A stretch of 64,000 nt of DNA from Nesterenkonia sp. E16_10 (GTDB taxonomy: Bacteria; Actinomycetota; Actinomycetes; Actinomycetales; Micrococcaceae): assembly GCF_017347085.1 (NCBI RefSeq), contig NZ_JADPSA010000038.1, forward strand, positions 1 to 64,000, in the 5' to 3' direction. Position 1 is the stretch's first letter, and each line of letters opens with the position of its first letter. Positions 1-64,000 of this stretch are shown piece by piece. The notes below the pieces were generated by a model. The model did not search any database, was not told where the DNA came from, and saw nothing but the letters and a program-made list of their open reading frames with translations. Made by a program: the position numbers and the translations under genes.

Positions 1-194
1 GTGGCGGGGAAGGACGCGAGGTTCGGGTCGGCCCGCTCGGCGAGGACCTCGGCGTCGGCCTGTGCTCGCTGCTCGGCGGTGAGGTCTGTCTGCTTCCAGG
101 GGCGGGGGGTGCCCTTGTGGCGAAGCTCGGCGAGCGGGTCGTGTGCGTCGAGTAGCCAGGTGGCGGTGGTGGTGATCTGGGCGGTGGTGCTCAT
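1..194 (-). CDS. Hypothetical prophage protein, cut by the left edge
   Basis: An open frame starts at ATG 194 and runs off the window after 64 codons. Its ATGA start overlaps the stop of the upstream resolvase gene, so it is probably translationally coupled and the next gene of the leftward early operon. The visible protein starts MSTTAQITTTATWLLDAHD and continues with a charged, Ala/Glu-rich helix-like stretch. I recognise no domain in this part. Confidence 0.6.
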   Translation of the reverse strand, partial: MSTTAQITTTATWLLDAHDPLAELRHKGTPRPWKQTDLTAEQRAQADAEVLAERADPNLASFPA

Positions 195-685
195 GCTGTG
201 TGCTCCTGCAGGTCTCGGATGATGATGTGCGCTCCGGGGGTGCGGGTGTCTGCAAACTGCTTCCAGGTGGATCCTCCGACGATGTTGGAGTCGTCGATGA
301 TGACCCCTGAGCTGGTGAGCGCGTCATTGGTGGCGCGCTCGAGCTTGTCCTTGTCGGGTTTCGTGGTGTGAAAGGTGGGGGCTGCGTCTCTGAGCAGGTC
401 GGCGTATCGGCCGGTGCGGTAGTGGCCTTTCGGTCGGGTGAGGTAGCAGATGATGTCGACCGCGATGGGGCCTCGGGGTGCTTGCCAGCCGGTCTCCTCG
501 GCGGCGGCGATAGCTGCGTCTCTTACGTCTTGCCGCCAGCTCTTGACCTTGTCGCCGGCGGACTCGATCAGCGCGACCTTGCCGGTGTGCTTGCCGCCTT
601 TCTTGATCGCGATGCCTTTCTTGGATCCCTGGGGGGCGGGGATGCCGCGGACCGTGATGTGGAGTTCAGAAGGGGATGTGCTCAT
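191..685 (-). CDS. RusA-family Holliday junction resolvase
   Basis: A 164-residue protein of the RusA endodeoxyribonuclease family, which cuts four-way junctions during phage recombination and replication. The N-terminal VRGIPAPQGSK segment and the motif KPDKDKLERATNDALTS followed by VIIDDSNI match the RusA acidic core: Asp in the KPD-D-L motif and the DD pair. It lies in the leftward early operon, overlapping the upstream gene by 20 bases and the downstream gene by 4. Length is normal for phage RusA homologues, which run slightly longer than the 120-residue E. coli protein. The family is clear from the motifs; activity is inferred. Confidence 0.9.
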   Translation of the reverse strand: MSTSPSELHITVRGIPAPQGSKKGIAIKKGGKHTGKVALIESAGDKVKSWRQDVRDAAIAAAEETGWQAPRGPIAVDIICYLTRPKGHYRTGRYADLLRDAAPTFHTTKPDKDKLERATNDALTSSGVIIDDSNIVGGSTWKQFADTRTPGAHIIIRDLQEHTA

Positions 686-1214
686 TTGCTGGGTCCTCTC
701 TGCGGGGTGGGGTGATGAAGCCGGGGAATCGTGCGCCGCACTGGTGGGCGGGGACTACCGGGTGCCGGCGGTCCATGTGCATCCGGTCGCGCGGGTCCAG
801 GTTCGCCCGGCTCGGTGCAACGTTGGCGTCATAGGTGCGTCGGCCGGCGAGGAGCACCGCGGTCTCCTCTGCGGGGCTGAGCGGGGTCGGGTCGACTGTG
901 GCGGTCATGGCTGCTCGGTCATCGTCGAGGCCGGTGAGGACTATCGCTCGGCACCGCTGGCAGTAGTGGAATTCGGCTTTCCTTTTATGCCTTTTCGTCG
1001 TCCCGTTTTCGTTGAGCTGAACCGTGATCCAGTCGGGCAGTTTTCCGCCGTCGGGGTGGTCGAAGCCGGGCTTGGACCTGTCGGCGGCTGCGGCGGGGAC
1101 CTGAACACCGAGGTCAAGTTCGAGCTGCTCGCCGTCGGTCCCGGACCAGGGGTCGAGTGGCACAAGTGGCACAACTTTCCCTTTGTGCTCGTCTACTGTG
1201 CTTTTACCCTTCAT
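666..1214 (-). CDS. Hypothetical prophage protein with a CxxC knuckle
   Basis: A 182-residue protein starting at ATG 1214. The middle holds HYCQRC, half of a possible zinc ribbon, with later His/Cys residues (MHMDRRHP, HQCGARF) that could complete metal binding. The N-terminus VVPLVPL is encoded by two back-to-back copies of the 9-mer that forms the upstream DNA repeat array, so the array extends into the coding region. The 3' end overlaps the resolvase gene by 20 bases. I do not recognise a family. The position between primase and resolvase suggests a replication or recombination accessory role. Confidence 0.65.
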   Translation of the reverse strand: MKGKSTVDEHKGKVVPLVPLDPWSGTDGEQLELDLGVQVPAAAADRSKPGFDHPDGGKLPDWITVQLNENGTTKRHKRKAEFHYCQRCRAIVLTGLDDDRAAMTATVDPTPLSPAEETAVLLAGRRTYDANVAPSRANLDPRDRMHMDRRHPVVPAHQCGARFPGFITPPRREDPANEHIPF

Positions 1215-1278
1215 CGGCCCTCATTCACCTCTCACTCTTATATGTCTACCTTTTTGAAAGTTGTGCCACTTGTGCCAC
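1157..1278. repeat. Perfect 23-bp inverted repeat around a gene start
   Basis: Bases 1157-1179 (two abutting GTGGCACAA units followed by CTTTC) are exactly reverse-complemented at 1256-1278. The arms enclose about 76 bases, including the start codon at 1214 and the AT-richer segment 1200-1255 where its promoter should lie. The arrangement could be a looping operator or the core of an origin. Confidence 0.75.
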
Positions 1279-1440
1279 CTAGGAACGAAGATCGTTGTTA
1301 TGGCGGGGATGCAGCCGGTGGCACAAGGGGTGGCACAACTAGTGGCACAACTTTCGGTGAAGGAGTTGTGCCACCCAGGCCTCCGGGGGCGGGTGGCACA
1401 ACTTGTGGCACAACTCTGCGGCGCCTCATCGTTGTGCCAC
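1157..1440. repeat. 11-copy GTGGCACAA / TTGTGCCAC repeat array (iteron or operator-like)
   Basis: The 9-mer GTGGCACAA occurs directly at 1157, 1166, 1318, 1330, 1342, 1393 and 1405, and as its complement TTGTGCCAC at 1261, 1270, 1366 and 1432. Spacing is either 9 (abutting pairs) or 12 bases (1318/1330/1342 and 1393/1405). Most copies are extended to GTGGCACAAC. The array spans the only sizeable non-coding gap in the leftward operon, 1215-1425. It looks like binding sites for a replication initiator or a regulator. It is not a CRISPR: units are short, spacing is tight and both orientations occur. Confidence 0.8.
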
Positions 1441-1620
1441 CGCCCGCTGGAGCCTGCTCGCGGTCACATGCATGGTCGTGTAGATGCTCTTCGGCCGACC
1501 GGTGCGCACGATCGCGATCGTCCCGTTGTCCCGCATTTCTTCTATCTCCCACGGCCGCTTTTCCTTGTCCGTTTTCAGGTTCACGATGGTCCCGGTGTCG
1601 AGTCCCGCGGGGCTGCTCAT
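1426..1620 (-). CDS. Small hypothetical prophage protein
   Basis: A 64-residue protein starting at ATG 1620, chosen because GGAGG lies 8 bases upstream. The sequence (IVNLKTDKEKRPWEIEEM, then TGRPKSIYTTMHVTASRLQ) reads as a small beta-rich fold with a Lys/Arg-rich end. It has typical actinobacterial codon use. I recognise no named family. It is the last gene before the repeat array in the leftward direction and is divergent from the membrane-protein gene at 1657. Confidence 0.6.
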   Translation of the reverse strand: MSSPAGLDTGTIVNLKTDKEKRPWEIEEMRDNGTIAIVRTGRPKSIYTTMHVTASRLQRAVAQR

Positions 1621-1656
1621 GTGGGGCGCCTCCAATAGGGTGAGGTGATGGATTGG

Positions 1657-2139
1657 ATGAAGGTTTACGAATTGGCGATCCCGTTGATTGCAGCGCTATT
1701 GGGCGCGACGGTTGGCTCTGTCGTGACGTGGCTGGTGCATAGGTCAGATCGCAAGAGGCAGGAACAGCAGTTCGCGCGGCAGGAAGCGAGGGCGTTCCGA
1801 GCTGCGGTCGTCCACCTGCAGTCCGCAGTGCTTGATATCGGTGGCTCTCAGGTGGTGAGTGCACTCCCCGGGAAGGCGAAAACGATCCAGGCGAGGGCTT
1901 ACGGCGTCATGGCTGCGCTGCCCGAGAACGCTCCGGAGGGTCTTCGGGAAAACCTCGATTGGGTGGCGGCTGTCGCGCGAGCGATGGAAGCCCCGTCCTA
2001 CCCAACAGACTGGCGGAAGCGATTCGTCGCAGGAGTGGCGAAGGCGCTGACGAGCGGATCTCCGGAATCGGTCGACACTGATCTCCATGAAGTGGTGGCT
2101 GATTTCCGTGCGCGGTCAGAGGAATCCAGAAGTGGATGA
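1657..2139 (+). CDS. Hypothetical membrane-anchored protein on the opposite strand (moron-like)
   Basis: A 160-residue protein with one N-terminal membrane segment (residues about 4-28, AIPLIAALLGATVGSVV), then basic HRSDRKR and a soluble, mostly helical domain that would be cytoplasmic. ATG 1657 is preferred because GTGAGGTG lies 9 bases upstream; ATG 1648 is possible. Every neighbouring early gene reads leftward while this one reads rightward and looks less GC-rich. That is the usual signature of a separately expressed prophage accessory gene (superinfection exclusion, defence or host modification). Its 3' end overlaps the convergent gene at 2116 by 24 bases. Function is unknown. Confidence 0.6.
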   Translation: MKVYELAIPLIAALLGATVGSVVTWLVHRSDRKRQEQQFARQEARAFRAAVVHLQSAVLDIGGSQVVSALPGKAKTIQARAYGVMAALPENAPEGLRENLDWVAAVARAMEAPSYPTDWRKRFVAGVAKALTSGSPESVDTDLHEVVADFRARSEESRSG

Positions 2140-2424
2140 TTGATGCTCGATTCGCTCCTGGTGGCTGAAGGTGGGGCGGAGGTCGGTGCGGCCCTGCTCG
2201 GCCGCGGGGCTGATATGGACCTCGGGGTTGGAGAACAGGTGCCGGCTGCTGCTGCGGTGGCGGAGGGCGACGCTGCTGCGGTGCTGGTCGGCAGTGTGGT
2301 GGCGGCAGGTGTGGCGGGTGGTGCAGATCCCGTGTGGGGTCCAGCAGCAGTTCCGCTGGCAGGGAGTGTCGGTGATCTCGGTCATGGGGTCCTGGTCCTC
2401 TCCTGTGGTGTGTGGGGTGGTCAT
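2116..2424 (-). CDS. Small Cys/His-rich prophage protein
   Basis: A 102-residue protein with a dense metal-ligand cluster near the N-terminus: CQRNCCWTPHG, then C and H in TRHTCRHH. It probably binds zinc. The start at ATG 2424 overlaps the upstream stop as ATGA; an internal ATG begins MTEITDTP. The remainder is basic and probably disordered. Small Cys-rich proteins of this type are common in actinophage early regions and have no assigned role. Confidence 0.55.
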   Translation of the reverse strand: MTTPHTTGEDQDPMTEITDTPCQRNCCWTPHGICTTRHTCRHHTADQHRSSVALRHRSSSRHLFSNPEVHISPAAEQGRTDLRPTFSHQERIEHQSSTSGFL

Positions 2425-2723
2425 GATGCGGCGATGTCCTGGTCGGGGGTCACCTGGTGCATGCTGTGGCCGGGTCGGGGTCCGTGCTGTGGGCAGTAGT
2501 GGCGCTGCCCGCGGCCTGACCAGAGGGTCCAGCCGGCGGCGTGGAAGTGGGCCCGCATCCTGGTGCGGGCGTCGCGCTCGGCCCGCCGGTTAGTGCCGTC
2601 GAAGTCCTCGGCCTCGATCCGGCTGCCGGCCTGGACGACGTCGCCGCTGAAACCCTCGGTGCATCCTCTGGCGTCGCAGGTGTAGGTGATCTGCAACAGC
2701 TTGTGTGTCTCGAAGTGCGCCAT
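2421..2723 (-). CDS. Small zinc-finger-like prophage protein
   Basis: A 100-residue protein with CDARGC near residues 16-21 and HYCPQHG near residues 79-85, together a plausible CxxxC...CxxH zinc site. Between them is a charged helix (RRAERDARTRMRAHFHAAGW). It sits immediately downstream of the primase-helicase gene in the same operon and is coupled by ATGA overlap to the next Cys-rich gene. The pairing of two small zinc proteins after the primase suggests accessory replication or regulatory proteins; this is inference. Confidence 0.6.
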   Translation of the reverse strand: MAHFETHKLLQITYTCDARGCTEGFSGDVVQAGSRIEAEDFDGTNRRAERDARTRMRAHFHAAGWTLWSGRGQRHYCPQHGPRPGHSMHQVTPDQDIAAS

Positions 2724-2753
2724 GGGGGGGGGTGCCTTTCGGGGTGGGGGGGG

Positions 2754-5360
2754 TCAGTCTTTGAAACGGTCGAGGGTGTCCTGCTGGCCCTCGGTGCTGC
2801 GCAGCAGGACGCCGCCGTAGAGCCGAGCGCCGCCTGCGCCTTTCGGGGCGTCGCGGCCGGTCTGGATTCCGTGCCGGGCGAGGTGTGTGGTGAGCCGGCG
2901 TCCGCCGAGGGCGTGCTCGCCGTTCTCCTGGCACCACCGTTCGTATGCGGCGCGGAAGTCGGAGACCCGGGTGGCCTGGTCGGTGTAGCTCTCGCCGGTG
3001 AAGCACTCCTCCGCGAGGAACTGGCCGACGGTGTCTGCGCTGGCCGCATATTTCTCGGTCTCCTGCTGGACCGCTGCGGGCTCCTGGCCCAGGCCCTCGG
3101 CGGCGTAGCGGACCGCGCCGTCGATGATCCACTGGAGGATCGCGGGGGTGTGCTCGGTGCGCAGCCGGATCGGCAGCTCCTCGTCGACCTCCTCCGCGGG
3201 GACCGTGTGCGTGAAGGGGATCAGCCGCAGCCGGCGCCAGAATGCTTCGCCCCCGGACTCGACGGCCGGCTTATCGTTGCCCATCAGCCACAGGTGGTGT
3301 GTGGGCTCGAATTCGAAGAAGTCCTGGTGCATGTGGCGGGCGGTGACGGTGTCGCCGCCGGTCAGCTCTTTGACCTTCTGCTCGTCGAACTTGTCTTTTT
3401 GGTTGACCTCGGAGGTGATCACGAACCGTCGGCCGGCGAGGTCGGCGATGCTGGTGGTGTGCTCCGGGTAGGGGGTGGACATGAGGAAGTTCGCGGGGGC
3501 CTTCCCGGCGTAGGTGCCGAGCGCGTGCTTGATCGTTTCGAGGAACACGCCTTTACCGTTGCCGCCTCCGCCGTGGGCGAAGGGCAGTATGTGCTCGCGC
3601 ACCTCGCCGACCGCGCTGTAGCCGACGAGCCGCTGGATATAGTCGCGGACCTCCTGCTCGGGGAAGGTCTGCGCGAGGAATGTCAGCCAGGGGCCCTGGT
3701 CGGCGTCGGGGTCGGGTGCGCAGGTGGCGCTGCGGGTGTGGAGCCGTTCGGGGTCGCAGGGCCCGATGGTGCCGGTGCGCAGGTTCACGATTCCACCGGG
3801 GGTGTTCAGCTCCCAGGCGTGCTGGTCGAGGTCGTCGGTGGCGACGCTGATCTTCGGGTCGGTGCGGGTGGTGTTGAGCATCGCGGAGAGGCCTCGGTCG
3901 GAGAGGCTGTATCGCTTGTGCCGCAGCACCTTGTCTTTGTCCTCATTGCCTACCCGCTCCGGCAGCCGGCGGGCGGTGTCTTTCGCCAGCTCGCGGGCCC
4001 TGCCGCCGTGGGTCGGCTGGGACTCCCACTGGTGGCCGTTCCACACCATCCACTTGCTGCGGTCGGTGTGATATCGAATTCCCTGCCCGTGGCGGTCCAT
4101 GAGCGCGTTGGCGTTGGAGTCGTCGGTCAGCGCGAGCCCGTAGCCAGCGACCGGCTCCAGGTCGGGTTGGTCCTCGGTGTCTCGCTTGGCCTGGTGCTCT
4201 GCGAGGTCGACCACCTTGCCGTCGGTGCCGGTCGCCGCGGACCCCGGGGGGGCTGCCGGGGCTCCTGGTGTCGTGGGCGCTGCGGTGGTCGGTGTCTCCG
4301 GTGGTGTCAGCTGCGGCCGTGCGGGCTCGCCGTATCCGTCTTTGCGGAGCTGCGCGGCTGCTGCGCTATGGTCCCCGCCGTGGTGGAGGACCGCGTAGGC
4401 GCCGAACTTTGTGATCGGCTCCTCGGTGGGGAACTCGGTACTGGTGGTGAACACGAAGAGCCGATCGCGGTCCTCGGCGTGGCCGGTGGTGGCGGAGAAC
4501 CCGATGCTCTTGCCCGGCCGGCGCCAGTAGCTGGTGGTGCCGCGGGTAAATACGTGTGTCCAGCCGGCGGGGCCGAGGAGGTCCTGCCAGCTGGTCTGTT
4601 TCTCGAAGTGATCGCCCGGCGTGGACCCGTCGGCAGGGTTGGCTGCCGGTGCGGTGGTGTGCCCATCGGCTGCGGCGAGGATGCCGGTGAGCCCGCTGCC
4701 GCCGGCGGTGCTGCTGGTGGCCTCGGTGCGGCGCATGTCCATGATCCCGAACAGGGCGTGGAGTGCTTCGCGCTCCTCGGCGTCGATGGTGGCCATGGTG
4801 TCGGGCCCGCCGGTGATCGTGACCCAGGGGCGCCCGGTGTCGTGGGCGTCGCCGCCGGTGGGGGCTGCGACGAAGTAGCCGCCGGTGCCGCGGGTCTCGG
4901 CAATGGTGGGGTAGGTGCGCCGGCCGTTGACGAAGTGCGCCTCATCCTGGGCGAGTTTCGTGTTGCCGGGCACCTCCTGGCCGCGGACCCGGTATATCCA
5001 GTGCAGCCCGCCGGAGGGTGACTGCTGCAGCCAGCCGGCCGATACGCGGGCCCATACGTCAGCGAGCCCGGTCTCTGCTGCGCTGTTGGCGAGGTCGGGG
5101 GCCAGCTCGGCGTAGTCGCCTTCAATCTCGAGGAGTTCGATGTTGCCGCTGCGGGTGCCGGCGACGATGCCGAGCGCAGTGTGGCGGGGCCGGCCCGCGC
5201 TGTCGGTGGTGCCGAACCAGTGGTCGAGGTCGTCGAGGGTGGGGGTGGCGTCGGGCCAGGCGCTGATCGCTGGTCGTTTGGTTCCGTCGGCGTGGACGGG
5301 GATCACGTTGATGCCGTGGCGGTGTAGCTCGGTGGCCGCGGCGTGGAGGCTAGTACTCAT
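2754..5360 (-). CDS. Phage primase-helicase (prim-pol plus P4-type SF3 helicase)
   Basis: An 868-residue replication protein. The N-terminal 250 residues resemble the bifunctional primase-polymerase domain of phage and plasmid primases (GINVIPVHADGTKRP; GGLHWIYRV). The C-terminal half is a D5/P4-type superfamily 3 helicase: Walker A GGGGNGKGVFLE, then FVITSEVN, GDTVTARHM, and LWLMGNDKP followed by FWRRLRLIPF. Such proteins prime and unwind at the element's own origin. A Pro/Thr/Ala-rich linker joins the halves. The nearest candidate origin is the repeat array at 1157-1440. It is the largest gene of the early operon. Confidence 0.92.
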   Translation of the reverse strand: MSTSLHAAATELHRHGINVIPVHADGTKRPAISAWPDATPTLDDLDHWFGTTDSAGRPRHTALGIVAGTRSGNIELLEIEGDYAELAPDLANSAAETGLADVWARVSAGWLQQSPSGGLHWIYRVRGQEVPGNTKLAQDEAHFVNGRRTYPTIAETRGTGGYFVAAPTGGDAHDTGRPWVTITGGPDTMATIDAEEREALHALFGIMDMRRTEATSSTAGGSGLTGILAAADGHTTAPAANPADGSTPGDHFEKQTSWQDLLGPAGWTHVFTRGTTSYWRRPGKSIGFSATTGHAEDRDRLFVFTTSTEFPTEEPITKFGAYAVLHHGGDHSAAAAQLRKDGYGEPARPQLTPPETPTTAAPTTPGAPAAPPGSAATGTDGKVVDLAEHQAKRDTEDQPDLEPVAGYGLALTDDSNANALMDRHGQGIRYHTDRSKWMVWNGHQWESQPTHGGRARELAKDTARRLPERVGNEDKDKVLRHKRYSLSDRGLSAMLNTTRTDPKISVATDDLDQHAWELNTPGGIVNLRTGTIGPCDPERLHTRSATCAPDPDADQGPWLTFLAQTFPEQEVRDYIQRLVGYSAVGEVREHILPFAHGGGGNGKGVFLETIKHALGTYAGKAPANFLMSTPYPEHTTSIADLAGRRFVITSEVNQKDKFDEQKVKELTGGDTVTARHMHQDFFEFEPTHHLWLMGNDKPAVESGGEAFWRRLRLIPFTHTVPAEEVDEELPIRLRTEHTPAILQWIIDGAVRYAAEGLGQEPAAVQQETEKYAASADTVGQFLAEECFTGESYTDQATRVSDFRAAYERWCQENGEHALGGRRLTTHLARHGIQTGRDAPKGAGGARLYGGVLLRSTEGQQDTLDRFKD

Positions 5361-5409
5361 GGTGTCCTGTCAGGTGCTCCTCGGTGGTCTGTGGTCGCGG
5401 GGCCCGGGG

Positions 5410-5727
5410 TTAGCGCAGCGGGGCTACGTCGAACATGACCTGATTGACGCTGGTGATCGTTTCTCCGCAGGGCCCGCACCTGAATGCGCCGTTGGTCTCT
5501 AGGAACTGCATCCATCCGGAGCGGGTGTAGAAGAGGTGCTTGCCGCACCAGATCGCGGGGGTTGGTTCGCTGGTGTCGCAGGTGTGGACGCGGAGGCTGT
5601 ACTCGGCCGGCCGGGGGCAGGCCGGCTGCGTTCCCTGCCAGGGGCCGGGGTGGCCGACTTCGCACTGGGGGTTGATGCTGTCGAGGAGCTGCTGGGCGGT
5701 GTCAGCGGCTCCGGTGGCGTTGGTCAT
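5410..5727 (-). CDS. Hypothetical prophage protein with several CxxC/CxxH elements
   Basis: A 105-residue protein; start ATG 5727 was chosen for the GGAGAG just upstream rather than upstream alternatives. Cysteines occur as CEVGHPG, QPAC, HTC, WCGKH and CGPCGE, suggesting one or two zinc-ribbon sites. It is encoded between the SSB-like protein and the primase-helicase, with short gaps on both sides. No family is recognised; a DNA or RNA-binding accessory role is plausible. Confidence 0.6.
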   Translation of the reverse strand: MTNATGAADTAQQLLDSINPQCEVGHPGPWQGTQPACPRPAEYSLRVHTCDTSEPTPAIWCGKHLFYTRSGWMQFLETNGAFRCGPCGETITSVNQVMFDVAPLR

Positions 5728-5822
5728 GGTGCGGCTCTCCTGGTGGCGCGGTGGTCTGGTGCGGGCCCGGTGCGCGGCTTGCACGCGCAGCCCAGCGTGG
5801 GTACTGGTCCGGGCCGTGGGGG

Positions 5823-6521
5823 TCAGGGAAGGTTGCGCAGGCTGGCGACGACCGTGGCGTCGATGCCGGTGGCGTTGGCGATCGTCATGTCGTCGAGCCC
5901 GAGGCCGACCATCTGCTTCGCCTTATCGACCGCGGCCGGGTCGACCTGCGGCTGCGCTGCGGGCTGGGCCTGCTGCTGGACCGCGGGCTGCTGCGCGACC
6001 TGCTGTGCCTGCTGCGCGGGCTGCTGCTGGCCGGTCACCTCACCGGTGGCGGTGTTGACCTGCTGCCCGCCGCCAAGGGCGAGGCCCGCGTCGGCGCTCG
6101 GCTGCCGGTAGTCATACGAGAAGAGCTTTTCGTCGTTGAGCCGGGGGTTATCCGAGGGCCGGTCGTGGGTGTGGGCAGCCTTGAACCAGCCGCCTTCCCG
6201 CACATCGGTGTCTCCCGCGGCGCGGACCGCTCCGATGAGGGCCTGCTTCTGCTCTCCCCACCACTTGACGTAGATCGCCCGCTCGGTGGTGCCTTTCCAC
6301 TCCGGGTCCTGGTGGGGCTGCCCGGTGTCTACGACGATGCGCACCTGCTGCTTCGGGTTGCCGTCGTCCCAGGTCTCGAGCTTGTTCGGGTCCTCATAGT
6401 TGCGGCGCTGCTGGATATCGGCTGATACCACTCGGCCTTCCACGCTGGTGCCTGCCGGGGTTTCCTTCGTGAACGCGGAAGGGGTGCCGCCGGTCTGTGC
6501 GATAGCGTCTGCGAGGCTCAT
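5823..6521 (-). CDS. SSB-like / hypothetical early phage protein with Gln-rich linker
   Basis: A 232-residue protein. Residues about 1-140 look like a beta-rich single domain (VEGRVVSADIQQRR, KQQVRIVVDTGQ, RAIYVKWWGEQKQAL). Next comes a low-complexity Gln/Ala/Pro linker (about 150-195) and then a short helical C-terminus (VDKAKQMVGLGLDDMTIANATG). Domain, flexible linker and terminal segment resemble the layout of single-strand DNA-binding proteins, and it lies between the nuclease and primase genes. The OB-fold assignment is an inference that only structure prediction could settle. Confidence 0.55.
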   Translation of the reverse strand: MSLADAIAQTGGTPSAFTKETPAGTSVEGRVVSADIQQRRNYEDPNKLETWDDGNPKQQVRIVVDTGQPHQDPEWKGTTERAIYVKWWGEQKQALIGAVRAAGDTDVREGGWFKAAHTHDRPSDNPRLNDEKLFSYDYRQPSADAGLALGGGQQVNTATGEVTGQQQPAQQAQQVAQQPAVQQQAQPAAQPQVDPAAVDKAKQMVGLGLDDMTIANATGIDATVVASLRNLP

Positions 6522-6591
6522 TCTGGGTGTTTCCTTTCGGGGTACTTATTGGGACCCCCGGCCGATGCCCGGGCCGGGTCGGGTGGTGTGT

Positions 6592-7419
6592 CTACGCGGT
6601 GGCGAAAAGCTCCGCGGTGGTGGAGGCCGGCGCCTGTTTCTCGAACCGGGTGCCGGTGTTGCACCAGTCGCAGAACCGGTAGTCGCAAGGGCTGTACAGC
6701 GCCAGCGCCGCCTCGATGCCGAGGCTGCGGCGCAGCTGCTCCAGCTGCTCGGTGCGCTGCAGCGTTTCCCACGCGACCCGCGGGTTATAGGGCTCCGACC
6801 AGAGGTAGGTGTCGGTGAGTTCCCCTTCCCGCGGGAGGAAGGCGATCATGACCATGTCGACCTGCCAGCCGTCCTCCGCCCAGCCCTTTCCGTAGAGGTG
6901 AGCCTGTTTGCGGTACTGCTCCGAGGGGCCGTGGGCCCGGTATTTCTTCATCGACGACTTTCCGATGATCTTGTGGTCGATCACCGCCTTCCCCCAGGTG
7001 TCGTAGAGGTCGGTGCTGCCGTCGATCTCCTGGAACCCGATCGTGCCTACGGTGACCCGCTCCTCGGTGAGGTAGCGGCCGGGCTGGGACCCGTCCTCGG
7101 CCGATACCGTGTTGAAGGTGCGTTCCAGGTAGTCGTGGACCGCGGTGCCGATCGTGGGCTTCCACGGAACGTCTGCCCGCTGCGGGGGCCGGTCTCCGTT
7201 GAGCCGGTGCAGGATCGCCCGGCGGCAGTCCTGGCCCATCTCGGAAGGCCCGATCCGTGTCTGCTGCGACCGGGGCTGGTTGACGATGCTGCCGATGATC
7301 ACGTCGAGGTACGTCTCGCCGACCGCGGTAGCCTCATCGGCCATGCGGTGTGCTCCGCTGTTGGAGGAGTACAGGATCGGGTGATCGACCCCGGTGCTTG
7401 TCCTGGCGGTAACCGTCAT
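6592..7419 (-). CDS. Cas4/RecB-like PD-(D/E)XK exonuclease with Fe-S ligands
   Basis: A 275-residue nuclease of the PD-(D/E)XK family. The motifs run in order: SEMGQDCRRAIL (first Cys), GTAVHDYLER, GSTDLYD then AVIDHKIIGK (Asp plus DxK catalytic core), QYRKQAHLYGKGW (QxxxY-type motif), and a C-terminal CDYRFCDWC. One early and three late cysteines match the 4Fe-4S arrangement of Cas4 and AddB-type nucleases. In phages it probably resects DNA for recombination. It overlaps the upstream gene by ATGA. No CRISPR or Cas1/Cas2 is nearby, so it is a stand-alone phage Cas4-like enzyme. Confidence 0.85.
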   Translation of the reverse strand: MTVTARTSTGVDHPILYSSNSGAHRMADEATAVGETYLDVIIGSIVNQPRSQQTRIGPSEMGQDCRRAILHRLNGDRPPQRADVPWKPTIGTAVHDYLERTFNTVSAEDGSQPGRYLTEERVTVGTIGFQEIDGSTDLYDTWGKAVIDHKIIGKSSMKKYRAHGPSEQYRKQAHLYGKGWAEDGWQVDMVMIAFLPREGELTDTYLWSEPYNPRVAWETLQRTEQLEQLRRSLGIEAALALYSPCDYRFCDWCNTGTRFEKQAPASTTAELFATA

Positions 7420-7880
7420 GGGGTGCTCCGGGCCTCGTCGAGCGCGTTCCCGAAGGCGTGCAGCGCCTCGATGCGGTAGCCGTCGCCGGCGGTGTAGTCG
7501 CCGGGGTGCGGCAGGTTCGCTGCGGCGAGGAGGTTCCCTACTTTATGGAGCAGGTCGAGCGGGCGGCTGTAGTCCTCATCCTCGCCAAGGAGGACCGCTA
7601 TCTCGACCGCCGCGTTGGCGAGATTGTCGAGGGCCCTGGTGGCCTGCTCCGGCTGTGTGGGGGAGGGCAGCTGGTCGTCCCGGGCCTCGGCCTCGGCTAC
7701 GTCCTCCCGATACCAGCCGCGCAGGGTACTGATCACGTCCATAGGCTCGGCGCCGAGGTCCACGCTGCGGCGCGGTGCTGAGCCGGTGGCAGCTGCGCGA
7801 CCTGTGGCCCGGGTGATATCTGCGTATCCCTCAATGGCGAACTGTGTGGGGCCCAGGATGGGGGTGGGGCGGTTGCTCAT
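7416..7880 (-). CDS. Hypothetical prophage protein
   Basis: A 154-residue, acidic, mostly helical protein (STLRGWYREDVAEAEARDD, ALDNLANAAVEIAVLLGED). It overlaps both neighbours by 4 bases, so it is an integral member of the early operon just upstream of the Cas4-like nuclease. No catalytic or metal motif is seen. The tight coupling suggests it works with the nuclease or the small protein at 8068, but nothing in the sequence shows how. Confidence 0.6.
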   Translation of the reverse strand: MSNRPTPILGPTQFAIEGYADITRATGRAAATGSAPRRSVDLGAEPMDVISTLRGWYREDVAEAEARDDQLPSPTQPEQATRALDNLANAAVEIAVLLGEDEDYSRPLDLLHKVGNLLAAANLPHPGDYTAGDGYRIEALHAFGNALDEARSTP

Positions 7881-8071
7881 GCGTGCTGCTCCGTTCCTAG
7901 TGGGGTTTCGCGGGCGAGAGTGACGGTCGCGTAGATCGCTAGCCCTGCTGCGGCGAGCTGGGCGCCATTGATCGTGGGGGTGGCGAACCCGGCGACAATG
8001 AAGGCCGTGCTGGCCGCGAGGGCGAGGACCGCGAGCGCGGTGCGGCGCCGGTGCCTTACTGCCGGACTCAC
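7877..8071 (-). CDS. Small two-helix membrane protein
   Basis: A 64-residue protein with a basic N-terminus (RHRRR) and two hydrophobic helices (residues about 11-30 and 36-52) separated by a short polar turn. It overlaps both neighbours by 4 bases. Small inner-membrane proteins in phage early operons can act in exclusion or as holin-like proteins, but position within the replication operon argues against a lysis role. Function unknown. Confidence 0.55.
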   Translation of the reverse strand: MSPAVRHRRRTALAVLALAASTAFIVAGFATPTINGAQLAAAGLAIYATVTLARETPLGTEQHA

Positions 8072-8388
8072 TTGATGCTCACTTTCTTGTCACCCTCGGT
8101 GGACAGGGCCTCGACCTCTTTGGGGGAGAGGTGGCGGCGAATCTCTTTGGTGTCGGGGGCGGTCTTGTAGAACTCCGGCCGCTGCGTCACCGGGTACTGC
8201 TCCGCGAAGCGCTTGGAGTCCAGCCGGCCGTTACGGCTGATCTGGACCTGCAGGCCGGCGAGGTCGTGTGTGCCGTAGTCCAGATCGCGCAGGACCTTCT
8301 TGATGTCGTCCATGCGGGCGAGGTCGGGCTCGACGTTGGCCTGGAGCGCGGCGTACTCGCGGACAAGCTCCTCATGTGTGCTGGTCAT
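8068..8388 (-). CDS. Hypothetical early phage protein
   Basis: A 106-residue protein: an N-terminal helix (HEELVREYAALQANVEPDLARMDDIKKVLRDL) followed by a strand-rich part (GLQVQISRNGRLDSKRF) and a conserved-looking EFYKTAPDTKEIRRHLSP. The pattern recurs in actinophage early regions next to recombination nucleases, by my recollection, without an assigned activity. It is coupled by ATGA overlaps to its neighbours. Confidence 0.6.
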   Translation of the reverse strand: MTSTHEELVREYAALQANVEPDLARMDDIKKVLRDLDYGTHDLAGLQVQISRNGRLDSKRFAEQYPVTQRPEFYKTAPDTKEIRRHLSPKEVEALSTEGDKKVSIK

Positions 8389-8717
8389 CGTGTGAGTCCT
8401 TTCCTGATGGGGTGTCGTGCTCCGGTGGTGGGCAGGAGGGGCTCGGCCTTCAACTCGGTGGCGAGCGTCTCCCAGACGCTCATGTCGTGCAGGACCGGCA
8501 TCTGAACCAAACCGCCTGCCTGGTGAGCTGTATTTAGCTCACCTTGGTCAGGCGAAAGCCGCCGGGGGGTGCCGGTGCTTTCCTCCTGGACGGGTGCGGG
8601 TGTTTCTGGGAGCGCTGCGCTGGCGTTGCGCATGTACAGGCTGGCCATTCGCGGCTGCCCGGTGCGGAGGCAGTGCTGCGCTCGGTCGATCAGTTCCGCT
8701 GGCGTGCTGGGGATCAT
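8385..8717 (-). CDS. Hypothetical early phage protein containing an internal palindrome
   Basis: A 110-residue protein starting at ATG 8717, which overlaps the excisionase stop as ATGA. The N-terminus is helical (PAELIDRAQHCLRTGQPRMASLYMRNASAAL), then a Pro-rich stretch and a C-terminal basic tail. Its coding sequence contains a perfect 8+8 inverted repeat at 8522-8543 that resembles the operator half-sites of the immunity region. No family is recognised. A longer frame extends upstream but overlaps the excisionase gene entirely, so it was rejected. Confidence 0.55.
   Translation of the reverse strand: MIPSTPAELIDRAQHCLRTGQPRMASLYMRNASAALPETPAPVQEESTGTPRRLSPDQGELNTAHQAGGLVQMPVLHDMSVWETLATELKAEPLLPTTGARHPIRKGLTR
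8522..8543. promoter_or_regulatory. Intragenic operator-like palindrome GGTGAGCT-N6-AGCTCACC
   Basis: A perfect inverted repeat with 8-base arms and a 6-base AT-rich spacer (gtattt). Its right half (TTTAGCTCA) matches sites at 9222-9233 and 9315-9326 in the divergent control region. It is probably an extra binding site for the repressor or Cro-like protein inside the early operon. Confidence 0.55.
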
Positions 8718-8950
8718 GCGGCAACCCTGCGGCTGCGGATGTAGGTGCTGAGGTCCTCTGGGAGGACTCTTGTCTTCGGTCGAAGGTTGCTGCCGATGTG
8801 AATGGCGGGGATGCTGCCGTCGGCGATCCGGGCGTACACAAAATCTTTGCCCGTGCCCAGCTGCTCGGCTACGTCTCGAACGGTGAGCAGTAGGCGGGGG
8901 GTGGGTGGGGTGGTGTCCCTGCTGAGTGGTGTTGCTGGTGCGGGGATCAT
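8714..8950 (-). CDS. Excisionase-family / MerR-like HTH DNA-binding protein
   Basis: A 78-residue protein with the small winged-helix fold of excisionases: LLTVRDVAEQLGTGKDFVYARIADGSIPAIHIG, then a wing-like TRVLPEDLSTYI. In phages this protein directs the integrase towards excision. It lies second in the leftward operon, overlapping the Cro-like gene and the next gene by 4 bases each, so it would be made when the leftward promoter is active. The HTH family is clear; the excisionase role follows from context with the integrase at 9652. Confidence 0.8.
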   Translation of the reverse strand: MIPAPATPLSRDTTPPTPRLLLTVRDVAEQLGTGKDFVYARIADGSIPAIHIGSNLRPKTRVLPEDLSTYIRSRRVAA

Positions 8951-9204
8951 GCGGGGGCTCCTTCCGGGGGTGCGTATAGGGCCTGCGGACTAAGTTCCAG
9001 GTACTCGCTGATGCGCTGAATTTCTGCGAGGGTGAAGTCGTGTTTTCCCGCAAGCCACCGATGCGCGGTCCGGGTGCTGATCTGTTGGCTACGCGCAAAT
9101 TGGTAATGGTGGACGTTCTGCTCTGCCAGTGTTGCTCTAAGAAGCCCTGCTAGCCGTCGTGAACTTTCGGGGACCGTCTGGGGGGTTCGGTGTCTATCTG
9201 GCAT
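8947..9204 (-). CDS. Cro/C1-type helix-turn-helix regulator
   Basis: An 85-residue HTH protein (YQFARSQQISTRTAHRWLAGKHDFTLAEIQRISEYLEL) of the XRE type, first gene of the leftward early operon and divergent from the repressor at 9347. It is probably the Cro-like counterpart that shuts off lysogeny. The start codon has little Shine-Dalgarno sequence. It is coupled to the excisionase by a 4-base overlap. Confidence 0.75.
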   Translation of the reverse strand: MPDRHRTPQTVPESSRRLAGLLRATLAEQNVHHYQFARSQQISTRTAHRWLAGKHDFTLAEIQRISEYLELSPQALYAPPEGAPA

Positions 9205-9346
9205 ATCTTTACGCTAAACCATATTTAGCTCAGCTCTCAACTTTATAGTTACACCCGTGTGTTTATAGCTCACAAGCTCGCCAAGCGGTCCTGTTTAGGA
9301 CGCTATAAGGTTCACTGAGCTAAAAACTGGTGTTAGGATCACGCTC
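9205..9346. promoter_or_regulatory. Divergent immunity control region with repeated TAGCTCA half-sites
   Basis: This AT-rich 142-base gap separates the Cro-like and repressor genes. It holds three related sites: TATTTAGCTCAG (9222-9233), TTTATAGCTCAC (9262-9273), and the reverse complement of TTTTTAGCTCAG (9315-9326). A fourth relative is the palindrome at 8522-8543. The rightward promoter is listed separately. A leftward promoter candidate is TTGTGA, 18 bases, TAACTA on the minus strand within about 9245-9275, overlapping the second site. Assignment of sites to repressor or Cro is not possible by eye. Confidence 0.65.
9311..9339 (+). promoter_or_regulatory. Repressor promoter, likely leaderless transcript
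   Basis: TTCACT at 9311-9316 and TAGGAT at 9334-9339 are separated by 17 bases. Transcription would begin about base 9346, at the repressor ATG (9347), and no ribosome-binding site is present. The TAGCTCA-type site at 9315-9326 overlaps the -35 box and spacer, allowing autoregulation. Confidence 0.55.
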
Positions 9347-9634
9347 ATGGTTAACGACAAAGAAATAGGGTCATTGGCCCGCGCCGCTGTGCGCGAGATC
9401 CGTGCCCACATGGCACGCCAGCAGCCCCCCATGACAGGACGTGACCTCGCCGACCGCACCGGTCTCAGCCAGAACTACGTCGCGCGCCGACTCCGCGAGG
9501 ACATCAGTCTCACATTGAACGATATGGAAGTGATCTCGTCTGCCCTTGGCTTGGACCCTGGCCGACTGTTCGCCAACGCTGTCGAATCCGCTAAGGCCGA
9601 CGAAGCCGACCGCATCAGGCGCACCGCCGAATAG
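9347..9634 (+). CDS. HTH immunity repressor-like protein
   Basis: A 95-residue protein with a central helix-turn-helix (MTGRDLADRTGLSQNYVARRLREDISLTLNDMEVISSALGL) of the XRE type. It is divergent from the early operon and lies 17 bases before the integrase, so both are probably co-transcribed in the lysogen. There is no peptidase or dimerisation domain as in lambda CI; actinophages often have short repressors like this. The mRNA is probably leaderless. It is the best candidate for the immunity repressor. Confidence 0.75.
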   Translation: MVNDKEIGSLARAAVREIRAHMARQQPPMTGRDLADRTGLSQNYVARRLREDISLTLNDMEVISSALGLDPGRLFANAVESAKADEADRIRRTAE

Positions 9635-9651
9635 ATTGGGGGGAGCCCCGC

Positions 9652-10998
9652 ATGGCTACTCGCAGGAATAACCGCGAGGGTACGAAGCCGTACAAGACCA
9701 AGGATGGCCGGTGGCGCGCGGACTTCACTATCGGCTACGACCCCACCACCGGGGCCCGGCAGCGGAAATCCGTATATGGCAAGACCCAGGCCCTCTGCTC
9801 CGCTCGGCTGCGCGAGGCGCTCCGGTTGGTAGAGGACGGTGTCGTCATCCCCGGTAAAGCACCGACCCTCTGGGAATGGCTGGAATTCTGGCTCTACAAC
9901 ATCGCAGAGGACAAAGTCCGGCACACCACGTTCCGCAGCTATGAGTCCATGCTGCGCAAATGGGTGCGCGATCGCCGCCTGGCTAGTATTCGCCTCGACA
10001 AGCTTCAGCCGGAGGACTTCGAGGTCCTCTATCGGCACATGCGCGATTGCGGGCTAAAGTCTGGTTCTATCGTGCGGCTGCACCGGGTCCTCGCCCGTGC
10101 ATTGAAGGTCGCCGTGCAGCGTAAACGCCTCGGCCGGTCCCCGCTCGAGATGGTGGAATCCCCGAAGGGCAACGAGGACAAGCCCTTCGCCGCCGAGGTC
10201 CTCACTCCTGCCGAAGCGCGCGACCTCATTACCGCCGCAGGTGAGTTCGCCCTGGCCGACGGCGTGCGGTGGATGTACGGGCTGACCCATGGCCCTCGGC
10301 AGGGTGAAGCGCTGGCCCTCGGCTGGGACAAGGTCGACCTCGAAACAGGCCGCATCGAGACCGACCGCTCGCTCTACCGGCGCCGCTGGCAGCATGGCTG
10401 CTCCGACCCCGAGAACTGCCCAGGCCCGGGCGGCAAGGCCCGCTACTGCCCACAAGCCCACGGGGGTGGTCTGTACTTCGGCGTAGTGAAGTCCAGCGCC
10501 TCGACCCGGACGAACTATCTGCCGGCCCCGCTGTTGGAGAAGTTCCGTGCTCTGCATGCGCAGCATGTCGAGGCGGGCCGGCCCAGCTACACCGACCCCG
10601 CCGGGGCCTCCGTGGAGCTTGTGTTCCACCAGGGCGATGGTCGGCCGTGGACCTCCGAAGCCGACCTGGACCGGTGGCGTGCCTTCCTCGCCTCCGTAGG
10701 TGTCTCGCCTATGCGGGTCCACGATCAGCGGCATACGGCCGCGACGATGCTGCTGCTGCAGGGCGTGGACAAGCGGGTGGTCATGGAGATGATGGGCTGG
10801 TCGCAGATGTCAATGCTCAATCGCTACCAGCACGTCATGGAGGAGCTGCTGCGCGAGGCCAGCGGCAAGATGGGCGACGCGCTGTTCGGAGGCTCCTCGG
10901 CGCCCGAACCAGAGCCCACGCCGCCCCCTGAGCCCGAGCCCGAGACCGATTCCACGGTGGTCAGCTTCGCGGACTTCGCGGCCCGCCGTGCAGGCTAG
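9652..10998 (+). CDS. Tyrosine recombinase integrase
   Basis: A 448-residue phage integrase. The N-terminal arm-binding region (KDGRWRADFTIGYDPTTGARQRKSVYGKT) is followed by a SAM-like core-binding domain and the catalytic domain. Catalytic residues visible are Arg216 in HGPRQGE, His357 and Arg360 in HDQRHTAATM, and nucleophile Tyr392 in NRYQHV. A Cys-rich insertion (CSDPENCPGPGGKARYC) lies within the catalytic domain, and the C-terminus is a disordered Pro/Glu tail. Start ATG 9652 follows a strong GGGGGGAG. It would recombine at the tRNA-Thr 3' end about 1 kb downstream. Confidence 0.95.
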   Translation: MATRRNNREGTKPYKTKDGRWRADFTIGYDPTTGARQRKSVYGKTQALCSARLREALRLVEDGVVIPGKAPTLWEWLEFWLYNIAEDKVRHTTFRSYESMLRKWVRDRRLASIRLDKLQPEDFEVLYRHMRDCGLKSGSIVRLHRVLARALKVAVQRKRLGRSPLEMVESPKGNEDKPFAAEVLTPAEARDLITAAGEFALADGVRWMYGLTHGPRQGEALALGWDKVDLETGRIETDRSLYRRRWQHGCSDPENCPGPGGKARYCPQAHGGGLYFGVVKSSASTRTNYLPAPLLEKFRALHAQHVEAGRPSYTDPAGASVELVFHQGDGRPWTSEADLDRWRAFLASVGVSPMRVHDQRHTAATMLLLQGVDKRVVMEMMGWSQMSMLNRYQHVMEELLREASGKMGDALFGGSSAPEPEPTPPPEPEPETDSTVVSFADFAARRAG

Positions 10999-11017
10999 CC
11001 CACTCCGCCATTGCCGC

Positions 11018-11863
11018 TTAGTCGGCCGAGGTGAGAGTCACGGTCTCGAGGCCGATGTCGTCCCCATACACTTCCAGAAATAGCTCTCCGCCTGGATCTG
11101 CGTTGGGGATGGACACCACGTAGTGGCTCATCGAATCTGGGGCGAGCGAGAAGCTGCCGATGTGACCGTCGGAGGACGACTGCCGCCCCTCGGCCCCCCT
11201 GTAGCTCGCCAGTGGCATCTCTAGCTCTCGGTCGCCACTGCGCATTTCGTATCCGACCAGGAGGTGGCTGTCGTTCGCGTTTCTGTATGCGGCCACGAGT
11301 TTGAATGTCGAACCCCCTGGTCCCTCCACTTCCTCGCCAGTTCCCATCTTCAAGCGGTCCGCTAGATTTCTGTCCTGAATCTGGAAGTTGGTGATTCGGC
11401 CCTCGTCACCCTCGAAGTCCGTGTACGTCGAGCATCGCTCCTCGCCGTCGGCCGTTGCGCACATCTCGAAGCCTCCATCGATGTCGTCGACTCTGTTGAC
11501 ATCGGCTGCGGGGAGTCCGCCGTCAATTGCAGCTTCTTCGGAGTGACGGAAGTAGGTCAGATAGTTGGCCGCAGGGGAGTCCTCGACGACTAGGTCGCGC
11601 GCATTCTCCAAGTCGGAAATTGTGGAGCTTGCTATGGCGCTGACGAACGACTCGATGTCGTCGTCGGAGGGGAGGTCTGGATCCGTAGGGGGCTCTGACT
11701 GCTCCGGGGTATCGCTGGCGGCGTCCTCGGTGGGAGGCTCTGTCTGAGTGTCGGGCGAGCCGCTCGCAGTCTCCTCCGGTGCGGGAGAGGCGAGTTGGTC
11801 GTCAGAACACGAAACCGCGAGAAGGGCTACGCCAATGAGGATTGCGGGCGCGGAACGTTTCAT
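11018..11863 (-). CDS. Secreted lipoprotein, prophage cargo candidate
   Basis: A 281-residue protein with a lipoprotein signal peptide (MKRSAPAILIGVALLAVSC, lipobox Cys19). A long acidic Pro/Thr/Glu linker (about residues 20-75) precedes a soluble domain with a Cys pair (MCATADGEERCSTY) and a beta-sandwich-like C-terminus. It would be anchored on the outer face of the membrane. It lies between the integrase and the attachment tRNA, a usual place for lysogenic-conversion cargo, and reads convergently to the integrase with a 19-base gap. Function is unknown. Confidence 0.75.
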   Translation of the reverse strand: MKRSAPAILIGVALLAVSCSDDQLASPAPEETASGSPDTQTEPPTEDAASDTPEQSEPPTDPDLPSDDDIESFVSAIASSTISDLENARDLVVEDSPAANYLTYFRHSEEAAIDGGLPAADVNRVDDIDGGFEMCATADGEERCSTYTDFEGDEGRITNFQIQDRNLADRLKMGTGEEVEGPGGSTFKLVAAYRNANDSHLLVGYEMRSGDRELEMPLASYRGAEGRQSSSDGHIGSFSLAPDSMSHYVVSIPNADPGGELFLEVYGDDIGLETVTLTSAD

Positions 11864-11949
11864 GGGCCTCTCCGAACTGTCGAGTGATTGCTCCCAATCT
11901 ACTTGACCAGCGGGTTTGTGGATCTAGAACTTTTGGGTGCGAAACCAAT

Positions 11950-11973
11950 AAAGGCCGTCAGAAAGGCCGTCAG
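11950..11973. repeat. Two tandem copies of AAAGGCCGTCAG next to the attachment region
   Basis: A perfect 12-base unit is repeated at 11950-11961 and 11962-11973, about 70-90 bases from the tRNA 3' end on the element side. Short direct repeats flanking the core are typical integrase arm-type sites, so this is a candidate arm-binding region. Confidence 0.5.
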
Positions 11974-11981
11974 GACGAAAA

Positions 11982-12012
11982 GGGCCCCTCTGGGAATCTT
12001 CCCGGAGGGGCC
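11982..12012 (-). terminator. Rho-independent terminator downstream of tRNA-Thr
   Basis: An almost perfect stem (GGCCCCTC with GGGA against TCCC with GAGGGGCC, one wobble) with a 4-base loop, followed on the minus strand by CTTTTC. It lies about 30 bases beyond the tRNA 3' end and would end tRNA transcription. Confidence 0.75.
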
Positions 12013-12042
12013 TACTTCGTTGATTTGGCGGGGTTTTTGTGG

Positions 12043-12115
12043 AGCCGCCTGCCGGAATCGAACCGGCGACCTATTCATTACGAGTGAATCGCTCTACCGA
12101 CTGAGCTAAGGCGGC
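12043..12115 (-). tRNA. tRNA-Thr (anticodon CGT), probable attachment site
   Basis: A complete 73-nucleotide tRNA without encoded CCA. The acceptor stem is GCCGCCT/AGGCGGC with discriminator T, the D-arm is TAGCTCAGTCGGTAGAGC, and the anticodon stem ATTCA/TGAAT carries CGT at 12080-12082 (position 34). The T-arm contains GGTTCGATTCC. Its 3' end points towards the integrase-bearing element, making the 3' half the likely integration core. Confidence 0.95.
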
Positions 12116-12121
12116 GTGGCG

Positions 12122-12170
12122 CCGCGGTGGGGCGCACGAGGATCTACTGTACTGTGGCACCCCACCGCGG
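12122..12170 (-). terminator. 11-bp inverted repeat between usp and tRNA-Thr
   Basis: CCGCGGTGGGG (12122-12132) is exactly complemented at 12160-12170 with 27 bases between. On the minus strand it lies just after the stress-protein gene and just before the tRNA. It could end the upstream transcript, although no T-run follows. The loop covers the position expected for the tRNA promoter. Confidence 0.4.
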
Positions 12171-12181
12171 TCAAAGCTCGC

Positions 12182-13216
12182 TCAGTCGTGGGCGGGGACC
12201 ACCATCACGGGGGCCGTCGCGTGGTGCAGCAGCTCTCGGGAGACCGAGCCCAGCAGCGCGCTGCGCATGCCTCCGTAGCCGCGGGTGCCGACCACGGTCA
12301 GCTGTGCCCGGCCGCTCATCTCCTGGAGCACGTTGACCGGGAAGCCCTCCTCCACGGTCCCGATGACCGAGAGCTCAGGGAACTGTGCCTGGACCCAGCC
12401 GACCTCCACGTCGAGCTCCTTGTTCAGATCATCCACCCGGGTCTGGACCATCGCCCGCTCGCGTCCTGCAAGCTCCGGGTACCACATCGCGGCCGTGGTC
12501 AGTGGCGGCAAGGCCATCACCAGGTGCAGCCGGGTGCCGTGGCCGATGGCGGTCCGGGCGCCCTCCACCGCGGCTCGCCGGGAGTGCGGTGAGGCGTCGA
12601 TGCCGACCACCACAGGCCGGGTGTCGGCGGTGCTGATCGCCTCGGCACCCTCGCCCACGCTGGCCTCATCGGTGTGCGGGACCACCACCGTGGGGGAGTG
12701 GGCATGGCCTGGCAGGGCCGCGGCCACCGATCCCAGGATCCGCCCGGTGAACCCGCCGCGGCCGCGGCTTCCGACCACGCACAGCTCCGCAGAGCCTGAG
12801 AGGTGGACCATCACACCGGCTGCGTCGCCGTGCTCCAGCCGGTAGGTGACCTGTCCGGGATGCCCGGCCAGTCGTTCCTTCGCCACGTTCAGGGTCTTCT
12901 CGGTCGCCTGCCGCGCCAGAGTCTGGCCTCCGGCATCCGGGAAGCTCTCAAGGTACCCGCTCACCGCCGGGGGGATGGTGAAGGAGCTCACCACGGTCAG
13001 AGGGAGGCCGCGGAAGTGTGCCTCTCGTGCCGCCCAGCGCAGTGCCGAGGTGGCGTTGGGTGAACCGTCGAACCCGACCAGGACCCCGAGCGGGCGTGGG
13101 GCTCGAGTCTGTTCATCGGCCGCCGTCGGCTCCGGCGCGAGGGTGGTGCGAGCATCGTGCGTTGGGGTGGAGTCGGGTGAGGTCGCTTCGGGAGTGACTG
13201 GAGCTTCTGAGTTCAT
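12182..13216 (-). CDS. Tandem-domain universal stress protein
   Basis: A 344-residue protein with two UspA domains (about residues 42-185 and 198-342). Both carry the ATP-binding signature G-x2-G-x9-G-S: VGSRGRGGFTGRILGSVA in the first and VGTRGYGGMRSALLGSVS in the second. Each ends in a hydrophobic VVVPH or VMVVPAHD strand. The first 40 residues are low-complexity and probably disordered. Such proteins bind ATP and aid survival under starvation, hypoxia or stress in actinobacteria. It stands alone beside the tRNA. Confidence 0.92.
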   Translation of the reverse strand: MNSEAPVTPEATSPDSTPTHDARTTLAPEPTAADEQTRAPRPLGVLVGFDGSPNATSALRWAAREAHFRGLPLTVVSSFTIPPAVSGYLESFPDAGGQTLARQATEKTLNVAKERLAGHPGQVTYRLEHGDAAGVMVHLSGSAELCVVGSRGRGGFTGRILGSVAAALPGHAHSPTVVVPHTDEASVGEGAEAISTADTRPVVVGIDASPHSRRAAVEGARTAIGHGTRLHLVMALPPLTTAAMWYPELAGRERAMVQTRVDDLNKELDVEVGWVQAQFPELSVIGTVEEGFPVNVLQEMSGRAQLTVVGTRGYGGMRSALLGSVSRELLHHATAPVMVVPAHD

Positions 13217-13335
13217 GGCAGCGTCCTAACGCAGATCAGCTGAATAGGGCCGATGATTCAGAACTGCCGTATGGACGTCATCGTCACCGGTACTGAAGAG
13301 TCTACAAGGCCATTTCTACAAGCGGTAGAAAAAGT

Positions 13336-14919
13336 TCAGCAGTCGGTCCGGCCTTCGTCCAGCTCCCCGCCGATCAGGTAGCCGTCCACTGCCTCATCCA
13401 CACAGCCGTTGCCCGCACGGTAGGCGAGGTGTCCCTCGCCCTCGCGGATGATCAACGAGGACTGCGGCACCTGCTCATGCATGTTCTCCGCCCATTCCAC
13501 CGGGGTGGCCGGGTCACCGGTGGTGCCGATCATCAGCAGTTCGTCCACCTCGCCGAGCTCAGGGTCCCAGGGCTCGGACACGTTCTCCGAGGGCCATTCT
13601 CCGCAGATCACCGCGCGGTGCCCGAGGTAAGGCCCGAAGGTGGGCGCCTGCTCGGAGACCTCCTCGAACTCGGCGTCGATCTGGTCCTGGTCCTGCGGCA
13701 TCGGGTAGTCCAGGCACATCACGGCATTGAAGGCGAAGCTGTTGATCCACTCGTAGCTGCCGTCGGGGCTGCGCCCGGCCTGCAGGTCCGCGAAGTACTG
13801 GAACATGGTGAAGTCCTCCTGGCCCAGGGCCGCGGACATCGCCTCAGAGAGCACCGGCCAGGCCTCGCGGCTGTACATCGGGGTGATGAATCCGCTCACC
13901 AGGGTGGAGACATTGATGGTGCGCCCGTCCGCTCCCTGCTCCGGGGTCTCGGCGACTCCAGCGAAGAGCTCCTGCACACCCTCGATGACCTCCTCCACGG
14001 TCTCACCCGCGGGACAGGTCTCCTGCTCGATGCACCACTGCGCGTAGTTCTCCAGCGCCACCTCGAAACCGAGGGCCTGGCCCCTGTTCAGCTCGTGGGC
14101 ATCGATCGAGACATCGAGCATCCCATCCAGCACGAAGCGTCCGACCCGGTCGCCGTAGTGCTCGGCGTAGGTCATCCCCAGCTTGGTGCCGTAGGAGAAG
14201 CCCAGATAGTTCATCTCATCCTGATCCAGCACGGCCCGGATCACGTCCATGTCCCGGACCGCCGAGAGCGTGTCCACGTGCCCGAGCAGGGCGCCGCTCT
14301 CGGACTCGCACTGGGCGGCCAGCTCGGCGGCCGCCTCGCGGGCCTCGGAATAGGAGGAGGCGTCGTCGAGCTGCTCCTCGGTGACCTGCTCGCGGTATTC
14401 ATCCATCTCGGCGTCGTCCAGGCAGGTCACCGGGGCTGACCGGTGCACCCCGCGCGGGTCGAAGCCGATGATGTTGTAGTGCTCGATGAGCTCCTCGCTG
14501 AAGGCCACCGAGAGTGAGTCTGCCACCGCGTCATAGCCGGAGGAGCCGGGTCCGCCGGGATTGGTGAGCAGATGCTCGGCGTCGTCCCCGCCGGTCTGGG
14601 AGCTGATGATCCGGATCTCGAGATCCTCCTGCGCCCCCGGCTCGTCCCAGTCCATCGGCACCGTGACATCTGCGCACATCATGGTCTCCTCGCAGGAGGT
14701 CCACTCGATGTCCTGGTCGTAGTACGCGGTGTAGTCCTCGGCCGCGCCGGGGGGCTCATCTGCGGGCACCGAGGTGGCGGTGACCGGCTGGTCCTGCTCC
14801 TGCGCCGCACCGGAGTCAGACTCCTCGCCGGAGTTCACGCAGCCCGAGAGCAGCAGCGCGGCGGCCGCGGTGAGGCCGACCAGCCGCAGCCTGCGGGGAA
14901 AGAGCACATTTTCAGGCAC
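13336..14919 (-). CDS. Exported alpha/beta hydrolase, tripeptidyl-aminopeptidase-like lipoprotein
   Basis: A 527-residue secreted hydrolase. The signal ends in a lipobox (LLLSGC), followed by an acidic linker. Catalytic features: oxyanion segment NPGGPGSSG, nucleophile motif GFSYGT, a C-terminal acid in IGTTGDPATPVEWA, and the His in EGEGHLAY within the TAP-like C-terminal domain. The family releases peptides from protein N-termini outside the cell. It overlaps holB by 8 bases and is the last gene of tmk-holB-hydrolase, an order I know from related Micrococcales. Substrate is not determined by sequence. Confidence 0.88.
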   Translation of the reverse strand: MPENVLFPRRLRLVGLTAAAALLLSGCVNSGEESDSGAAQEQDQPVTATSVPADEPPGAAEDYTAYYDQDIEWTSCEETMMCADVTVPMDWDEPGAQEDLEIRIISSQTGGDDAEHLLTNPGGPGSSGYDAVADSLSVAFSEELIEHYNIIGFDPRGVHRSAPVTCLDDAEMDEYREQVTEEQLDDASSYSEAREAAAELAAQCESESGALLGHVDTLSAVRDMDVIRAVLDQDEMNYLGFSYGTKLGMTYAEHYGDRVGRFVLDGMLDVSIDAHELNRGQALGFEVALENYAQWCIEQETCPAGETVEEVIEGVQELFAGVAETPEQGADGRTINVSTLVSGFITPMYSREAWPVLSEAMSAALGQEDFTMFQYFADLQAGRSPDGSYEWINSFAFNAVMCLDYPMPQDQDQIDAEFEEVSEQAPTFGPYLGHRAVICGEWPSENVSEPWDPELGEVDELLMIGTTGDPATPVEWAENMHEQVPQSSLIIREGEGHLAYRAGNGCVDEAVDGYLIGGELDEGRTDC

Positions 14920-16069
14920 GGGACCTCCCGGGTAGGAACTGCATCATCAGGGCCTCCATGGCCAGGAGCGGGGGGACATTCTGGGTGATCCGGACCCGGG
15001 CGGCGTTGATCGCGTCGAGTCCGGCGAGGGTCTGCTCGGCGCTGAGCGACTCCGCATAGCGTTGCAGCTCCTCACGCAGGTGTTCATTGATCAGCTCCGC
15101 GCCGGTGCCCAGCTTCAGGCTCAGCACATCCCGGAAGACCGCGGTGAGATCGATCAGCGCGCGATCCAGGGAGTCCGCGACGGCGCGCTTGGCCCGCCGG
15201 GTGTTCTCCTCCTCCAGCTTCTTGAACTGGCTGCGCAGCTTGGGCGGGATCTTCTCCTCGGCGTCGAGCCCCAGCGACCGGCGCAGCGAGGCCTGCTCGG
15301 CCTCCAGCCGCGCCGCCGCGGTGCTGGCGGCATCCGCCTGGGTCATCTCCACCAGCGAACCCGCAGCCTTGATCGCAGCCGAGGACGAGGTCAGCCGCAG
15401 CGGCAGCGTGACCACCTGCTCACGACGACGACGCGCCTCCGGGTCCCGTGCCAGCCGGCGCGCCACCCCGATGTGGTTCTGCGAAACCCGGGCGGCGAAA
15501 TGCGCCTGCTCCTCGTTCAGGCCGTCCCGGGTGGTCAGCAGCTGGGCCACCGCAGCGGTGGGCGGGATCCTCAGGCTCACCAGCCGGCAGCGCGAACGGA
15601 TGGTCACCAGCACATCGGCCGGGCTCGGCGCGCAGAGCACCCAGAGGGTATGCGGCGGCGGCTCCTCGATGGCCTTGAGCAGCACATTGGTGGCGCGTTC
15701 GGTCATCCGGTCCGCGTCCTCGACCACGATCACCCGCCAGCGCGCGCCCTGCGGCTTCTCCTGCGCAGTGGTGATCAGCGCACGCACATCCTCGATCTTG
15801 TAGGTCACGTTCTCGGTGGAGACCAGCTTGACCGAGGGGTGGCTCTCCGCGGCGACCAGCCGGCAGGACCGGCACTCGCCGCAGCCCCGGGCCGCCGGTT
15901 CTTCCTGCTCACAGTTCAGCGCCGCCGCGAAGGCGCGCGCGGCGTTGGAGCGCCCCGAGCCCGGGGGACCGGTGAACAGCCAGGCGTGGGCCGGGGTGCC
16001 GGATCCGGCCGCGCGACGCAGCTGTTCGACGACGGCGTCCTGCCCGACCAGCTCGGTGTAGACGCTCAT
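14912..16069 (-). CDS. holB: DNA polymerase III subunit delta prime
   Basis: A 385-residue clamp-loader subunit. The P-loop region reads GPPGSGRSN (residues 34-42) with Arg in place of the catalytic Lys, as usual for ATPase-inactive delta prime. A four-Cys zinc module follows (NCEQEEP, GCGECRSC), then VVEDADRMTERATNVLLKAIEEPPP and the SRC motif in IRSRCRL. It would load the beta clamp together with tau/gamma and delta. It overlaps tmk by 4 bases (ATGA), so the two replication genes are co-translated. Confidence 0.92.
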   Translation of the reverse strand: MSVYTELVGQDAVVEQLRRAAGSGTPAHAWLFTGPPGSGRSNAARAFAAALNCEQEEPAARGCGECRSCRLVAAESHPSVKLVSTENVTYKIEDVRALITTAQEKPQGARWRVIVVEDADRMTERATNVLLKAIEEPPPHTLWVLCAPSPADVLVTIRSRCRLVSLRIPPTAAVAQLLTTRDGLNEEQAHFAARVSQNHIGVARRLARDPEARRRREQVVTLPLRLTSSSAAIKAAGSLVEMTQADAASTAAARLEAEQASLRRSLGLDAEEKIPPKLRSQFKKLEEENTRRAKRAVADSLDRALIDLTAVFRDVLSLKLGTGAELINEHLREELQRYAESLSAEQTLAGLDAINAARVRITQNVPPLLAMEALMMQFLPGRSRA

Positions 16070-16719
16070 GAGTTCAGCAGCTCCTGACTCAGCAGCTCCT
16101 GGACCCGAGTGCGGATCGTGGCCTGCAACTGCTGCGCGGGTCCGGAGGCATCGAGCACCAGATAGCGGCCGGGGGCGTCCTCGGCGCGGGTGAGGAAGGC
16201 GTGGCGGAGCCGGTCATGAAAGGCGTCCTCGGCGGATTCGATCCGATCCGAGCGCCCCGCGCGGCCCTCACGGCGGGCCCGGGCGGCGGCCGGGTCCAGG
16301 TCCAGCAGCACGGTCAGGTCTGGCTGCAGCCCGCCGGTGGCGAAGCTGTTGATCGCCGCCACCGCCTCGGTTCCGAGCTCGCGGCCCTCACCTTGGTAGG
16401 CGACCGAGGAGTCCACGTAGCGGTCGCAGAGCACGAAGCGCCCGGCCTGCAGCGCGGGCTCGATCCGCTGGACCACGTGGGCGGCGCGTGAGGCGGCGAA
16501 GAGCAGCGCCTCGGTGCGTGGATCGATCTCGCCCTGATCGTGCTCCAGCACCAGCGAGCGGATGCGCTCGCCGATCGCGGTGCCGCCGGGCTCGCGGGTC
16601 CGCTCATAGGGCACCGCCTGCTCCTGGAACCAGGACTCGAGCAGGTCCAGTTGGGTGGTCTTGCCGGCGCCGTCGCCGCCTTCGAAGGCGACGAAGGCTC
16701 CGCGTCTGAGATGGGTCAC
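16066..16719 (-). CDS. tmk: Thymidylate kinase
   Basis: A 217-residue dTMP kinase making dTDP for DNA synthesis. The P-loop FEGGDGAGKTTQ lies at residues about 11-22, the DRY motif in CDRYVDSSVAYQGEGRELG, and the LID region in LDLDPAAARARREGRAGRSDRIE. Length is typical. It is the first gene of the leftward tmk-holB-hydrolase operon and is divergent from the PLP-enzyme gene at 16821. Confidence 0.95.
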   Translation of the reverse strand: MTHLRRGAFVAFEGGDGAGKTTQLDLLESWFQEQAVPYERTREPGGTAIGERIRSLVLEHDQGEIDPRTEALLFAASRAAHVVQRIEPALQAGRFVLCDRYVDSSVAYQGEGRELGTEAVAAINSFATGGLQPDLTVLLDLDPAAARARREGRAGRSDRIESAEDAFHDRLRHAFLTRAEDAPGRYLVLDASGPAQQLQATIRTRVQELLSQELLNS

Positions 16720-16820
16720 GCGTCCAGCCTACCCAGCCCCAGGGACACAGAGAGGACACGCAGTTCTCTCGCGCAGTCCGCACACCCGGACCGTCACCGG
16801 CGCTGGGGTACCGTAACGGT

Positions 16821-18200
16821 GTGAACCAGCATGAACGCACCTTCGTGGTCAACGCGGGCCGCGGCCCTCATGGACCGAACCAGCCCGTCAACGTTCCCGT
16901 GGACTTCACCTCCACGTACTCCTACCGGCCCGGTGTGCATGCCGCGAAGGACTACGCCCGGGAGGGGATGCCCTCCTGGGAGCCGCTGGAGGAGCTGCTG
17001 GCCCAGCTCGAGGCCGGCACCCGCACGACCTCGCAGTCCCAGGGTCTGATCACCACCGCCGAGGAGCACCCGGTCCAGGTGCTGCCCGGCCTGCTGTTCT
17101 CCTCCGGGATGGCCGCCATCTCCGCCGTGGTGCACCTGCTTCCCCTCGGAAGCCACCTGATCATGCCGCGACACAGCTATATGGGCTTCTCCGCGCTGGC
17201 CCAGCAGATGGCGGACCAGGGTCTGCTCACGCTGCACCGGGTGGACATCGCCGACACCGAGCAGGTCACCAGCACGCTGCACGACGTCTCCACCCTGGCC
17301 AGCGCCCAGGACGCGTCGGTGATGCTCTGGGTCGAATCCCCGACCAACCCGATGCTGGAGATCGCGGATCTCCCCGCGGTGCTCTCAGCCGCGAAGAAGC
17401 GCGGGGTGCTCACCGCGGTGGACAACACCTTCGCGACTCCGCTGCGCCAGCGCCCACTCCTGCATGGAGCCGATGTGGTGGTCCACTCGGTCACCAAGTT
17501 CCTCTCCGGACACTCGGACCTGATCATGGGCGTCGCGATCACCGGCGACCCGGAGATCCACGCCCGGCTGCACCAGCACCGCACCCTGCATGGCGCGATC
17601 CCCGGCCCCATGGAGGTCTTCCTCGCGCTGCGCGGCGTGCGCACCCTCGCGGTGCGCCTCGACGCCTCAGAGTCCAGCGCCGGCGAGCTGGCCCGCCGGC
17701 TGGATGAGCTCAGCCAGGACGCCGGACTGCCGCTGCGCAAGGTCAACTACCCGGGGCTCGCGGCACACCCGCAGCACCAGCGCGCCGCCGAGCAGCTCGG
17801 CGGTTTCGGCGCGATCCTGACCATCGAGCTCGACGCCGACCAGCCAGATCCCGCCAATCCCGCCGGTCCCGCCGAGGCCTCCAGGCCCGCCGAGCAGCCC
17901 GATCCCGCCGGAGACCTCCGCGCTGCCGGCGCACCGGAGACCGGGCGGCGGATCTCCAACCAGCGCAGCGAGGCCGAGGTTGCCGACGCCGTGCTCAGCG
18001 CGCTCACGCTCTGGACCCCGGCCACCAGCCTGGGCGGCGTGGAGTCCCTGGCCGAGCGCCGTCGTCGTCATCCCGGTGAACCCGCCTCGGTCCCCGACGG
18101 GCTGATCCGCCTCTCGGTGGGCATCGAAGATGTGGAGGATCTCTTCGCCGATCTGCTCAACGCGTTGCGCACCGCCGCAACCGGGGAGCCCATCCGATAA
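16821..18200 (+). CDS. Cys/Met-metabolism PLP enzyme (cystathionine gamma-synthase-like)
   Basis: A 459-residue transsulfuration-family enzyme starting at GTG 16821 (no obvious ribosome site). PLP-binding features are SSGMAAISAVVHLL, VESPTNPMLEIAD, DNTFATPLRQRPL and the Schiff-base Lys226 in HSVTKFLSGHSDL. The family makes or cleaves cystathionine or homocysteine precursors. An unusual Pro/Ala-rich insertion of about 50 residues (about 337-387, DQPDPANPAGPAEASRPAEQ) interrupts the C-terminal domain before SLGGVESL. Exact reaction (gamma-synthase, gamma-lyase or sulfhydrylase) cannot be fixed from sequence alone. Confidence 0.85.
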   Translation: MNQHERTFVVNAGRGPHGPNQPVNVPVDFTSTYSYRPGVHAAKDYAREGMPSWEPLEELLAQLEAGTRTTSQSQGLITTAEEHPVQVLPGLLFSSGMAAISAVVHLLPLGSHLIMPRHSYMGFSALAQQMADQGLLTLHRVDIADTEQVTSTLHDVSTLASAQDASVMLWVESPTNPMLEIADLPAVLSAAKKRGVLTAVDNTFATPLRQRPLLHGADVVVHSVTKFLSGHSDLIMGVAITGDPEIHARLHQHRTLHGAIPGPMEVFLALRGVRTLAVRLDASESSAGELARRLDELSQDAGLPLRKVNYPGLAAHPQHQRAAEQLGGFGAILTIELDADQPDPANPAGPAEASRPAEQPDPAGDLRAAGAPETGRRISNQRSEAEVADAVLSALTLWTPATSLGGVESLAERRRRHPGEPASVPDGLIRLSVGIEDVEDLFADLLNALRTAATGEPIR

Positions 18201-18209
18201 CATCGGGGT

Positions 18210-18521
18210 ATGCAGTCTCCCCTCTCTGATATCTGGATCTTCGTCCTGCAGACCGAAGCCTGGATGCATCTGGCCTTCGCCCTGGTCTGCCTCGGGCTTG
18301 CCATCGTCGCGCTGGTCAAGTGCATCCCGAAGAACGCGCAGCGCTTCGACATCGCCTTCAAGCGGACCAAGGGGTTCTGGCTGGGCATGACCGGCGGTGC
18401 CGTGGTCCTCGCGCTGCTCGGCGCGGCCGGAGCCGGTCCCTTCGGTCTGATCTTCCCGGTGGCCGCGGCCTGCATGGCGATGGTCTACCTGACCGACGTC
18501 AACCCCGAAGTCTCCGACTGA
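18210..18521 (+). CDS. DUF2516 family membrane protein
   Basis: A 103-residue protein with three hydrophobic helices (about 19-38, 57-77, 78-96) separated by the polar IPKNAQRFDIAFKRTKGF loop. It matches the DUF2516 pattern of small actinobacterial membrane proteins with unknown role. It starts 10 bases after the PLP enzyme and precedes gpmA, so it may be co-transcribed with the former. Confidence 0.8.
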   Translation: MQSPLSDIWIFVLQTEAWMHLAFALVCLGLAIVALVKCIPKNAQRFDIAFKRTKGFWLGMTGGAVVLALLGAAGAGPFGLIFPVAAACMAMVYLTDVNPEVSD

Positions 18522-18620
18522 GCTTTTCCGTGCGGCCTGTTCCGATCGTCCTGAACCGGGGCCGCTGACCGCACCCCTGTGCCGATTTCCATGTTCGACT
18601 CCGAAAGGGAGACCACTCCT

Positions 18621-19367
18621 ATGGCCTATGACCTGATCCTGCTCCGCCACGGGCAGAGCGACTGGAACGAGAAGAACCTGTTCACCGGTTGGGTGGATGT
18701 GCCGCTGACCGCGCTGGGCCGTGAAGAGGCCGCGCGCGGCGGAGAGCTGCTCAAGGAGCACCAGCTGCTGCCCGACGTGGTGCACACCTCGCTGCTGCAG
18801 CGCGCCATCACCACCTCGCACCTGGCGCTGGAGACCGCGGACCGGCTCTGGATCCCGGTCAAGCGCGACTGGCGGCTCAACGAGCGCCACTACGGCGCGC
18901 TCCAGGGCAAGGACAAGGCCGAGACGCTGGCGCAGTACGGCGAGGAGCAGTTCATGATGTGGCGCCGCTCCTACGACACCCCGCCGCCGGAGATCGCGGC
19001 CGACGACGAGTTCTCCCAGCTGGGGGATCCGCGCTACGCCGATCTGGGTGACGCCGCGCCGCGCACCGAGTGCCTCAAGGACGTCGTGGACCGGATGCTG
19101 CCCTACTGGGAGTCCGCCGTGATCCCCGATCTGCGCGAGAACAAGACCGTGCTGCTCGCAGCCCACGGCAACTCGCTGCGCGCGCTGGTGAAGTACCTCG
19201 ACGGCATCTCCGACGAAGACATCGCCGGGCTGAACATCCCCACCGGGATCCCGCTGCACTACCGGCTGGACGAGGACCTGAAGCCGCTGAACCCCGGCGG
19301 CACCTACCTCGACCCGGAGGCCGCCAAGGACGCGATCCAGGCCGTGGCCAACCAGGGCAAGAAGTAA
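18621..19367 (+). CDS. gpmA: 2,3-bisphosphoglycerate-dependent phosphoglycerate mutase
   Basis: A 248-residue glycolytic enzyme interconverting 3- and 2-phosphoglycerate. ATG 18621 gives the standard family length and follows GGGAGA; an in-frame upstream ATG has no support. Catalytic His10 lies in [17 protein letters not shown]. The family signatures [33 protein letters not shown] and [17 protein letters not shown] (second His) are intact. It ends in a strong bidirectional terminator shared with the convergent phoU. Confidence 0.96.
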
Positions 19368-19407
19368 GGGCAAGAATCAGCGGGCATAGAAGCAGCCTGT
19401 AGAGCAG

Positions 19408-19448
19408 AAAATCCCCTCAGACATCGGATGATGTCTGAGGGGATTTTT
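19408..19448. terminator. Bidirectional terminator between gpmA and phoU
   Basis: A perfect 15-base stem (ATCCCCTCAGACATC at 19411-19425, complement at 19430-19444) with a GGAT loop, flanked by AAA on the left and TTTT on the right. It serves gpmA rightward and phoU leftward. Confidence 0.9.
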
Positions 19449-19454
19449 CGTGGG

Positions 19455-20108
19455 TCACCGCTCGCGGGAGTCCCAGGCGCCGGTGACCAGGTAGTCCACC
19501 TTGTTCGCCACCGAGACCCCGTGGTCTCCGAAGCGTTCGAAGAACCGGCTCACCAGGGTGGAGTCCACGCTGGTGGCCGCGCTTTCCTGCCAGTCCTGGG
19601 CGGCCACGGTGGTGAACACCGAGGCGTGGAGGTCATTGAGCTGTTCGTTGAGTGCATGGATCTCCGCGACCAGGTGCAGGTCGCGGGTCTCCAGCAGCGT
19701 GATCAGCCGCGAGGAGATCTGCGTGGTGAGCTTTGCCATCTTCTCGAAGACCGGGTGCAGCGCGTCCGGGGCCACCCGGTCGGGATAGCGCATCCGGGCG
19801 AGCTGGGCGATGTGCCGCGCGAGATCGCCCATGCGCTCCAGCGAGGTGCTCATCCGCAGCGCACCGACGATCATCCGCAGGTCCGAGGCCACCGGGCCCT
19901 GCAGCGCAAGCAGCTCGATGGCCTTCTCGTCGAGCTCCACCTGCAGCCGGTCGATCTGCGCGTCGGCGGCGATGACCTCCTCCGCCAGCTGGAGATCGGT
20001 GGTGTCGAAGGCGGTATAGGCCTTCTCCATCGCGGTGTGGACCAATGTTGTGATCTGGATCAGCTGCTCACCAAGGTTGATGAGGTCTGCCTGAAAGAGC
20101 TTTCGCAC
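19455..20108 (-). CDS. phoU: Phosphate signalling protein PhoU
   Basis: A 217-residue all-helical protein with two PhoU repeats, each with a metal-binding region (LERMGDLARHIAQLA in the first, FFERFGDHGVSVANKVDYL in the second). It links the Pst phosphate importer to the SenX3-RegX3 kinase. GTG 20108 (VRKLFQADL) is chosen because it follows GGAAAGGAA and gives the usual length; the frame continues 48 codons upstream across the PHO box. It is divergent from senX3. Confidence 0.93.
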   Translation of the reverse strand: MRKLFQADLINLGEQLIQITTLVHTAMEKAYTAFDTTDLQLAEEVIAADAQIDRLQVELDEKAIELLALQGPVASDLRMIVGALRMSTSLERMGDLARHIAQLARMRYPDRVAPDALHPVFEKMAKLTTQISSRLITLLETRDLHLVAEIHALNEQLNDLHASVFTTVAAQDWQESAATSVDSTLVSRFFERFGDHGVSVANKVDYLVTGAWDSRER

Positions 20109-20161
20109 GTGTTTGCGTTCCTTTCCCGCCGTGGAGTATCCCGACATTGAATCCTTGCCGG

Positions 20162-20217
20162 TGCAGATGAACACCAACGAAGTCAGCAGTCGACGCGCAG
20201 GTGAACGCTGGTTGAAC
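20162..20217 (-). promoter_or_regulatory. PHO box upstream of phoU
   Basis: On the minus strand two adjacent 11-base direct repeats, GTTCAACCAGC (20207-20217) and GTTCACCTGCG (20196-20206), match the actinobacterial PHO-box pattern of GTTCACC-type units every 11 bases. A third, GTTCATCTGCA, lies at 20162-20172, about three periods downstream. Orientation is towards phoU. RegX3, encoded next door, is the likely binder. Confidence 0.75.
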
Positions 20218-20278
20218 CCTGGGAGCCGTTGTCGCCATTTGGCTCCGCCCACCCGGCGTCGGGCCTAAGCTGTAGGAC

Positions 20279-21544
20279 GTGGATCCCCTGCTCATCGCCG
20301 CACTGTCCGGCGTCGTCGGCCTGGCACTGGGCGTCGTCGGCATGTATGCCTTCCGTGTCAGCGAGAAGCAGCGCGGCGCGGGCATCGACGTGGACGAACC
20401 CTTGATGCCCGCCGGCGCCACCGAGGTGCTCGCCTCGCTGGGCCTGGCCTACATCGTCGTGGACACCGTGGACGGGGTGGTGCGCGCGAATCCCGCCGCC
20501 TACGCCTTCGGGCTGGTGCGCGGGCATACCGTGGTCCACCAGCAGCTGCTCAACCTCACCGCCCGGGTCCGCGGCGACGGGGTGATCATCGACCAGGAGC
20601 ATGAGCTGGCGCGCGGACTGCAGGGGGAGACCTCCCTGGTGGTGCACCTGCGCGTGGCCCCGCTGGGCGATGAGTACATCCTGGTCCTCGCCGATGACCG
20701 CACCGAGTTCTCCCGGATCGAGGCGGTGCGCAACGACTTCGTCGCCAACGTCTCCCACGAGCTGAAGACCCCGGTCGGGGCGATCTCGCTGCTGGCCGAG
20801 ACCATCGAGGACGCCGCCGACGACGACGTCGCGGTCCGTCGATTCACCCAGCGGCTGCACAAGGAGTCCCGCAGGCTCGCGGCGCTGGTCCAGGACATCA
20901 TCGAGCTCTCCCGGGTCCAGGGCAAGAACGTGGTCCACGCCGGACGGCCGGTGGACCTCGAAGACGTCATCGCCGACGCCGCGGACCGTTCCCGGCTGCC
21001 GGCGGAGTCCAAGAACATCGAGCTCAAGATCGGCGGCACGCTGCCGCACCGGGTCCACGGCGACGCCGATCAGCTCGCGATGGCCTTCCGGAACCTGATC
21101 GACAACGCGGTGCGCTATTCCCCGGAGTCCACCCGGGTCGGCATCGGGCTCTCCAGCCGCGACGGGATCGCCCAGGTCACCGTCACCGATCAGGGGATCG
21201 GCATCGCGAAGGAGGACCAGGAGCGGATCTTCGAGCGCTTCTACCGGGTCGACGCCGCCCGTTCCCGGCAGACCGGGGGCACCGGGCTGGGCCTGAGCAT
21301 CGTCAAGCACGTGATCACCAACCACGGCGGCGAGGTGGCACTGTGGTCCCAGCAGGGGAAGGGCTCCACGTTCACCGTGCGCCTGCCCGAGCTGGACGAA
21401 AGCCTCGACACCTTAGAAGGGCTCGTCCGCGGCGCGTCCGGGCTCGCCGAGACATCCGATCGCACCGCCCCACATGGTCCTGCATCGCGTCACAGTGCAG
21501 CGAATCCGGCCCCCACACGGGCCGGCGAAGGAGGAAACGCGTGA
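20279..21544 (+). CDS. senX3: Phosphate-sensing histidine kinase SenX3
   Basis: A 421-residue membrane kinase starting at GTG 20279. It has an N-terminal membrane helix (residues about 4-24), a PAS-like domain (about 48-140), the H-box VSHELKTP with phospho-acceptor His160, and an ATPase domain with NLIDNAVRYS (N box), VTDQGIGIAKED (G1), ERFYRVD and GTGLGLSIVKHV (G2). It phosphorylates RegX3, whose GTG start overlaps its stop. A disordered tail follows residue 380. Pairing and position opposite phoU match the mycobacterial senX3-regX3 arrangement. Confidence 0.95.
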   Translation: MDPLLIAALSGVVGLALGVVGMYAFRVSEKQRGAGIDVDEPLMPAGATEVLASLGLAYIVVDTVDGVVRANPAAYAFGLVRGHTVVHQQLLNLTARVRGDGVIIDQEHELARGLQGETSLVVHLRVAPLGDEYILVLADDRTEFSRIEAVRNDFVANVSHELKTPVGAISLLAETIEDAADDDVAVRRFTQRLHKESRRLAALVQDIIELSRVQGKNVVHAGRPVDLEDVIADAADRSRLPAESKNIELKIGGTLPHRVHGDADQLAMAFRNLIDNAVRYSPESTRVGIGLSSRDGIAQVTVTDQGIGIAKEDQERIFERFYRVDAARSRQTGGTGLGLSIVKHVITNHGGEVALWSQQGKGSTFTVRLPELDESLDTLEGLVRGASGLAETSDRTAPHGPASRHSAANPAPTRAGEGGNA

Positions 21545-22221
21545 CCAGAATTCTGCTCGTCGAGGATGAGCCCTCATTCTCGGAAGCCCTGTCCTACACC
21601 CTGGAGAAGGAGGGCTACGACGTCGTCGTCGCCGAGAACGGCCTCGACGCGGTCGAGATCTTCACCCGCGAGGGGGCAGACCTGGTCCTGCTGGACCTGA
21701 TGCTGCCCGGCCAGTCCGGCACCGAGGTGTGCCGTCAGATCCGGCTGCAGTCCAATGTTCCGGTGATCATGCTCACCGCGAAGGACTCCGAGATCGACAA
21801 GGTCGTGGGCCTGGAGCTCGGAGCCGACGACTACGTCACCAAGCCCTATTCCTCCCGCGAGCTGCTCGCCCGGGTCCGTGCGGTGCTGCGCCGGAGGGTC
21901 GAGACCGAGATCGACGACGGCTCGATGGTCACCGCAGGACCGGTCAGCATGGACATCGAACGCCACACCGTGGAGGTCGCGGGCGCCCCGCTGAGCCTGC
22001 CGCTGAAGGAGTTCGAGCTGCTCGAGATGCTGCTGCGCAACGCCGGACGGGTGCTCACCCGCGGCCAGCTCATCGACCGGGTCTGGGGCTCGGACTACGT
22101 CGGAGACACCAAGACCCTCGACGTCCACGTCAAGCGGCTCCGGGCCAAGATCGAACCCGACCCGTCCCGCCCTGAGTTCCTGATCACAGTGCGCGGGCTG
22201 GGCTACAAGTTTGAGTCCTGA
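21541..22221 (+). CDS. regX3: Response regulator RegX3
   Basis: A 226-residue OmpR/PhoB-type regulator starting at GTG 21541, overlapping senX3 as GTGA. The receiver domain carries the acidic pair in VEDEP, phospho-acceptor Asp52 in LLDLMLPG, Thr in MLTAKD and Lys in VTKPYSSRE. The winged-helix DNA-binding domain (about 125-225) contains [23 protein letters not shown] and [13 protein letters not shown]. It activates phosphate-starvation genes through PHO boxes such as the one upstream of phoU. Confidence 0.95.
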
Positions 22222-22277
22222 ACCGGGTCGGTAGACTGGCCCAGGTCCCCAAGCGTCGTCCCCTCACAGGAGTGTGC

Positions 22278-23972
22278 ATGAGCATCGTCAGCGATCCCGC
22301 AGCGCAGAACACCACCGCGGCTGCACCCTCTGCCACCTCCGGAGGCCCGTCGCGCCAGCCGATCCGACGCGCCCTGATCTCGGTCTATGACAAGACCGGG
22401 CTCGAGGACCTCGCCGCGGGACTGCATGCCGCCGGCGTCGAGATCGTCTCCACCGGCTCCACCGCCAAGCGCATCGCCGCCTCCGGCGTCCCGGTCATCG
22501 AGGTCTCCGAGGTCACCGGCTTCGCCGAATGCCTCGACGGCCGGGTCAAGACCCTGCACCCGAGGGTGCACGCCGGAATCCTGGCCGACCGCCGCCGCGA
22601 AGACCACCGCGCGCAGCTTCAGGAGCTTCAGATCGAGCCCTTCGACCTGGTCGTGGTGAACCTCTACCCCTTCGCCGACACCGTCGCCTCCGGCGCCGCC
22701 GAGGACCAGATCGTCGAGCAGATCGACATCGGCGGCCCCTCCATGGTCCGCGCCGCCGCCAAGAACCACGCCTCCGTCGCGGTGGTGGTGGACCCGCTGC
22801 GCTACCACGACGTCGTCACCGCAGCCGGCGCCGGCGGCTTCAGCCTCGCCGCCCGGCAGCGTCTGGCGGCCCTGGCCTTCGCGCACACCGCCGCCTACGA
22901 CACCGCCGTGGCGCGCTGGACCTCCCAGCAGTTCGACGACGACTTCGACGCCGCCTCGGTGCCCGCCTCGCCGCTGAGCCGCACCGAGAAGAAGAAGCTG
23001 AACTTCCCGCCCTACGCCGGGCTCGCGCTGCAGCGCCTGGACACGCTGCGATACGGCGAGAACGCCCACCAGCCCGCGGCGCTCTATGCCGACTCCAGCG
23101 CCGGACCGGGCCTGGCGCAGGCCCAGACCCTGCACGGGAAGGCGATGAGCTACAACAACTATGTCGACGCCGACGCGGCGGTGCGCACGGCCTTCGACTT
23201 CGCCCAGCCGGCCGTGGCGATCATCAAGCACGCCAACCCCTGCGGGGTGGCCGTGGGCGCCACCGTGGCCGAGGCCCACCGGAGCGCGCATGCCTGCGAC
23301 CCGCTCTCGGCCTTCGGCGGCGTGATCGCCGCCAACCGCACCATCACCGCGGAGATGGCCAAGACCGTCTCGGAGATCTTCACCGAGGTCGTCGTCGCCC
23401 CGGCCTTCGAGGAGGAGGCGCTGGCGATCCTGACCAAGAAGAAGAACATCCGGCTGCTGCGCCTGCCCGAGGGGCACCGGCGCGACCGGGTGGAATATAA
23501 GCAGATCTCCGGAGGCATGCTGCTGCAGGCCTCGGACGCCGTCGACGCCGAGGGTGACACCACCTCCGGCTGGAAGCTGGTCTCGGGCGAGGCCGCCGAG
23601 CCGGAGATGCTCGCCGACCTCGACTTCGCCTGGCGTGCGATCCGCTCGGTGAAGTCCAATGCGATCCTGCTGGCGAAGAACCAGGCCACCGTCGGGATCG
23701 GCATGGGCCAGGTCAACCGGCTGGACTCCTGCCGGCTGGCCGTGCAGCGGGCGAACACGCTCGCCGGTGACGGTGTGGAGCGCGCCCGCGGATCCGTCGC
23801 GGCCTCCGACGCGTTCTTCCCGTTCGCCGACGGGCTGCAGAGCCTGATCACCGCGGGCGTGCGCGCCGTCGTGCAGCCCGGCGGGTCCCAGCGTGACGAG
23901 GAGGTCATCTCGGCAGCCCGCGACGCCGGCCTGACCATGTACCTCACCGGGACCCGACACTTCTTCCACTGA
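22278..23972 (+). CDS. purH: Bifunctional AICAR formyltransferase / IMP cyclohydrolase
   Basis: A 564-residue enzyme for the last two steps of IMP synthesis. ATG 22278 is chosen for the AGGAG five bases upstream. The N-terminal cyclohydrolase (MGS-like) domain has [28 protein letters not shown] and [14 protein letters not shown]. The C-terminal transformylase contains [24 protein letters not shown] and a terminal [18 protein letters not shown]. It stands downstream of regX3 with its own probable -10 (TAGACT at 22232-22237). Confidence 0.96.
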
Positions 23973-23973
23973 C

Positions 23974-24080
23974 CCTCTGATCCGCTGATCCTCTGACCTG
24001 CGGATCCACTGACCCGCGGATCCACTGATCCACGGGTCGACCACCATTGATCCACCACCACCGCTGATCTGATCCGCGGC
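23974..24080. repeat. Short imperfect tandem repeats between purH and mgtE
   Basis: A perfect 13-mer GCGGATCCACTGA recurs at 24000 and 24016 (16-base period), surrounded by degenerate copies built on GATCC and CTGA from 23974 to about 24080. There is no obvious hairpin with a T-run. It may be slippage-derived spacer sequence. Confidence 0.5.
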
Positions 24081-24154
24081 CGCGGAGCACCCCGCCCTCG
24101 GCACCGGACCTGATCGCCCTATGCCTGCTCGGCACCCTCGAAAGGGTGGAACCT

Positions 24155-25489
24155 GTGAACGAAACGCTCGACGAGCTGGAAGACATGATTCGCGACGAGC
24201 GCCTCACGGAGCTGCGTCGCGCCCTGGACGAGCTCAACGTCGGCGACGTCGTCGACTTCCTGGAACGCCTGGGCGTGAAGGACCGTGCGGTGGTCTTCCG
24301 GCTGCTCTCCAAGGGTGTCGCGGTGGAGGCCTTCGACCTGCTGGACCAGTCGCTGCAGGGCGAGATCATCGAAGGCCTCAAGGACGCCGAGGTCGCGCAC
24401 TACTTCGAGTCGCTGGACCCCGATGACCGGGTCCGGCTGATGGATGAGATGCCGGCCTCGGTGGCCCGCCGAATGATGCGGCATCTGGATCCGCGAGAGC
24501 GCAGCCTGACCAACATCGTGCTCGGCTACCCCAGCGGCACGATCGGGCGCCAGATGAGCCCGGAGTTCGTCGCAATCCCGGAGCACTGGACCGTCGCAGA
24601 GGCGATGGAGAAGGTCAGCAAGGCCGGGGAGGACGCCGAGACGCTCTATACCCTGCCCGTGGTGGACGCAGGACGGCTGCTCAAGGGCGTGGTCTCGCTG
24701 CGGGACCTGGTCAGCAGCAGCAGCGAGGTGCTCGTGGTGGACCTGATGCGCGAGGCGGATTCGGTGGACGCCGACCACGACGCCGAGGACGCCGCCCGCA
24801 TGTGCGCCGACCGCAAACACCTGGCCGTGCCGGTCACCGACTCCGAGCACCGGGTGGTCGGGATCTTCACGGTCGACGACGCGCTGGACATCCTCGAGCG
24901 CGCGGAATCCGAGGACGCCGCCCGCCACGGCGGTGCCGAGCCGCTGAACCGGCCCTATCTCTCGACGCCGGTGCTGCAGATCATGCGCTCACGCGTGGTG
25001 TGGCTGCTGGTGCTGGCCCTGGGTGCCGCGCTGACCGTGCAGGTGCTCGACGTCTTCGAGGGGACCATCGAGGCGATGGTGGTGCTCAGCCTGTTCGTGC
25101 CGCTGCTGATCGGCACCGGAGGCAATACCGGAAACCAGGCCGCGACCACGGTCGTGCGCGCGCTGGCGCTGGGCGACGTGGGCACCCGCGACGTGTTCAA
25201 GGTGCTCTGGCGCGAGGTCCGCGTGGGCATGACGCTCGGCGCCACCATCGGCGTGCTGGGCTTTCTGGTCGCCGGCCTGTTCTACGGCTGGGACATCGGC
25301 ACCGTGATCGGACTGACCCTGTTCGCGATCTGCACCCTCGCCGCATCGGCGGGCGGACTGATGCCGCTGCTGGGCAAGAAGCTCGGCGCAGACCCGGCGG
25401 TCTTCGCCAATCCGTTCATCTCCACCTTCGTGGACGCCACCGGGCTCATCGTGTACTTCATGATCGCCCGAGCCGTGCTGGGAATCTGA
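24155..25489 (+). CDS. mgtE: Magnesium transporter MgtE
   Basis: A 444-residue Mg2+ channel. The N-terminal superhelical domain (about 1-125) and a CBS pair (about 130-250, VAIPEHWTVAEAM; LMREADSVDADHD; VGIFTVDDALDIL) form the cytosolic Mg2+ sensor. Five transmembrane helices follow, with the family signature GTGGNTGNQAATTVVRALALG. Acidic residues at the CBS interface fit Mg2+-dependent gating. GTG 24155 is preferred because GAAAGGGTGG lies at ribosome-site distance; GTG 24146 is the alternative. Confidence 0.94.
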   Translation: MNETLDELEDMIRDERLTELRRALDELNVGDVVDFLERLGVKDRAVVFRLLSKGVAVEAFDLLDQSLQGEIIEGLKDAEVAHYFESLDPDDRVRLMDEMPASVARRMMRHLDPRERSLTNIVLGYPSGTIGRQMSPEFVAIPEHWTVAEAMEKVSKAGEDAETLYTLPVVDAGRLLKGVVSLRDLVSSSSEVLVVDLMREADSVDADHDAEDAARMCADRKHLAVPVTDSEHRVVGIFTVDDALDILERAESEDAARHGGAEPLNRPYLSTPVLQIMRSRVVWLLVLALGAALTVQVLDVFEGTIEAMVVLSLFVPLLIGTGGNTGNQAATTVVRALALGDVGTRDVFKVLWREVRVGMTLGATIGVLGFLVAGLFYGWDIGTVIGLTLFAICTLAASAGGLMPLLGKKLGADPAVFANPFISTFVDATGLIVYFMIARAVLGI

Positions 25490-25517
25490 GCGCCCAGGCC
25501 GGAAGGGCCATCTGGGG

Positions 25518-25523
25518 TAGATT
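25518..25523 (+). promoter_or_regulatory. Putative -10 element of icd
   Basis: TAGATT lies 42 bases before the icd start codon, with no convincing -35, as is common in this group. Confidence 0.4.
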
Positions 25524-25528
25524 TGTGA

Positions 25529-27790
<2,262 letters not shown>

Positions 27791-27791
27791 G

Positions 27792-28706
27792 ATGACCCGG
27801 CTCCACGTCAGGCCCGAGGCCGATGCCGCGCTCCGCGAGGGACTGCGAGAGCAGGGCGCCGAGCTGGTCGGGGAGGATGAACAGCCCGAGGGCATCATCG
27901 TCACCGGCATGTTCAAGACGCTGAACCTGGCCGAGGTGCTCGAGGCCAACCCACAGGTGCGCTGGGTGCAGCTGCCCAGCGCCGGCATCGAGCTCTACGC
28001 GGAGGTCCTCGCCCAGTTCCCCGAACTGACCTGGACCTCCGCGAAGGGCTCCTACGCCAAGCCGGTGGGGGAGCACGCGCTGGCGCTGACCCTTGCGGCG
28101 CTGCGCGGGCTCAAGGCCCGGGCCCTGGCCAGCAGCTGGGGCACCGAGGGCGGCATCTCGCTGAACGGGCTGCGCTGCGTCGTCGTCGGCGGCGGCGGGG
28201 TCGCGGCCGAGATCGTCCGGCTCTACAAGGCCTTCGACACCCACGTCACCGTGGTCCGGCGCACCGCCGAGCCGGTGGAGCATGCCGATGTCACCGTGGC
28301 CTTCGAGGGTCTCGATGAGGCGCTGAAGGGCGCAGAGGTGGTGGCGCTTGCCGCTGCCGCCACCCCGAGCACCCGGCACCTGCTCAACGCCGAGCGGCTG
28401 GCGCTGCTGGCCGAGGGTGCGGTGGTCGCCAATGTGGGCCGCGGCAGCCTGCTGGACCAGTCGGCGCTCGTCGAGGCGCTGAGCACCGGCACGCTGCGCG
28501 GCGCCGGTCTGGATGTCACCGATCCGGAGCCGCTTCCCGAGACCGATCCGCTCTGGTCCCTGCAGAACTGCCTGATCACCCCGCACACGGCGGATACCAC
28601 CGAGATGGTGGTGCCGCTGCTGCGCGAGCGGATCCTGGCGAACCACCGACGCTTCCATGCCGGGGAGCCGATGCTGGGCCTGGTGGACCCCGCGCAGGGA
28701 TACTGA
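27792..28706 (+). CDS. D-isomer-specific 2-hydroxyacid dehydrogenase
   Basis: A 304-residue NAD(P)-dependent dehydrogenase starting directly after icd. The Rossmann segment is CVVVGGGGVAAEIVRLYKAF. Catalytic residues appear in NVGRGSLLDQSAL (Arg), DVTDPEPLPETDPLW (Glu) and ITPHTADTTEM (His). Such enzymes interconvert 2-oxo and D-2-hydroxy acids such as glyoxylate or hydroxypyruvate. Coupling to icd could suggest a role near glyoxylate metabolism, but substrate is not evident. Confidence 0.88.
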   Translation: MTRLHVRPEADAALREGLREQGAELVGEDEQPEGIIVTGMFKTLNLAEVLEANPQVRWVQLPSAGIELYAEVLAQFPELTWTSAKGSYAKPVGEHALALTLAALRGLKARALASSWGTEGGISLNGLRCVVVGGGGVAAEIVRLYKAFDTHVTVVRRTAEPVEHADVTVAFEGLDEALKGAEVVALAAAATPSTRHLLNAERLALLAEGAVVANVGRGSLLDQSALVEALSTGTLRGAGLDVTDPEPLPETDPLWSLQNCLITPHTADTTEMVVPLLRERILANHRRFHAGEPMLGLVDPAQGY

Positions 28707-28772
28707 CCTCAGCACCAGCAGGACCAGAATCACCGCACGCCCCGACCCGGACCGGATCGAAGGAGTCAGCCC

Positions 28773-29306
28773 ATGGCACATGTGCTCACCGTCAACGGAC
28801 ACGCGCCCCAGATCGGTGAGCGCGTGTTCCTGGCCCCGACCGCGGCGATCACCGGGCAGGTCACCATGGCCCGAGACTCCTCCGCCTTCTACGGCGTCTC
28901 GGTCCGCGGCGACTCCGCGCCGATCAGCGTGGGGGAGGGCGCCAACCTGCAGGACAATGCGGTGCTCCACGCCGACCCCGGTCACCCCTGCACGCTGGGT
29001 GCCGGGATCTCGGTGGGACACTCGGCCGTGGTGCATGGCTGCACGGTGGGCGACGGCTCGCTCGTCGGGATGAGCGCGACCATCATGAACGGCGCGGTGA
29101 TCGGCGAGCAGAGTCTCATCGCCGCCGGGGCCGTGGTGCTGGAGGGCATGCAGGTTCCGCCGCGATCGCTGGTGGCCGGGGTGCCCGCGAAGGTCCGGCG
29201 CGAGCTGACCGAGGAGGAGATCCTCGGGCTGCGCAGCAACGCCGAGGTCTACCTGGGGCATAAGGACGCGCACATCGCCGCCCAGGAGACCGACGCCGCC
29301 TCCTAG
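28773..29306 (+). CDS. Gamma-carbonic anhydrase-like hexapeptide-repeat protein
   Basis: A 177-residue left-handed beta-helix protein built of hexapeptide turns (IGERVFLAPTAAITGQVT, VGDGSLVGMSATIMNGAVIG). Two histidine-containing segments, LQDNAVLHADPGH and VGHSAVVHGC, match the zinc ligands of gamma-class carbonic anhydrases, contributed across trimer interfaces. A C-terminal helix (LTEEEILGLRSNAEVYLG) is typical. Activity as anhydrase or acyltransferase-like protein is not settled by sequence. Confidence 0.85.
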   Translation: MAHVLTVNGHAPQIGERVFLAPTAAITGQVTMARDSSAFYGVSVRGDSAPISVGEGANLQDNAVLHADPGHPCTLGAGISVGHSAVVHGCTVGDGSLVGMSATIMNGAVIGEQSLIAAGAVVLEGMQVPPRSLVAGVPAKVRRELTEEEILGLRSNAEVYLGHKDAHIAAQETDAAS

Positions 29307-29445
29307 CAGCGCCGCAGGCCAGCCCCGCCGGGTCAGCCCCGCCGGTCTGCCCCGCCCCGAGGTAACACTTCGCCCGCGTCCAGGTGAGCACCAGGGCACT
29401 CTCAGTAGCCTTTGGTCAGGGACACGAGACGAGAGGCAGTCACAC

Positions 29446-30411
29446 ATGACCATCTATGGCTTCCATGCATCACAGGAACAGATCGCCCCCTCCCAGCTGC
29501 TGCGCGATGTCCAGCACGCCGAGACGGTCGGCTTCCAGGCTGCGATGAGCTCGGACCACTTCATGCCCTGGTCGCACCGGCAGGGCCATTCAGGGTTCAC
29601 CCTCTCCTGGCTCGGCGCCGCGCTCGCCACCACCTCCTTCCCCATCGGCTCGGTGATCGCGCCCGGCCAGCGCTACCACCCCGCCATCGTCGCCCAGGCC
29701 ACCGCCACGCTCGGGGAGATGTTCCCCGGCCGCTACTGGGCCGCTCTGGGCGCGGGTCAGGCGATGAACGAACATGTCACCGGCGAGCTCTGGATGGACA
29801 AGGAGACCCGACGACGGCGGCTTCTCGAGTGCGCCGACATCATCTCCCGGCTGCACCGTGGGGAACGGATCATCAGCCACCGCGGATTCGTCAGCGTGGA
29901 CGACGCCTACCTCTATGACCGTCCCGAGCAGCCGATACCGCTCTACGCGACCTGCATCACCCCCGAGGCCGCGCGGCTCGCGGCCACCTGGGCGCAGGGG
30001 ATGATCACCCTGAACCAGCCCGAGGACGCACAGAACGAGGTGCTCACCGCCTACCGCGAGGCAGGAGGTGAAGGACCCGCCATGCTCCAGGTCCACCTCA
30101 GCTGGGCCCAGACCCGGGAAGAGGCCGAGGCGATCGCCCACGACCAATGGCGGACCAACGTCTTCGGCGCACCGCTGGACCAGGACCTGCCCACCCCGGA
30201 GCACTTCGACTCTGCCGCCGCCGAGGTCAGCCTCGAGACCGTGGCGAAGGCCGTCTGGATCTCCGAGGAGCCCGGCCAGCTCACCGAATGGCTGGGCGCA
30301 GCCGCCGAGCCAGGATTCGACCAGATCTACCTGCACCACGTGGGCCAGGAACAGCGACCCTGGCTCGACCTCGCCGGTGAGGCGATCCTTCCCGACCTGA
30401 AAGGTGCCTGA
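29446..30411 (+). CDS. LLM-class flavin oxidoreductase (non-F420 type)
   Basis: A 321-residue luciferase-like TIM-barrel flavoenzyme (YGFHASQEQIAPSQLLRDV, AMSSDHFMPW, GRYWAALGAGQAMNEH, YATCITPEAARLAATWAQG). It resembles the subfamily described as probable non-F420 flavinoid oxidoreductases. Its stop shares one base with the start of the GH13 gene, so the pair is one operon. The redox substrate is unknown. A putative -10 (TAGCCT) lies about 40 bases upstream. Confidence 0.82.
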   Translation: MTIYGFHASQEQIAPSQLLRDVQHAETVGFQAAMSSDHFMPWSHRQGHSGFTLSWLGAALATTSFPIGSVIAPGQRYHPAIVAQATATLGEMFPGRYWAALGAGQAMNEHVTGELWMDKETRRRRLLECADIISRLHRGERIISHRGFVSVDDAYLYDRPEQPIPLYATCITPEAARLAATWAQGMITLNQPEDAQNEVLTAYREAGGEGPAMLQVHLSWAQTREEAEAIAHDQWRTNVFGAPLDQDLPTPEHFDSAAAEVSLETVAKAVWISEEPGQLTEWLGAAAEPGFDQIYLHHVGQEQRPWLDLAGEAILPDLKGA

Positions 30412-32102
30412 TGCGCATCGCCGACACCGCCGACCTCTGGTACAAGAACGCCGTCATCTATTGCGTGGACCTCGAGACCTACCTGGACTCCAACGGCGAC
30501 GGGATCGGTGACCTGCCGGGGCTCACCCAGCGCATCGACTACCTGGCCGACGTCGGCGTCAGCTGCCTGTGGCTGATGCCCTTCTACCCCTCGCCCCGCC
30601 GGGACAACGGCTACGACATCTCGGACATGTTCGGCGTCGATCCGCGCTATGGGGACCACGGGGACTTCGTCGAGCTGGTCCGGGTGGCCCATGACCGCGG
30701 GATCCGGGTCATCGTGGACCTGGTGATCAACCACACCTCGGATCAGCACCCCTGGTTCCGCAAGGCTCGCGCGTCCAAGGACAGCCCCTACCGGGACTTC
30801 TACGTCTGGCGCAGCGACACTCCGCCCGACACCTCCGAGGAGGCGATGTTCCCCGGCGCGGAGAACGGGATCTGGACCTACGAGGAGAAGACCGAGGAGT
30901 GGTACCTGCATCACTTCCTGCACACCCAGCCGGACCTGAACACCGGCAACCCACAGGTCCGCGATGCGATCGCGAAGACCATGGGCTTCTGGCTCCAGCT
31001 CGGCGTGGACGGATTCCGGGTGGACGCGGTTCCCTTCGCGATCAACCAGACCACGCTGCGCGGCACCTCAGAGGACGACTTCATGGCGCCGCATGACTAC
31101 CTGCGCACGCTGCGGGCCTTCCTGCAGCGCCGCTCCAGCGGCACCAGCTCAGCGATGGTGCTGGGAGAGGTGAACCTGCCGCATCAGGAGCAGCTGGCGT
31201 TCTTCGGCGGCGCGGACGGCGATCAGCTCACCATGCAGTTCGACTTCACGGTGAACCAGAAGACCTTTCTCTCCTTCGCCCGTGAGGACGCCCGACCGCT
31301 CGCCGAGGCCCTCGCCGGGCGCCCGAAGAACCTCTCCGCCGAGACCCAGTACGCGAACTTCCTGCGCAACCACGACGAGCTCACCCTGGATCTGCTCTCC
31401 GCCCAGGAGCGTGAGGAGGTGCTCGACACCTTCGCCCCGGATGAGGACATGCGCTTCGCCGGACGGGGGCTGCGCCGCCGACTGCCCTCGATGTTCGACG
31501 GTGACCCGCGCCGGATCAAGATGGCCTACTCGCTGCTGTTCTCGCTGCCCGGCACCCCGGTGCTCTTCTACGGCGAGGAGATCGGCATGGGGGAGAACCT
31601 CGAGGTGCCAGGACGCGAGGCCGTGCGCACGCCCATGCAGTGGAGCCAGGACAAGAACGGCGGATTCTCCTCCGCCCGCCCCTCGAAGCTCGCCCGCAAG
31701 GTCGTGGAGGGACCGTTCGGCCCGGAGCACGTCAACGCGGCGCAGGCGCGCCGGGATGACGATTCGCTGTTGCACCACGTCAGCCGCCTCGCCCGGCGTT
31801 ATCGTGACTGTCCTGAGCTGGGCTGGGGGGAGCTGGAGATCCTGGACCAGCCGCATCATGAGGTGCTGGCCCATCGAATGTCCAGCGGCGCAGAATCCAT
31901 GATCCTGGTGCACAACCTCTCGCCGAAGTCCCTGGTGGTGCCGCTGACGCTGGAGGACGAGGATCGCGAGACGGAGCTGATCGACCTGCTCCAGGACGGA
32001 GTCTGCGCCATCGACGCGCAGCATCGCACAGAAGTGATGCTGGAGGGATACGGCTACCGATGGCTGCGAGTGAAGCGCCCCGGTGACCCGCGCCTGCTCT
32101 GA
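30411..32102 (+). CDS. GH13 alpha-glucosyl enzyme, trehalose-synthase-like
   Basis: A 563-residue alpha-amylase superfamily enzyme. The TIM barrel carries YDISDMFGVDPRYG, VDLVINHTSDQHPWF, nucleophile Asp205 in GVDGFRVDAVPFA, acid/base Glu253 in MVLGEVN, and Asp322 in NHDEL, followed by GTPVLFYGEEIGMG and a C-terminal beta domain. The closest family is maltose alpha-D-glucosyltransferase (TreS), which converts maltose and trehalose, a compatible solute. It may be a relative with other alpha-glucoside specificity. Translation is coupled to the flavoenzyme gene. Confidence 0.88.
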   Translation: MRIADTADLWYKNAVIYCVDLETYLDSNGDGIGDLPGLTQRIDYLADVGVSCLWLMPFYPSPRRDNGYDISDMFGVDPRYGDHGDFVELVRVAHDRGIRVIVDLVINHTSDQHPWFRKARASKDSPYRDFYVWRSDTPPDTSEEAMFPGAENGIWTYEEKTEEWYLHHFLHTQPDLNTGNPQVRDAIAKTMGFWLQLGVDGFRVDAVPFAINQTTLRGTSEDDFMAPHDYLRTLRAFLQRRSSGTSSAMVLGEVNLPHQEQLAFFGGADGDQLTMQFDFTVNQKTFLSFAREDARPLAEALAGRPKNLSAETQYANFLRNHDELTLDLLSAQEREEVLDTFAPDEDMRFAGRGLRRRLPSMFDGDPRRIKMAYSLLFSLPGTPVLFYGEEIGMGENLEVPGREAVRTPMQWSQDKNGGFSSARPSKLARKVVEGPFGPEHVNAAQARRDDDSLLHHVSRLARRYRDCPELGWGELEILDQPHHEVLAHRMSSGAESMILVHNLSPKSLVVPLTLEDEDRETELIDLLQDGVCAIDAQHRTEVMLEGYGYRWLRVKRPGDPRLL

Positions 32103-32152
32103 CCATGAGGGTGCCGGTGGGCCGCGAGGCGCTACGCTGAGGAGTCTCACCA

Positions 32153-32173
32153 GCACCGCGGTCCCCGCGGTGC
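32153..32173. other. Perfect stem-loop in the leader of the first lipoprotein gene
   Basis: GCACCGCGG (32153-32161) pairs with CCGCGGTGC (32165-32173) around a 3-base loop. It lies between a possible -10 (TACGCT near 32133) and the GAGGAGG site at 32201. It could affect mRNA stability; no T-run follows. Confidence 0.4.
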
Positions 32174-32211
32174 CTCTGCCCTGCACTCTGCCCGTCCTTC
32201 GAGGAGGCCCT

Positions 32212-33057
32212 ATGAAGCGTCCGGCTCTGGCCGGCAGCGGTCTTGCCGCCGTCGTCCTGCTCACCGGCTGTGGCGGAAATCCCTTCCAGGGCGATGCCCA
32301 GGACGCGGAGCCGCAGGTCCCGAGCTTCGGGCAGATCCAGGACCGGATGTGGGACGCGATGTTGACTGCCGACACCGTGAGCATCGACGGTGAGATCGAA
32401 GCCGCCGAGGCCGACGTCGATCAGATGTTCGAAGACATCGACGAAGAGGACACCGGAGACCTGCTGATCACCGGCGCCGTGGACGGCGACGCCTCCGAGA
32501 TGACCTTCACCGCCGGGGATGTCAGCTTCACCCAGCGCGCGATCGACGGGGTGGAGTACTTCCGCGGCGAGGACTTCGCCGCGCTGCTGATGAGCGAGAT
32601 GGATCAGGAGATGACCGACCTGATCGAGGAGGACTTCATCGTCTCGGTGGTCGCCGAGCAGTGGGTCCAGTTCAGCACCGACGGCGCCGGCGCGGTCTTC
32701 TCCGCCCAGGACTTCATCAGCACCTGGCAGCGCGAGCTCGATGACGAGGAGCTCGCCGCCCTGGAGGGTGCGGCGGAGACCCGCGACGGCGCGGAGGTCT
32801 ACGTCTACGCCACCGAGGACGGATCCACCGAGCTCGTGGTCGCCGCGACCGGGGCGCCCTACCTGCTCCAGATGCGCGATGAGGACTCCCGCTACGACTT
32901 CAGCGACTGGAACCAGACCCAGCGCCCCGAGGCTCCGGAGAACGTGATGACCCTGGACGAGATCTTCGAGGCCATCGCCGTCGAGCACGGCTGGTCCACC
33001 GGCGACGACGAGCAGGCGTCGGACGACGAGGCGGGGGAGCCCGAGGACGAGGCCTGA
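32212..33057 (+). CDS. Acidic LppX/LprAFG-like lipoprotein
   Basis: A 281-residue secreted lipoprotein: signal with lipobox LLTGC, start ATG 32212 after GAGGAGG. The mature part is strongly acidic with alternating strands (VSIDGEIEAAEADVDQMFED; FTAGDVSFTQRAIDGVEYFRG) and GLY-type segments (VYATEDGSTELVVAATGAPYLLQM) like mycobacterial LppX/LprG lipid-binding lipoproteins. The tail is Asp/Glu-rich. It resembles the next gene, so the pair is likely a tandem duplication. Ligand unknown. Confidence 0.75.
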   Translation: MKRPALAGSGLAAVVLLTGCGGNPFQGDAQDAEPQVPSFGQIQDRMWDAMLTADTVSIDGEIEAAEADVDQMFEDIDEEDTGDLLITGAVDGDASEMTFTAGDVSFTQRAIDGVEYFRGEDFAALLMSEMDQEMTDLIEEDFIVSVVAEQWVQFSTDGAGAVFSAQDFISTWQRELDDEELAALEGAAETRDGAEVYVYATEDGSTELVVAATGAPYLLQMRDEDSRYDFSDWNQTQRPEAPENVMTLDEIFEAIAVEHGWSTGDDEQASDDEAGEPEDEA

Positions 33058-33150
33058 GCAGCACCAAGACCAGCACAACGGGGGGTTGTGGGGAACGGGA
33101 CGCCTGGAGCTGAGTTCAGGGTCTCTGGAACAGATCTGAAGGGAAACACC

Positions 33151-34083
33151 ATGAACAACGCAACGAAGAGGTCTCCGAGGGCGGTCACCCGGGCAGTACG
33201 CATGACGGGGGTGCTGGGCATCGCGGCACTGACGCTGGCGAGCTGCGGCGACGCGGACGAGGACCCGCGGGTGGACGAGAACCCCCAGGAGGAGATCGAT
33301 CCCTCGGGCGCAGAGGACCAGGGCGTGACCTCGGATGAGATCGCCGAGAGCGAGGATGACCAGCAGGCCGCGGACCTCGCAGAGATCGAAGACGACGTCT
33401 GGGAGTCTTCCCTCGACCAGGAGAGCGCCACCATCACCATGACGGCCGGGCTCGCACGCGGCCAGGCGCTCTTCGGATATGCACCCGAGTTCTTCGAAGG
33501 CGAGGGTGAGAGCTTCGAGCTCTCGGTCACGGGCGAACTCGAGGGGGACTCCGCCACCGAGTTGAACTACACCCCCGATTTCCAGGTGCTGACCTTCGGC
33601 GAGGACACCTATCAGTCGGTGGAGGCATTCGCCTTCGACTACCAGGCACAGGTCCCGCCCGAGGTGGAACCCGAGGTCGACGGCGAAGAGCTGGGCGCGG
33701 CGCTGAGCGCCGAGGGCGAGTGGGTCGATGTCAGCGACGCTGAACCTTCTGTGCCGCGCACCCCTGCGGCCGTGCTGGAGATGCTCCGCGCGGAGGTCAC
33801 AGAGACCCTGGACGTGGACTCGTTGGCCGAGCTTGAACTGGATTCTGCAGTGGACACTCGAGACGGACAGAACGTCTGGGTCTATTCCAACGAGGAGGTC
33901 GAGCTCGCGGTGCTCGCCGATGGCGGCTCCCCGCAGCTGATGGGTCTGCGCCTGCCCGGGGAGGAGGCAGACCTCGAGGTCACGGTCTCGGGATGGGACG
34001 AGGCAGATACACCTGAAGAGCCCGAGGACGAGACGATCATCGAGGACGAGCAGCTCCAGGGGATCCTCAACGAGCTGGTCTGA
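33151..34083 (+). CDS. Acidic LppX/LprAFG-like lipoprotein, paralogue
   Basis: A 310-residue lipoprotein starting at ATG 33151 after AAGGGAAA. The signal ends in LTLASC. A disordered acidic linker (about residues 25-75) precedes a domain with the same order of strands as the upstream protein, ending VDTRDGQNVWVYSNEEVELAVLADGGSPQLMGLRLPG. Very low basic content suggests adaptation to salt or alkaline pH at the cell surface. It is separated from the upstream gene by 93 bases and probably shares its transcript. Confidence 0.72.
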   Translation: MNNATKRSPRAVTRAVRMTGVLGIAALTLASCGDADEDPRVDENPQEEIDPSGAEDQGVTSDEIAESEDDQQAADLAEIEDDVWESSLDQESATITMTAGLARGQALFGYAPEFFEGEGESFELSVTGELEGDSATELNYTPDFQVLTFGEDTYQSVEAFAFDYQAQVPPEVEPEVDGEELGAALSAEGEWVDVSDAEPSVPRTPAAVLEMLRAEVTETLDVDSLAELELDSAVDTRDGQNVWVYSNEEVELAVLADGGSPQLMGLRLPGEEADLEVTVSGWDEADTPEEPEDETIIEDEQLQGILNELV

Positions 34084-34354
34084 TGCCTCCGTCGATGCCG
34101 ATTCAGGACTATGGCCCCCGGGTTTCTCCCAGCTGACATGCAGGAAACGGACGTCAGAGCAACACCGGCTCCATATCTGGTGGGAGCTCTCCCTGAATCG
34201 GCTGAGAACGGCCGAATCGGCTTCCGCTGATGCTCTTCGTCGGTGCAGAATGAATGCAGGTCGTCACGGTGATCTCACACGGTCGCTCAATGATGACGGA
34301 CCGCGGAAAGACCGCGCAGCATCCAAAGATGCAAATGACGGAGGTAAACGAATT

Positions 34355-34558
34355 ATGGCTACCACCGAAACAAGCAAGCTTCGCACTCTGGCCGGCGTCG
34401 TCGGCATCGGCTCACTGGCACTCTTCGGTGCCACCGCCTGCGACGATGGCGGGGCCGAGACCGAAGATCCGGCAGTCGAGGATCCGGCGACCGAGGAAGA
34501 GCCCATGGAGGAAGACACCATGGAGGAAGACACCATGGAGGAAGACGAAGACATGTGA
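34355..34558 (+). CDS. Tiny highly acidic lipoprotein with MEEDT repeats
   Basis: A 67-residue lipoprotein starting at ATG 34355 after GGAGGT. The signal ends in FGATAC; the mature part is almost entirely Glu, Asp, Pro and Thr and ends in three MEED units. The repeats are encoded by a 15-base tandem unit at 34505-34549. It has no foldable domain and probably forms an anionic surface tether. A strong terminator follows. It is the third acidic lipoprotein in a row. Confidence 0.7.
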   Translation: MATTETSKLRTLAGVVGIGSLALFGATACDDGGAETEDPAVEDPATEEEPMEEDTMEEDTMEEDEDM

Positions 34559-34574
34559 TCAGTGTCTTTCTCTC

Positions 34575-34618
34575 AAAGATCCCCTGCGGGGAGCTCCGGC
34601 TCCCTGTGGGGGATCTTT
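34575..34618 (+). terminator. Terminator after the small lipoprotein
   Basis: AAAGATCCCC pairs with GGGGATCTTT, with an inner GGGAGC/GCTCCC stem. It follows the lipoprotein stop by 16 bases. Confidence 0.8.
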
Positions 34619-34748
34619 GCGTCTGCAGGCTTCCGCCGGAGATGGGACGTCACCAGACTGCCCGGTGAACTCACCGGCGCAGTCGCCGTGAGAGTCACCG
34701 CCGAGTCGCCGGCCGAGTCACCGACCGAGTCGCCGCCGAGGAGGGCGG

Positions 34749-35213
34749 TCAGGCTTCGGTGGAGCCGGAACCGACCAGCTCATCGGAGCCTTCCTCGGTG
34801 TCCGCACAGGTGCGGCAGATGCCGCGGAAGACGACGTCGGCGATCTGGATCTGCATCTGCAGGCTGGGTGGCGCCTGCAGGCAGGGTGCCTCTCCGTGGA
34901 CGCATTCCACATCTTCGATCCGACCGCAGCGGGTGCAGATCGCATGATGATGGTTGTCATGGGTGCGGGTCTCATAGCAGGCGGGCGACCCCGGAGGGTC
35001 GAACCTGCGCAGCAGCTCGCGTGCCGTGAGGTCATGCAACACCGTGTAGACCGACTGCACCGTGATCTCTGGCAGCTGCGCGCGGACCGCGGCATGCACC
35101 GCCTCGGCTGGCCTGTGCGGCGCGGCGGAGACCGCCTCCAGCACCGCCAGGCGCTGGCGCGTCACGCGGAGTCCGCGTTCGCGCAGCCGGGCAGGCCAAT
35201 CGGTGGAGGTCAT
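34749..35213 (-). CDS. Fur-family metal/peroxide regulator
   Basis: A protein of 154 residues from ATG 35213 (a start at 35246 would add 11). The winged helix (RLRERGLRVTRQRLAVLEAVSA, QSVYTVLHDLTARELLRRF) is followed by the Fur metal region THDNHHHAICTRCGRIEDVE and a second CxxC in ICRTCAD, giving a structural zinc site. Fur, Zur and PerR types cannot be separated by eye; the short sensing motif resembles peroxide-responsive or CatR-like members. The segment upstream of 35213 holds ATGACTCAT, a possible autoregulatory element. Standing alone, it probably controls distant genes. Confidence 0.85.
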   Translation of the reverse strand: MTSTDWPARLRERGLRVTRQRLAVLEAVSAAPHRPAEAVHAAVRAQLPEITVQSVYTVLHDLTARELLRRFDPPGSPACYETRTHDNHHHAICTRCGRIEDVECVHGEAPCLQAPPSLQMQIQIADVVFRGICRTCADTEEGSDELVGSGSTEA

Positions 35214-35347
35214 CCCCCCAGTGTGCCGTACATATGAGTCATTCACAATAAAGCCTGGCGTGTGTCACAGCCCGGCGTGACCGGCCCCGGCCCGCCCCGT
35301 GGTGCGCGAAGCCACGGACACGCGGCGTGGGAAGACAGGGCTGAGCG

Positions 35348-35353
35348 ATAGAC
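35348..35353 (+). promoter_or_regulatory. Putative -10 element of glyA
   Basis: TAGACT about 46 bases before the glyA start, the same hexamer found before purH. An AAGGAGAG ribosome site lies further downstream. No convincing -35 is visible. Confidence 0.4.
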
Positions 35354-35398
35354 TGGCTCACGCTGCCCCGTATTCATCCGCAAGGAGAGCTTCAGAGC

Positions 35399-36676
35399 AT
35401 GAGCACATCGGATATCAACAACGCCCCACTGGCCGAGGTCGATCCAGAGATCGCTCAGGCGATCTCGGACGAGCTTGGACGCCAGCGCGACACCCTCGAG
35501 ATGATCGCCAGCGAGAACTTCGTCCCGCGCGCCGTCCTCGAGGCCCAGGGATCGGTGCTGACCAACAAGTATGCCGAGGGATACCCGGGGCGGCGCTACT
35601 ACGGCGGCTGCGAATTCGTCGACGTCGCGGAGAACCTCGCCATCGAGCGCGCCAAGGCGCTCTTCGGCGCCGATCACGCCAATGTCCAGCCGCATGCCGG
35701 CGCGCAGGCCAACGTCGCGGTGATGACCGCCTTCCTGAAGCCCGGGGACAAGCTGATGGGGCTCTCGCTGGCCCACGGCGGGCACCTCACTCACGGCATG
35801 AAGCTGAACTTCTCCGGCAAGTTCTATGAGATCGCCGCCTATGAGGTCGACACCGAGACCGGCATCATCGACATGGACAAGGTCCGCGAGCAGGCCATCG
35901 CCGAACAGCCCGACATGATCGTCGCCGGCTGGTCCGCCTACCCGCGCCAGCTCGACTTCGCCCGGTTCCGCGAGATCGCCGACGAGGTCGGCGCGATCCT
36001 CTGGGTGGATATGGCCCACTTCGCCGGCCTGGTGGCCGCCGGGCTGCACCCGAACCCGGTGCCCTACGCCGACGTCGTGACCACCACGGTGCACAAGACC
36101 CTCGCCGGACCGCGCTCGGGCATCATCCTGACCAAGGAAGAGCACAAGAAGAAGATCAACTCCGCGGTCTTCCCCGGCCAGCAGGGCGGCCCGCTGATGC
36201 ACGCGATCGCGGCCAAGGCCATCGCGTTCAAGATCGCCGGCTCCGAGGAGTTCGCCGAACGCCAGAAGCGCACCATCGAAGGCGCCCAGATCCTGGCCAA
36301 GCGGCTGATCGCACCAGATGTGACCGAACACGGCGTCTCGGTGCTCACCGGCGGCACCGATGTGCACATGGTCCTGGTGGACCTGCGCGGCTCCGAGCTC
36401 GACGGCAAACAGGCCGAGGACCGGCTCCACGAGGTCGGCATCACGGTCAACCGCAACGCCGTGCCCAATGACCCGCGTCCCCCGATGACCACCTCAGGAC
36501 TGCGCATCGGCACCCCGGCCCTGGCCACCCGCGGATTCGCCGCCAAGGAGTTCAGCGAGGTGGCCGACATCATCGCCGAGGCGCTGAAGCCCGACTCAGA
36601 CCTGCACGGGCTGAAGTCCCGGGTCGCCGCGCTGACCAAGGACTTCCCGCTGTATGAAGGCCTCGAGGACTGGTGA
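35399..36676 (+). CDS. glyA: Serine hydroxymethyltransferase
   Basis: A 425-residue PLP enzyme converting serine and tetrahydrofolate to glycine and methylene-THF. Signatures: ERQRD-type start ([21 protein letters not shown]), [12 protein letters not shown], and the Schiff-base Lys233 in [16 protein letters not shown]. Start ATG 35399 follows AAGGAGAG at a slightly long spacing. Its stop overlaps the GTG of folD, so the two one-carbon enzymes are translationally coupled. Confidence 0.97.
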
Positions 36677-37614
36677 ATCCGGCGATGACCGAGACCTCTC
36701 AGCAAGACGCCCAGCAGGCCCAGACTGCTGTGCAGGCGCAGATCCTCGACGGCAGGGCCACCGCCAAGGCGCTGAAGGCCGACCTGGCCGAACGCGTCGC
36801 GAAGCTGAAGGCCCGCGGGGTCACCCCGGGCCTGGGCACGGTGCTGGTCGGCGCCGATCCGGGCAGCCAGTCCTATGTGGCGGGCAAGCACCGCGACTGC
36901 GCCGAGGTCGGCATCAACTCCATCCAGGTGGAGCTCGGCGCCGACACCACCCAGGATGAGCTGCTCGCGGAGCTGGAGCGGCTCAACAACGACCCGGCCT
37001 GCACCGGCTACATCGTGCAGCTGCCGCTGCCCAAGCAGCTGAACACCCAACAGGTGCTCGAAGCGATCTCTCCCGAGAAGGACGCCGACGGGCTGCATCC
37101 GATGAACCTCGGCCGGCTGGTGGCCAACGTCAACGAGGAGATCAGCACTCCGCTGCCGTGCACGCCCAAGGGCTGCGTGGACCTTCTGGACCACTACGGC
37201 CTGGACCTGCGCGGCAAGCACGTCGTCGTCGTCGGACGCGGGGTCACCATCGGCCGCCCGATCGGGCTGCTGCTGACCCGGCGCGACGTCAACGCCACCG
37301 TGACCCTCTGCCACACCGGCACCAAGGATCTCCCGGCGCACCTGCGTAGCGCCGACGTCGTGGTCGCCGCCGCAGGGGTCAAGCACATGATCGACCCGGC
37401 AGACCTGAAGCCGGGCGTGATCGCGCTGGACGTGGGGGTCACCCGCGAGGTGAACCCGGAGACCGGCAAGGCCAAGATCTACGGCGACCTCGCTCCGGGC
37501 ATCGAGTCGGTGGCCTCCTGGTATTCACCCAACCCCGGCGGGGTCGGACCGATGACCCGCGCCGAGCTGCTGGCCAACGTGGTGCTCACCGCGGAGCGGC
37601 AGCTCACGCAGTAG
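36673..37614 (+). CDS. folD: Methylenetetrahydrofolate dehydrogenase / cyclohydrolase
   Basis: A 313-residue bifunctional enzyme taking methylene-THF to formyl-THF. Motifs: [25 protein letters not shown] with catalytic Lys, [33 protein letters not shown] and [17 protein letters not shown] for NADP binding. The first 20 residues are an extra Gln-rich extension. GTG 36673 overlaps the glyA stop; ATG 36685 is the alternative. Together with glyA it feeds formyl-THF to PurH. Confidence 0.95.
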
Positions 37615-37624
37615 CGGCGCACGG

Positions 37625-37674
37625 AGCACCCCTGGATGGTCGAGGAATACCCTCACCGCCAGGGGTGTTCTTTC
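37625..37674 (+). terminator. Terminator after folD
   Basis: GCACCCCTGG and CCAGGGGTGT pair around a 20-odd-base loop, followed by TCTTTC. It separates the glyA-folD operon from the oxidoreductase gene. Confidence 0.55.
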
Positions 37675-37678
37675 AAAT

Positions 37679-38701
37679 GTGAAAAACCTTGGATTCCTCT
37701 CCTTCGGACATTGGACGCCCTCACCGCATTCGCAGACCCGCTCTGCCTCTGAGGTGCTGCTGCAGTCCATCGACCTCGCCGTGGCGGCCGAGGAGCTCGG
37801 TGTCGACGGCGCCTACTACCGGGTGCACCACTTCGCCCGGCAGCTCGCCTCGCCGTTCCCGCTGCTCGCCGCCGTCGGCGCCAAGACCTCGCGGATCGAG
37901 ATCGGCACCGGCGTGATCGACATGCGCTACGAGAACCCGCTCTACTTCGCCGAGGACGCCGGCGCCGCGGACCTCATCGCCGAGGGCAGGCTGCAGCTCG
38001 GCATCTCCCGCGGCTCACCAGAACAGGCCGTGGAAGGCTGGCGGCACTTCGGCTACCAGCCCGCCGAGGGGGAGTCCGACGCTGACATGGGACGCCGGCA
38101 CACCGAGGTGGCGCTGCAGGTGCTCTCCGGGCAGGGCTTCGCCGAGCCGAGCCCGCGCCCGATGTTCCCCAACCCGCCGGGGCTGCTGCGCCTGGAGCCG
38201 CACTCCGAGAGTCTGCGTCAGCGGATCTGGTGGGGCGCCGGATCCGACGCCACCGCGCGCTGGGCGGCCTCGCGCGGGATGAACCTGATGAGCTCCACAC
38301 TGAAGGATGACGAGACCGGCGAGCCGTTCCACATCCAGCAGGCCAAGCAGATCCAGGCCTTCCGCGAGGAGTGGACCAAGCATGATCACGGCTTCGAGCC
38401 ACGAGTCTCGGTCTCGCGCTCGATCCTGCCCATCGTCTCGGACCAGGACCGGGCCTACTTCCTGGGCCAGCGCGACTCCAAGGACCAGATCGGCATGATC
38501 GACGAGAAGACCCGGGCGATCTTCGGCCGCAGCTTCACCGCCGAGCCCGATGTGCTGGTCGAGGAGCTGGCCAAGGACGAGGCCGTGCAGGCCGCAGACA
38601 CGGTGCTGGTCACCGTGCCCAACCAGCTGGGGGTGGACTACAACGCCCACATCCTCGAATCCCTGGTCGAGCACGTGGCCAAGCCCCTGGGCTGGAAATA
38701 G
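37679..38701 (+). CDS. LLM-class flavin-dependent oxidoreductase
   Basis: A 340-residue luciferase-like monooxygenase starting at GTG 37679. Signatures: NLGFLSFGHWTPS, ELGVDGAYYRVHHFARQLASPFPLLAAVGAKTSRIEIGTGVIDMRYENP, GRLQLGISRGSPEQ and IWWGAGSDATARWAASRGMN. It probably uses reduced FMN. No partner gene is adjacent: the upstream operon ends in a terminator and the downstream gene is convergent. Substrate unknown. No clear ribosome site precedes the start. Confidence 0.85.
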   Translation: MKNLGFLSFGHWTPSPHSQTRSASEVLLQSIDLAVAAEELGVDGAYYRVHHFARQLASPFPLLAAVGAKTSRIEIGTGVIDMRYENPLYFAEDAGAADLIAEGRLQLGISRGSPEQAVEGWRHFGYQPAEGESDADMGRRHTEVALQVLSGQGFAEPSPRPMFPNPPGLLRLEPHSESLRQRIWWGAGSDATARWAASRGMNLMSSTLKDDETGEPFHIQQAKQIQAFREEWTKHDHGFEPRVSVSRSILPIVSDQDRAYFLGQRDSKDQIGMIDEKTRAIFGRSFTAEPDVLVEELAKDEAVQAADTVLVTVPNQLGVDYNAHILESLVEHVAKPLGWK

Positions 38702-38714
38702 CCCACCCCCCTTT

Positions 38715-38788
38715 CGTTGAGGGGCGGATTCTCCGAGTATTTTGGGCCTTCTCGCCCATGAAATACCCGCAGAAACCGCCCCTCAACG
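38715..38788. repeat. Large palindromic repeat, copy 1
   Basis: A 74-base near-perfect palindrome with outer arms CGTTGAGGGGCGG and CCGCCCCTCAACG and an inner stem closing on GGGC/GCCC. It lies between convergent genes and can act as a bidirectional terminator. Bases 38717-38737 are identical to 52894-52914 in copy 2, so it is a dispersed REP-like family. Confidence 0.8.
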
Positions 38789-38815
38789 TGGGGGCTGTTG
38801 GCTGGGGGAGGGGGA

Positions 38816-39856
38816 TCAGGGGAAGTCGAGGGTCAGCGAGGGCCGTGAGTTCGCTGGCGGACGTGTGGCACCCGCCTGAGCATGGTCTGTCTGGGCTGAA
38901 CCGGCGCAGGAGGCCACTCGGGAGACGCAGACGCAGAGCTTGGTATCGGCACTCTTCTCGGCCTCGTTGAAGAAGACGTCCCGGTGATCGATGACCCCGT
39001 TCAGCTGCTCGGCCTTGACCACGCAGAGCCCGCATTCGCCCTTGCGGCAGTCATACATCGGCTCCACGCCGACGCGCTCCAGCGCCTCCAGGATGGACTC
39101 GTCCGGGGAGACCACGGTGTGGCGCTCGGAGCCGCGGATGTGCAGCTCGAACTCCTCGGGATCGAACCAGCCGCTGTTGCCGAAGGTCTCATAGCGCAGG
39201 TTCGGCAGCGGCAGCTCGCGGTCGATCCAGGCCCGGCGCACCGCGTCCATCAGCCGGATGGGCCCGCACATGTAGAACTCGGTGGAGGCGTCCACCTGCC
39301 CGAGCAGCTCCTGGACGTCGAGCACGTCGCCCTCGTCATCCACCGAGAGTCGCAGCCGGGGGCCGTGCTCCTCGCGCAGCTCATCCAGGAAGGCCATGGC
39401 CGGGCGGGAGCGTCCGACGAAGATCAGCTGATAGTCCGCGCCGAGCCGCTTGAGCACCCGGGCCATCGAGTGGATCGCCGTGATGCCCACCCCTCCGGCG
39501 AGCAGCACGTAACGCGGCGCGCCCACGCGCAGCGGGAAGTTCTGCACCGGGGAGGTGACCTCCAGGGAATCTCCGGGTTCAAGAGCATGCATGAACCGGG
39601 AACCGCCGCGCGAGGTGGGGGAGCGGCGCACCCCGATCTTCACCCAGCTGCCGTCGGCTGCGCCTTCGACCACCGAGTAGGAGCGGACCGACTCAGAGTC
39701 GCGGCGACCCGGGGCGGTGCGCACGTCGATGTGCGCGCCGGGCTCGGTGAACAGCGGCCGTTCCCCGGCCAGGACGATCTCAGCGATCTCCGCGGCGGCG
39801 GCGCGGCGCGAGGTCACCTCGGCGCGCTGCCAGTGCAGCTGGGTTCCCTGTGACAC
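38816..39856 (-). CDS. vanB: Vanillate O-demethylase reductase component (VanB-like)
   Basis: A 346-residue PDR/VanB-type reductase passing electrons from NAD(P)H to the Rieske oxygenase. Domains in order: FMN/FAD domain (VRSYSVVEG; GGSRFMHALEPGDSLEV), nucleotide domain (YVLLAGGVGITAIHSM; EFYMCGPIRLM) and a C-terminal 2Fe-2S ferredoxin (CRKGECGLC and CVC). After the last iron ligand there is an unusual Ala/Pro-rich insertion before a family-like LTLDFP end. It starts 6 bases after vanA and is its partner. Confidence 0.87.
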   Translation of the reverse strand: MSQGTQLHWQRAEVTSRRAAAAEIAEIVLAGERPLFTEPGAHIDVRTAPGRRDSESVRSYSVVEGAADGSWVKIGVRRSPTSRGGSRFMHALEPGDSLEVTSPVQNFPLRVGAPRYVLLAGGVGITAIHSMARVLKRLGADYQLIFVGRSRPAMAFLDELREEHGPRLRLSVDDEGDVLDVQELLGQVDASTEFYMCGPIRLMDAVRRAWIDRELPLPNLRYETFGNSGWFDPEEFELHIRGSERHTVVSPDESILEALERVGVEPMYDCRKGECGLCVVKAEQLNGVIDHRDVFFNEAEKSADTKLCVCVSRVASCAGSAQTDHAQAGATRPPANSRPSLTLDFP

Positions 39857-39862
39857 GCGGGA

Positions 39863-40981
39863 TCAGCCCTTGGCGTCGGTGAGGTCGGCGTCGGAGGCCA
39901 TCATCGTGCGCTCGGCCTCCACGGCGCGCTGGATCAGCCGGCGCACCCACATGCCGCCGGCGTCGATGTTGAGGTTGTAGAACTCGTGGTCCGGGTTGTC
40001 CACGATGGCCTGCTGCTGCGCGGTGAGCATCTCCTCGTCCTCCGCGAAGACCCCGTGCACGCCGTCGCGCAGCTCGGTGGTGATCCGCTGGCTCTCCAGC
40101 CGGTAGTTGCGCATGAAGGCCCAGTAGTACATGGCATTGGCCTGATCCACCGGAGAGATCGTGTTCATCACGTACCCGTTGACGCCCTGGCTGCGATCCC
40201 CGGTGAGTCCACCGGTGCCCGCCTTGGCCACGCCCACATCGATGCAGATGGTCGAGGGCATCTGGAACTCGATGATCTGCCAGCGGTCCACCTTGCCCTC
40301 GAAGTCCGGGAACTTGTCCCGCATGTTCTTCAGCCAGAACGGCGGGGCGTCGATGTTCTCCATGAATCGGGAGACGGTCACCGTGCTGTCATCGTGGGTG
40401 ACCTCGATGTCGGACTCGCTGAGCTCCTTCTGCCCGATCGAGGAGGAATGCAGGAACTCCTCATGGGTGAGATCCATCAGGTTGTCCAGCACCAGCTGGT
40501 AGTTCGCACGCACCTCGATGGTCTTGCCATCGCCGGCCCACTCGTCGGAGCCCATCTGGTGCATGTCCGGGATCAGCGCCGCGTCGGCGAGCATCGGATC
40601 TCCCGGCCAGACCCAGATGAAGCGGTGCCGCTCCACCACCGGGAAGGAGTTCACCATCGCCGAGGGGTTGATGGTCTTCTGCGCGGGCATGAAGGTGCAG
40701 CGACCGGCTGAGTTGTACTGCAGGCCGTGATACGGGCACTGGACCCCGTCCGGACCCACCAGGGACCCCATGGACAGCGGAGCGAGCCGGTGCCAGCAGG
40801 CGTCGGTCAACGCGACCGGGCGGCCCTCTTCGGTCCGGTACAGCGCCATCGGGCGGTCCGCGATCTTCCGGGAGAGGATCCTCTTGCGATTGACCTCGTG
40901 ATCCCATCCGGCCACGTACCAGGCGTTGAGCGGGTAGGCCATGTTCTTCGCGGTGGCGCCGCTTGGGCTGAGATCGGTCAT
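39863..40981 (-). CDS. vanA: Vanillate O-demethylase oxygenase (Rieske, VanA-like)
   Basis: A 372-residue Rieske non-haem iron oxygenase. ATG 40981 follows AGGAGGCGGAC. The Rieske cluster ligands are Cys62-x-His64 and Cys82-x2-His85 (CWHR, CPYHG). The mononuclear iron site is in DNLMDLTHEEFLHSS. The protein belongs to the VanA-type demethylases, which turn vanillate into protocatechuate and formaldehyde. Gene order vanA-vanB divergent from a PadR regulator matches the Corynebacterium glutamicum van locus. A related methoxy-aromatic substrate cannot be excluded. Confidence 0.87.
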   Translation of the reverse strand: MTDLSPSGATAKNMAYPLNAWYVAGWDHEVNRKRILSRKIADRPMALYRTEEGRPVALTDACWHRLAPLSMGSLVGPDGVQCPYHGLQYNSAGRCTFMPAQKTINPSAMVNSFPVVERHRFIWVWPGDPMLADAALIPDMHQMGSDEWAGDGKTIEVRANYQLVLDNLMDLTHEEFLHSSSIGQKELSESDIEVTHDDSTVTVSRFMENIDAPPFWLKNMRDKFPDFEGKVDRWQIIEFQMPSTICIDVGVAKAGTGGLTGDRSQGVNGYVMNTISPVDQANAMYYWAFMRNYRLESQRITTELRDGVHGVFAEDEEMLTAQQQAIVDNPDHEFYNLNIDAGGMWVRRLIQRAVEAERTMMASDADLTDAKG

Positions 40982-41042
40982 GTCCGCCTCCTGGGACTCA
41001 AGGACGCCGCGGAACCGATCGCGGTCCACTCAGCAACGCCAC

Positions 41043-41060
41043 TAGCTATCTACATAGTTA
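41043..41060. promoter_or_regulatory. Candidate PadR/VanR operator
   Basis: TAGCTAT, four bases (ctac), then ATAGTTA: an inverted repeat with one mismatch between arms, in the divergent vanA/vanR gap. A related partial element (ATAGCT-ctgg-ATATAGT) lies at 41081-41097. PadR proteins bind such AT-rich dyads and release on binding phenolic acids. Confidence 0.55.
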
Positions 41061-41138
41061 TTTGTGTTCTGGGTCACAGAATAGCTCTGGATATAGTGGA
41101 GGGCAAGCACCCGCCCCTTCTCGAGAGGTCCCGACACC

Positions 41139-41747
41139 GTGAGTCTGCGCTACGCCATTCTGGCGATCCTCACCGCGGCTCCGCTGACCGGATATGAGAC
41201 CGCGAAGCGCTTCGAGGGTTCGGTCGGGCACGTCTGGCACGCCCCGGACTCCCAGATCTACCCCGAGCTGCGCCGGATGGAGGCCGAGGCCCTGGTCGAG
41301 GGCAGGGAGGAGCGCTGGGGCCCCAAGGGGACCAAGACGCGCTACTACATCACGGAGTCCGGGGAGGCGGCGTTCCGCAGCTGGATGGCGACCCCGCTGA
41401 AGTACGCTCCCTGGCGCGACGTGGCCCATATGCAGGCGGCATACTTCGAATGGGCAGAGCCCGCGAGCGTGCGCATGCACTTGGAACAGCACGCGGCGCA
41501 CTACACCGAGCAGATCGAGCAGTGGAGCAGCCAGATCGAAGCGATCCGATCCCATGAACACCCGATGATCGCCGCCCGGCTCGAGCGCTATCCGGCTGAG
41601 CAGCACGAGCGCATCGTCGCGTTCAAAGCCTTCGCCTATGAGGGCCTGATCCGAACCGCCCAGGCCGAGGTGGACTGGGCGCACAGCGGCCTGGAGCTGC
41701 TGGAACAGCTCGACGGCGACGTGCCGGTCGCCGAGGCTGAAAACTAG
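41139..41747 (+). CDS. vanR: PadR-family repressor (VanR-like)
   Basis: A 202-residue PadR regulator starting at GTG 41139. The N-terminal winged helix (LRYAILAILTAAPLTGYETAKRF, SQIYPELRRMEAEALVEGR, TRYYITESGEAAFRSWMA) is followed by a helical dimerisation domain (EQHAAHYTEQIEQWSSQIEAI). It is divergent from vanAB, which it should repress until vanillate or a related acid binds. In C. glutamicum VanR is also a PadR protein. Its 3' end overlaps the convergent CoA-ligase gene by 4 bases. Confidence 0.82.
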   Translation: MSLRYAILAILTAAPLTGYETAKRFEGSVGHVWHAPDSQIYPELRRMEAEALVEGREERWGPKGTKTRYYITESGEAAFRSWMATPLKYAPWRDVAHMQAAYFEWAEPASVRMHLEQHAAHYTEQIEQWSSQIEAIRSHEHPMIAARLERYPAEQHERIVAFKAFAYEGLIRTAQAEVDWAHSGLELLEQLDGDVPVAEAEN

Positions 41748-43300
41748 GCGTACTGCCGGCGCAGGTCCGGCTTGCGGATCTTGCCCGAGGCGGTGCGCGG
41801 CATGGACTCCACGAAGACCACCGACTTCGGGATCTTATAGCGGGCCAGCTTCCCGTCCAGATGATGCAGCACCTGTTCCTCGGTGAGCTCGTGACCCTCG
41901 CGCACCACGATCACCGCCCGTGGGACCTCGCCCCAGCGGGCATCTTCGACCCCGATGACGGCCACGGCGGCCACCGCCTCCAGGGCGGCGATCTGCTGCT
42001 CCACCTGGGCGGGGTAGATGTTCTCTCCGCCGGAGATGATCATGTCCTTGAGCCGATCGGAGATGAACAGGAAACCATCCTCGTCGAGGTGGCCCATGTC
42101 CCCGGTCTTGAGCCAGAGGCCGTCTTCCTCCCGCACGAAGGAGGAGGCGGTGGCCTCGGGTCGGTTCCAGTACTCGGCGATCACATTGGGACCCTGCACC
42201 TGGATCTCACCGACCTCGCCCACGGCGCAGGGCTGATCCATCGGGTCCACCACCCGGACATCGGTGTGGAAATGGGCCAGCCCGCCGGAGCCCTGCTTCG
42301 GTCGGGAGTACGCCGGAGGCAGGGTGGTGGCACCCGGGGAGGTCTCGGTCATCCCGTAGCCCATGGTGAACGCGAGCCCGCGACTCTCGTAGGCGTCGAG
42401 CACCCGCAGCGGCACCGCGGAGCCGCCGCAGGTGAGGTTGCGCAGCGAGGTGATGTCGGTGTGCTCCCACTGCGGGTGCTCACAGATCAGCTGGAACGTG
42501 GTGGGTACCCCGGAGATATTGGTGACCCGGTGCTCCTCGATCAGCGCCAGCACCCGGCCCGGTTCGAAGCGCTGCTCCAGGATGATGCTGCCGCCCTTGA
42601 GCAGCACCGGCAGCGCCCCCTGACCCAGCGCCGCCACGTGGAACAGCGGCGCGATCATCAGCGCCACGTCCTTGCTGGAGAGATCGAAGTCGGTGAGCAC
42701 ATTGATCGCGTTCCAGGTCAGGTTCCCGTGGGTGAGCATCGCCCCCTTGGGGTTCCCGGTGGTCCCGGAGGTGTAGAGGATCACCGCGAGGTCTTCCAGG
42801 CCGACGGCGACGTCGGGGCGCTGCTCGTCCCCTGAGGTCAGCACCGCCTCGAACTCCTCCGTGGTCACCGGGAACACTGTGGTCGTCTCGGGTGGACGCG
42901 CTGCCTCGGCCACGGTGAGCACCAGTTCCACGGAGGTGTCCTGGCAGGCCGGTGCGGCCAGCGCCGCCAGCGGGGTCGAGGTGACCAATATCCGGGCGCC
43001 TGAGTCCTGCAGTGCGAACTGCACCTCCGGCGGGGCCAGGCGGGTGTTCAGCGGCACGAAGACCGCACCGAGGCTTCCGGTGGCGAAGAGCGTCTCGAGA
43101 AACGCCGCGGAGTTCTCGCCCAGATAGGCCACTCGGTCCCCGGGCCTGATCCCGCGGTCGGTGAGGGCGTTGGCGAGCTTGTCGATGCGCCGCGCCAGCT
43201 GATCGTAGGTCTGCTCTCCGGCCGCACTGATCAGCGCCGTCGCTCCGCGAGAGCGCACCCTGCGCCGATGGATCCAATCGCCGAGTCCGTGGTTCTTCAT
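41744..43300 (-). CDS. Acyl-CoA synthetase, candidate hydroxycinnamate-CoA ligase
   Basis: A 518-residue ANL-superfamily AMP-forming ligase. Motifs: ILYTSGTTGNPKGAMLTHGN (P-loop), GYGMTETSPGATTLPP, GLWLKTGDMGHLDEDGFLFISDRLKDMIISGGENIYP and C-terminal PRTASGKIRK with catalytic Lys. It activates a carboxylic acid as CoA thioester. As last gene of the side-chain-degrading operon, it should supply the CoA ester (feruloyl- or coumaroyl-CoA), like PhdA or CouL. Its ATG overlaps the substrate-binding gene stop. Substrate is inferred from context. Confidence 0.85.
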   Translation of the reverse strand: MKNHGLGDWIHRRRVRSRGATALISAAGEQTYDQLARRIDKLANALTDRGIRPGDRVAYLGENSAAFLETLFATGSLGAVFVPLNTRLAPPEVQFALQDSGARILVTSTPLAALAAPACQDTSVELVLTVAEAARPPETTTVFPVTTEEFEAVLTSGDEQRPDVAVGLEDLAVILYTSGTTGNPKGAMLTHGNLTWNAINVLTDFDLSSKDVALMIAPLFHVAALGQGALPVLLKGGSIILEQRFEPGRVLALIEEHRVTNISGVPTTFQLICEHPQWEHTDITSLRNLTCGGSAVPLRVLDAYESRGLAFTMGYGMTETSPGATTLPPAYSRPKQGSGGLAHFHTDVRVVDPMDQPCAVGEVGEIQVQGPNVIAEYWNRPEATASSFVREEDGLWLKTGDMGHLDEDGFLFISDRLKDMIISGGENIYPAQVEQQIAALEAVAAVAVIGVEDARWGEVPRAVIVVREGHELTEEQVLHHLDGKLARYKIPKSVVFVESMPRTASGKIRKPDLRRQYA

Positions 43301-44301
43301 CGTGCGCCCTCCCAGACCAGGTCATCGACGTTCGGGACCTCGCCGATAAGCCCGTGGCGTTCCGAGATCTCCGCGACCTCACCGAGGGAATCAAGATTGA
43401 CGTCCTCCGGGAACGCGGGAATGCTGATCTCTTCCAGCATGGACTCGTCGATGCTCGTGTACTCCAGCAGGACATCGCGCACCGCCTCCGGGTTCTCCCC
43501 GGCGTAGACCTGAGACTCCCCCACCGCGGTATGGAAGCTCTCGACCAGCTCGGGGTCCTCGTCGATCAGCTGCTGGGAGGTGAAGTAGGTGGCGACGCCC
43601 AGCTCGTCGACGACGTCGGCGTAGGGAGCGAAGATTCGATCCCAACCCTCGTCGTCGGCCATGCTCGCGAACGGGTCGACGGCGAAGATCGCGTCCACAT
43701 TGTCAGCCTCGAGCTGGGCGAGCATGTCCGGGAAGCCCACTTCGACGAAGTCGACGGCGGCGGGGTCCCCTCCTGCCTCCAGGACGCCCTGGGAGATCAT
43801 CGAGTCGGAGATGTTGTTGAGCGTGTTCACCGCCACCCGCTGGCCCTCGAGGTCCTCCGCGGATTCGATGCCCGAGTCCGGCTTGACCAGCACGGCGCCG
43901 AAGTCGTTCTCGGAATCGCCCGTGGTCTGCGGTCCTGCGGCCACGGTCTGCAGCGGCAGCCCGTTGTCGGCGGCGATGAGCAGGGAGGTCACGTTGGAGA
44001 ACCCGAAGTCCATATCCCCGGAGGAGACCGCGGGGATGATCGCGGCGCCGCCCTGCGCGAGGGTCAGCGTCAGGTCGATGCCGTGCTCTTCAAAAATGCC
44101 TTCCTGCTGACCGAGGTAGATCGGGGCGACATCGACGATCGGGATGACCCCCACCTCCACCTCGGTGAGCTCGCCGTCTGCTGGGGCGGAGTCGTCCTCG
44201 GCCGGTTCCCCGTCGGCGTCGCCGGAGGGGGAGCCGCTGCCGCAGGCGGAAAGGGCAAGGACGGCGCAGAGAGCGAAGGCCCCGCGAGAGAGATGTTTCA
44301 T
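43297..44301 (-). CDS. ABC importer substrate-binding lipoprotein 2 (TauA/SsuA/NMT1-like)
   Basis: A 334-residue lipoprotein starting at ATG 44301, with lipobox LALSAC. The mature part is a type-II periplasmic binding fold (VGVIPIVDVAPIYLGQQEGIFEEHGIDLTLTLAQGGAAIIPAVSSGDMDFGFSN in order). It parallels the upstream gene in length and motifs, so the pair is a tandem duplication. It would deliver an acid to the permeases at 50919 and 51689. Placement inside the degradation operon argues for an aromatic acid ligand rather than a sulfonate. Confidence 0.85.
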   Translation of the reverse strand: MKHLSRGAFALCAVLALSACGSGSPSGDADGEPAEDDSAPADGELTEVEVGVIPIVDVAPIYLGQQEGIFEEHGIDLTLTLAQGGAAIIPAVSSGDMDFGFSNVTSLLIAADNGLPLQTVAAGPQTTGDSENDFGAVLVKPDSGIESAEDLEGQRVAVNTLNNISDSMISQGVLEAGGDPAAVDFVEVGFPDMLAQLEADNVDAIFAVDPFASMADDEGWDRIFAPYADVVDELGVATYFTSQQLIDEDPELVESFHTAVGESQVYAGENPEAVRDVLLEYTSIDESMLEEISIPAFPEDVNLDSLGEVAEISERHGLIGEVPNVDDLVWEGAR

Positions 44302-44365
44302 GACGGTTCTCCGATGTGAGCAGTGGTGCGGTGTGAGAAGTGGTGGGATGAGAGCAGGTGGTGCT

Positions 44366-44400
44366 GGGTGGGTGGTGAGAGAGTTTCCCACCACCCACCC
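44366..44400 (-). other. Intercistronic stem-loop between the two binding-protein genes
   Basis: GGGTGGGTGGTG (44366-44377) is exactly complementary to CACCACCCACCC (44389-44400) with an 11-base loop. No T-run follows on the minus strand, so it is more likely an mRNA-stabilising or partial-attenuation element, raising expression of the first binding protein over downstream genes. Confidence 0.55.
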
Positions 44401-44412
44401 GGCAGGCGGCGT

Positions 44413-45420
44413 CTACTCGCCTTCGAAGTACAGCGTGGAGGTGTCCGGCTCGTCACTGATGAAGTCGAACTTCACCATGAGCGCCCCGGCCTCCTCGATC
44501 TGCTCTCTGCGGATCTCGCCGTCGAGCTCCTCCATGCGCAGATTCTCGGCTGCCTCCTCGGGCAGGTCGATGAACTCCGGAAGCATGGCGCGCACGCCCT
44601 CCTCGTCGGCCTCCGCGGCCTCCAGCGATTCGGTCATCGCATCGCTGAAGGCCTGGGCGACCTCAGGGTTCTCTTCGATGTACTCCCCGGAGCTGAAGCT
44701 CACCATGGTGGGCATGCCCGGGATCGAATCCTGGAAGGAGTAGCCGACCAGCTGATTGGCATCGTCGGCCAACGCGTTGCTCAAGAAGGGCTCGGGCACC
44801 CAGATCGCATCAGTATTGCCCTGTTCCAGCTGGGCCTGCATATCCGGGAACGGCATCTCGGAGAACTCCACGGCCGACGGGTCGCCGCCGGCCTGCTCCA
44901 CGGATTCCATGATGGTCAGATCCCCCTGGGTCTGCAGCGCGTTGACCGAAACCGTGTTGCCCTCGAGATCGTCCCAGTCCTCGATCCCGCTCTCGGTGGT
45001 GGCGACCACGCCGGCGATGTCATCGCCCTCGGCCAAGGAGTTCGAGTAACCCGTGACGATCTTCATATCCAGTCCACGGCTGTTGGCGTTGAGCACCGAG
45101 TTGGGGTTGCCCACGCCAAACTGCAGCTGCTGGTTGCTCACGGCGGGCAGCATCGCGGCACCGGCGTTGGAGTCGGAGAGCTCGACGTCGAGCCCGTGCT
45201 CCTCGAAGATGCCGTTCTCGATGCCGTAATAGATCCCCACCGAGGGGGCGATGGGCAGCACGCCCACGGTGATCTCGGTCATCTCGCCGTTCTCGCTCGC
45301 GGTCTCGGCGCCATTGCCGTCCTCCTCTTCGTCCCCGGCCGGGGACCCCGAGCCGCAGGCGCTCAATGCCAGGATGCTGACCGCGGCGAGTCCGGTGATG
45401 GATGCGATGTTCTTCTTCAT
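44413..45420 (-). CDS. ABC importer substrate-binding lipoprotein 1 (TauA/SsuA/NMT1-like)
   Basis: A 335-residue lipoprotein with signal and lipobox LALSAC, an acidic linker, then the binding fold (ITVGVLPIAPSVGIYYGIENGIFEEHGLDVELSDSN in order, FPDMQAQLEQGNTDAIWVPEPFL). It is a paralogue of the next gene, sharing the FPDM-AQLE-(G/D)N-DAI segment. Two binding proteins for one permease pair could widen substrate range, for example different hydroxycinnamates or their shortened products. It lies downstream of the MaoC gene in the same operon. Confidence 0.85.
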   Translation of the reverse strand: MKKNIASITGLAAVSILALSACGSGSPAGDEEEDGNGAETASENGEMTEITVGVLPIAPSVGIYYGIENGIFEEHGLDVELSDSNAGAAMLPAVSNQQLQFGVGNPNSVLNANSRGLDMKIVTGYSNSLAEGDDIAGVVATTESGIEDWDDLEGNTVSVNALQTQGDLTIMESVEQAGGDPSAVEFSEMPFPDMQAQLEQGNTDAIWVPEPFLSNALADDANQLVGYSFQDSIPGMPTMVSFSSGEYIEENPEVAQAFSDAMTESLEAAEADEEGVRAMLPEFIDLPEEAAENLRMEELDGEIRREQIEEAGALMVKFDFISDEPDTSTLYFEGE

Positions 45421-45517
45421 GACTGCTCCTTGAGGTGCGGGTCGCAGAACGGCGGCCCTCGATGGGTGTGACGTGTCGTTGAGCGGAGTGGGTGCAACAA
45501 AGATGCGCAGGTGCGGA

Positions 45518-45991
45518 TCAGGGGTAGAAGCGCGCCAGGAAGGTCGCCACGACGGCGGGGCGCTCCTGGCCTTCGACCTCGAAGGTCGCGTCCACGACCA
45601 GGTGGAGGCCTCCGCCCTTGACCTCTTCGACGGCGCTGATGGTGCCGCGCATCCGCACCTTGGAGCCGACCTTCACCGGCGCGGTGAAGCGGACCTTGTC
45701 CAGTCCGTAGTTGAGCTTGGTGCTGACGTCGGCGACGTCGAAGAGCTCGCCCCAGAAGGGGATGATCAGGGACAGGGTGAGGAAGCCGTGGGCGATGGGC
45801 GCGCCGAACGGGCCGTCCTTGGCGCGCTCGGGATCCACGTGGATCCACTGGTGATCATCGGTGGCGTCGGCGAAGGTGTTGACCATCTCCTGGGTGATCT
45901 CGCGCCAGGCGGTCTCTCCCAGATCGGTGCCGGCCATCGTGCGGGCGTCCTCGAACGAGACGACGGTGCGGGCGGTGGGGGTGTCGGTCAT
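45518..45991 (-). CDS. phdE: MaoC-family hydratase (PhdE/CouH-like)
   Basis: A 157-residue hot-dog-fold hydratase; ATG 45991 follows AAGGAG. The catalytic signature is DDHQWIHVDPERAKDGPFGAPIAHGFLTLSL, with the Asp/His dyad. It should add water across the 2,3 double bond of a cinnamoyl-CoA-type thioester. Its position at the end of the SDR-amidohydrolase-ACAD-MaoC order equals phdE in the C. glutamicum phenylpropanoid cluster and CouH in Rhodococcus. The specific substrate is inferred. Confidence 0.82.
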   Translation of the reverse strand: MTDTPTARTVVSFEDARTMAGTDLGETAWREITQEMVNTFADATDDHQWIHVDPERAKDGPFGAPIAHGFLTLSLIIPFWGELFDVADVSTKLNYGLDKVRFTAPVKVGSKVRMRGTISAVEEVKGGGLHLVVDATFEVEGQERPAVVATFLARFYP

Positions 45992-46129
45992 GCTGCTCCT
46001 TGAGGTGGCGGGTGGTGGATTCACTGTGGGTACGGATGCGACTGTGAGAGTGCGTGTATGGGTGTGCTCTGGGTCACAATGGGTTGTGGATAGGCTTCGG
46101 CCCGGGCGAGAAGCCCCGGGCGGTCCCGG

Positions 46130-47341
46130 TCAGGTGAAGGCGCCCACCCCGGTCACGGCGCGCCCCACGATCAGCGCATTGATCTCGTGGGTGCCCTCGT
46201 AGGAGTAGATCGCCTCGGCGTCGGCGTGGAAGCGGGCGACGTCGGTGTCGAGCGTGATCCCGTTGCCGCCGCAGACCTCGCGGGCCAGTGCCACGGTCTC
46301 GCGCAGCCGCAGCGAGGTGTACATCTTGGCCAGCGCGGAGTTCTCGTCGCGGTAGATCCCGGCCGCCTGCTGCTCGGTGAGCTGGACGACCATGCCCAGC
46401 GCGGAGGTCAGGTTGCCCAGCATCACCGCGAGCTTCTCCTGGATCAGCTGGAATCCAGCGATGGGCCGGCCGAACTGCTCCCGGTGCGTGACATAGGCCA
46501 GGGCGGCCTCGTAGGCGCCGGCCATGGCCCCGGTGGCCATCCAGGCGACATCGGAGCGCATTCGGCGCAGGCATCCGGCGACGTCGGTGAAGCTGTTGAT
46601 CTGCTGCAGCCGAGCGCTGTCCGGGACCCGGACCTGCCGGTAGCTGATGTCGGCGTTCTGCATGATCCGCAGCGAGGCCTTGCGCGGGATGACCTCCATG
46701 GAGACACCCGGTGCCGAGGTGGGCACCAGGAAGCACTTCACCTGCCCGTCCGCGGCGTCGCGGGCGAAGGTGGCGACGACGTCGGCGGCGATCGCTCCGC
46801 CGATCCAGCGTTTGGCGCCGTCGATGATCCAGTCCCCGGTCTCCGGGTCCTGGGTGGCGCTGGTGGCGAGACCGCCTGCGACATCGGAGCCGTGGTCGGG
46901 TTCGGTGAGCCCGAAGACCCCGGTCAGTTCATGGGAGACGATCTTGGCATCGAGCTCCCGCGCCTGCTGCGCGGAGCCGCCCATGGTGCAGACCGTCCGG
47001 AACAGACTGGCCTGCGCGTTGTAGTAGGTGGCGACATTGATGTCGCATCGGGTGAGCTCGAAGTTCCGGAAGCCCAGGAAGATGTCGCGGATTCCTTCTC
47101 CGGCCTCGCGCAGGGCGGGCGGGTCCATCAGCTCCAGGCCGCGCAGCGGGGCGATGATCTCGTCGGGGAAGCGCGCCTCGTCCCAGGCCGCGTTGAGGTG
47201 TGGATGGACCTGTTCGGCGAGCACCTCGCGCAGATCGGTGATCACGCGGCGCTCGGCGGTGCTGAGCCGTTCGGCGAAGCCATAGAGGTCCGACGGGATC
47301 ACCGTGCCGGTGGCTCGGTCACGCATGGCTGGTTCACGCAT
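46130..47341 (-). CDS. phdD: Acyl-CoA dehydrogenase (PhdD-like)
   Basis: A 403-residue flavoprotein. Features: VFGLTEPDHGSDVAGG (flavin-contacting segment), DGAKRWIGGAIAADVV, REQFGRPIAGFQLIQEKLAVM and CGGNGITLDTDVARFHADAEAIYSYEGTHEINALIVGRAV, which contains a glutaryl-CoA-dehydrogenase-like catalytic region. It would desaturate phenylpropionyl-CoA-type esters so saturated side chains can enter the pathway. Start ATG 47341 has GGGAG upstream; the N-terminus repeats REPAM-like units, so ATG 47326 is possible. It overlaps the amidohydrolase gene. Confidence 0.85.
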   Translation of the reverse strand: MREPAMRDRATGTVIPSDLYGFAERLSTAERRVITDLREVLAEQVHPHLNAAWDEARFPDEIIAPLRGLELMDPPALREAGEGIRDIFLGFRNFELTRCDINVATYYNAQASLFRTVCTMGGSAQQARELDAKIVSHELTGVFGLTEPDHGSDVAGGLATSATQDPETGDWIIDGAKRWIGGAIAADVVATFARDAADGQVKCFLVPTSAPGVSMEVIPRKASLRIMQNADISYRQVRVPDSARLQQINSFTDVAGCLRRMRSDVAWMATGAMAGAYEAALAYVTHREQFGRPIAGFQLIQEKLAVMLGNLTSALGMVVQLTEQQAAGIYRDENSALAKMYTSLRLRETVALAREVCGGNGITLDTDVARFHADAEAIYSYEGTHEINALIVGRAVTGVGAFT

Positions 47342-48236
47342 CGCTGGCTCCCGCAGCATCGAGGCCGAGCAGCTTCACCGCATTGTCCTTCAGGATCTTG
47401 GGCCGGACCCCGTCCTTGATCGGCAGATCGGCGAAGGCGGCGAGCCACTTCTCCGGGGTGATCAACGGATAGTCGGTGCCGAAGAGCAGCTTCGCGGAGA
47501 GGATGTTGTTCGCGCTGCGGACCAGAGCCTCAGGGAAGTACTTCGGGGACCAGCCGGAGAGATCGATGTAGACATTGGACTTATGCGTCGCGATCGAGAT
47601 CGCCTCGTCCTGCCAGGGCACCGAGGGGTGCGCCATGATGATCGGCAGCGCGGGGAAGTCCGCGGCGACGTCGTCGAGCAGCAGCGGGTTGGAGTACTTC
47701 AGCTTCAGCCCCGCCCCGCCGGGGGTGCCGGCGCCCATGCCGTTCTGTCCGGTGTGGAAGATCAGCGGCAGCCCGATCTCCTGCAGCGTCTCCCACAGCG
47801 GGTAGAACTGGCGGTCCGAGGGGTCGAATCCCTGCACCGTGGGATGGAATTTGAACCCGCGCACGCCCAGCTCCGCGGCCTGCCGCCGCGCCTCCTCGAG
47901 GGCCGCGGGGCCCGTGCGCGGGTCCACCGAGCCGAAGGGCAGCAGCACGTCGTTGTTGCGCAGGCACCCCGCCACCAGATCGTCGATGGAGTTCGGCGCG
48001 TGCTGCATCTGGGTGCGGGCGTCCACGGTGAAGACCACCGCCGCCATCCGGTGGGCCCGGTACACCTCCGCGATGCGATCGATCGACGGGGTCCGCTCGG
48101 CGGTCTTGAAGTACTTCGCCGAGGCCTCGAAGAACAGCTCGGGGAGGGCGCGATGCCCCTCGGCGTCCATCTCCAGGTGGACATGGGTGTCCACCGCCTC
48201 GATGGCCTGCACGTCGATGGCAGATCGGTAGCGCAT
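47334..48236 (-). CDS. phdC: Amidohydrolase-2 family C-C hydrolase (PhdC/CouO-like)
   Basis: A 300-residue TIM-barrel metal enzyme: DTHVHLEMDAEG (first metal His pair), GVRGFKFHPTVQG, LIFHTGQNG, IIMAHPSVPWQDEA and LLFGTDYPLITPEKW (Asp). In the phd/cou pathways this family replaces a thiolase, cleaving the 3-oxo-3-arylpropionyl-CoA to release the aromatic acid. The absence of any thiolase gene in this cluster supports that role. It lies between SDR and acyl-CoA dehydrogenase genes, as in C. glutamicum. Confidence 0.82.
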   Translation of the reverse strand: MRYRSAIDVQAIEAVDTHVHLEMDAEGHRALPELFFEASAKYFKTAERTPSIDRIAEVYRAHRMAAVVFTVDARTQMQHAPNSIDDLVAGCLRNNDVLLPFGSVDPRTGPAALEEARRQAAELGVRGFKFHPTVQGFDPSDRQFYPLWETLQEIGLPLIFHTGQNGMGAGTPGGAGLKLKYSNPLLLDDVAADFPALPIIMAHPSVPWQDEAISIATHKSNVYIDLSGWSPKYFPEALVRSANNILSAKLLFGTDYPLITPEKWLAAFADLPIKDGVRPKILKDNAVKLLGLDAAGASDA

Positions 48237-48319
48237 CGGGGGGTTCCTCTCCTGTTCGGGCTGGGGCTGCGGTGCGGGCTGTTCCGGGTGTGTGTCCGGG
48301 GTGTGTGCCCCGGTGCGGA

Positions 48320-49243
48320 CTAGCTGGTGGGCTGCAGCTCAGCGGGAAGCTCGGGCATGGACTCGCCCACGGACTGCAGGTGAGCGCCGAGGATCTCGCG
48401 GCCCTGGGCCTGCAGCGTCGCGTAGTCCCAGCCGCCGTCGTGGAACTCCTCGAGAACGGGCTCCGGGTGGCTCCAGACCTGCAGGCGGTCGCCGCCGGCG
48501 CCGATGACCTGTCCGGTGATGCCCTCCACGGCGTCGGAGGCCAGGAAGGCGACGACGCCGGCCGCGTCTTGGGCCGTGCCGAAGCCGAGACCCTTGCGGA
48601 AGAAGTCGGGCATGGGCTGGCCCTGCTCATCGGCCTCCACGGCCTTCTGGAAGTACGGCACGGTCTTGGTCATCGCGGTGGCGGCCACCGGGATCACGGC
48701 ATTGACGCTGACTCCGGCGCGCTTGAACTCCAGCGCCCAGGTGCGCACCATGCCCACGATGCCGGCCTTGGCGGCGGCGTAGTTGGTCTGTCCGAAGTTT
48801 CCACGCTGACCGGTGGGGGAGCCGATGCACACGACCCTCCCGGCCACCCCCTCGGTCTTGAAGTGCTTGAACGCGGCCCGGACACAGGTGAAGGTGCCCT
48901 TAAGGTGAACGTTGATCACGGCGTCGAAGTCCTCATCGGACATCTTCAGCAACGACTTGTCGCGCAGGATCCCGGCGTTGGTGACCAGGATGTCGAGGCC
49001 GCCGAAGCTGGTCACCGCGGCGTCGACCAGCTCTTCGGCGGTCTCGGTGGAGCCCACCGGGGCCACCACGGCGACGGCGCGACCGCCGGCGGATTCGATT
49101 CCCGCCACGGCGGCGTCGGCAGTGGCCTGATCCACGTCGTTGATCACGACGGCGGCGCCCTGGGCGGCGAGTTCCTGGGCGTATGCGAGCCCCAGTCCGG
49201 CTCCGGACCCGGTCACGATGGCTACCTTGCCTTGTAACGACAT
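48320..49243 (-). CDS. phdB: SDR-family 3-hydroxyacyl-CoA dehydrogenase (PhdB/CouN-like)
   Basis: A 307-residue short-chain dehydrogenase; ATG 49243 follows AAGGAGAG. Cofactor motif TGSGAGLGLAYAQ, NDVDQATAD for the second strand, NAGILRDKSLLKM, catalytic Ser in CIGSPTGQRG and Tyr-x3-Lys in NYAAAKAG. It should oxidise 3-hydroxy-3-arylpropionyl-CoA to the 3-oxo ester. It is the first gene of the leftward catabolic operon, divergent from the MarR regulator, with a dyad operator in the gap. Confidence 0.85.
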   Translation of the reverse strand: MSLQGKVAIVTGSGAGLGLAYAQELAAQGAAVVINDVDQATADAAVAGIESAGGRAVAVVAPVGSTETAEELVDAAVTSFGGLDILVTNAGILRDKSLLKMSDEDFDAVINVHLKGTFTCVRAAFKHFKTEGVAGRVVCIGSPTGQRGNFGQTNYAAAKAGIVGMVRTWALEFKRAGVSVNAVIPVAATAMTKTVPYFQKAVEADEQGQPMPDFFRKGLGFGTAQDAAGVVAFLASDAVEGITGQVIGAGGDRLQVWSHPEPVLEEFHDGGWDYATLQAQGREILGAHLQSVGESMPELPAELQPTS

Positions 49244-49304
49244 AGTCTCTCCTTCTGTAAGGCCTCGCGGCCGCTGCTTACTGTGATCCATCTCACTTGC
49301 TAAT

Positions 49305-49319
49305 ATTGAGAAAGTCAAT
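49305..49319. promoter_or_regulatory. Candidate MarR operator ATTGA-N5-TCAAT
   Basis: A perfect 5+5 inverted repeat with 5-base spacer (GAAAG) in the divergent gap between the SDR and MarR genes. The same TTGA-N5-TCAA core recurs at 52856-52868 upstream of the ABC permease genes, next to TTCA-N5-TCAA at 52840-52852, and both loci share AAGTCAATGATT. Confidence 0.6.
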
Positions 49320-49375
49320 GATTTGTCTTCTCACCCGTTCAATCCCGCCCCCGGGAACCGCTGCTAGGAGAAACC

Positions 49376-49870
49376 ATGCCCCCCTCGACCCCTGCCGACG
49401 CGGTGCGCGCATCGTCTCCGACCAAGCCGACGGCCGGAGGCGAGGAGCGTTTCCAGCGCTCCGACCTGGCCCAGGAGGTCGCCTTCCTCACCGCGCGTGC
49501 CCGGGGCCGGGGCAACGCCCTGGCCAATCGGCTGCTGGCCGACCTGGATCTGAAGGTGCGGCCGTTCTCCGTGTTGGCCATGGCGTGTTCTGGGACGAAC
49601 CCCTCGCAGCGCGAGCTGGGCAGCTTCTTGGACCTCGACCCCAGCCAGGTGGTCGCGCTGGTCGACATGCTCGAGACGCGCGGCGCGATCCGCCGGGAGG
49701 CCGATCCGCGAGACCGGCGCTCCAAGATCCTGGTCGCCACCGAGGCCGGCCACGAGCTCTACGCCCAGGCGGTGCAGCGCACCCGCGAGGCCGAGGAGCA
49801 GACCCTGCACGCGCTGAGCCCGGCCGAGCGGGATCAGCTGCGCGAGCTGCTCTCACGAATCGTGTTCTGA
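49376..49870 (+). CDS. phdR: MarR-family repressor (PhdR/CouR-like)
   Basis: A 164-residue MarR regulator starting at ATG 49376. The winged helix reads VRPFSVLAMACSGTNPSQRELGSFLDLDPSQVVALVDMLETRGAIRREADPRDRRSKILVATEAG in order, with the wing DPRDRRSK. The first 25 residues are disordered. It is divergent from the catabolic operon; in Rhodococcus the homologous CouR is released by hydroxycinnamoyl-CoA. It probably also controls the ABC importer, given shared dyads. Confidence 0.82.
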   Translation: MPPSTPADAVRASSPTKPTAGGEERFQRSDLAQEVAFLTARARGRGNALANRLLADLDLKVRPFSVLAMACSGTNPSQRELGSFLDLDPSQVVALVDMLETRGAIRREADPRDRRSKILVATEAGHELYAQAVQRTREAEEQTLHALSPAERDQLRELLSRIVF

Positions 49871-49909
49871 GCCGCGCGGCTCGAGGGCGGCAGCTCCACG
49901 CCGTCGGGC

Positions 49910-50818
49910 CTATCGCATCGCGGCCGCCTCCTCGGGCCGGAAGCCCTTCTTCGCGAGCTGGATCTGCTCGTAGACGTGGTGGCGCAGCTCGGCGAAGCGC
50001 TGCGAGGATCTGGTCTCGAGCTGATCGCGCTCGGCCGGAAGGTCCACCAGCACGTCCTCCTGGATGATGGTGGGCGAGGAGGACAGGATGATGACCCGTT
50101 CGCCCAGGTAGACCGACTCGTCGATGTCGTGGGTCACGAAGAGCACCGAGACGCCGAGCTTCTTCCAGATGCCGCGGACCAGGTCCTCAAGGTCCGCGCG
50201 GGTCTGCGCATCCACTGCCGCGAAGGGCTCATCCATCAGCAGCACCTCCGGCTGATACGCCACCGCGCGGGCGATCGCCACGCGCTGCTGCATGCCGCCG
50301 GAGAGCTGCCAGGGGTAGGACTTCGGGACATGGGCCAGACCCACGGCCTCCAGGGCCTGTTCCACCGCCTCCTTCCGGGCGGCCTTCTCCATCCCCTGGT
50401 TCTTCAGCGGCAGCTCCACGTTCTCGGCCACCCGCAGCCACGGGAACAGGGATCGGCCGTATTCCTGGAAGACCACGGCCATCGACTTCGGCGGGCCGGT
50501 GACCTTCTGTCCGTGCAGGGTGACCTCGCCCGCGCTGGGGGCCATCAGCCCCGAGATGCACTTGAGCAGCGTGGTCTTGCCGGAGCCGGAGGGGCCCACC
50601 AGGCAGGCCAGCTGGCCCTTGGGCAGATCGAAGGTCAGGTTCCGCACCGCCTCGATGTCGCCGCCGTCGGTGTGGTAGACCTTCTTCAGGTTCTGCACCG
50701 AGAGCATCGGCTGCTCATCCGGCATGGTCCTGCCCACCGGGATCCTGCCGTCCGGGGTGTCTTGGATGCTGGACTGGCTGACCACGGGGTTCGTGGGCTG
50801 TGAGTGTTCGGAGGTCAT
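49910..50818 (-). CDS. ABC importer ATPase (TauB/SsuB-like)
   Basis: A 302-residue ATP-binding protein; ATG 50818 is preferred for the upstream CGGAG. Walker A GPSGSGKTT, Q-loop VFQEYGRSLFPW, signature LSGGMQQR, Walker B VLLMDEPF and switch His in FVTHDIDES are intact. The first 35 residues are an extra disordered extension. It should energise the two permeases upstream in the same leftward operon. Substrate is inferred from linkage to the catabolic genes; sulfonate import is the family alternative. Confidence 0.88.
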   Translation of the reverse strand: MTSEHSQPTNPVVSQSSIQDTPDGRIPVGRTMPDEQPMLSVQNLKKVYHTDGGDIEAVRNLTFDLPKGQLACLVGPSGSGKTTLLKCISGLMAPSAGEVTLHGQKVTGPPKSMAVVFQEYGRSLFPWLRVAENVELPLKNQGMEKAARKEAVEQALEAVGLAHVPKSYPWQLSGGMQQRVAIARAVAYQPEVLLMDEPFAAVDAQTRADLEDLVRGIWKKLGVSVLFVTHDIDESVYLGERVIILSSSPTIIQEDVLVDLPAERDQLETRSSQRFAELRHHVYEQIQLAKKGFRPEEAAAMR

Positions 50819-50918
50819 CTCCGGGTCCCTTCTCTGGAAGTGCAGCGTGTGCATGGGTGCATCGTCTTTAGGAGTGCGTCGTCATGGGCGGCGTCGGCGC
50901 AGCCCGGGCGTGGCCGGC

Positions 50919-51692
50919 TCAGGCAGACTGCTCGATCTCGCGCAGCCCGTGGTACCAGCCCAGGATCCAGCGCTCGGCGAGCTGGAAGATGAACGAGAGC
51001 ACCACCCCGATCAGTCCCAGCAGCACGATTCCGGACCACATCTCCGGGATGGCGAAGGAGCGCTGGAACTGCACGATGGCGAAGCCGAGCCCCTCGGTGG
51101 AGGCAAACATCTCCGAGATCACCATCAGGATCAGTGCGATCGAGAGCGACTGTCGGATGCCTGCCATGATCTGTGGCATGGCCGAGGGCAGGATCAGGTA
51201 GCGGACGGTGTTGACCCGGTTCATGCCATAGGTGCGGCTGGTATCTGCGAGCACCTCGTCCATGGACCGCACACCTTCGATCGTGTTGAGCAGGATCGGC
51301 CAGACCGCACCCAGCACGATCACCGAGACCTTCATCTCGTCGCCGATGCCGATCAGCAGCATGATTACCGGGATCAGCACCGGTGGTGGGATGGCTCGGA
51401 AGAACTCCAGCGTGGGTTCCAGCAGGGCGCGCAGCCAGCGGAAGGAGCCGATCAGCAGTCCGCCCACGATGCCGATCAGGATCGAGAGCGCGATGCCGAT
51501 CATCAGTCTCCCCAGCGAGGGGAAGACGTCGCTGAGGAAGCGCTCGCTGGTCCAGGTCTCGAAAAAGGTCTCGATCAGCAGCTGCGGGGTAGGGACGAAG
51601 AAGCTGGCCTCGCCCAGCGTGGCGAGGAACCAGATGAAGATCAGGATCAGCGGAAGCGCCACGATGTGCAGCGAAGTACGGATATATGTCAT
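50919..51692 (-). CDS. ABC importer permease (TauC/SsuC-like) 2
   Basis: A 257-residue inner-membrane permease with about six helices and the BPD coupling motif in EVLADTSRTYGMNRVNTVRYLILPSAMPQIMAGIRQSLSIALILMV. It overlaps the first permease gene by 4 bases, so a heterodimeric channel is likely. It ends about 100 bases before the ATPase gene. Confidence 0.87.
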   Translation of the reverse strand: MTYIRTSLHIVALPLILIFIWFLATLGEASFFVPTPQLLIETFFETWTSERFLSDVFPSLGRLMIGIALSILIGIVGGLLIGSFRWLRALLEPTLEFFRAIPPPVLIPVIMLLIGIGDEMKVSVIVLGAVWPILLNTIEGVRSMDEVLADTSRTYGMNRVNTVRYLILPSAMPQIMAGIRQSLSIALILMVISEMFASTEGLGFAIVQFQRSFAIPEMWSGIVLLGLIGVVLSFIFQLAERWILGWYHGLREIEQSA

Positions 51693-52738
51693 GCCGCCAC
51701 CTCCGTGCGGACCGAGGAATGCCAGGACAGGATCTTGCGCTCGATCATGCGCATGACCAGGTTGACCAGGACCCCGAGCAGGCCGGTTGCCAGCACGAGG
51801 GCGTACATGGAGACGTAGTTGCCTCCGGACTGGGCCCGGCTGATCTCAGCTCCCAGGCCTGGAGTGCCGATGATCAGTCCGGCGGTGATGGCCAGGATCA
51901 GCGCCACCGCGGCCGCGAGGCGAACACCGGTCATCACGTAGGGCAGTGCCGTCGGGAAGATCACGTAGCGTATCCGGGCGAGGGGCCCGAGGCCGTAGGA
52001 GCGGGCGGTGTTCATCGCGACCGAGTCGACATCGGCGACCCCGTAGAGCACCTGGATCAGCACCTGCCAGAAGCAGGCGTAGACGATCAGCATCAGGGCG
52101 GACTCGATGTCGGTGCCCAGGAGCAGCACCGCCAGCGGGATCAGCGCCACCGAGGGAACGGGGCGCAGGAACTCGATCGTGGAGTTCGTGAAGCGCCGCA
52201 GGAACGTCGGGGATCCGATGATGAAGCCCAGCACGGTGGCCAGCACCACCGCGATGATCATGCCCAGCGCCCAGGCCCGCATCGTGTCATACACCGAGAC
52301 CCAGAAATCGGTCAGCCCGAAGTTGCTGATCAGTCCACCGATCGCCTCGGAGGCCGGGGGCATGAAGCGCGCATTGACCAATCCGGTCACCGGCAGGAGC
52401 TCCCAGGTCAGGAGCATGCCGACCACACCGGCAGCCCCGAGTGCCTTGGTGCTCCAGCCGCGTCGGCGTCGTCGTCGGGCGCGCCCTGGCCCGGAGGTCG
52501 TGGCGCGACCTGTGGCGCCGCTCTGCGCCACCGAGGTCAGTGGAGCGGCCGGGTCCGGACGCGTGGCGATGTCCAGCGCCGCCGAGGTCGAGACGTCGGT
52601 GTGCCGGCGGATGTCACCGCCTCGGCGGTCCGCGGCGGCAGAGGACTCCCAGCGGTGCAGCCGGTGGACCTCCTCCTCGCGGTTGCGTGGGGCGTCGCCA
52701 CGAGGATCCAGCCCCGGGCTCGAGCTCTCATCAGTCAT
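51689..52738 (-). CDS. ABC importer permease (TauC/SsuC-like) 1 with long basic N-terminus
   Basis: A 349-residue permease. The first 90 residues are soluble, charged and end in GRARRRRRRG before the first membrane helix; this extension is unusual for the family. The coupling motif is in MNTARSYGLGPLARIRYVIFPTALPYVMTGVRLAAAVALILAI. It is the first gene of the importer operon, preceded by two TTGA/TTCA-N5-TCAA dyads. A shorter start is possible, but no internal ATG lies immediately before the first helix. Confidence 0.85.
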   Translation of the reverse strand: MTDESSSPGLDPRGDAPRNREEEVHRLHRWESSAAADRRGGDIRRHTDVSTSAALDIATRPDPAAPLTSVAQSGATGRATTSGPGRARRRRRRGWSTKALGAAGVVGMLLTWELLPVTGLVNARFMPPASEAIGGLISNFGLTDFWVSVYDTMRAWALGMIIAVVLATVLGFIIGSPTFLRRFTNSTIEFLRPVPSVALIPLAVLLLGTDIESALMLIVYACFWQVLIQVLYGVADVDSVAMNTARSYGLGPLARIRYVIFPTALPYVMTGVRLAAAVALILAITAGLIIGTPGLGAEISRAQSGGNYVSMYALVLATGLLGVLVNLVMRMIERKILSWHSSVRTEVAA

Positions 52739-52839
52739 CTATGACTCCTTGTGCAAGGTTGCTCGGATCATCACAGTAAGGTCACCCAAACTGTGATGCA
52801 GAACACATCACCGCCAGAATAGGCCCCTGCGGCCAATAG

Positions 52840-52868
52840 TTCAAGAAGTCAATGATTGAGATTTTCAA
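52840..52868. promoter_or_regulatory. Two MarR-type dyads upstream of the importer operon
   Basis: TTCA-agaag-TCAA (52840-52852) and TTGA-gattt-TCAA (52856-52868) lie side by side about 100-130 bases before the first permease start. They match the dyad at 49305-49319 and share the 12-mer AAGTCAATGATT. Confidence 0.55.
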
Positions 52869-52891
52869 GGACACGACCCCCCCCACCCACG

Positions 52892-52965
52892 CATTGAGGG
52901 GCGGATTCTCCGAGCATCTGAAGGGCCAGACGGCCTGAAACGCTCGTAGAATCCGCCCCTCAATG
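52892..52965. repeat. Large palindromic repeat, copy 2
   Basis: A 74-base palindrome with outer arms CATTGAGGGGCGGATTCT and AGAATCCGCCCCTCAATG and an inner GGGCC/GGCC end, flanked by C-rich and G-rich runs. It lies just downstream of the leftward ABC-2 permease gene, where it can act as terminator. It shares 21 identical bases with copy 1. Confidence 0.8.
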
Positions 52966-52984
52966 GGATGGGGTGGGGTGGGGC

Positions 52985-54823
52985 TCAGCGCAGGAAGAGC
53001 TTCTTCATCCGGTAGGTGGTCAGTGCGAGTCCGGCGACGATCATCACCAGGTAGTAGCCGATGTGCACCAGAGTCAGGCTGCTGAAGTCCCAGAACGCGA
53101 TATCGCGCATGAGCTCCACGGCATGCCAGAGCGGCAGCGCCTGGATGAAGGCCTGGACTCCGGCGGGATAGACGCTGATCGGGAACAGCGTGGCCGAGAA
53201 CAGGAACATCGGCATCAGCACCATCATCATCCAGTCCATCTGCTGGAACCGGGTCATGAACGAGGTCACCGCCATCCCGACCGAGGCGAAGCCCAGGGCG
53301 ACGAAGAGCGCCGTGCACCACATCAGCACCGCTGCCAGCGGGTCGATCAGGCCGCCGACCAGCAGCACGCCGATGAAGCCCAGCGCATAGATCCCGCCGC
53401 GGAAGAGCGCCAGGCAGATCTCGCCGACCGCCACGTCTACAGGGCCCAGCGAGGTGGACATCATGGTCCGGTAGAGCTTGGTGATCTTGAGCTTGAAGAA
53501 CACGTTCCAGGTGGAGTCGAAGATCGCGCCGTTCATCGCCGAGACCGCAAGCAGCGCCGGAGCGATGAATGCCGCGTAGCTGATCGTCCCGCCGCCGCCC
53601 AGGCCCACCTGTTCGGCGTCGACCCCGGCGATCATCGGGGAGATGCCCAGCCCGAAGGAGGTCAGGAACAGCACCGGCTCGAGCAGGCCGGAGAGGAAGA
53701 TGACCCCGCGGTTGTTCCGGATCGCGGTCAGGCCGCGGCCGAACACCGCTCGGATGTTGCCGGAGTAGTAGTTCGCGCCGAACCCGCGGCGGAAGGCGAT
53801 CCGGGGCAGCGCGGTGCTGGCCGGCGTGGTGCTGTCCGGCGTAGTGGCTGTCCCGGCGCCGGCCGATCGGTCGACGTCGGCCGCATCCTTCACCGCGAGC
53901 CGGTCCTGACGCTTGGCGTCGGCCTTGGCGCCCGGGGTGCGGCCCCGCCACTCTTCGAGTCCGAGCCGGCGGGTGAAGATCCGGACGGTGGCCAGCCAGG
54001 CCGCGACCGTGATCCCCAGCAGGTAGAGCACGTGGAGCAGGATCAGCCAGGCGGGGCTGGGCTGGCCGAAGGCGAGCACCCGGCCCAGCTCGTTGGCATG
54101 CCAGATGGGGGAGAACCAGCCCAGCACCTGCAGGAACCCGGGAAGGTTGGTGAGCGGGTAGAAGGTTCCGGAGAACAGGAACAGCGGCATGATGACGAAG
54201 CGCTGGATCAGCGACATCTGCCCCTTCTCATCGCGCAGCGTGGACACATACGCCATGATCGGCAGTCCGATCGCCAGCCCGCCCAGCATGGCGCTGGCGA
54301 TCATCAGCACACCCAGCGGGGAGCTGATGGCGCCGAAGAGGTAGAGCACCACGGTGAAGATGGCCGCATGGATGCCGAAGCGCACGCTGACCGCGAGGAT
54401 GTGCCCGGAGGCGATCTGGCCCGGACTCAGCGGCGAGGCCTGGGCGCCGTAGTAGAGTCGGCGCCACTTGAAGCCCTCCATCACCGGGAAGGTGAACTCG
54501 ATGCCCGCGGCCATGGCCACGGTGGAGGCGAGGATCGCCGGAGCGATGTACATCAGGTAGCTGCTCGCGCCGTACTCGGCGAAGTCGCCGCCCTCGCCCA
54601 CCAGCACGCCCAGCCCCAGGCCCATGGCCAGGATGTACATGATCGGCTGGCTCACCGAGGAGAACAGGATCACGGTGCCATAGGCCCGCATGCTGCGCAG
54701 CGTGCGCTCGGCCTGGTGCAGCGCGCCGAAGCGTCGGGCCCGGCCGGCCATGGTCTGCTTGTCCGCGGCAGGGCTCACCGGCTGCTGCAGCTCAGGCTCC
54801 GCGGTGAGTCGATCAGTCGACAA
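52985..54823 (-). CDS. Fused double ABC-2 type export permease
   Basis: A 612-residue membrane protein made of two NodJ-like ABC-2 permease domains (about residues 35-285 and 350-611), each with six helices. The first has GTVILFSSVSQPIMYILAMGLGLG and FLFSGTFYPLTNLPG, the second has NNRGVIFLSGLLEPVLFLTSFGLGIS and FLFSATLFPISVYPAG. A hydrophilic linker of about 60 residues (AKADAKRQDRLAVKDAADVD) joins them. These domains are usually separate genes; here one reading frame encodes both. It overlaps the ATPase gene by 11 bases. Substrate unknown (drug, lipid or polysaccharide). Confidence 0.88.
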   Translation of the reverse strand: MSTDRLTAEPELQQPVSPAADKQTMAGRARRFGALHQAERTLRSMRAYGTVILFSSVSQPIMYILAMGLGLGVLVGEGGDFAEYGASSYLMYIAPAILASTVAMAAGIEFTFPVMEGFKWRRLYYGAQASPLSPGQIASGHILAVSVRFGIHAAIFTVVLYLFGAISSPLGVLMIASAMLGGLAIGLPIMAYVSTLRDEKGQMSLIQRFVIMPLFLFSGTFYPLTNLPGFLQVLGWFSPIWHANELGRVLAFGQPSPAWLILLHVLYLLGITVAAWLATVRIFTRRLGLEEWRGRTPGAKADAKRQDRLAVKDAADVDRSAGAGTATTPDSTTPASTALPRIAFRRGFGANYYSGNIRAVFGRGLTAIRNNRGVIFLSGLLEPVLFLTSFGLGISPMIAGVDAEQVGLGGGGTISYAAFIAPALLAVSAMNGAIFDSTWNVFFKLKITKLYRTMMSTSLGPVDVAVGEICLALFRGGIYALGFIGVLLVGGLIDPLAAVLMWCTALFVALGFASVGMAVTSFMTRFQQMDWMMMVLMPMFLFSATLFPISVYPAGVQAFIQALPLWHAVELMRDIAFWDFSSLTLVHIGYYLVMIVAGLALTTYRMKKLFLR

Positions 54824-55838
54824 GGGTTCTCCCGGTCAGTCGCAGGAAGACGTCCTCCAGGGAGGAACGACGTACCAGGGAGGTCATCGGGCGCAGTCCG
54901 GCGGCGTGGATCTGCTCCAGCGCTGACTCTGCGGAGCCGGCGTAGACCAGCAGCCGGTCCGGCAGCACCTCGACGTGGCTGAACCCGACGCCGCCACCGC
55001 CGCCGACCCCGACGCCTCCGTCGCCTGTGGCGCGACCCTCGGCCGCAGCGCCGTCGGCGCTCGCTGCGCCGGAGGAGAGCAGCGCGGTCAGCTGCTGGGC
55101 CTGCTCCTGGTTGCGGTCCATCCCGAAGCGCAGCTCCAGCACCTCCCGGGTCGAATGGTCGCGGATGAGCCCGGCAGGGGAGCCTTCCGCCATGATCCGA
55201 CCCTCATCGACCACGATCAGGCGCTCGCAGAGCTGCTCGGCCTCGTCCATGTGATGGGTGGTGAGCACCAGCGTGGTTCCGGATTCACGCAGCCGGAACA
55301 GCCTGTCCCAGAGGATGTGTCGGGCCTGCGGGTCCAGCCCGGTGGTGGGCTCATCGAGCAGCAGGATCTCCGGCTCGTTGACCAGCGCGCGGGCGATGGT
55401 CAGCCGGCGCTTCATGCCCCCGGAGAGGTCCTCCACCCGGGCCGTGGCCTTGTGGCTGAGCTGGGCGAACTCCAGCAGCTCTTCGGTCTTGGCGTTGAGC
55501 CAGCGGCGCGGCAGCCCGAAGTAGCGGCCATACATGATGATGTTCTCCCGGACGCTGAGCTCCTCGTCCAGGTTGTCCTGCTGCGGGATCACCCCGAGCC
55601 GGGCTCGGACCTCGGGGCCGTTCTGCTCCGGGTCGAGTCCGGCCACCGACATCGTGCCGGCGCTGCGCGAGGCCACGGCGGCGATCATCCGCATGGTGGT
55701 GGACTTGCCCGCACCGTTGGGTCCGAGCAGGCCGAAGGACTCACCTCGGTTCACCGTGAAGTCGATGCCGTCCACGGCGGTGAAATCTCCGTAGCGCTTG
55801 GTCAGTCCTGTGGCGCGGATCGCATGTTCAACGGGCAT
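54813..55838 (-). CDS. ABC exporter ATPase (NodI/DrrA-like)
   Basis: A 341-residue ATP-binding protein: Walker A LLGPNGAGKST, Q-loop VIPQQDNLDEEL, signature LSGGMKRRLTIARAL, Walker B ILLLDEPTTGLDPQ, switch His in LTTHHMDEAEQLCER. After residue 240 it has a Gly-rich low-complexity loop (GDGGVGVGGGGGVGF) inside the C-terminal regulatory domain, then SLEDVFLRLTGR, a typical DrrA-type end. It pairs with the fused permease. Confidence 0.9.
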   Translation of the reverse strand: MPVEHAIRATGLTKRYGDFTAVDGIDFTVNRGESFGLLGPNGAGKSTTMRMIAAVASRSAGTMSVAGLDPEQNGPEVRARLGVIPQQDNLDEELSVRENIIMYGRYFGLPRRWLNAKTEELLEFAQLSHKATARVEDLSGGMKRRLTIARALVNEPEILLLDEPTTGLDPQARHILWDRLFRLRESGTTLVLTTHHMDEAEQLCERLIVVDEGRIMAEGSPAGLIRDHSTREVLELRFGMDRNQEQAQQLTALLSSGAASADGAAAEGRATGDGGVGVGGGGGVGFSHVEVLPDRLLVYAGSAESALEQIHAAGLRPMTSLVRRSSLEDVFLRLTGRTLVD

Positions 55839-56046
55839 GAGTGGCAGTGTACTCGTGGTGATGTCCCCTGGTGAGAGCGGGATCGACGCATTCTCGAAGA
55901 GTCGGTGCTCCGGGGGAGTTCATCCTTTGGGCCGATGCCCTCGGCGCCCTCATCCGGGAGAATGAGCAGGTAGTTTCAACCTCTGGCTGCCGAGCGGCCT
56001 CGCAGCAGGTCTCCGCAGCACCTCTGAACACGATGAAAGGTCATCA

Positions 56047-56754
56047 ATGTCCACTCCAGTTCTCGAGACCGAGAACCTGGTCAAGGTCTATGGCAAGGGC
56101 GCCACCCGTTTCGACGCGCTCAAAGGCCTGACCTTTGAGATCCACGAGGGCGAATCCGTCGCCATCGTGGGGAAATCAGGTTCCGGCAAGTCCACCCTCA
56201 TGCATCTGCTGGCACTTCTGGATGAGCCGACCTCCGGCGTCGTCGCGCTGGGCGGCGAGCCGGTGACCGCGCTGAAGCCTAAGAAGGTCTCCCAGCTGCG
56301 CAATGACACCTTCGGCTTCGTCTTCCAGCAGTTCTTCCTGAACCCCAACCAGACGGTGCTGGAGAACATCACCCTGCCGCTGAAGATCGCGGGGATGGGC
56401 AAGTCGGAGCGCAACCGCCGCGGCATGGAGGTCCTGGAGCAGCTGGACATGGCCGACAAGGCCAAGAACAAGGCGACCAACCTCTCCGGCGGTCAGAAGC
56501 AGCGCGCCTGCATCGCCCGCGCGCTGGTCAACAAGCCCACGGTGCTCTTCGCCGATGAGCCCACCGGCAACCTCGACACGGTGACCTCAGAGATCGTCGA
56601 GGACATCCTCTTCGGGCTGCACCGGGACCATGGCATCACCCTGGTGGTGGTCACCCATGATGAGGACCTGGCCGCGAAATGCCAGCGCCGGCTGATGATG
56701 CAGGACGGCGAGATCGTCACCGAAGAGCACGGCGCCACGGGGGTGCACGCATGA
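56047..56754 (+). CDS. MacB/LolD-type ABC ATPase
   Basis: A 235-residue ATP-binding protein of the FtsE/LolD/MacB group: Walker A VGKSGSGKSTLMH, Q-loop FVFQQFFLNPNQTV, signature LSGGQKQRACIARAL, Walker B VLFADEPTGNLD, switch His in VVTHDEDLA. Its stop overlaps the permease ATG (ATGA). These ATPases drive mechanotransmission across the membrane rather than classical transport, for lipoproteins or peptides. Confidence 0.92.
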   Translation: MSTPVLETENLVKVYGKGATRFDALKGLTFEIHEGESVAIVGKSGSGKSTLMHLLALLDEPTSGVVALGGEPVTALKPKKVSQLRNDTFGFVFQQFFLNPNQTVLENITLPLKIAGMGKSERNRRGMEVLEQLDMADKAKNKATNLSGGQKQRACIARALVNKPTVLFADEPTGNLDTVTSEIVEDILFGLHRDHGITLVVVTHDEDLAAKCQRRLMMQDGEIVTEEHGATGVHA

Positions 56755-58046
56755 GGTCAGTCGACGTCGCGCGCACCGCGCTGGGCAATACCTTCCGCTC
56801 CAAGCTGCGCACCGCCCTGACGGTGGTCGCCATCGTCATCGGTTCCTTCACGCTGACCCTGACCTCAGGGCTCGGCGCCGGTGTCAACAAGTATGTCGAC
56901 ACCGTCGTCGCCGGCTTCGGCGGGTCCTCGCAGATGTTCGTGATGAGCACCGGAGCCTCCGACGCCGAGCCCACCGATGGTCCGGCCGAATACGACCCGG
57001 AGGCCGCAGCGAGCACCGGTGGGATGTTCGGACCCGGCTCCGGCGGCGGAGTGCTCACCGACTCGGACATCGAGGAGATCGAGCAGATCGAGAACGTCTC
57101 CTCCGTGGACCCGATGGTCTTCGTCTCACCCGATTTCATCGAGACCCCCGACGGCGCGCAGTACGACATGGAGCTCGACGTGCCGGCCAACGCGCTGGGA
57201 CTCGAGCTCGAGGCTGGAGAGGCCCCCGGCGAAGACGGCATGGAGCTCAGCATCCCGGCGGACTGGCTCACCATCTTCGACACCGAAGATGCCGAGCAGG
57301 TCATCGGGGAGACCGTCGAGATCGGCATCAGCAACGTGACCGGCGAACAGTCCACGGTGGAGGCCGAGATCGTCGGCGTCTCCGAGGAGGCGCTCTCCGG
57401 CATCGGCGCCACCCCCATGCCCTCCCGTGAGCTGAATCAGCAGCTCAACGACCTCTCCATGGAGGGCTACGAGGGCCAGGCGCAGAACGCCTACACCATG
57501 GCGGTGGTCGATGTGGAGAACATCGAGGCCAACGAGCAGGGCGTCAAGGACGCCCTGATCGATCAGGACCTCCTCGGGCTGACCGTGGAGGACCAGATCG
57601 GTGCCGTCCAGGGCGTCATCGACGCGGTCTCCTGGGTGCTCTCCGGCTTCGGGCTGATCGCGCTGCTCGCGGCAAGCTTCGGCATCGTGAACACGCTGCT
57701 GATGTCGGTGCAGGAACGCACCCGAGAGATCGGCCTGATGAAGGCGCTGGGCATGTCCAGCGGGAAGGTCTTCGGACTCTTCTCCATGGAGGCCGTGGTC
57801 ATCGGCATCCTGGGCTCGGTCATCGGTGTGGTGCTCGGGCTCGGAGCCGGGCTCGTCGGCAACGCCTGGCTCACCGGGGAAGGCGGGCCGCTGGGCGCGG
57901 TGGCCGGACTGACGCTCTTCGCGGTCGATCCGCTGGCGATCGCCGGGATCACCGCGCTGATCGTGTTCATCGCCTTCCTCGCCGGCACGCTGCCGGCGGC
58001 CCGAGCAGCGAAGAAGGACCCGATCGAGGCGCTTCGCTACGAGTGA
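56751..58046 (+). CDS. MacB-like ABC permease with acidic extracellular domain
   Basis: A 431-residue FtsX/MacB permease. Helix 1 lies at about 23-45 (KLRTALTVVAIVIGSFTLTLTSG), followed by an extracellular domain of about 240 residues that is very acidic (DSDIEEIEQIENVSSVD). Three helices follow within the FtsX domain, with the motif QERTREIGLMKALGMSSGKVFGLFSMEAVVIG and terminal ARAAKKDPIEALRYE. Together with the coupled ATPase it forms a MacAB-like unit without a visible MacA. Confidence 0.9.
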   Translation: MRSVDVARTALGNTFRSKLRTALTVVAIVIGSFTLTLTSGLGAGVNKYVDTVVAGFGGSSQMFVMSTGASDAEPTDGPAEYDPEAAASTGGMFGPGSGGGVLTDSDIEEIEQIENVSSVDPMVFVSPDFIETPDGAQYDMELDVPANALGLELEAGEAPGEDGMELSIPADWLTIFDTEDAEQVIGETVEIGISNVTGEQSTVEAEIVGVSEEALSGIGATPMPSRELNQQLNDLSMEGYEGQAQNAYTMAVVDVENIEANEQGVKDALIDQDLLGLTVEDQIGAVQGVIDAVSWVLSGFGLIALLAASFGIVNTLLMSVQERTREIGLMKALGMSSGKVFGLFSMEAVVIGILGSVIGVVLGLGAGLVGNAWLTGEGGPLGAVAGLTLFAVDPLAIAGITALIVFIAFLAGTLPAARAAKKDPIEALRYE

Positions 58047-58104
58047 GACCGTCCAACCGGGCCTAGAGTGATTCGTGAACACAACCAATGAACAAGGAGT
58101 CCAC

Positions 58105-58836
58105 ATGAGCAATCCTCCCTACGGAGACCAGCCCGGGGTCCCTGGCGGCCAGCCCGGCCAGCCCGGCCAGCCCGGCGGCTACGGCAACAACCCGTCGGGT
58201 GCTGAGCCGGGCGGCTTCCCCGGTGGCAGCCCCGGTGGCAACCCCGGTGGCAACCCCGCCGGCGGCTACGGCGGCCAGCCCGGCCAGCCCGGCGGCTACG
58301 GCCAGCCCGGCGGCTACGGCGAGGCCGCATCGAAGTACGGCACCGATCCGTATGCGCCGGGCAGCTACGGCGGACCGGTCGCAGAGCCCAAGAAGTACAG
58401 CCTGCTCAAGACGCTGACCCTGGTCTCGCTGGCGATCTACGTGCTGAGCTCGCTGCCGGGGCTGTTCCTCAGCGATGAGGCCACCCGGCAAGAGATGATC
58501 ACCGGCATGGAGCAGCAGGGGATGACCGCGACCGAGGCGGCCGAGGCTGCGGACCTGTTCGGGGGGCTGCTGACCGGCTTCATCTGGGTCAGCCTCCTCG
58601 TGGGCATCGGGCTGTACCTGCTGGTGTTCTTCGGGCTCAAGAAGAACAAGAACTGGGCACGGATCACCGGCATCGTCTTCGCGATCCTGGGCATCCTGTT
58701 CACGCTGATCGGCGTCATCGGCGCCGACCCGCTGACCCTGGTGCTCGCGCTGGCCCACGTGGGCATCGCGGCCTATTGGCTGGTGCTGGCGTTCAGCACC
58801 GAGGTCAAGAGCTACCTGGCCCAGTTCCGCCGCTAG
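58105..58836 (+). CDS. Gly/Pro-rich membrane protein
   Basis: A 243-residue protein; ATG 58105 follows AAGGAG. The first 90 residues are repeats of GQPGQPGGYG and GGNPGG type, a flexible cytoplasmic domain common in actinobacterial DUF4870-like or septum-associated proteins. Four hydrophobic helices follow (about 107-126, 155-180, 188-212, 215-232). No catalytic motif is seen. The last codons form the first unit of an 18-base tandem repeat. Function unknown. Confidence 0.7.
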   Translation: MSNPPYGDQPGVPGGQPGQPGQPGGYGNNPSGAEPGGFPGGSPGGNPGGNPAGGYGGQPGQPGGYGQPGGYGEAASKYGTDPYAPGSYGGPVAEPKKYSLLKTLTLVSLAIYVLSSLPGLFLSDEATRQEMITGMEQQGMTATEAAEAADLFGGLLTGFIWVSLLVGIGLYLLVFFGLKKNKNWARITGIVFAILGILFTLIGVIGADPLTLVLALAHVGIAAYWLVLAFSTEVKSYLAQFRR

Positions 58837-58878
58837 TCACAGTTCCGCCGTTAGTCACAGCTACGGCGTTAGTCACAG
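58825..58878 (+). repeat. Three 18-bp tandem repeats carrying in-frame stop codons
   Basis: Units at 58825-58842, 58843-58860 and 58861-58878 share CG(C/T)TAGTCACAG. The first contains the natural stop TAG of the upstream gene; because 18 is a multiple of three, the following TAGs are in the same frame, giving a triple stop. Confidence 0.75.
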
Positions 58879-58904
58879 TCCGGCGGTGGTCACCGCCCGG
58901 TCCT

Positions 58905-58938
58905 ACGGGGGCGCTCCTTCACGGGGCGCCCCCGTTGT
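58905..58938 (+). terminator. GC-rich terminator hairpin
   Basis: ACGGGGGCGC pairs with GCGCCCCCGT around a short loop, followed by TGTG. It ends the membrane-protein transcript. Confidence 0.65.
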
Positions 58939-59061
58939 GCGTCATGAGGGCGCCGTCAGTGTCTCGAGGGCGTCGTAAGTGTCTCGAGGGCGCCCCATGG
59001 CGGCATCACGTGGCCGGTCACAGGGCGCGCCGAGGTGGGGTGACGGGGATAAGGTGAGCTG

Positions 59062-60555
59062 GTGAACCAGACTTCGCCCACGGGCAGCTCGCGGCGGATG
59101 ATGACGGCGATGTTCCTGCCGCTGTTCGCGGCGCTGCTGAGCATCAGCATCGTCAACGTCGCTCTTCCTGCCATCGAGGAGAGCCTCAGCGCCACCTCCG
59201 CGGATCTCCAATGGGTGCTCTCCGGATACGCGCTGGCCTTCGGCATGGCCCTGGTGCCTGCCGGCCGCGCAGGGGACCTCTGGGGCCGACGCGGTCTCTT
59301 CATGTTCGGGGTGGCGCTCTTCGGGATCGCCTCCCTGGGGGCCGCGCTGGCGATGAACCCGCTGGTGCTCAACATTGCACGGGTCTTCATGGGGCTCGCC
59401 GCCGGCGTCCTGACCCCACAGATCATCGGCATGATCCAACGGCTGTTCGCCGGACCCGCACGCGGGCGGGCCTACGGGATGATGGGCACCATCATCGGGG
59501 TCGCCGTGGCTGCCGGGCCCGCGCTGGGCGGGCTGATCATCGACACCACCGGATCGGACCTCGGCTGGCGGATGACCTTCCTGATCAACGTCCCGGTCAC
59601 CACCGTCGCGCTGATCGCCATCGTGCGGTGGCTGCCGAAGAACCTGGACGACGCCGAGCCGGCCGGCCCGGCGGATCCCGAGCGCCTGCCCGAGGTCACC
59701 GCGTCGGCGGCGCCGGCCCGTGGCATCGCCCGGCTGGACCCGCTGGGTGTGGTGCTGCTCAGCATCGCGGTGCTGCTGCTGATGCTTCCCTTCATCGCTT
59801 TCCGCAGCCTGCTCGGCGGGCTTCTCGCCGTCGCCGGTCTGGGCGTTCTGGTGCTGTGGGCGCTCTGGGAGCGCCGGCTCGGGCGCCGCGATGCGGCGGC
59901 CCCGATGGTCAATCTGGCGCTGTTCACGCTGCCCAGCTACACGCTGAACTCGCTGGTGCTGGGCCTCTATTTCGCAGGCATGCCGGCCACCTGGGCGGTG
60001 GTGGCGGTCTACGTGCAGCAGGGCCGCGGCGAGGGCGCGCTGATCGCGGGGCTGGTCACGCTGCCCAGCGCGGCGATGGTCATGCTGCTCTCCTCACGGG
60101 TGGGACGCGCGGTGGAGCGCAAGGGTCCCCGGATGCTGGTCAGCGGGACCATCGCCGGGGTCCTCTCGATGCTCGCCCTGGCCGGTGCCGCCGCACTGAT
60201 GGTGACCGACTACGGGTCGCTGTGGCTGATCGGAGCCGCGCTCGCAGTGGTCGGGCTCTCCCAGGCGCTGATCATTCCCAGCGCCCAGACGCTCTCGATG
60301 CGCGAGGTCCCCGAGTCGATGGCGGGCGCCGCCGGGGGAGTGGCGCAGACGGCCCAGCGGGTGTTCACCGCGATCGGGATCGCCGTGGTCACCGGGATCT
60401 ACTTCTCGATCAGCGCCGAACAGGGCCACCAGGCAGCGATCGTGACCAGCTCGCTGGTGATCGCCGGACTGATGCTCACCTCGGTGGCGGCGGCGCTCTT
60501 CGCCGCCCGACGCGCCCGGCAGGCGCTTCAGTCGCAGGTCAGCGCAGGCGAGTGA
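59062..60555 (+). CDS. DHA2-family MFS efflux transporter
   Basis: A 497-residue, 14-helix major facilitator of the EmrB/QacA type, starting at GTG 59062. Signatures: FAALLSISIVNVALPAIEESL, WVLSGYALAFGMALVPAGRAGDLWGRRGLFMFG (motif A with GDLWGRR) and AAGPALGGLIIDTTG (motif C of drug/H+ antiporters). It would export drugs or metabolites with protons. The 3' end overlaps the convergent gene by 17 bases. Substrate unknown. Confidence 0.9.
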   Translation: MNQTSPTGSSRRMMTAMFLPLFAALLSISIVNVALPAIEESLSATSADLQWVLSGYALAFGMALVPAGRAGDLWGRRGLFMFGVALFGIASLGAALAMNPLVLNIARVFMGLAAGVLTPQIIGMIQRLFAGPARGRAYGMMGTIIGVAVAAGPALGGLIIDTTGSDLGWRMTFLINVPVTTVALIAIVRWLPKNLDDAEPAGPADPERLPEVTASAAPARGIARLDPLGVVLLSIAVLLLMLPFIAFRSLLGGLLAVAGLGVLVLWALWERRLGRRDAAAPMVNLALFTLPSYTLNSLVLGLYFAGMPATWAVVAVYVQQGRGEGALIAGLVTLPSAAMVMLLSSRVGRAVERKGPRMLVSGTIAGVLSMLALAGAAALMVTDYGSLWLIGAALAVVGLSQALIIPSAQTLSMREVPESMAGAAGGVAQTAQRVFTAIGIAVVTGIYFSISAEQGHQAAIVTSSLVIAGLMLTSVAAALFAARRARQALQSQVSAGE

Positions 60556-60880
60556 CCGCCCGAAGGTCCTTGCCGGTCACGTACGCGGGGGCGTCGGTGA
60601 AGATCTCGGCGCGCTCGGGGGAGTCCTCCCAGGCCCGCTCCGCCTCCGCGAACTCCTCACGATCGCCGAAACGGCTGACGAACCAGGTCAGCTCGTCCTT
60701 GCCGTCGGAGAGCCAGATCGACTCCACCGTGAATCCGCGCTCCTCCCGGGCCGGGATGACCCGCTTGGTCAAGAAGCTGACGAACTCATCCGCCAGCGCC
60801 GGGTCCAGCGTGTAGCGCCGCATGAACGTGGTGCGCTCAGGGGCATCCGCGGTGCGGGGAGTCTCGGGTAATGCGGCCAT
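60539..60880 (-). CDS. NIPSNAP/ABM-like small protein
   Basis: A 113-residue protein; ATG 60880 follows AGGAGG. The ferredoxin-like dimeric alpha/beta barrel pattern (TFMRRYTLDPALADEFVSFLTKRVIPAREERGFTVESIWLSDGKDELTWFVSRF in order) fits the NIPSNAP family of small putative stress or redox proteins. It overlaps the transporter end in the opposite direction. No catalytic residue is obvious. Confidence 0.7.
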   Translation of the reverse strand: MAALPETPRTADAPERTTFMRRYTLDPALADEFVSFLTKRVIPAREERGFTVESIWLSDGKDELTWFVSRFGDREEFAEAERAWEDSPERAEIFTDAPAYVTGKDLRAVTRLR

Positions 60881-61045
60881 CAGGTCCTCCTGGATCGTCG
60901 GGACAGCTCGGGACACGTTCCCTGCCATCCTAAGAGACCCTGCCCTCACCTGGTGGGGCAGGTTTCATGCGGCCTCGGGCACCCGGCCCGTTCGGCACAG
61001 GGCGCGATTCGCCATCCGAGCCTGATCACAGGGATAATCAGGCGC

Positions 61046-61681
61046 ATGAGTTCTCAGCAGTCACTGCCCACAGGTGGCGCATCTGGTGCGCAGGAAACCC
61101 TCAGGAACTTCGGCCGGAGGACCTCCGGCATCAGCTTCGCGGTGATGATCACCGTGCTGCTGGTGGCGCTGATCTTCGCCGCCAACCAGAACGACGTGAT
61201 CGGCTGGATCATCGCCGTCGTCGCCGGCGGCTGGCTGCTGCTGGCCACCGTGCTGGTGATCTCGGTGCGCTCCGGGGCCAAGAAGTTCGGCCAGACCCTG
61301 GACTCCGCGCGCGCCGACGCCGCCTCCCGGCGTGCCGACACGCTCGGGGGCACCGCGGTGGTCGACGAGGACACCCACGCGCGGAACCTGAAGCTCGACC
61401 ACTCCTTCAAGATCGTCCAGGTGCAGAAACGGGTGATCACCCAGGAGCTCGCCAAAGCCGAAGAGGCGGACCTGGCCATGGTGGAGCGGGCGCTCGACAC
61501 CATCGAGATGACCGCCGGCAACGGTCGCGACATGCTCGCCGAGCACGTCGGGCGCGGCAGTCGCGACGCCGGGCAGGATTCCGGCGGCGAATCGGGCGAG
61601 CAGCGTGGCGACCAGTCGCGCCGCGCGAAGAAGCGCAACAACAACGACGATGAGCCGATCACCGGCGAGATCGTCAACTGA
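61046..61681 (+). CDS. Hypothetical two-helix membrane protein with coiled C-terminus
   Basis: A 211-residue protein starting at ATG 61046. Two membrane helices (about 29-48 and 53-75) are followed by a long charged helical region (VQKRVITQELAKAEEADLAMVERALDTIEMT) and a disordered basic tail. GATAAT at 61033-61038 lies where a -10 would give a leaderless transcript; no ribosome site is seen. Resembles small actinobacterial membrane proteins without known role. It precedes the exonuclease III gene by 11 bases. Confidence 0.7.
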   Translation: MSSQQSLPTGGASGAQETLRNFGRRTSGISFAVMITVLLVALIFAANQNDVIGWIIAVVAGGWLLLATVLVISVRSGAKKFGQTLDSARADAASRRADTLGGTAVVDEDTHARNLKLDHSFKIVQVQKRVITQELAKAEEADLAMVERALDTIEMTAGNGRDMLAEHVGRGSRDAGQDSGGESGEQRGDQSRRAKKRNNNDDEPITGEIVN

Positions 61682-61692
61682 GAGGACCCGAC

Positions 61693-62652
61693 GTGACCGA
61701 GACTTCCACAGGTACAGCCACGACCGCAGCGACTTCACCCGGCGCAGCGACTTCACCCGGCGCGGAGACCGCGGCGGAGGCACCAGACTTCGGCGAGCAC
61801 CCGCACCGCATCATCGACCCCAAGCCTGCCGGGAAGACCCGGATCGCCTCGGTCAATGTCAACGGGATCCGCGCCGCGCACCGCAAGGGTATGGGCGAAT
61901 GGCTGGCCGAGCGCGAGATCGACATCCTCGCGCTCCAAGAGGTCCGCGCCAACGAGGAGATCCTCACCAAGCTGGTCACCGACATGACCGAGCCCATGGG
62001 CGAGACCTGGCACGTCCACGAGTACGAGGCCGCCGACAAGGGCCGGGCCGGCGTCGCGATCATCTCGCGCAGCGCCCCCATCGCCACCCGCAACGGGATC
62101 GGCGACGGCCACCCCGAGGACGAGGGCCGCTGGATCGAAGCAGACTACGCCCTCGAAGACGGTTCCACGCTGACCGTGGTCAGCGTCTACGTGCACTCCG
62201 GCGAGGTGGGAACGCCCAAGCAGGAGCACAAGATGCGGTTCCTGCAGTACATGAGCGAGTACCTCCCGAGGCTTGCCGGGCGCACCGATCATCTGCTGGT
62301 CATGGGTGATCTCAACGTGGGTCACCGGGAGCTCGACATCAAGAACTGGAAGGGCAATGTGAAGAACTCCGGCTTCCTGCCCGAGGAGCGCGCCTATTTC
62401 GACCAGTACTTCCAGGACCTCGGCTACGTGGACGTCGCGCGTTCCCTGGCCGGCGAGGTCGAGGGGCCCTACACCTGGTGGTCCTACCGCGGGAAGGCCT
62501 TCGACAACGACACCGGCTGGCGGATCGACTACCATATGGCAACCCCGGGCCTGGCTGAGCTGGCCGGCAACCTGCGCGTGGACCGGGCGCAGGACTATTC
62601 GCTGCGCTGGTCCGATCACGCCCCGCTCGTCGTGGACTACCAGCTGCCCTGA
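61693..62652 (+). CDS. xth: Exodeoxyribonuclease III
   Basis: A 319-residue AP endonuclease/exonuclease for base-excision repair, starting at GTG 61693. Motifs: ASVNVNGIRAAHRKG (Asn), LALQEVRANEE (metal Glu), VSVYVHSGEV, LVMGDLNVGHRELDI (Asp/Asn), and WRIDYHMATPGLAE then WSDHAPLVVDY (catalytic Asp-His). The first 45 residues are an extra Thr/Ala-rich tail built from two 18-base repeats (TSPGAA). Function is clear. Confidence 0.94.
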   Translation: MTETSTGTATTAATSPGAATSPGAETAAEAPDFGEHPHRIIDPKPAGKTRIASVNVNGIRAAHRKGMGEWLAEREIDILALQEVRANEEILTKLVTDMTEPMGETWHVHEYEAADKGRAGVAIISRSAPIATRNGIGDGHPEDEGRWIEADYALEDGSTLTVVSVYVHSGEVGTPKQEHKMRFLQYMSEYLPRLAGRTDHLLVMGDLNVGHRELDIKNWKGNVKNSGFLPEERAYFDQYFQDLGYVDVARSLAGEVEGPYTWWSYRGKAFDNDTGWRIDYHMATPGLAELAGNLRVDRAQDYSLRWSDHAPLVVDYQLP

Positions 62653-62745
62653 GCCCGGCTTCACACCTGACGCTTCACGACTGGCGCCTGACCCTGACCC
62701 TGACGCACGACCCTGAACCCTGCCCGACGACACGAAGGAACTGCT

Positions 62746-63753
62746 GTGACTGAGCGCGTACTCTCCGGGATGCAGCCCTCGGCTGACTCCCTGCACCTGG
62801 GCAACTACCTTGGAGCGCTGGTCAACTGGGTGAAGATGCAGGAACGCTACGACGCCTTCTTCTTCATCCCGGACATGCACGCGATCACCGTCCCGCAGGA
62901 TCCGGCCGAGCTGCGCACCCGGGTGCGCCGGACCGCCGCGCAGTATCTCGCGGGGGGCCTCGACGTCGAGCGCTCCACAGTGTTCGTGCAGTCCCACGTG
63001 CCGGAGCACGCGCAGCTGGGCTGGATCATGACCTGCCTGACCGGGATGGGCGAAGCCGCGCGGATGACCCAGTTCAAGGACAAGTCCGCCCGGCAGGGAG
63101 CCGACGCGGCCGGCGTCGGACTCTTCACCTACCCGATGCTGCAGGCGGCCGACATCCTGCTCTACCAGCCGCACGGGGTGCCGGTGGGGCACGATCAGAA
63201 GCAGCATGTGGAGCTCTCCCGCAACCTGGCTCAGCGCTTCAACCACCGCTATGGAGAGACCTTCCGAGTCCCCGAGCCGCTGATCCCGGAGACCGGCGCC
63301 CGGATCTATGACCTGCAGAACCCAACCGCGAAGATGTCCAAGTCCGCCGCCTCCCCGGCCGGGCTGCTGAACCTGATGGACACCGATAAGCAGATCGCGA
63401 AGAAGATCAAGTCTGCCGTGACCGACGACGGCGCCGAGATCCGGTTCGACCAGACCGAGAAGCCGGGGATCTCAAACCTGCTGAGCATTTACTCCGCGCT
63501 CACCGACCGGCCGGTGCAGCAGATCGTCGAGGAGTATCAGGGCCGAATGTATGGCCATCTGAAGGTGGAGCTGGCCGAGGTGGTCGTGGCGAGGCTCGGC
63601 CCGATCCGCGACCGCACCGAGGAGCTGCTCGAGGACCCGGCGCAGCTCGACGCGCTGCTGGCCACCGGTGCCGCGAAGGCCCGGGCCGTGGCGGGGGAGA
63701 CCCTCGCGCAGGTCTATGACAGGATCGGCTTCCTCCCAGCGAGCCCGCAGTGA
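62746..63753 (+). CDS. trpS: Tryptophanyl-tRNA synthetase
   Basis: A 335-residue class I synthetase starting at GTG 62746 after GAAGGAA. The HIGH-like motif is in [18 protein letters not shown], and KMSKS lies at about residue 196 in [14 protein letters not shown]. Tryptophan-binding segments ([39 protein letters not shown]) are intact. Length is standard. A further gene starts 31 bases downstream. Confidence 0.96.
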
Positions 63754-63784
63754 GCCTGCGCCGCAGCCGCGCGGGGAGCCCCGG

Positions 63785-64000
63785 GTGAGCGAGAACCCCT
63801 CCAGACTGCGCCCGCGGACCGGCGGTCACGGACTCATCGCCGGTCACGCGCGGGCCGCCGCGAAGGCGATGAATGACCGCGAGGAAGTCTCCGGGATGGT
63901 CAACCCGCTTGACCTGGAGGGGCTGCGCCGCCGCGAGGTCAAGGCCCGGCGTGCCTGGGGCCACGCCCGGCGGGAGGGTCGCGGCCGGGCTTCCATGTTC
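63785..64000 (+). CDS. Partial gene at the right edge
   Basis: GTG 63785, after GGGGAG, opens a frame of 72 codons running off the window. The visible part is basic and soluble (SRLRPRTGGHGLIAGHARAAAKAMNDREE, RRREVKARRAWGHARREGR in order). In related genomes trpS is, to my recollection, often followed by a YihY/BrkB-type membrane protein with a basic N-terminus, which this could be. The visible part alone does not identify it. Confidence 0.5.
   Translation, partial: MSENPSRLRPRTGGHGLIAGHARAAAKAMNDREEVSGMVNPLDLEGLRRREVKARRAWGHARREGRGRASMF

Follow-up and report, generated by a model that had tools for sequence, protein, structure and literature searches.

A predicted hydroxycinnamate-to-protocatechuate gene island with a TauT/SsuA-type ABC importer in Nesterenkonia sp. 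E16_10

Results and Discussion

Fourteen genes at positions 38816 to 52738 of the window (the whole 64,000-nucleotide stretch analyzed here) probably constitute an inducible island through which hydroxycinnamates, ferulate above all, are taken up and funneled to protocatechuate under the control of a MarR-family and a PadR-family regulator. The genes, identified from an open reading frame (ORF) list and a Pfam profile search, are those that a first-pass annotation had described. They comprise vanB-vanA and a divergent gene for a VanR-like PadR regulator; a seven-gene operon for enzymes, lipoproteins, and a ligase; a gene for a CouR-like MarR regulator; and genes for an ABC ATPase and two permeases. 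On sequence inspection, the catalytic motifs of the island enzymes are intact. The first-pass annotation had read the locus as two known modules, van and phd/cou, lying side by side, and the gene content, the relationships of the ligase (to 8wev) and of MarR (to 3fm5 and 5cyv), the alignment of PadR, and a CouR box all support that interpretation. The chemistry encoded by the island is known; the importer variant is its less familiar part. Ferulate and p-coumarate count among the main soluble aromatics that grass cell walls release, and to our knowledge little has been learned of their uptake by Gram-positive bacteria.

An ABC importer that appears to share the regulator of the enzyme operon

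The importer consists of a TauB/SsuB-type ATPase (49910 to 50854; PF00005, 2.9e-35), two permeases matching PF00528 (50919 to 51692, 9.9e-25; 51689 to 52738, 3.3e-23), and two NMT1/SsuA-type binding lipoproteins whose genes lie inside the enzyme operon (43297 to 44394, with a likely start at 44301, PF09084 at 1.7e-33; 44413 to 45420, PF09084 at 1.9e-25). All five genes are on the minus strand, and both lipoproteins carry the lipobox LSAC. The AF2 model of the second lipoprotein (mean pLDDT, 87) has an SsuA-like fold. NMT1-type binding lipoproteins, BPD permeases, and an ATPase together place the system in the TauT/SsuA type. It falls outside the taurine and sulfonate importers proper, as its matches to the SsuA, TauA, TauB, TauC, and SsuC models stay below the curated cutoffs (the ATPase scores 214 bits against NF008421, with a cutoff of 357; permease 1 is below the cutoffs of the SsuC and TauC models). 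We infer that the substrates are hydroxycinnamates, which the two surface lipoproteins would pass to the membrane components.

The importer is apparently controlled by the regulator of the enzyme operon. The two best structures for the MarR-family regulator (49376 to 49870, plus strand) are 3fm5 and 5cyv, at 79 bits each, the latter of which we take to be RHA1 CouR. Its gene is divergent from that of the short-chain dehydrogenase/reductase (SDR), and the promoter region that they share holds an exact CouR box, ATTGA-GAAAG-TCAAT (49305 to 49319). A one-mismatch box, ATTGA-GATTT-TCAAG (52855 to 52869), precedes the ABC operon, with its center 124 bp upstream. Repression of both operons by MarR would last until an aryl-CoA ester is made. 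When aligned with 5cyv, the protein has basic residues (Lys and Arg) at the positions of Arg36 and Arg38, of which one or both are basic in CouR homologues, while the phenol-holding Asp10 and His117 of CouR align with Glu and Glu; the effector may therefore differ from p-coumaroyl-CoA, and because Asp10 and His117 are absent we call the protein CouR-like only. R. jostii RHA1 offers the closest parallel: there the MarR repressor CouR is divergent from the couN operon, the box is likewise ATTGA-N5-TCAAT, and a CouO amidohydrolase of the type found here carries out the last step (PMC4737184, in excerpt). Relative to RHA1, our locus has an acyl-CoA dehydrogenase and an ABC importer in addition, and its regulator has Lys for Arg36 and Glu for Asp10 and His117; Lys36 also occurs in the CouR homologues of C. 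glutamicum and Arthrobacter (same excerpt).

Boxes with at most one mismatch occur at 20 sites in the 3.30-Mb genome, these two included. Among the matches listed, and with relatedness not corrected, such a box lies upstream of the SDR gene in 48 of 68 loci and precedes 13 of 25 ABC operons; the genome-wide rate would predict about 0.1 and 0.06, respectively. The reversed motif was found at 0 of 68 and 0 of 25 of these positions among the matches listed, a control that is weaker than it appears because the genome holds ten times fewer sites of the reversed motif (2 versus 20). The ABC-upstream box is present in the window and in all eight closely syntenic loci of the genus (L024 to L031), and in Micrococcus terreus an ABC operon ~15 kb from couO has a one-mismatch box ~110 bp upstream. 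A box with at most one mismatch is missing from 12 of the 25 ABC operons among the matches listed. Within the genus, where an ABC operon lies near couO, L032 has only two-mismatch boxes and L038 and L040 have none; no box with at most one mismatch precedes the ABC operons that lie farther off, on the same contig in G009 and on another contig in G033. A second exact CouR box, at C42:5861, was rejected as a regulon site; since it lies within a NUDIX-domain ORF with a polyA-polymerase-like gene nearby, it is probably a chance occurrence.

Named loci are the best 80 of at least 575 confirmed amidohydrolase relatives in a scan of named genomes. Core genes, ABC importer, and vanAB occur together in 6 of these 80, and 13 of the 52 core loci have the ABC importer (among the matches listed), so the idea of an island unique to this genome was discarded. 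Carriers of the two kinds were never found together: besides the 13 core loci with ABC, 16 have an MFS carrier of the types probed, none has both, and 23 have neither (among the matches listed, relatedness not corrected). We lean slightly toward the view that Actinobacteria have two interchangeable carriers for hydroxycinnamates within one CouR-type regulon, one a symporter of the MFS and the other an ABC importer of the TauT/SsuA type whose lipoproteins are encoded inside the catabolic operon.

A possible but less probable alternative is that the enzymes act as proposed while the ABC system imports another compound, for example a sulfonate, vanillate, a hydroxybenzoate, or a phthalate-like acid, and hydroxycinnamates diffuse in or use a different carrier. 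The ABC operon of G033 adjoins pcaH, on a different contig from couO, and the importer might therefore carry other aromatic acids; the named nearest relatives of the binding proteins bind sulfonates, taurine, thiamine, or its precursors. The importer also tends to accompany vanAB, which is found in 6 of 13 core loci with ABC versus 2 of 39 without it among the matches listed, five of the six being Micromonospora. What argues for hydroxycinnamates instead is that CouR boxes precede 13 of the 25 ABC operons among the matches listed, that the enzyme operon itself encodes both binding proteins, and that the matching taurine and sulfonate models score below their cutoffs.

The lipoproteins presumably belong to a binding-protein family different from that of R. 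palustris CouP. Hydroxycinnamate uptake by an ABC system has been published for R. palustris CouPSTU (PMC3610893, in excerpt), and CouP binds hydroxycinnamates (PMC13406360, in excerpt). The TauT family, to which the importer described here belongs, includes aromatic importers, SsuABC for aromatic sulfonates and OphFGH for phthalate (PMC3223731, in excerpt), so that ABC uptake is less unusual than the first-pass annotation had suggested. We found no report in the open-access PMC literature of ABC uptake for phd/cou or for any actinobacterial hydroxycinnamate case. The combination with ABC importers recurs in other genomes. If confirmed, the ABC form would give hydroxycinnamates a high-affinity route through a binding-protein family unreported for these compounds in that literature. 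Placed under the pathway's own repressor, it would account for scavenging where concentrations are low and provide a carrier for lignin-conversion strains to borrow, and the shared operator renders the prediction directly testable.

A phd/cou-type enzyme operon

The operon, entirely on the minus strand, is ordered SDR, amidohydrolase, acyl-CoA dehydrogenase, MaoC, the two binding lipoproteins, and the ligase. The acyl-CoA ligase (41744 to 43300) is feruloyl-CoA-synthetase-like: feruloyl-CoA synthetase 8wev is its best solved relative (511 bits), and it scores 522 bits against NF004837 (cutoff, 476). It is accompanied by a MaoC-type enoyl-CoA hydratase (45518 to 46024; PF01575, 3.3e-25) and an acyl-CoA dehydrogenase (46130 to 47359; PF00441 and PF02770), the best solved relatives of which are ACX4 and glutaryl-CoA dehydrogenases and which probably acts on arylpropionyl-CoA. 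The amidohydrolase_2 protein (47334 to 48236; PF04909, 5.8e-55) is CouO/PhdC-like, and its metal-site residues H18, H20, H161, H203, and D255 are invariant across 11 aligned sequences. The nearest folds to its AF2 model (mean pLDDT, 89) are mostly decarboxylases, with LigY further down the list; we regard it as a probable 3-oxoacyl-CoA ketohydrolase. The SDR (48320 to 49243; PF13561 and PF00106, with YAAAK and GSGAGLG motifs) is a probable 3-hydroxyacyl-CoA dehydrogenase. Its ORF opens at 49318, overlapping the operator, and the likely start is an ATG with a ribosome-binding site at 49243.

A CoA ligase, a hydratase, an SDR, and an amidohydrolase without a thiolase mark the phd/cou pathway, and the island has this set. 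As the first-pass annotation had observed, thiolases are missing: no thiolase family appeared among the Pfam matches (E up to 1e-5) of the 14 island proteins. The phd cluster of Corynebacterium glutamicum, reportedly described by Kallscheuer et al. in 2016, is one that we take to include an MFS carrier. Its CoA ligase, enoyl-CoA hydratase, 3-hydroxyacyl-CoA dehydrogenase, and 3-oxoacyl-CoA ketohydrolase, the same enzyme set as here, convert ferulate to vanillate and acetyl-CoA (PMC5479773, in excerpt); here, by contrast, vanAB and an ABC importer lie in the same locus. By analogy with the phd and cou pathways, the ligase would form the CoA thioester, the acyl-CoA dehydrogenase would admit saturated phenylpropionates, MaoC would hydrate and the SDR then oxidize the intermediate, and the CouO-like amidohydrolase would cleave the 3-oxoacyl-CoA with water, in place of a thiolase, to yield vanillate and acetyl-CoA.

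Saturated phenylpropionates (dihydroferulate, phloretate, phenylpropionate) are unlikely to be the main substrates of the island; in that case the key step would fall to the acyl-CoA dehydrogenase, and cinnamates would be secondary. Dehydrogenases at least 45% identical do occur in all eight of L024 to L031 and in 36 of 52 core loci, but the other 16 have no such match (both counts among the matches listed), and the closest solved relative of the ligase is a feruloyl-CoA synthetase.

Gene order is kept at 71 to 98% protein identity in nine loci of the genus (L024 to L032) and is thus conserved beyond chance. vanAB is missing from L028, L029, L031, and L032, and L032 has no match for padR or the first lipoprotein. 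A flanking palindrome was considered as the mark of a mobile island, a notion left unsupported by its 29 arm matches, which form ~19 elements scattered genome-wide.

vanAB, a VanR-like regulator, and completion of the route

The vanB-like reductase (38816 to 39856, minus strand) has a C-terminal 2Fe-2S ferredoxin domain (Fer2, 4.8e-10, residues 239 to 314; CxxxxCxxC...C motif). The vanA-like Rieske oxygenase (39863 to 41029, minus strand; possibly starting at an ATG at 40981) matches Rieske (3.3e-18) and VanA_C (2.6e-45), the latter at 155 bits (cutoff, 23.5) and over the whole profile, and contains the motifs CWH...CPYH and DNLMDLTHEEFLH. The features expected of VanAB are present in the pair: a Rieske centre, a mononuclear iron site, the VanA_C domain, and a reductase of the VanB type. 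The best solved relatives of VanA are the dicamba O-demethylase DdmC (160 bits) and an unnamed Rieske protein, with no proven vanillate demethylase among them; judged from its sequence, the enzyme is a probable vanillate O-demethylase.

The PadR-family regulator (41139 to 41747, plus strand; PF03551, 8.7e-13) aligns at 199 bits with 6lg2/5z7b, structures that we take to be C. glutamicum VanR, over residues 1 to 190 of 202. Between vanA and padR lies a candidate VanR/PadR operator, the dyad CTAT-N4-ATAG (41046 to 41057), whose presumed resemblance to the C. glutamicum VanR operator was not counted as evidence. Within the 150 bp examined, the dyad is present in all eight loci with vanA (the window, L024 to L027, L030, L035, and L057) and in none of three without it (L028, L029, and L031). 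The dyad ahead of vanA and the full-length resemblance to VanR fit a VanR-like regulator, which would repress vanAB until vanillate forms. In C. glutamicum vanR-vanABK, a PadR-type repressor with vanillate as effector likewise adjoins vanAB (PMC8358305, in excerpt). In our locus, in contrast, the regulator gene diverges from vanAB and meets the ligase gene tail to tail, and no vanK carrier gene adjoins vanAB. In Streptomyces scabies, SCAB_15591-15621 and SCAB_15301-15321 (feruloyl-CoA synthetase, enoyl-CoA hydratase, amidohydrolase, dehydrogenase, and vanillate monooxygenase) appear in the ferulate proteome (PMC6904314, in excerpt); there the two gene sets lie ~30 locus tags apart with an IclR-type regulator, and the excerpted text mentions no hydroxycinnamate ABC importer.

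It is very improbable that vanAB adjoins the phd-type operon by chance, as an unrelated O-demethylase acting on a different methoxylated acid: vanAB and the dyad are cleanly missing from three relatives that retain padR and the substrate of the nearest solved oxygenase is dicamba, but the VanA_C domain spans its whole profile, a VanR-like padR adjoins vanAB, vanA occurs in the genus only with the couO cluster (7 of 12 genomes versus 0 of 18 without it, relatedness not corrected), and five Micromonospora loci have a VanA of only 35 to 37% identity near the same core genes. The five genus genomes that have the couO cluster without vanAB include G008, which is only 65% complete.

VanAB would demethylate vanillate to protocatechuate, and the ring would be opened by pca gene products encoded elsewhere in the genome. 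The ring-cleavage genes that the first-pass annotation had proposed to seek are present: pcaH, pcaG, and pcaC pass curated cutoffs and are adjoined by pcaB-, pcaD-, pobA-, and PcaK-like genes. Across the genus, pcaH occurs in 12 of 12 genomes with the couO cluster versus 9 of 18 without it (relatedness not corrected). For ferulate and, following pathway logic, caffeate, the island itself contains the upper route to protocatechuate that had been called complete. For p-coumarate the island route would stop at 4-hydroxybenzoate and therefore needs the pobA-like gene on another contig; with that gene and the pca genes in the genome, p-coumarate degradation could be completed, though not by the island alone.

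Organization of the island and its enzymes

Fourteen genes fill positions 38816-52738 of the window, whose G+C content is 62 to 71% in 2-kb stretches; the genome assembly comprises 51 contigs totaling 3.30 Mb. Genes for an SDR, an amidohydrolase (couO), an acyl-CoA dehydrogenase, MaoC, two lipoproteins, and a ligase run in the same direction and likely form one operon. padR lies tail to tail with the ligase gene and is divergent from vanA, the MarR gene is divergent from the SDR gene, and the ABC operon is transcribed towards the MarR gene. The pathway encoded by the island is known and its carrier less usual, with a candidate operator tying the carrier to the pathway; the first-pass annotation was correct in its main lines.

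The best solved relative of the ligase is feruloyl-CoA synthetase (511 bits), and the SDR carries YAAAK and GSGAGLG motifs. The amidohydrolase (47334..48236) retains H18, H20, H161, H203, and D255 in an alignment of 11 sequences. Its predicted fold (mean pLDDT of 89) most resembles those of 2,6-dihydroxybenzoate decarboxylase, LigW2, and BB4693, and LigY, a hydrolase, comes at ranks 47-48; the modeled fold alone therefore does not separate a hydrolase from a decarboxylase. As previously claimed, a thiolase is absent: no thiolase family occurs among the Pfam matches of the 14 proteins. This agrees with the final steps of the phd pathway, a 3-oxoacyl-CoA ketohydrolase according to a passage of PMC5479773, and of the cou pathway, the amidohydrolase-superfamily enzyme CouO according to a passage of PMC4737184.

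The van module

The proposed van-like module is supported at the sequence level by VanA, which has both the Rieske motif and the iron-site motif, and by PadR, which matches 6lg2 and 5z7b (199 bits, residues 1-190), structures that we take to be C. glutamicum VanR. A structure of VanR exists, and vanillate is its inhibitor (excerpt of PMC8358305). A CTAT-N4-ATAG dyad lies between vanA and padR in 8/8 loci with vanA and in 0/3 without it.

A palindrome of ~70 bp (arm TTGAGGGGCGGATTCTC), which may be a terminator or REP-like element, flanks the island on both sides (about 38716-38790 and 52893-52965); its arm has 29 matches in the genome, or ~19 elements after pairing. In three same-genus loci without vanAB, the whole palindrome (L028) or its right arm (L029 and L031) is found just before padR, and searches at E values up to 1e-30 detected no vanA in these genomes (G016, G011, and G027) or in G010. 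The van pair is therefore an optional component of the island. Separately, one relative's vanA is interrupted by an internal stop codon (L135; G041:C6:127293-128369) and a couO match in another is split by a stop (L019/L023; G017:C1), possibly as decaying copies.

Candidate CouR operators

The R. jostii CouR box is described in part of PMC4737184 as cATTGA-N5-TCAATg, overlapping -35 boxes. A CouR-type box (ATTGA-GAAAG-TCAAT, 49305-49319) lies between the divergent MarR and SDR genes, in keeping with the cou-like module first proposed, and a second (ATTGA-GATTT-TCAAG, 52855-52869) lies upstream of the ABC operon. We surveyed 100 sources (99 loci and the window). Among 68 with an SDR of ≥55% identity and sufficient upstream DNA, boxes with ≤0, ≤1, and ≤2 mismatches preceded the SDR gene in 18, 48, and 60, versus 0, 0, and 1 for the reversed motif; among 25 ABC operons with sufficient upstream DNA, the counts were 2, 13, and 17, versus 0 at each level. 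As a control the reversed motif is lenient, since it is tenfold rarer in the window's genome (2 sites versus 20); the real motif's own rate there predicts ~0.1/68 (SDR) and ~0.06/25 (ABC) by chance.

Of the 13 ABC boxes with ≤1 mismatch, 9 come from one genus and so are not independent; the other four are from Arthrobacter sp. VKM Ac-2550 (L054) and Microbacterium (L095, L096, and L102). Of 12 genus loci with the ABC operon near couO, 9 had a box with ≤1 mismatch, L032 had 2-mismatch boxes only, and the upstream search found none in L038 and L040. In Micrococcus terreus (G032), such a box (≤1 mismatch) lies ~110 bp upstream of an ABC operon ~15 kb from couO; the ABC regions of relatives G009 and G033 had no box with ≤1 mismatch.

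Relative to CouR, the MarR protein has Lys and Arg at Arg36 and Arg38 and Glu at both Asp10 and His117. Given these two Glu replacements, its ligand may be other than p-coumaroyl-CoA itself.

The ABC carrier and its distribution

Both binding proteins have a lipobox, and the second (predicted mean pLDDT of 87) is nearest to 3ix1 and SsuA. Import of aromatics by the TauT family is already known, since both OphFGH, a phthalate system, and a porter for aromatic sulfonates belong to it; five R. palustris COG0715 binding proteins bound other carboxylates, amines, and thiamine (both from a portion of PMC3223731). Because the ABC operon of G033 adjoins pcaH, other aromatic acids are possible cargo. 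In the Micrococcus terreus genome (contig C12; L163 and L033), the ABC operon, pcaH, and couO lie within ~17 kb.

A scan of named genomes' contigs for the amidohydrolase gave at least 575 confirmed loci, of which the best 80 were analyzed, with loci cut by contig ends scored as lacking whatever they do not show. The core (amidohydrolase, SDR, and MaoC) occurred in 52 of these 80, with ABC in 13, vanAB in 8, and both in 6: Cryobacterium L057 and Micromonospora L072, L075, L088, L103, and L106. The combination, first proposed as undescribed, is not unique to this genome, being present in 6/52 core loci; a link between the TauT family and hydroxycinnamates was not found in the open-licence PMC literature searched. 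MFS genes, as detected by probes from Paenarthrobacter L049 and Rhodococcus L081 and the PcaK-like gene of the window's genome (other types would be missed), occurred in 16/52 core loci, none with ABC (Fisher P = 0.0048), and 23/52 had neither. In five loci (L040, L083, L100, L107, and L112), a 44-60% identical amidohydrolase lies close to genes for MaoC, an SDR, a ligase, and a dehydrogenase that are arranged in a different order, perhaps a sister pathway with a different substrate.

Lower pathway

Protocatechuate ring-cleavage genes, the search for which had been suggested, are present elsewhere in the genome: on contig C11, pcaH (337.8) and pcaG (183.8) exceed their curated cut-offs (296.4 and 126.25), as does pcaC (169.2 versus 155.7), while pcaB-like (315.7 versus 355.75) and pcaD-like (191.7 versus 255.85) proteins fall under theirs. 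The cluster (L123, C11:8500-28000) includes a pobA-like gene, whose product passes NF006091 (455; cut-off, 351) but fails TIGR02360 (365; cut-off, 538.7), and an adjoining PcaK-like aromatic-acid MFS carrier scoring below its cut-off.

Among 30 genus genomes, including that of the window, couO (≥62% identity) was present in 12. By Fisher tests that ignore relatedness, genomes with and without couO were compared for pcaH (12/12 versus 9/18) and vanA (7/12 versus 0/18). On contig C13 (L125:7720-10220), a ring-hydroxylating oxygenase alpha subunit gene lies beside a Pyr_redox_2 reductase gene, perhaps representing another aromatic pathway.
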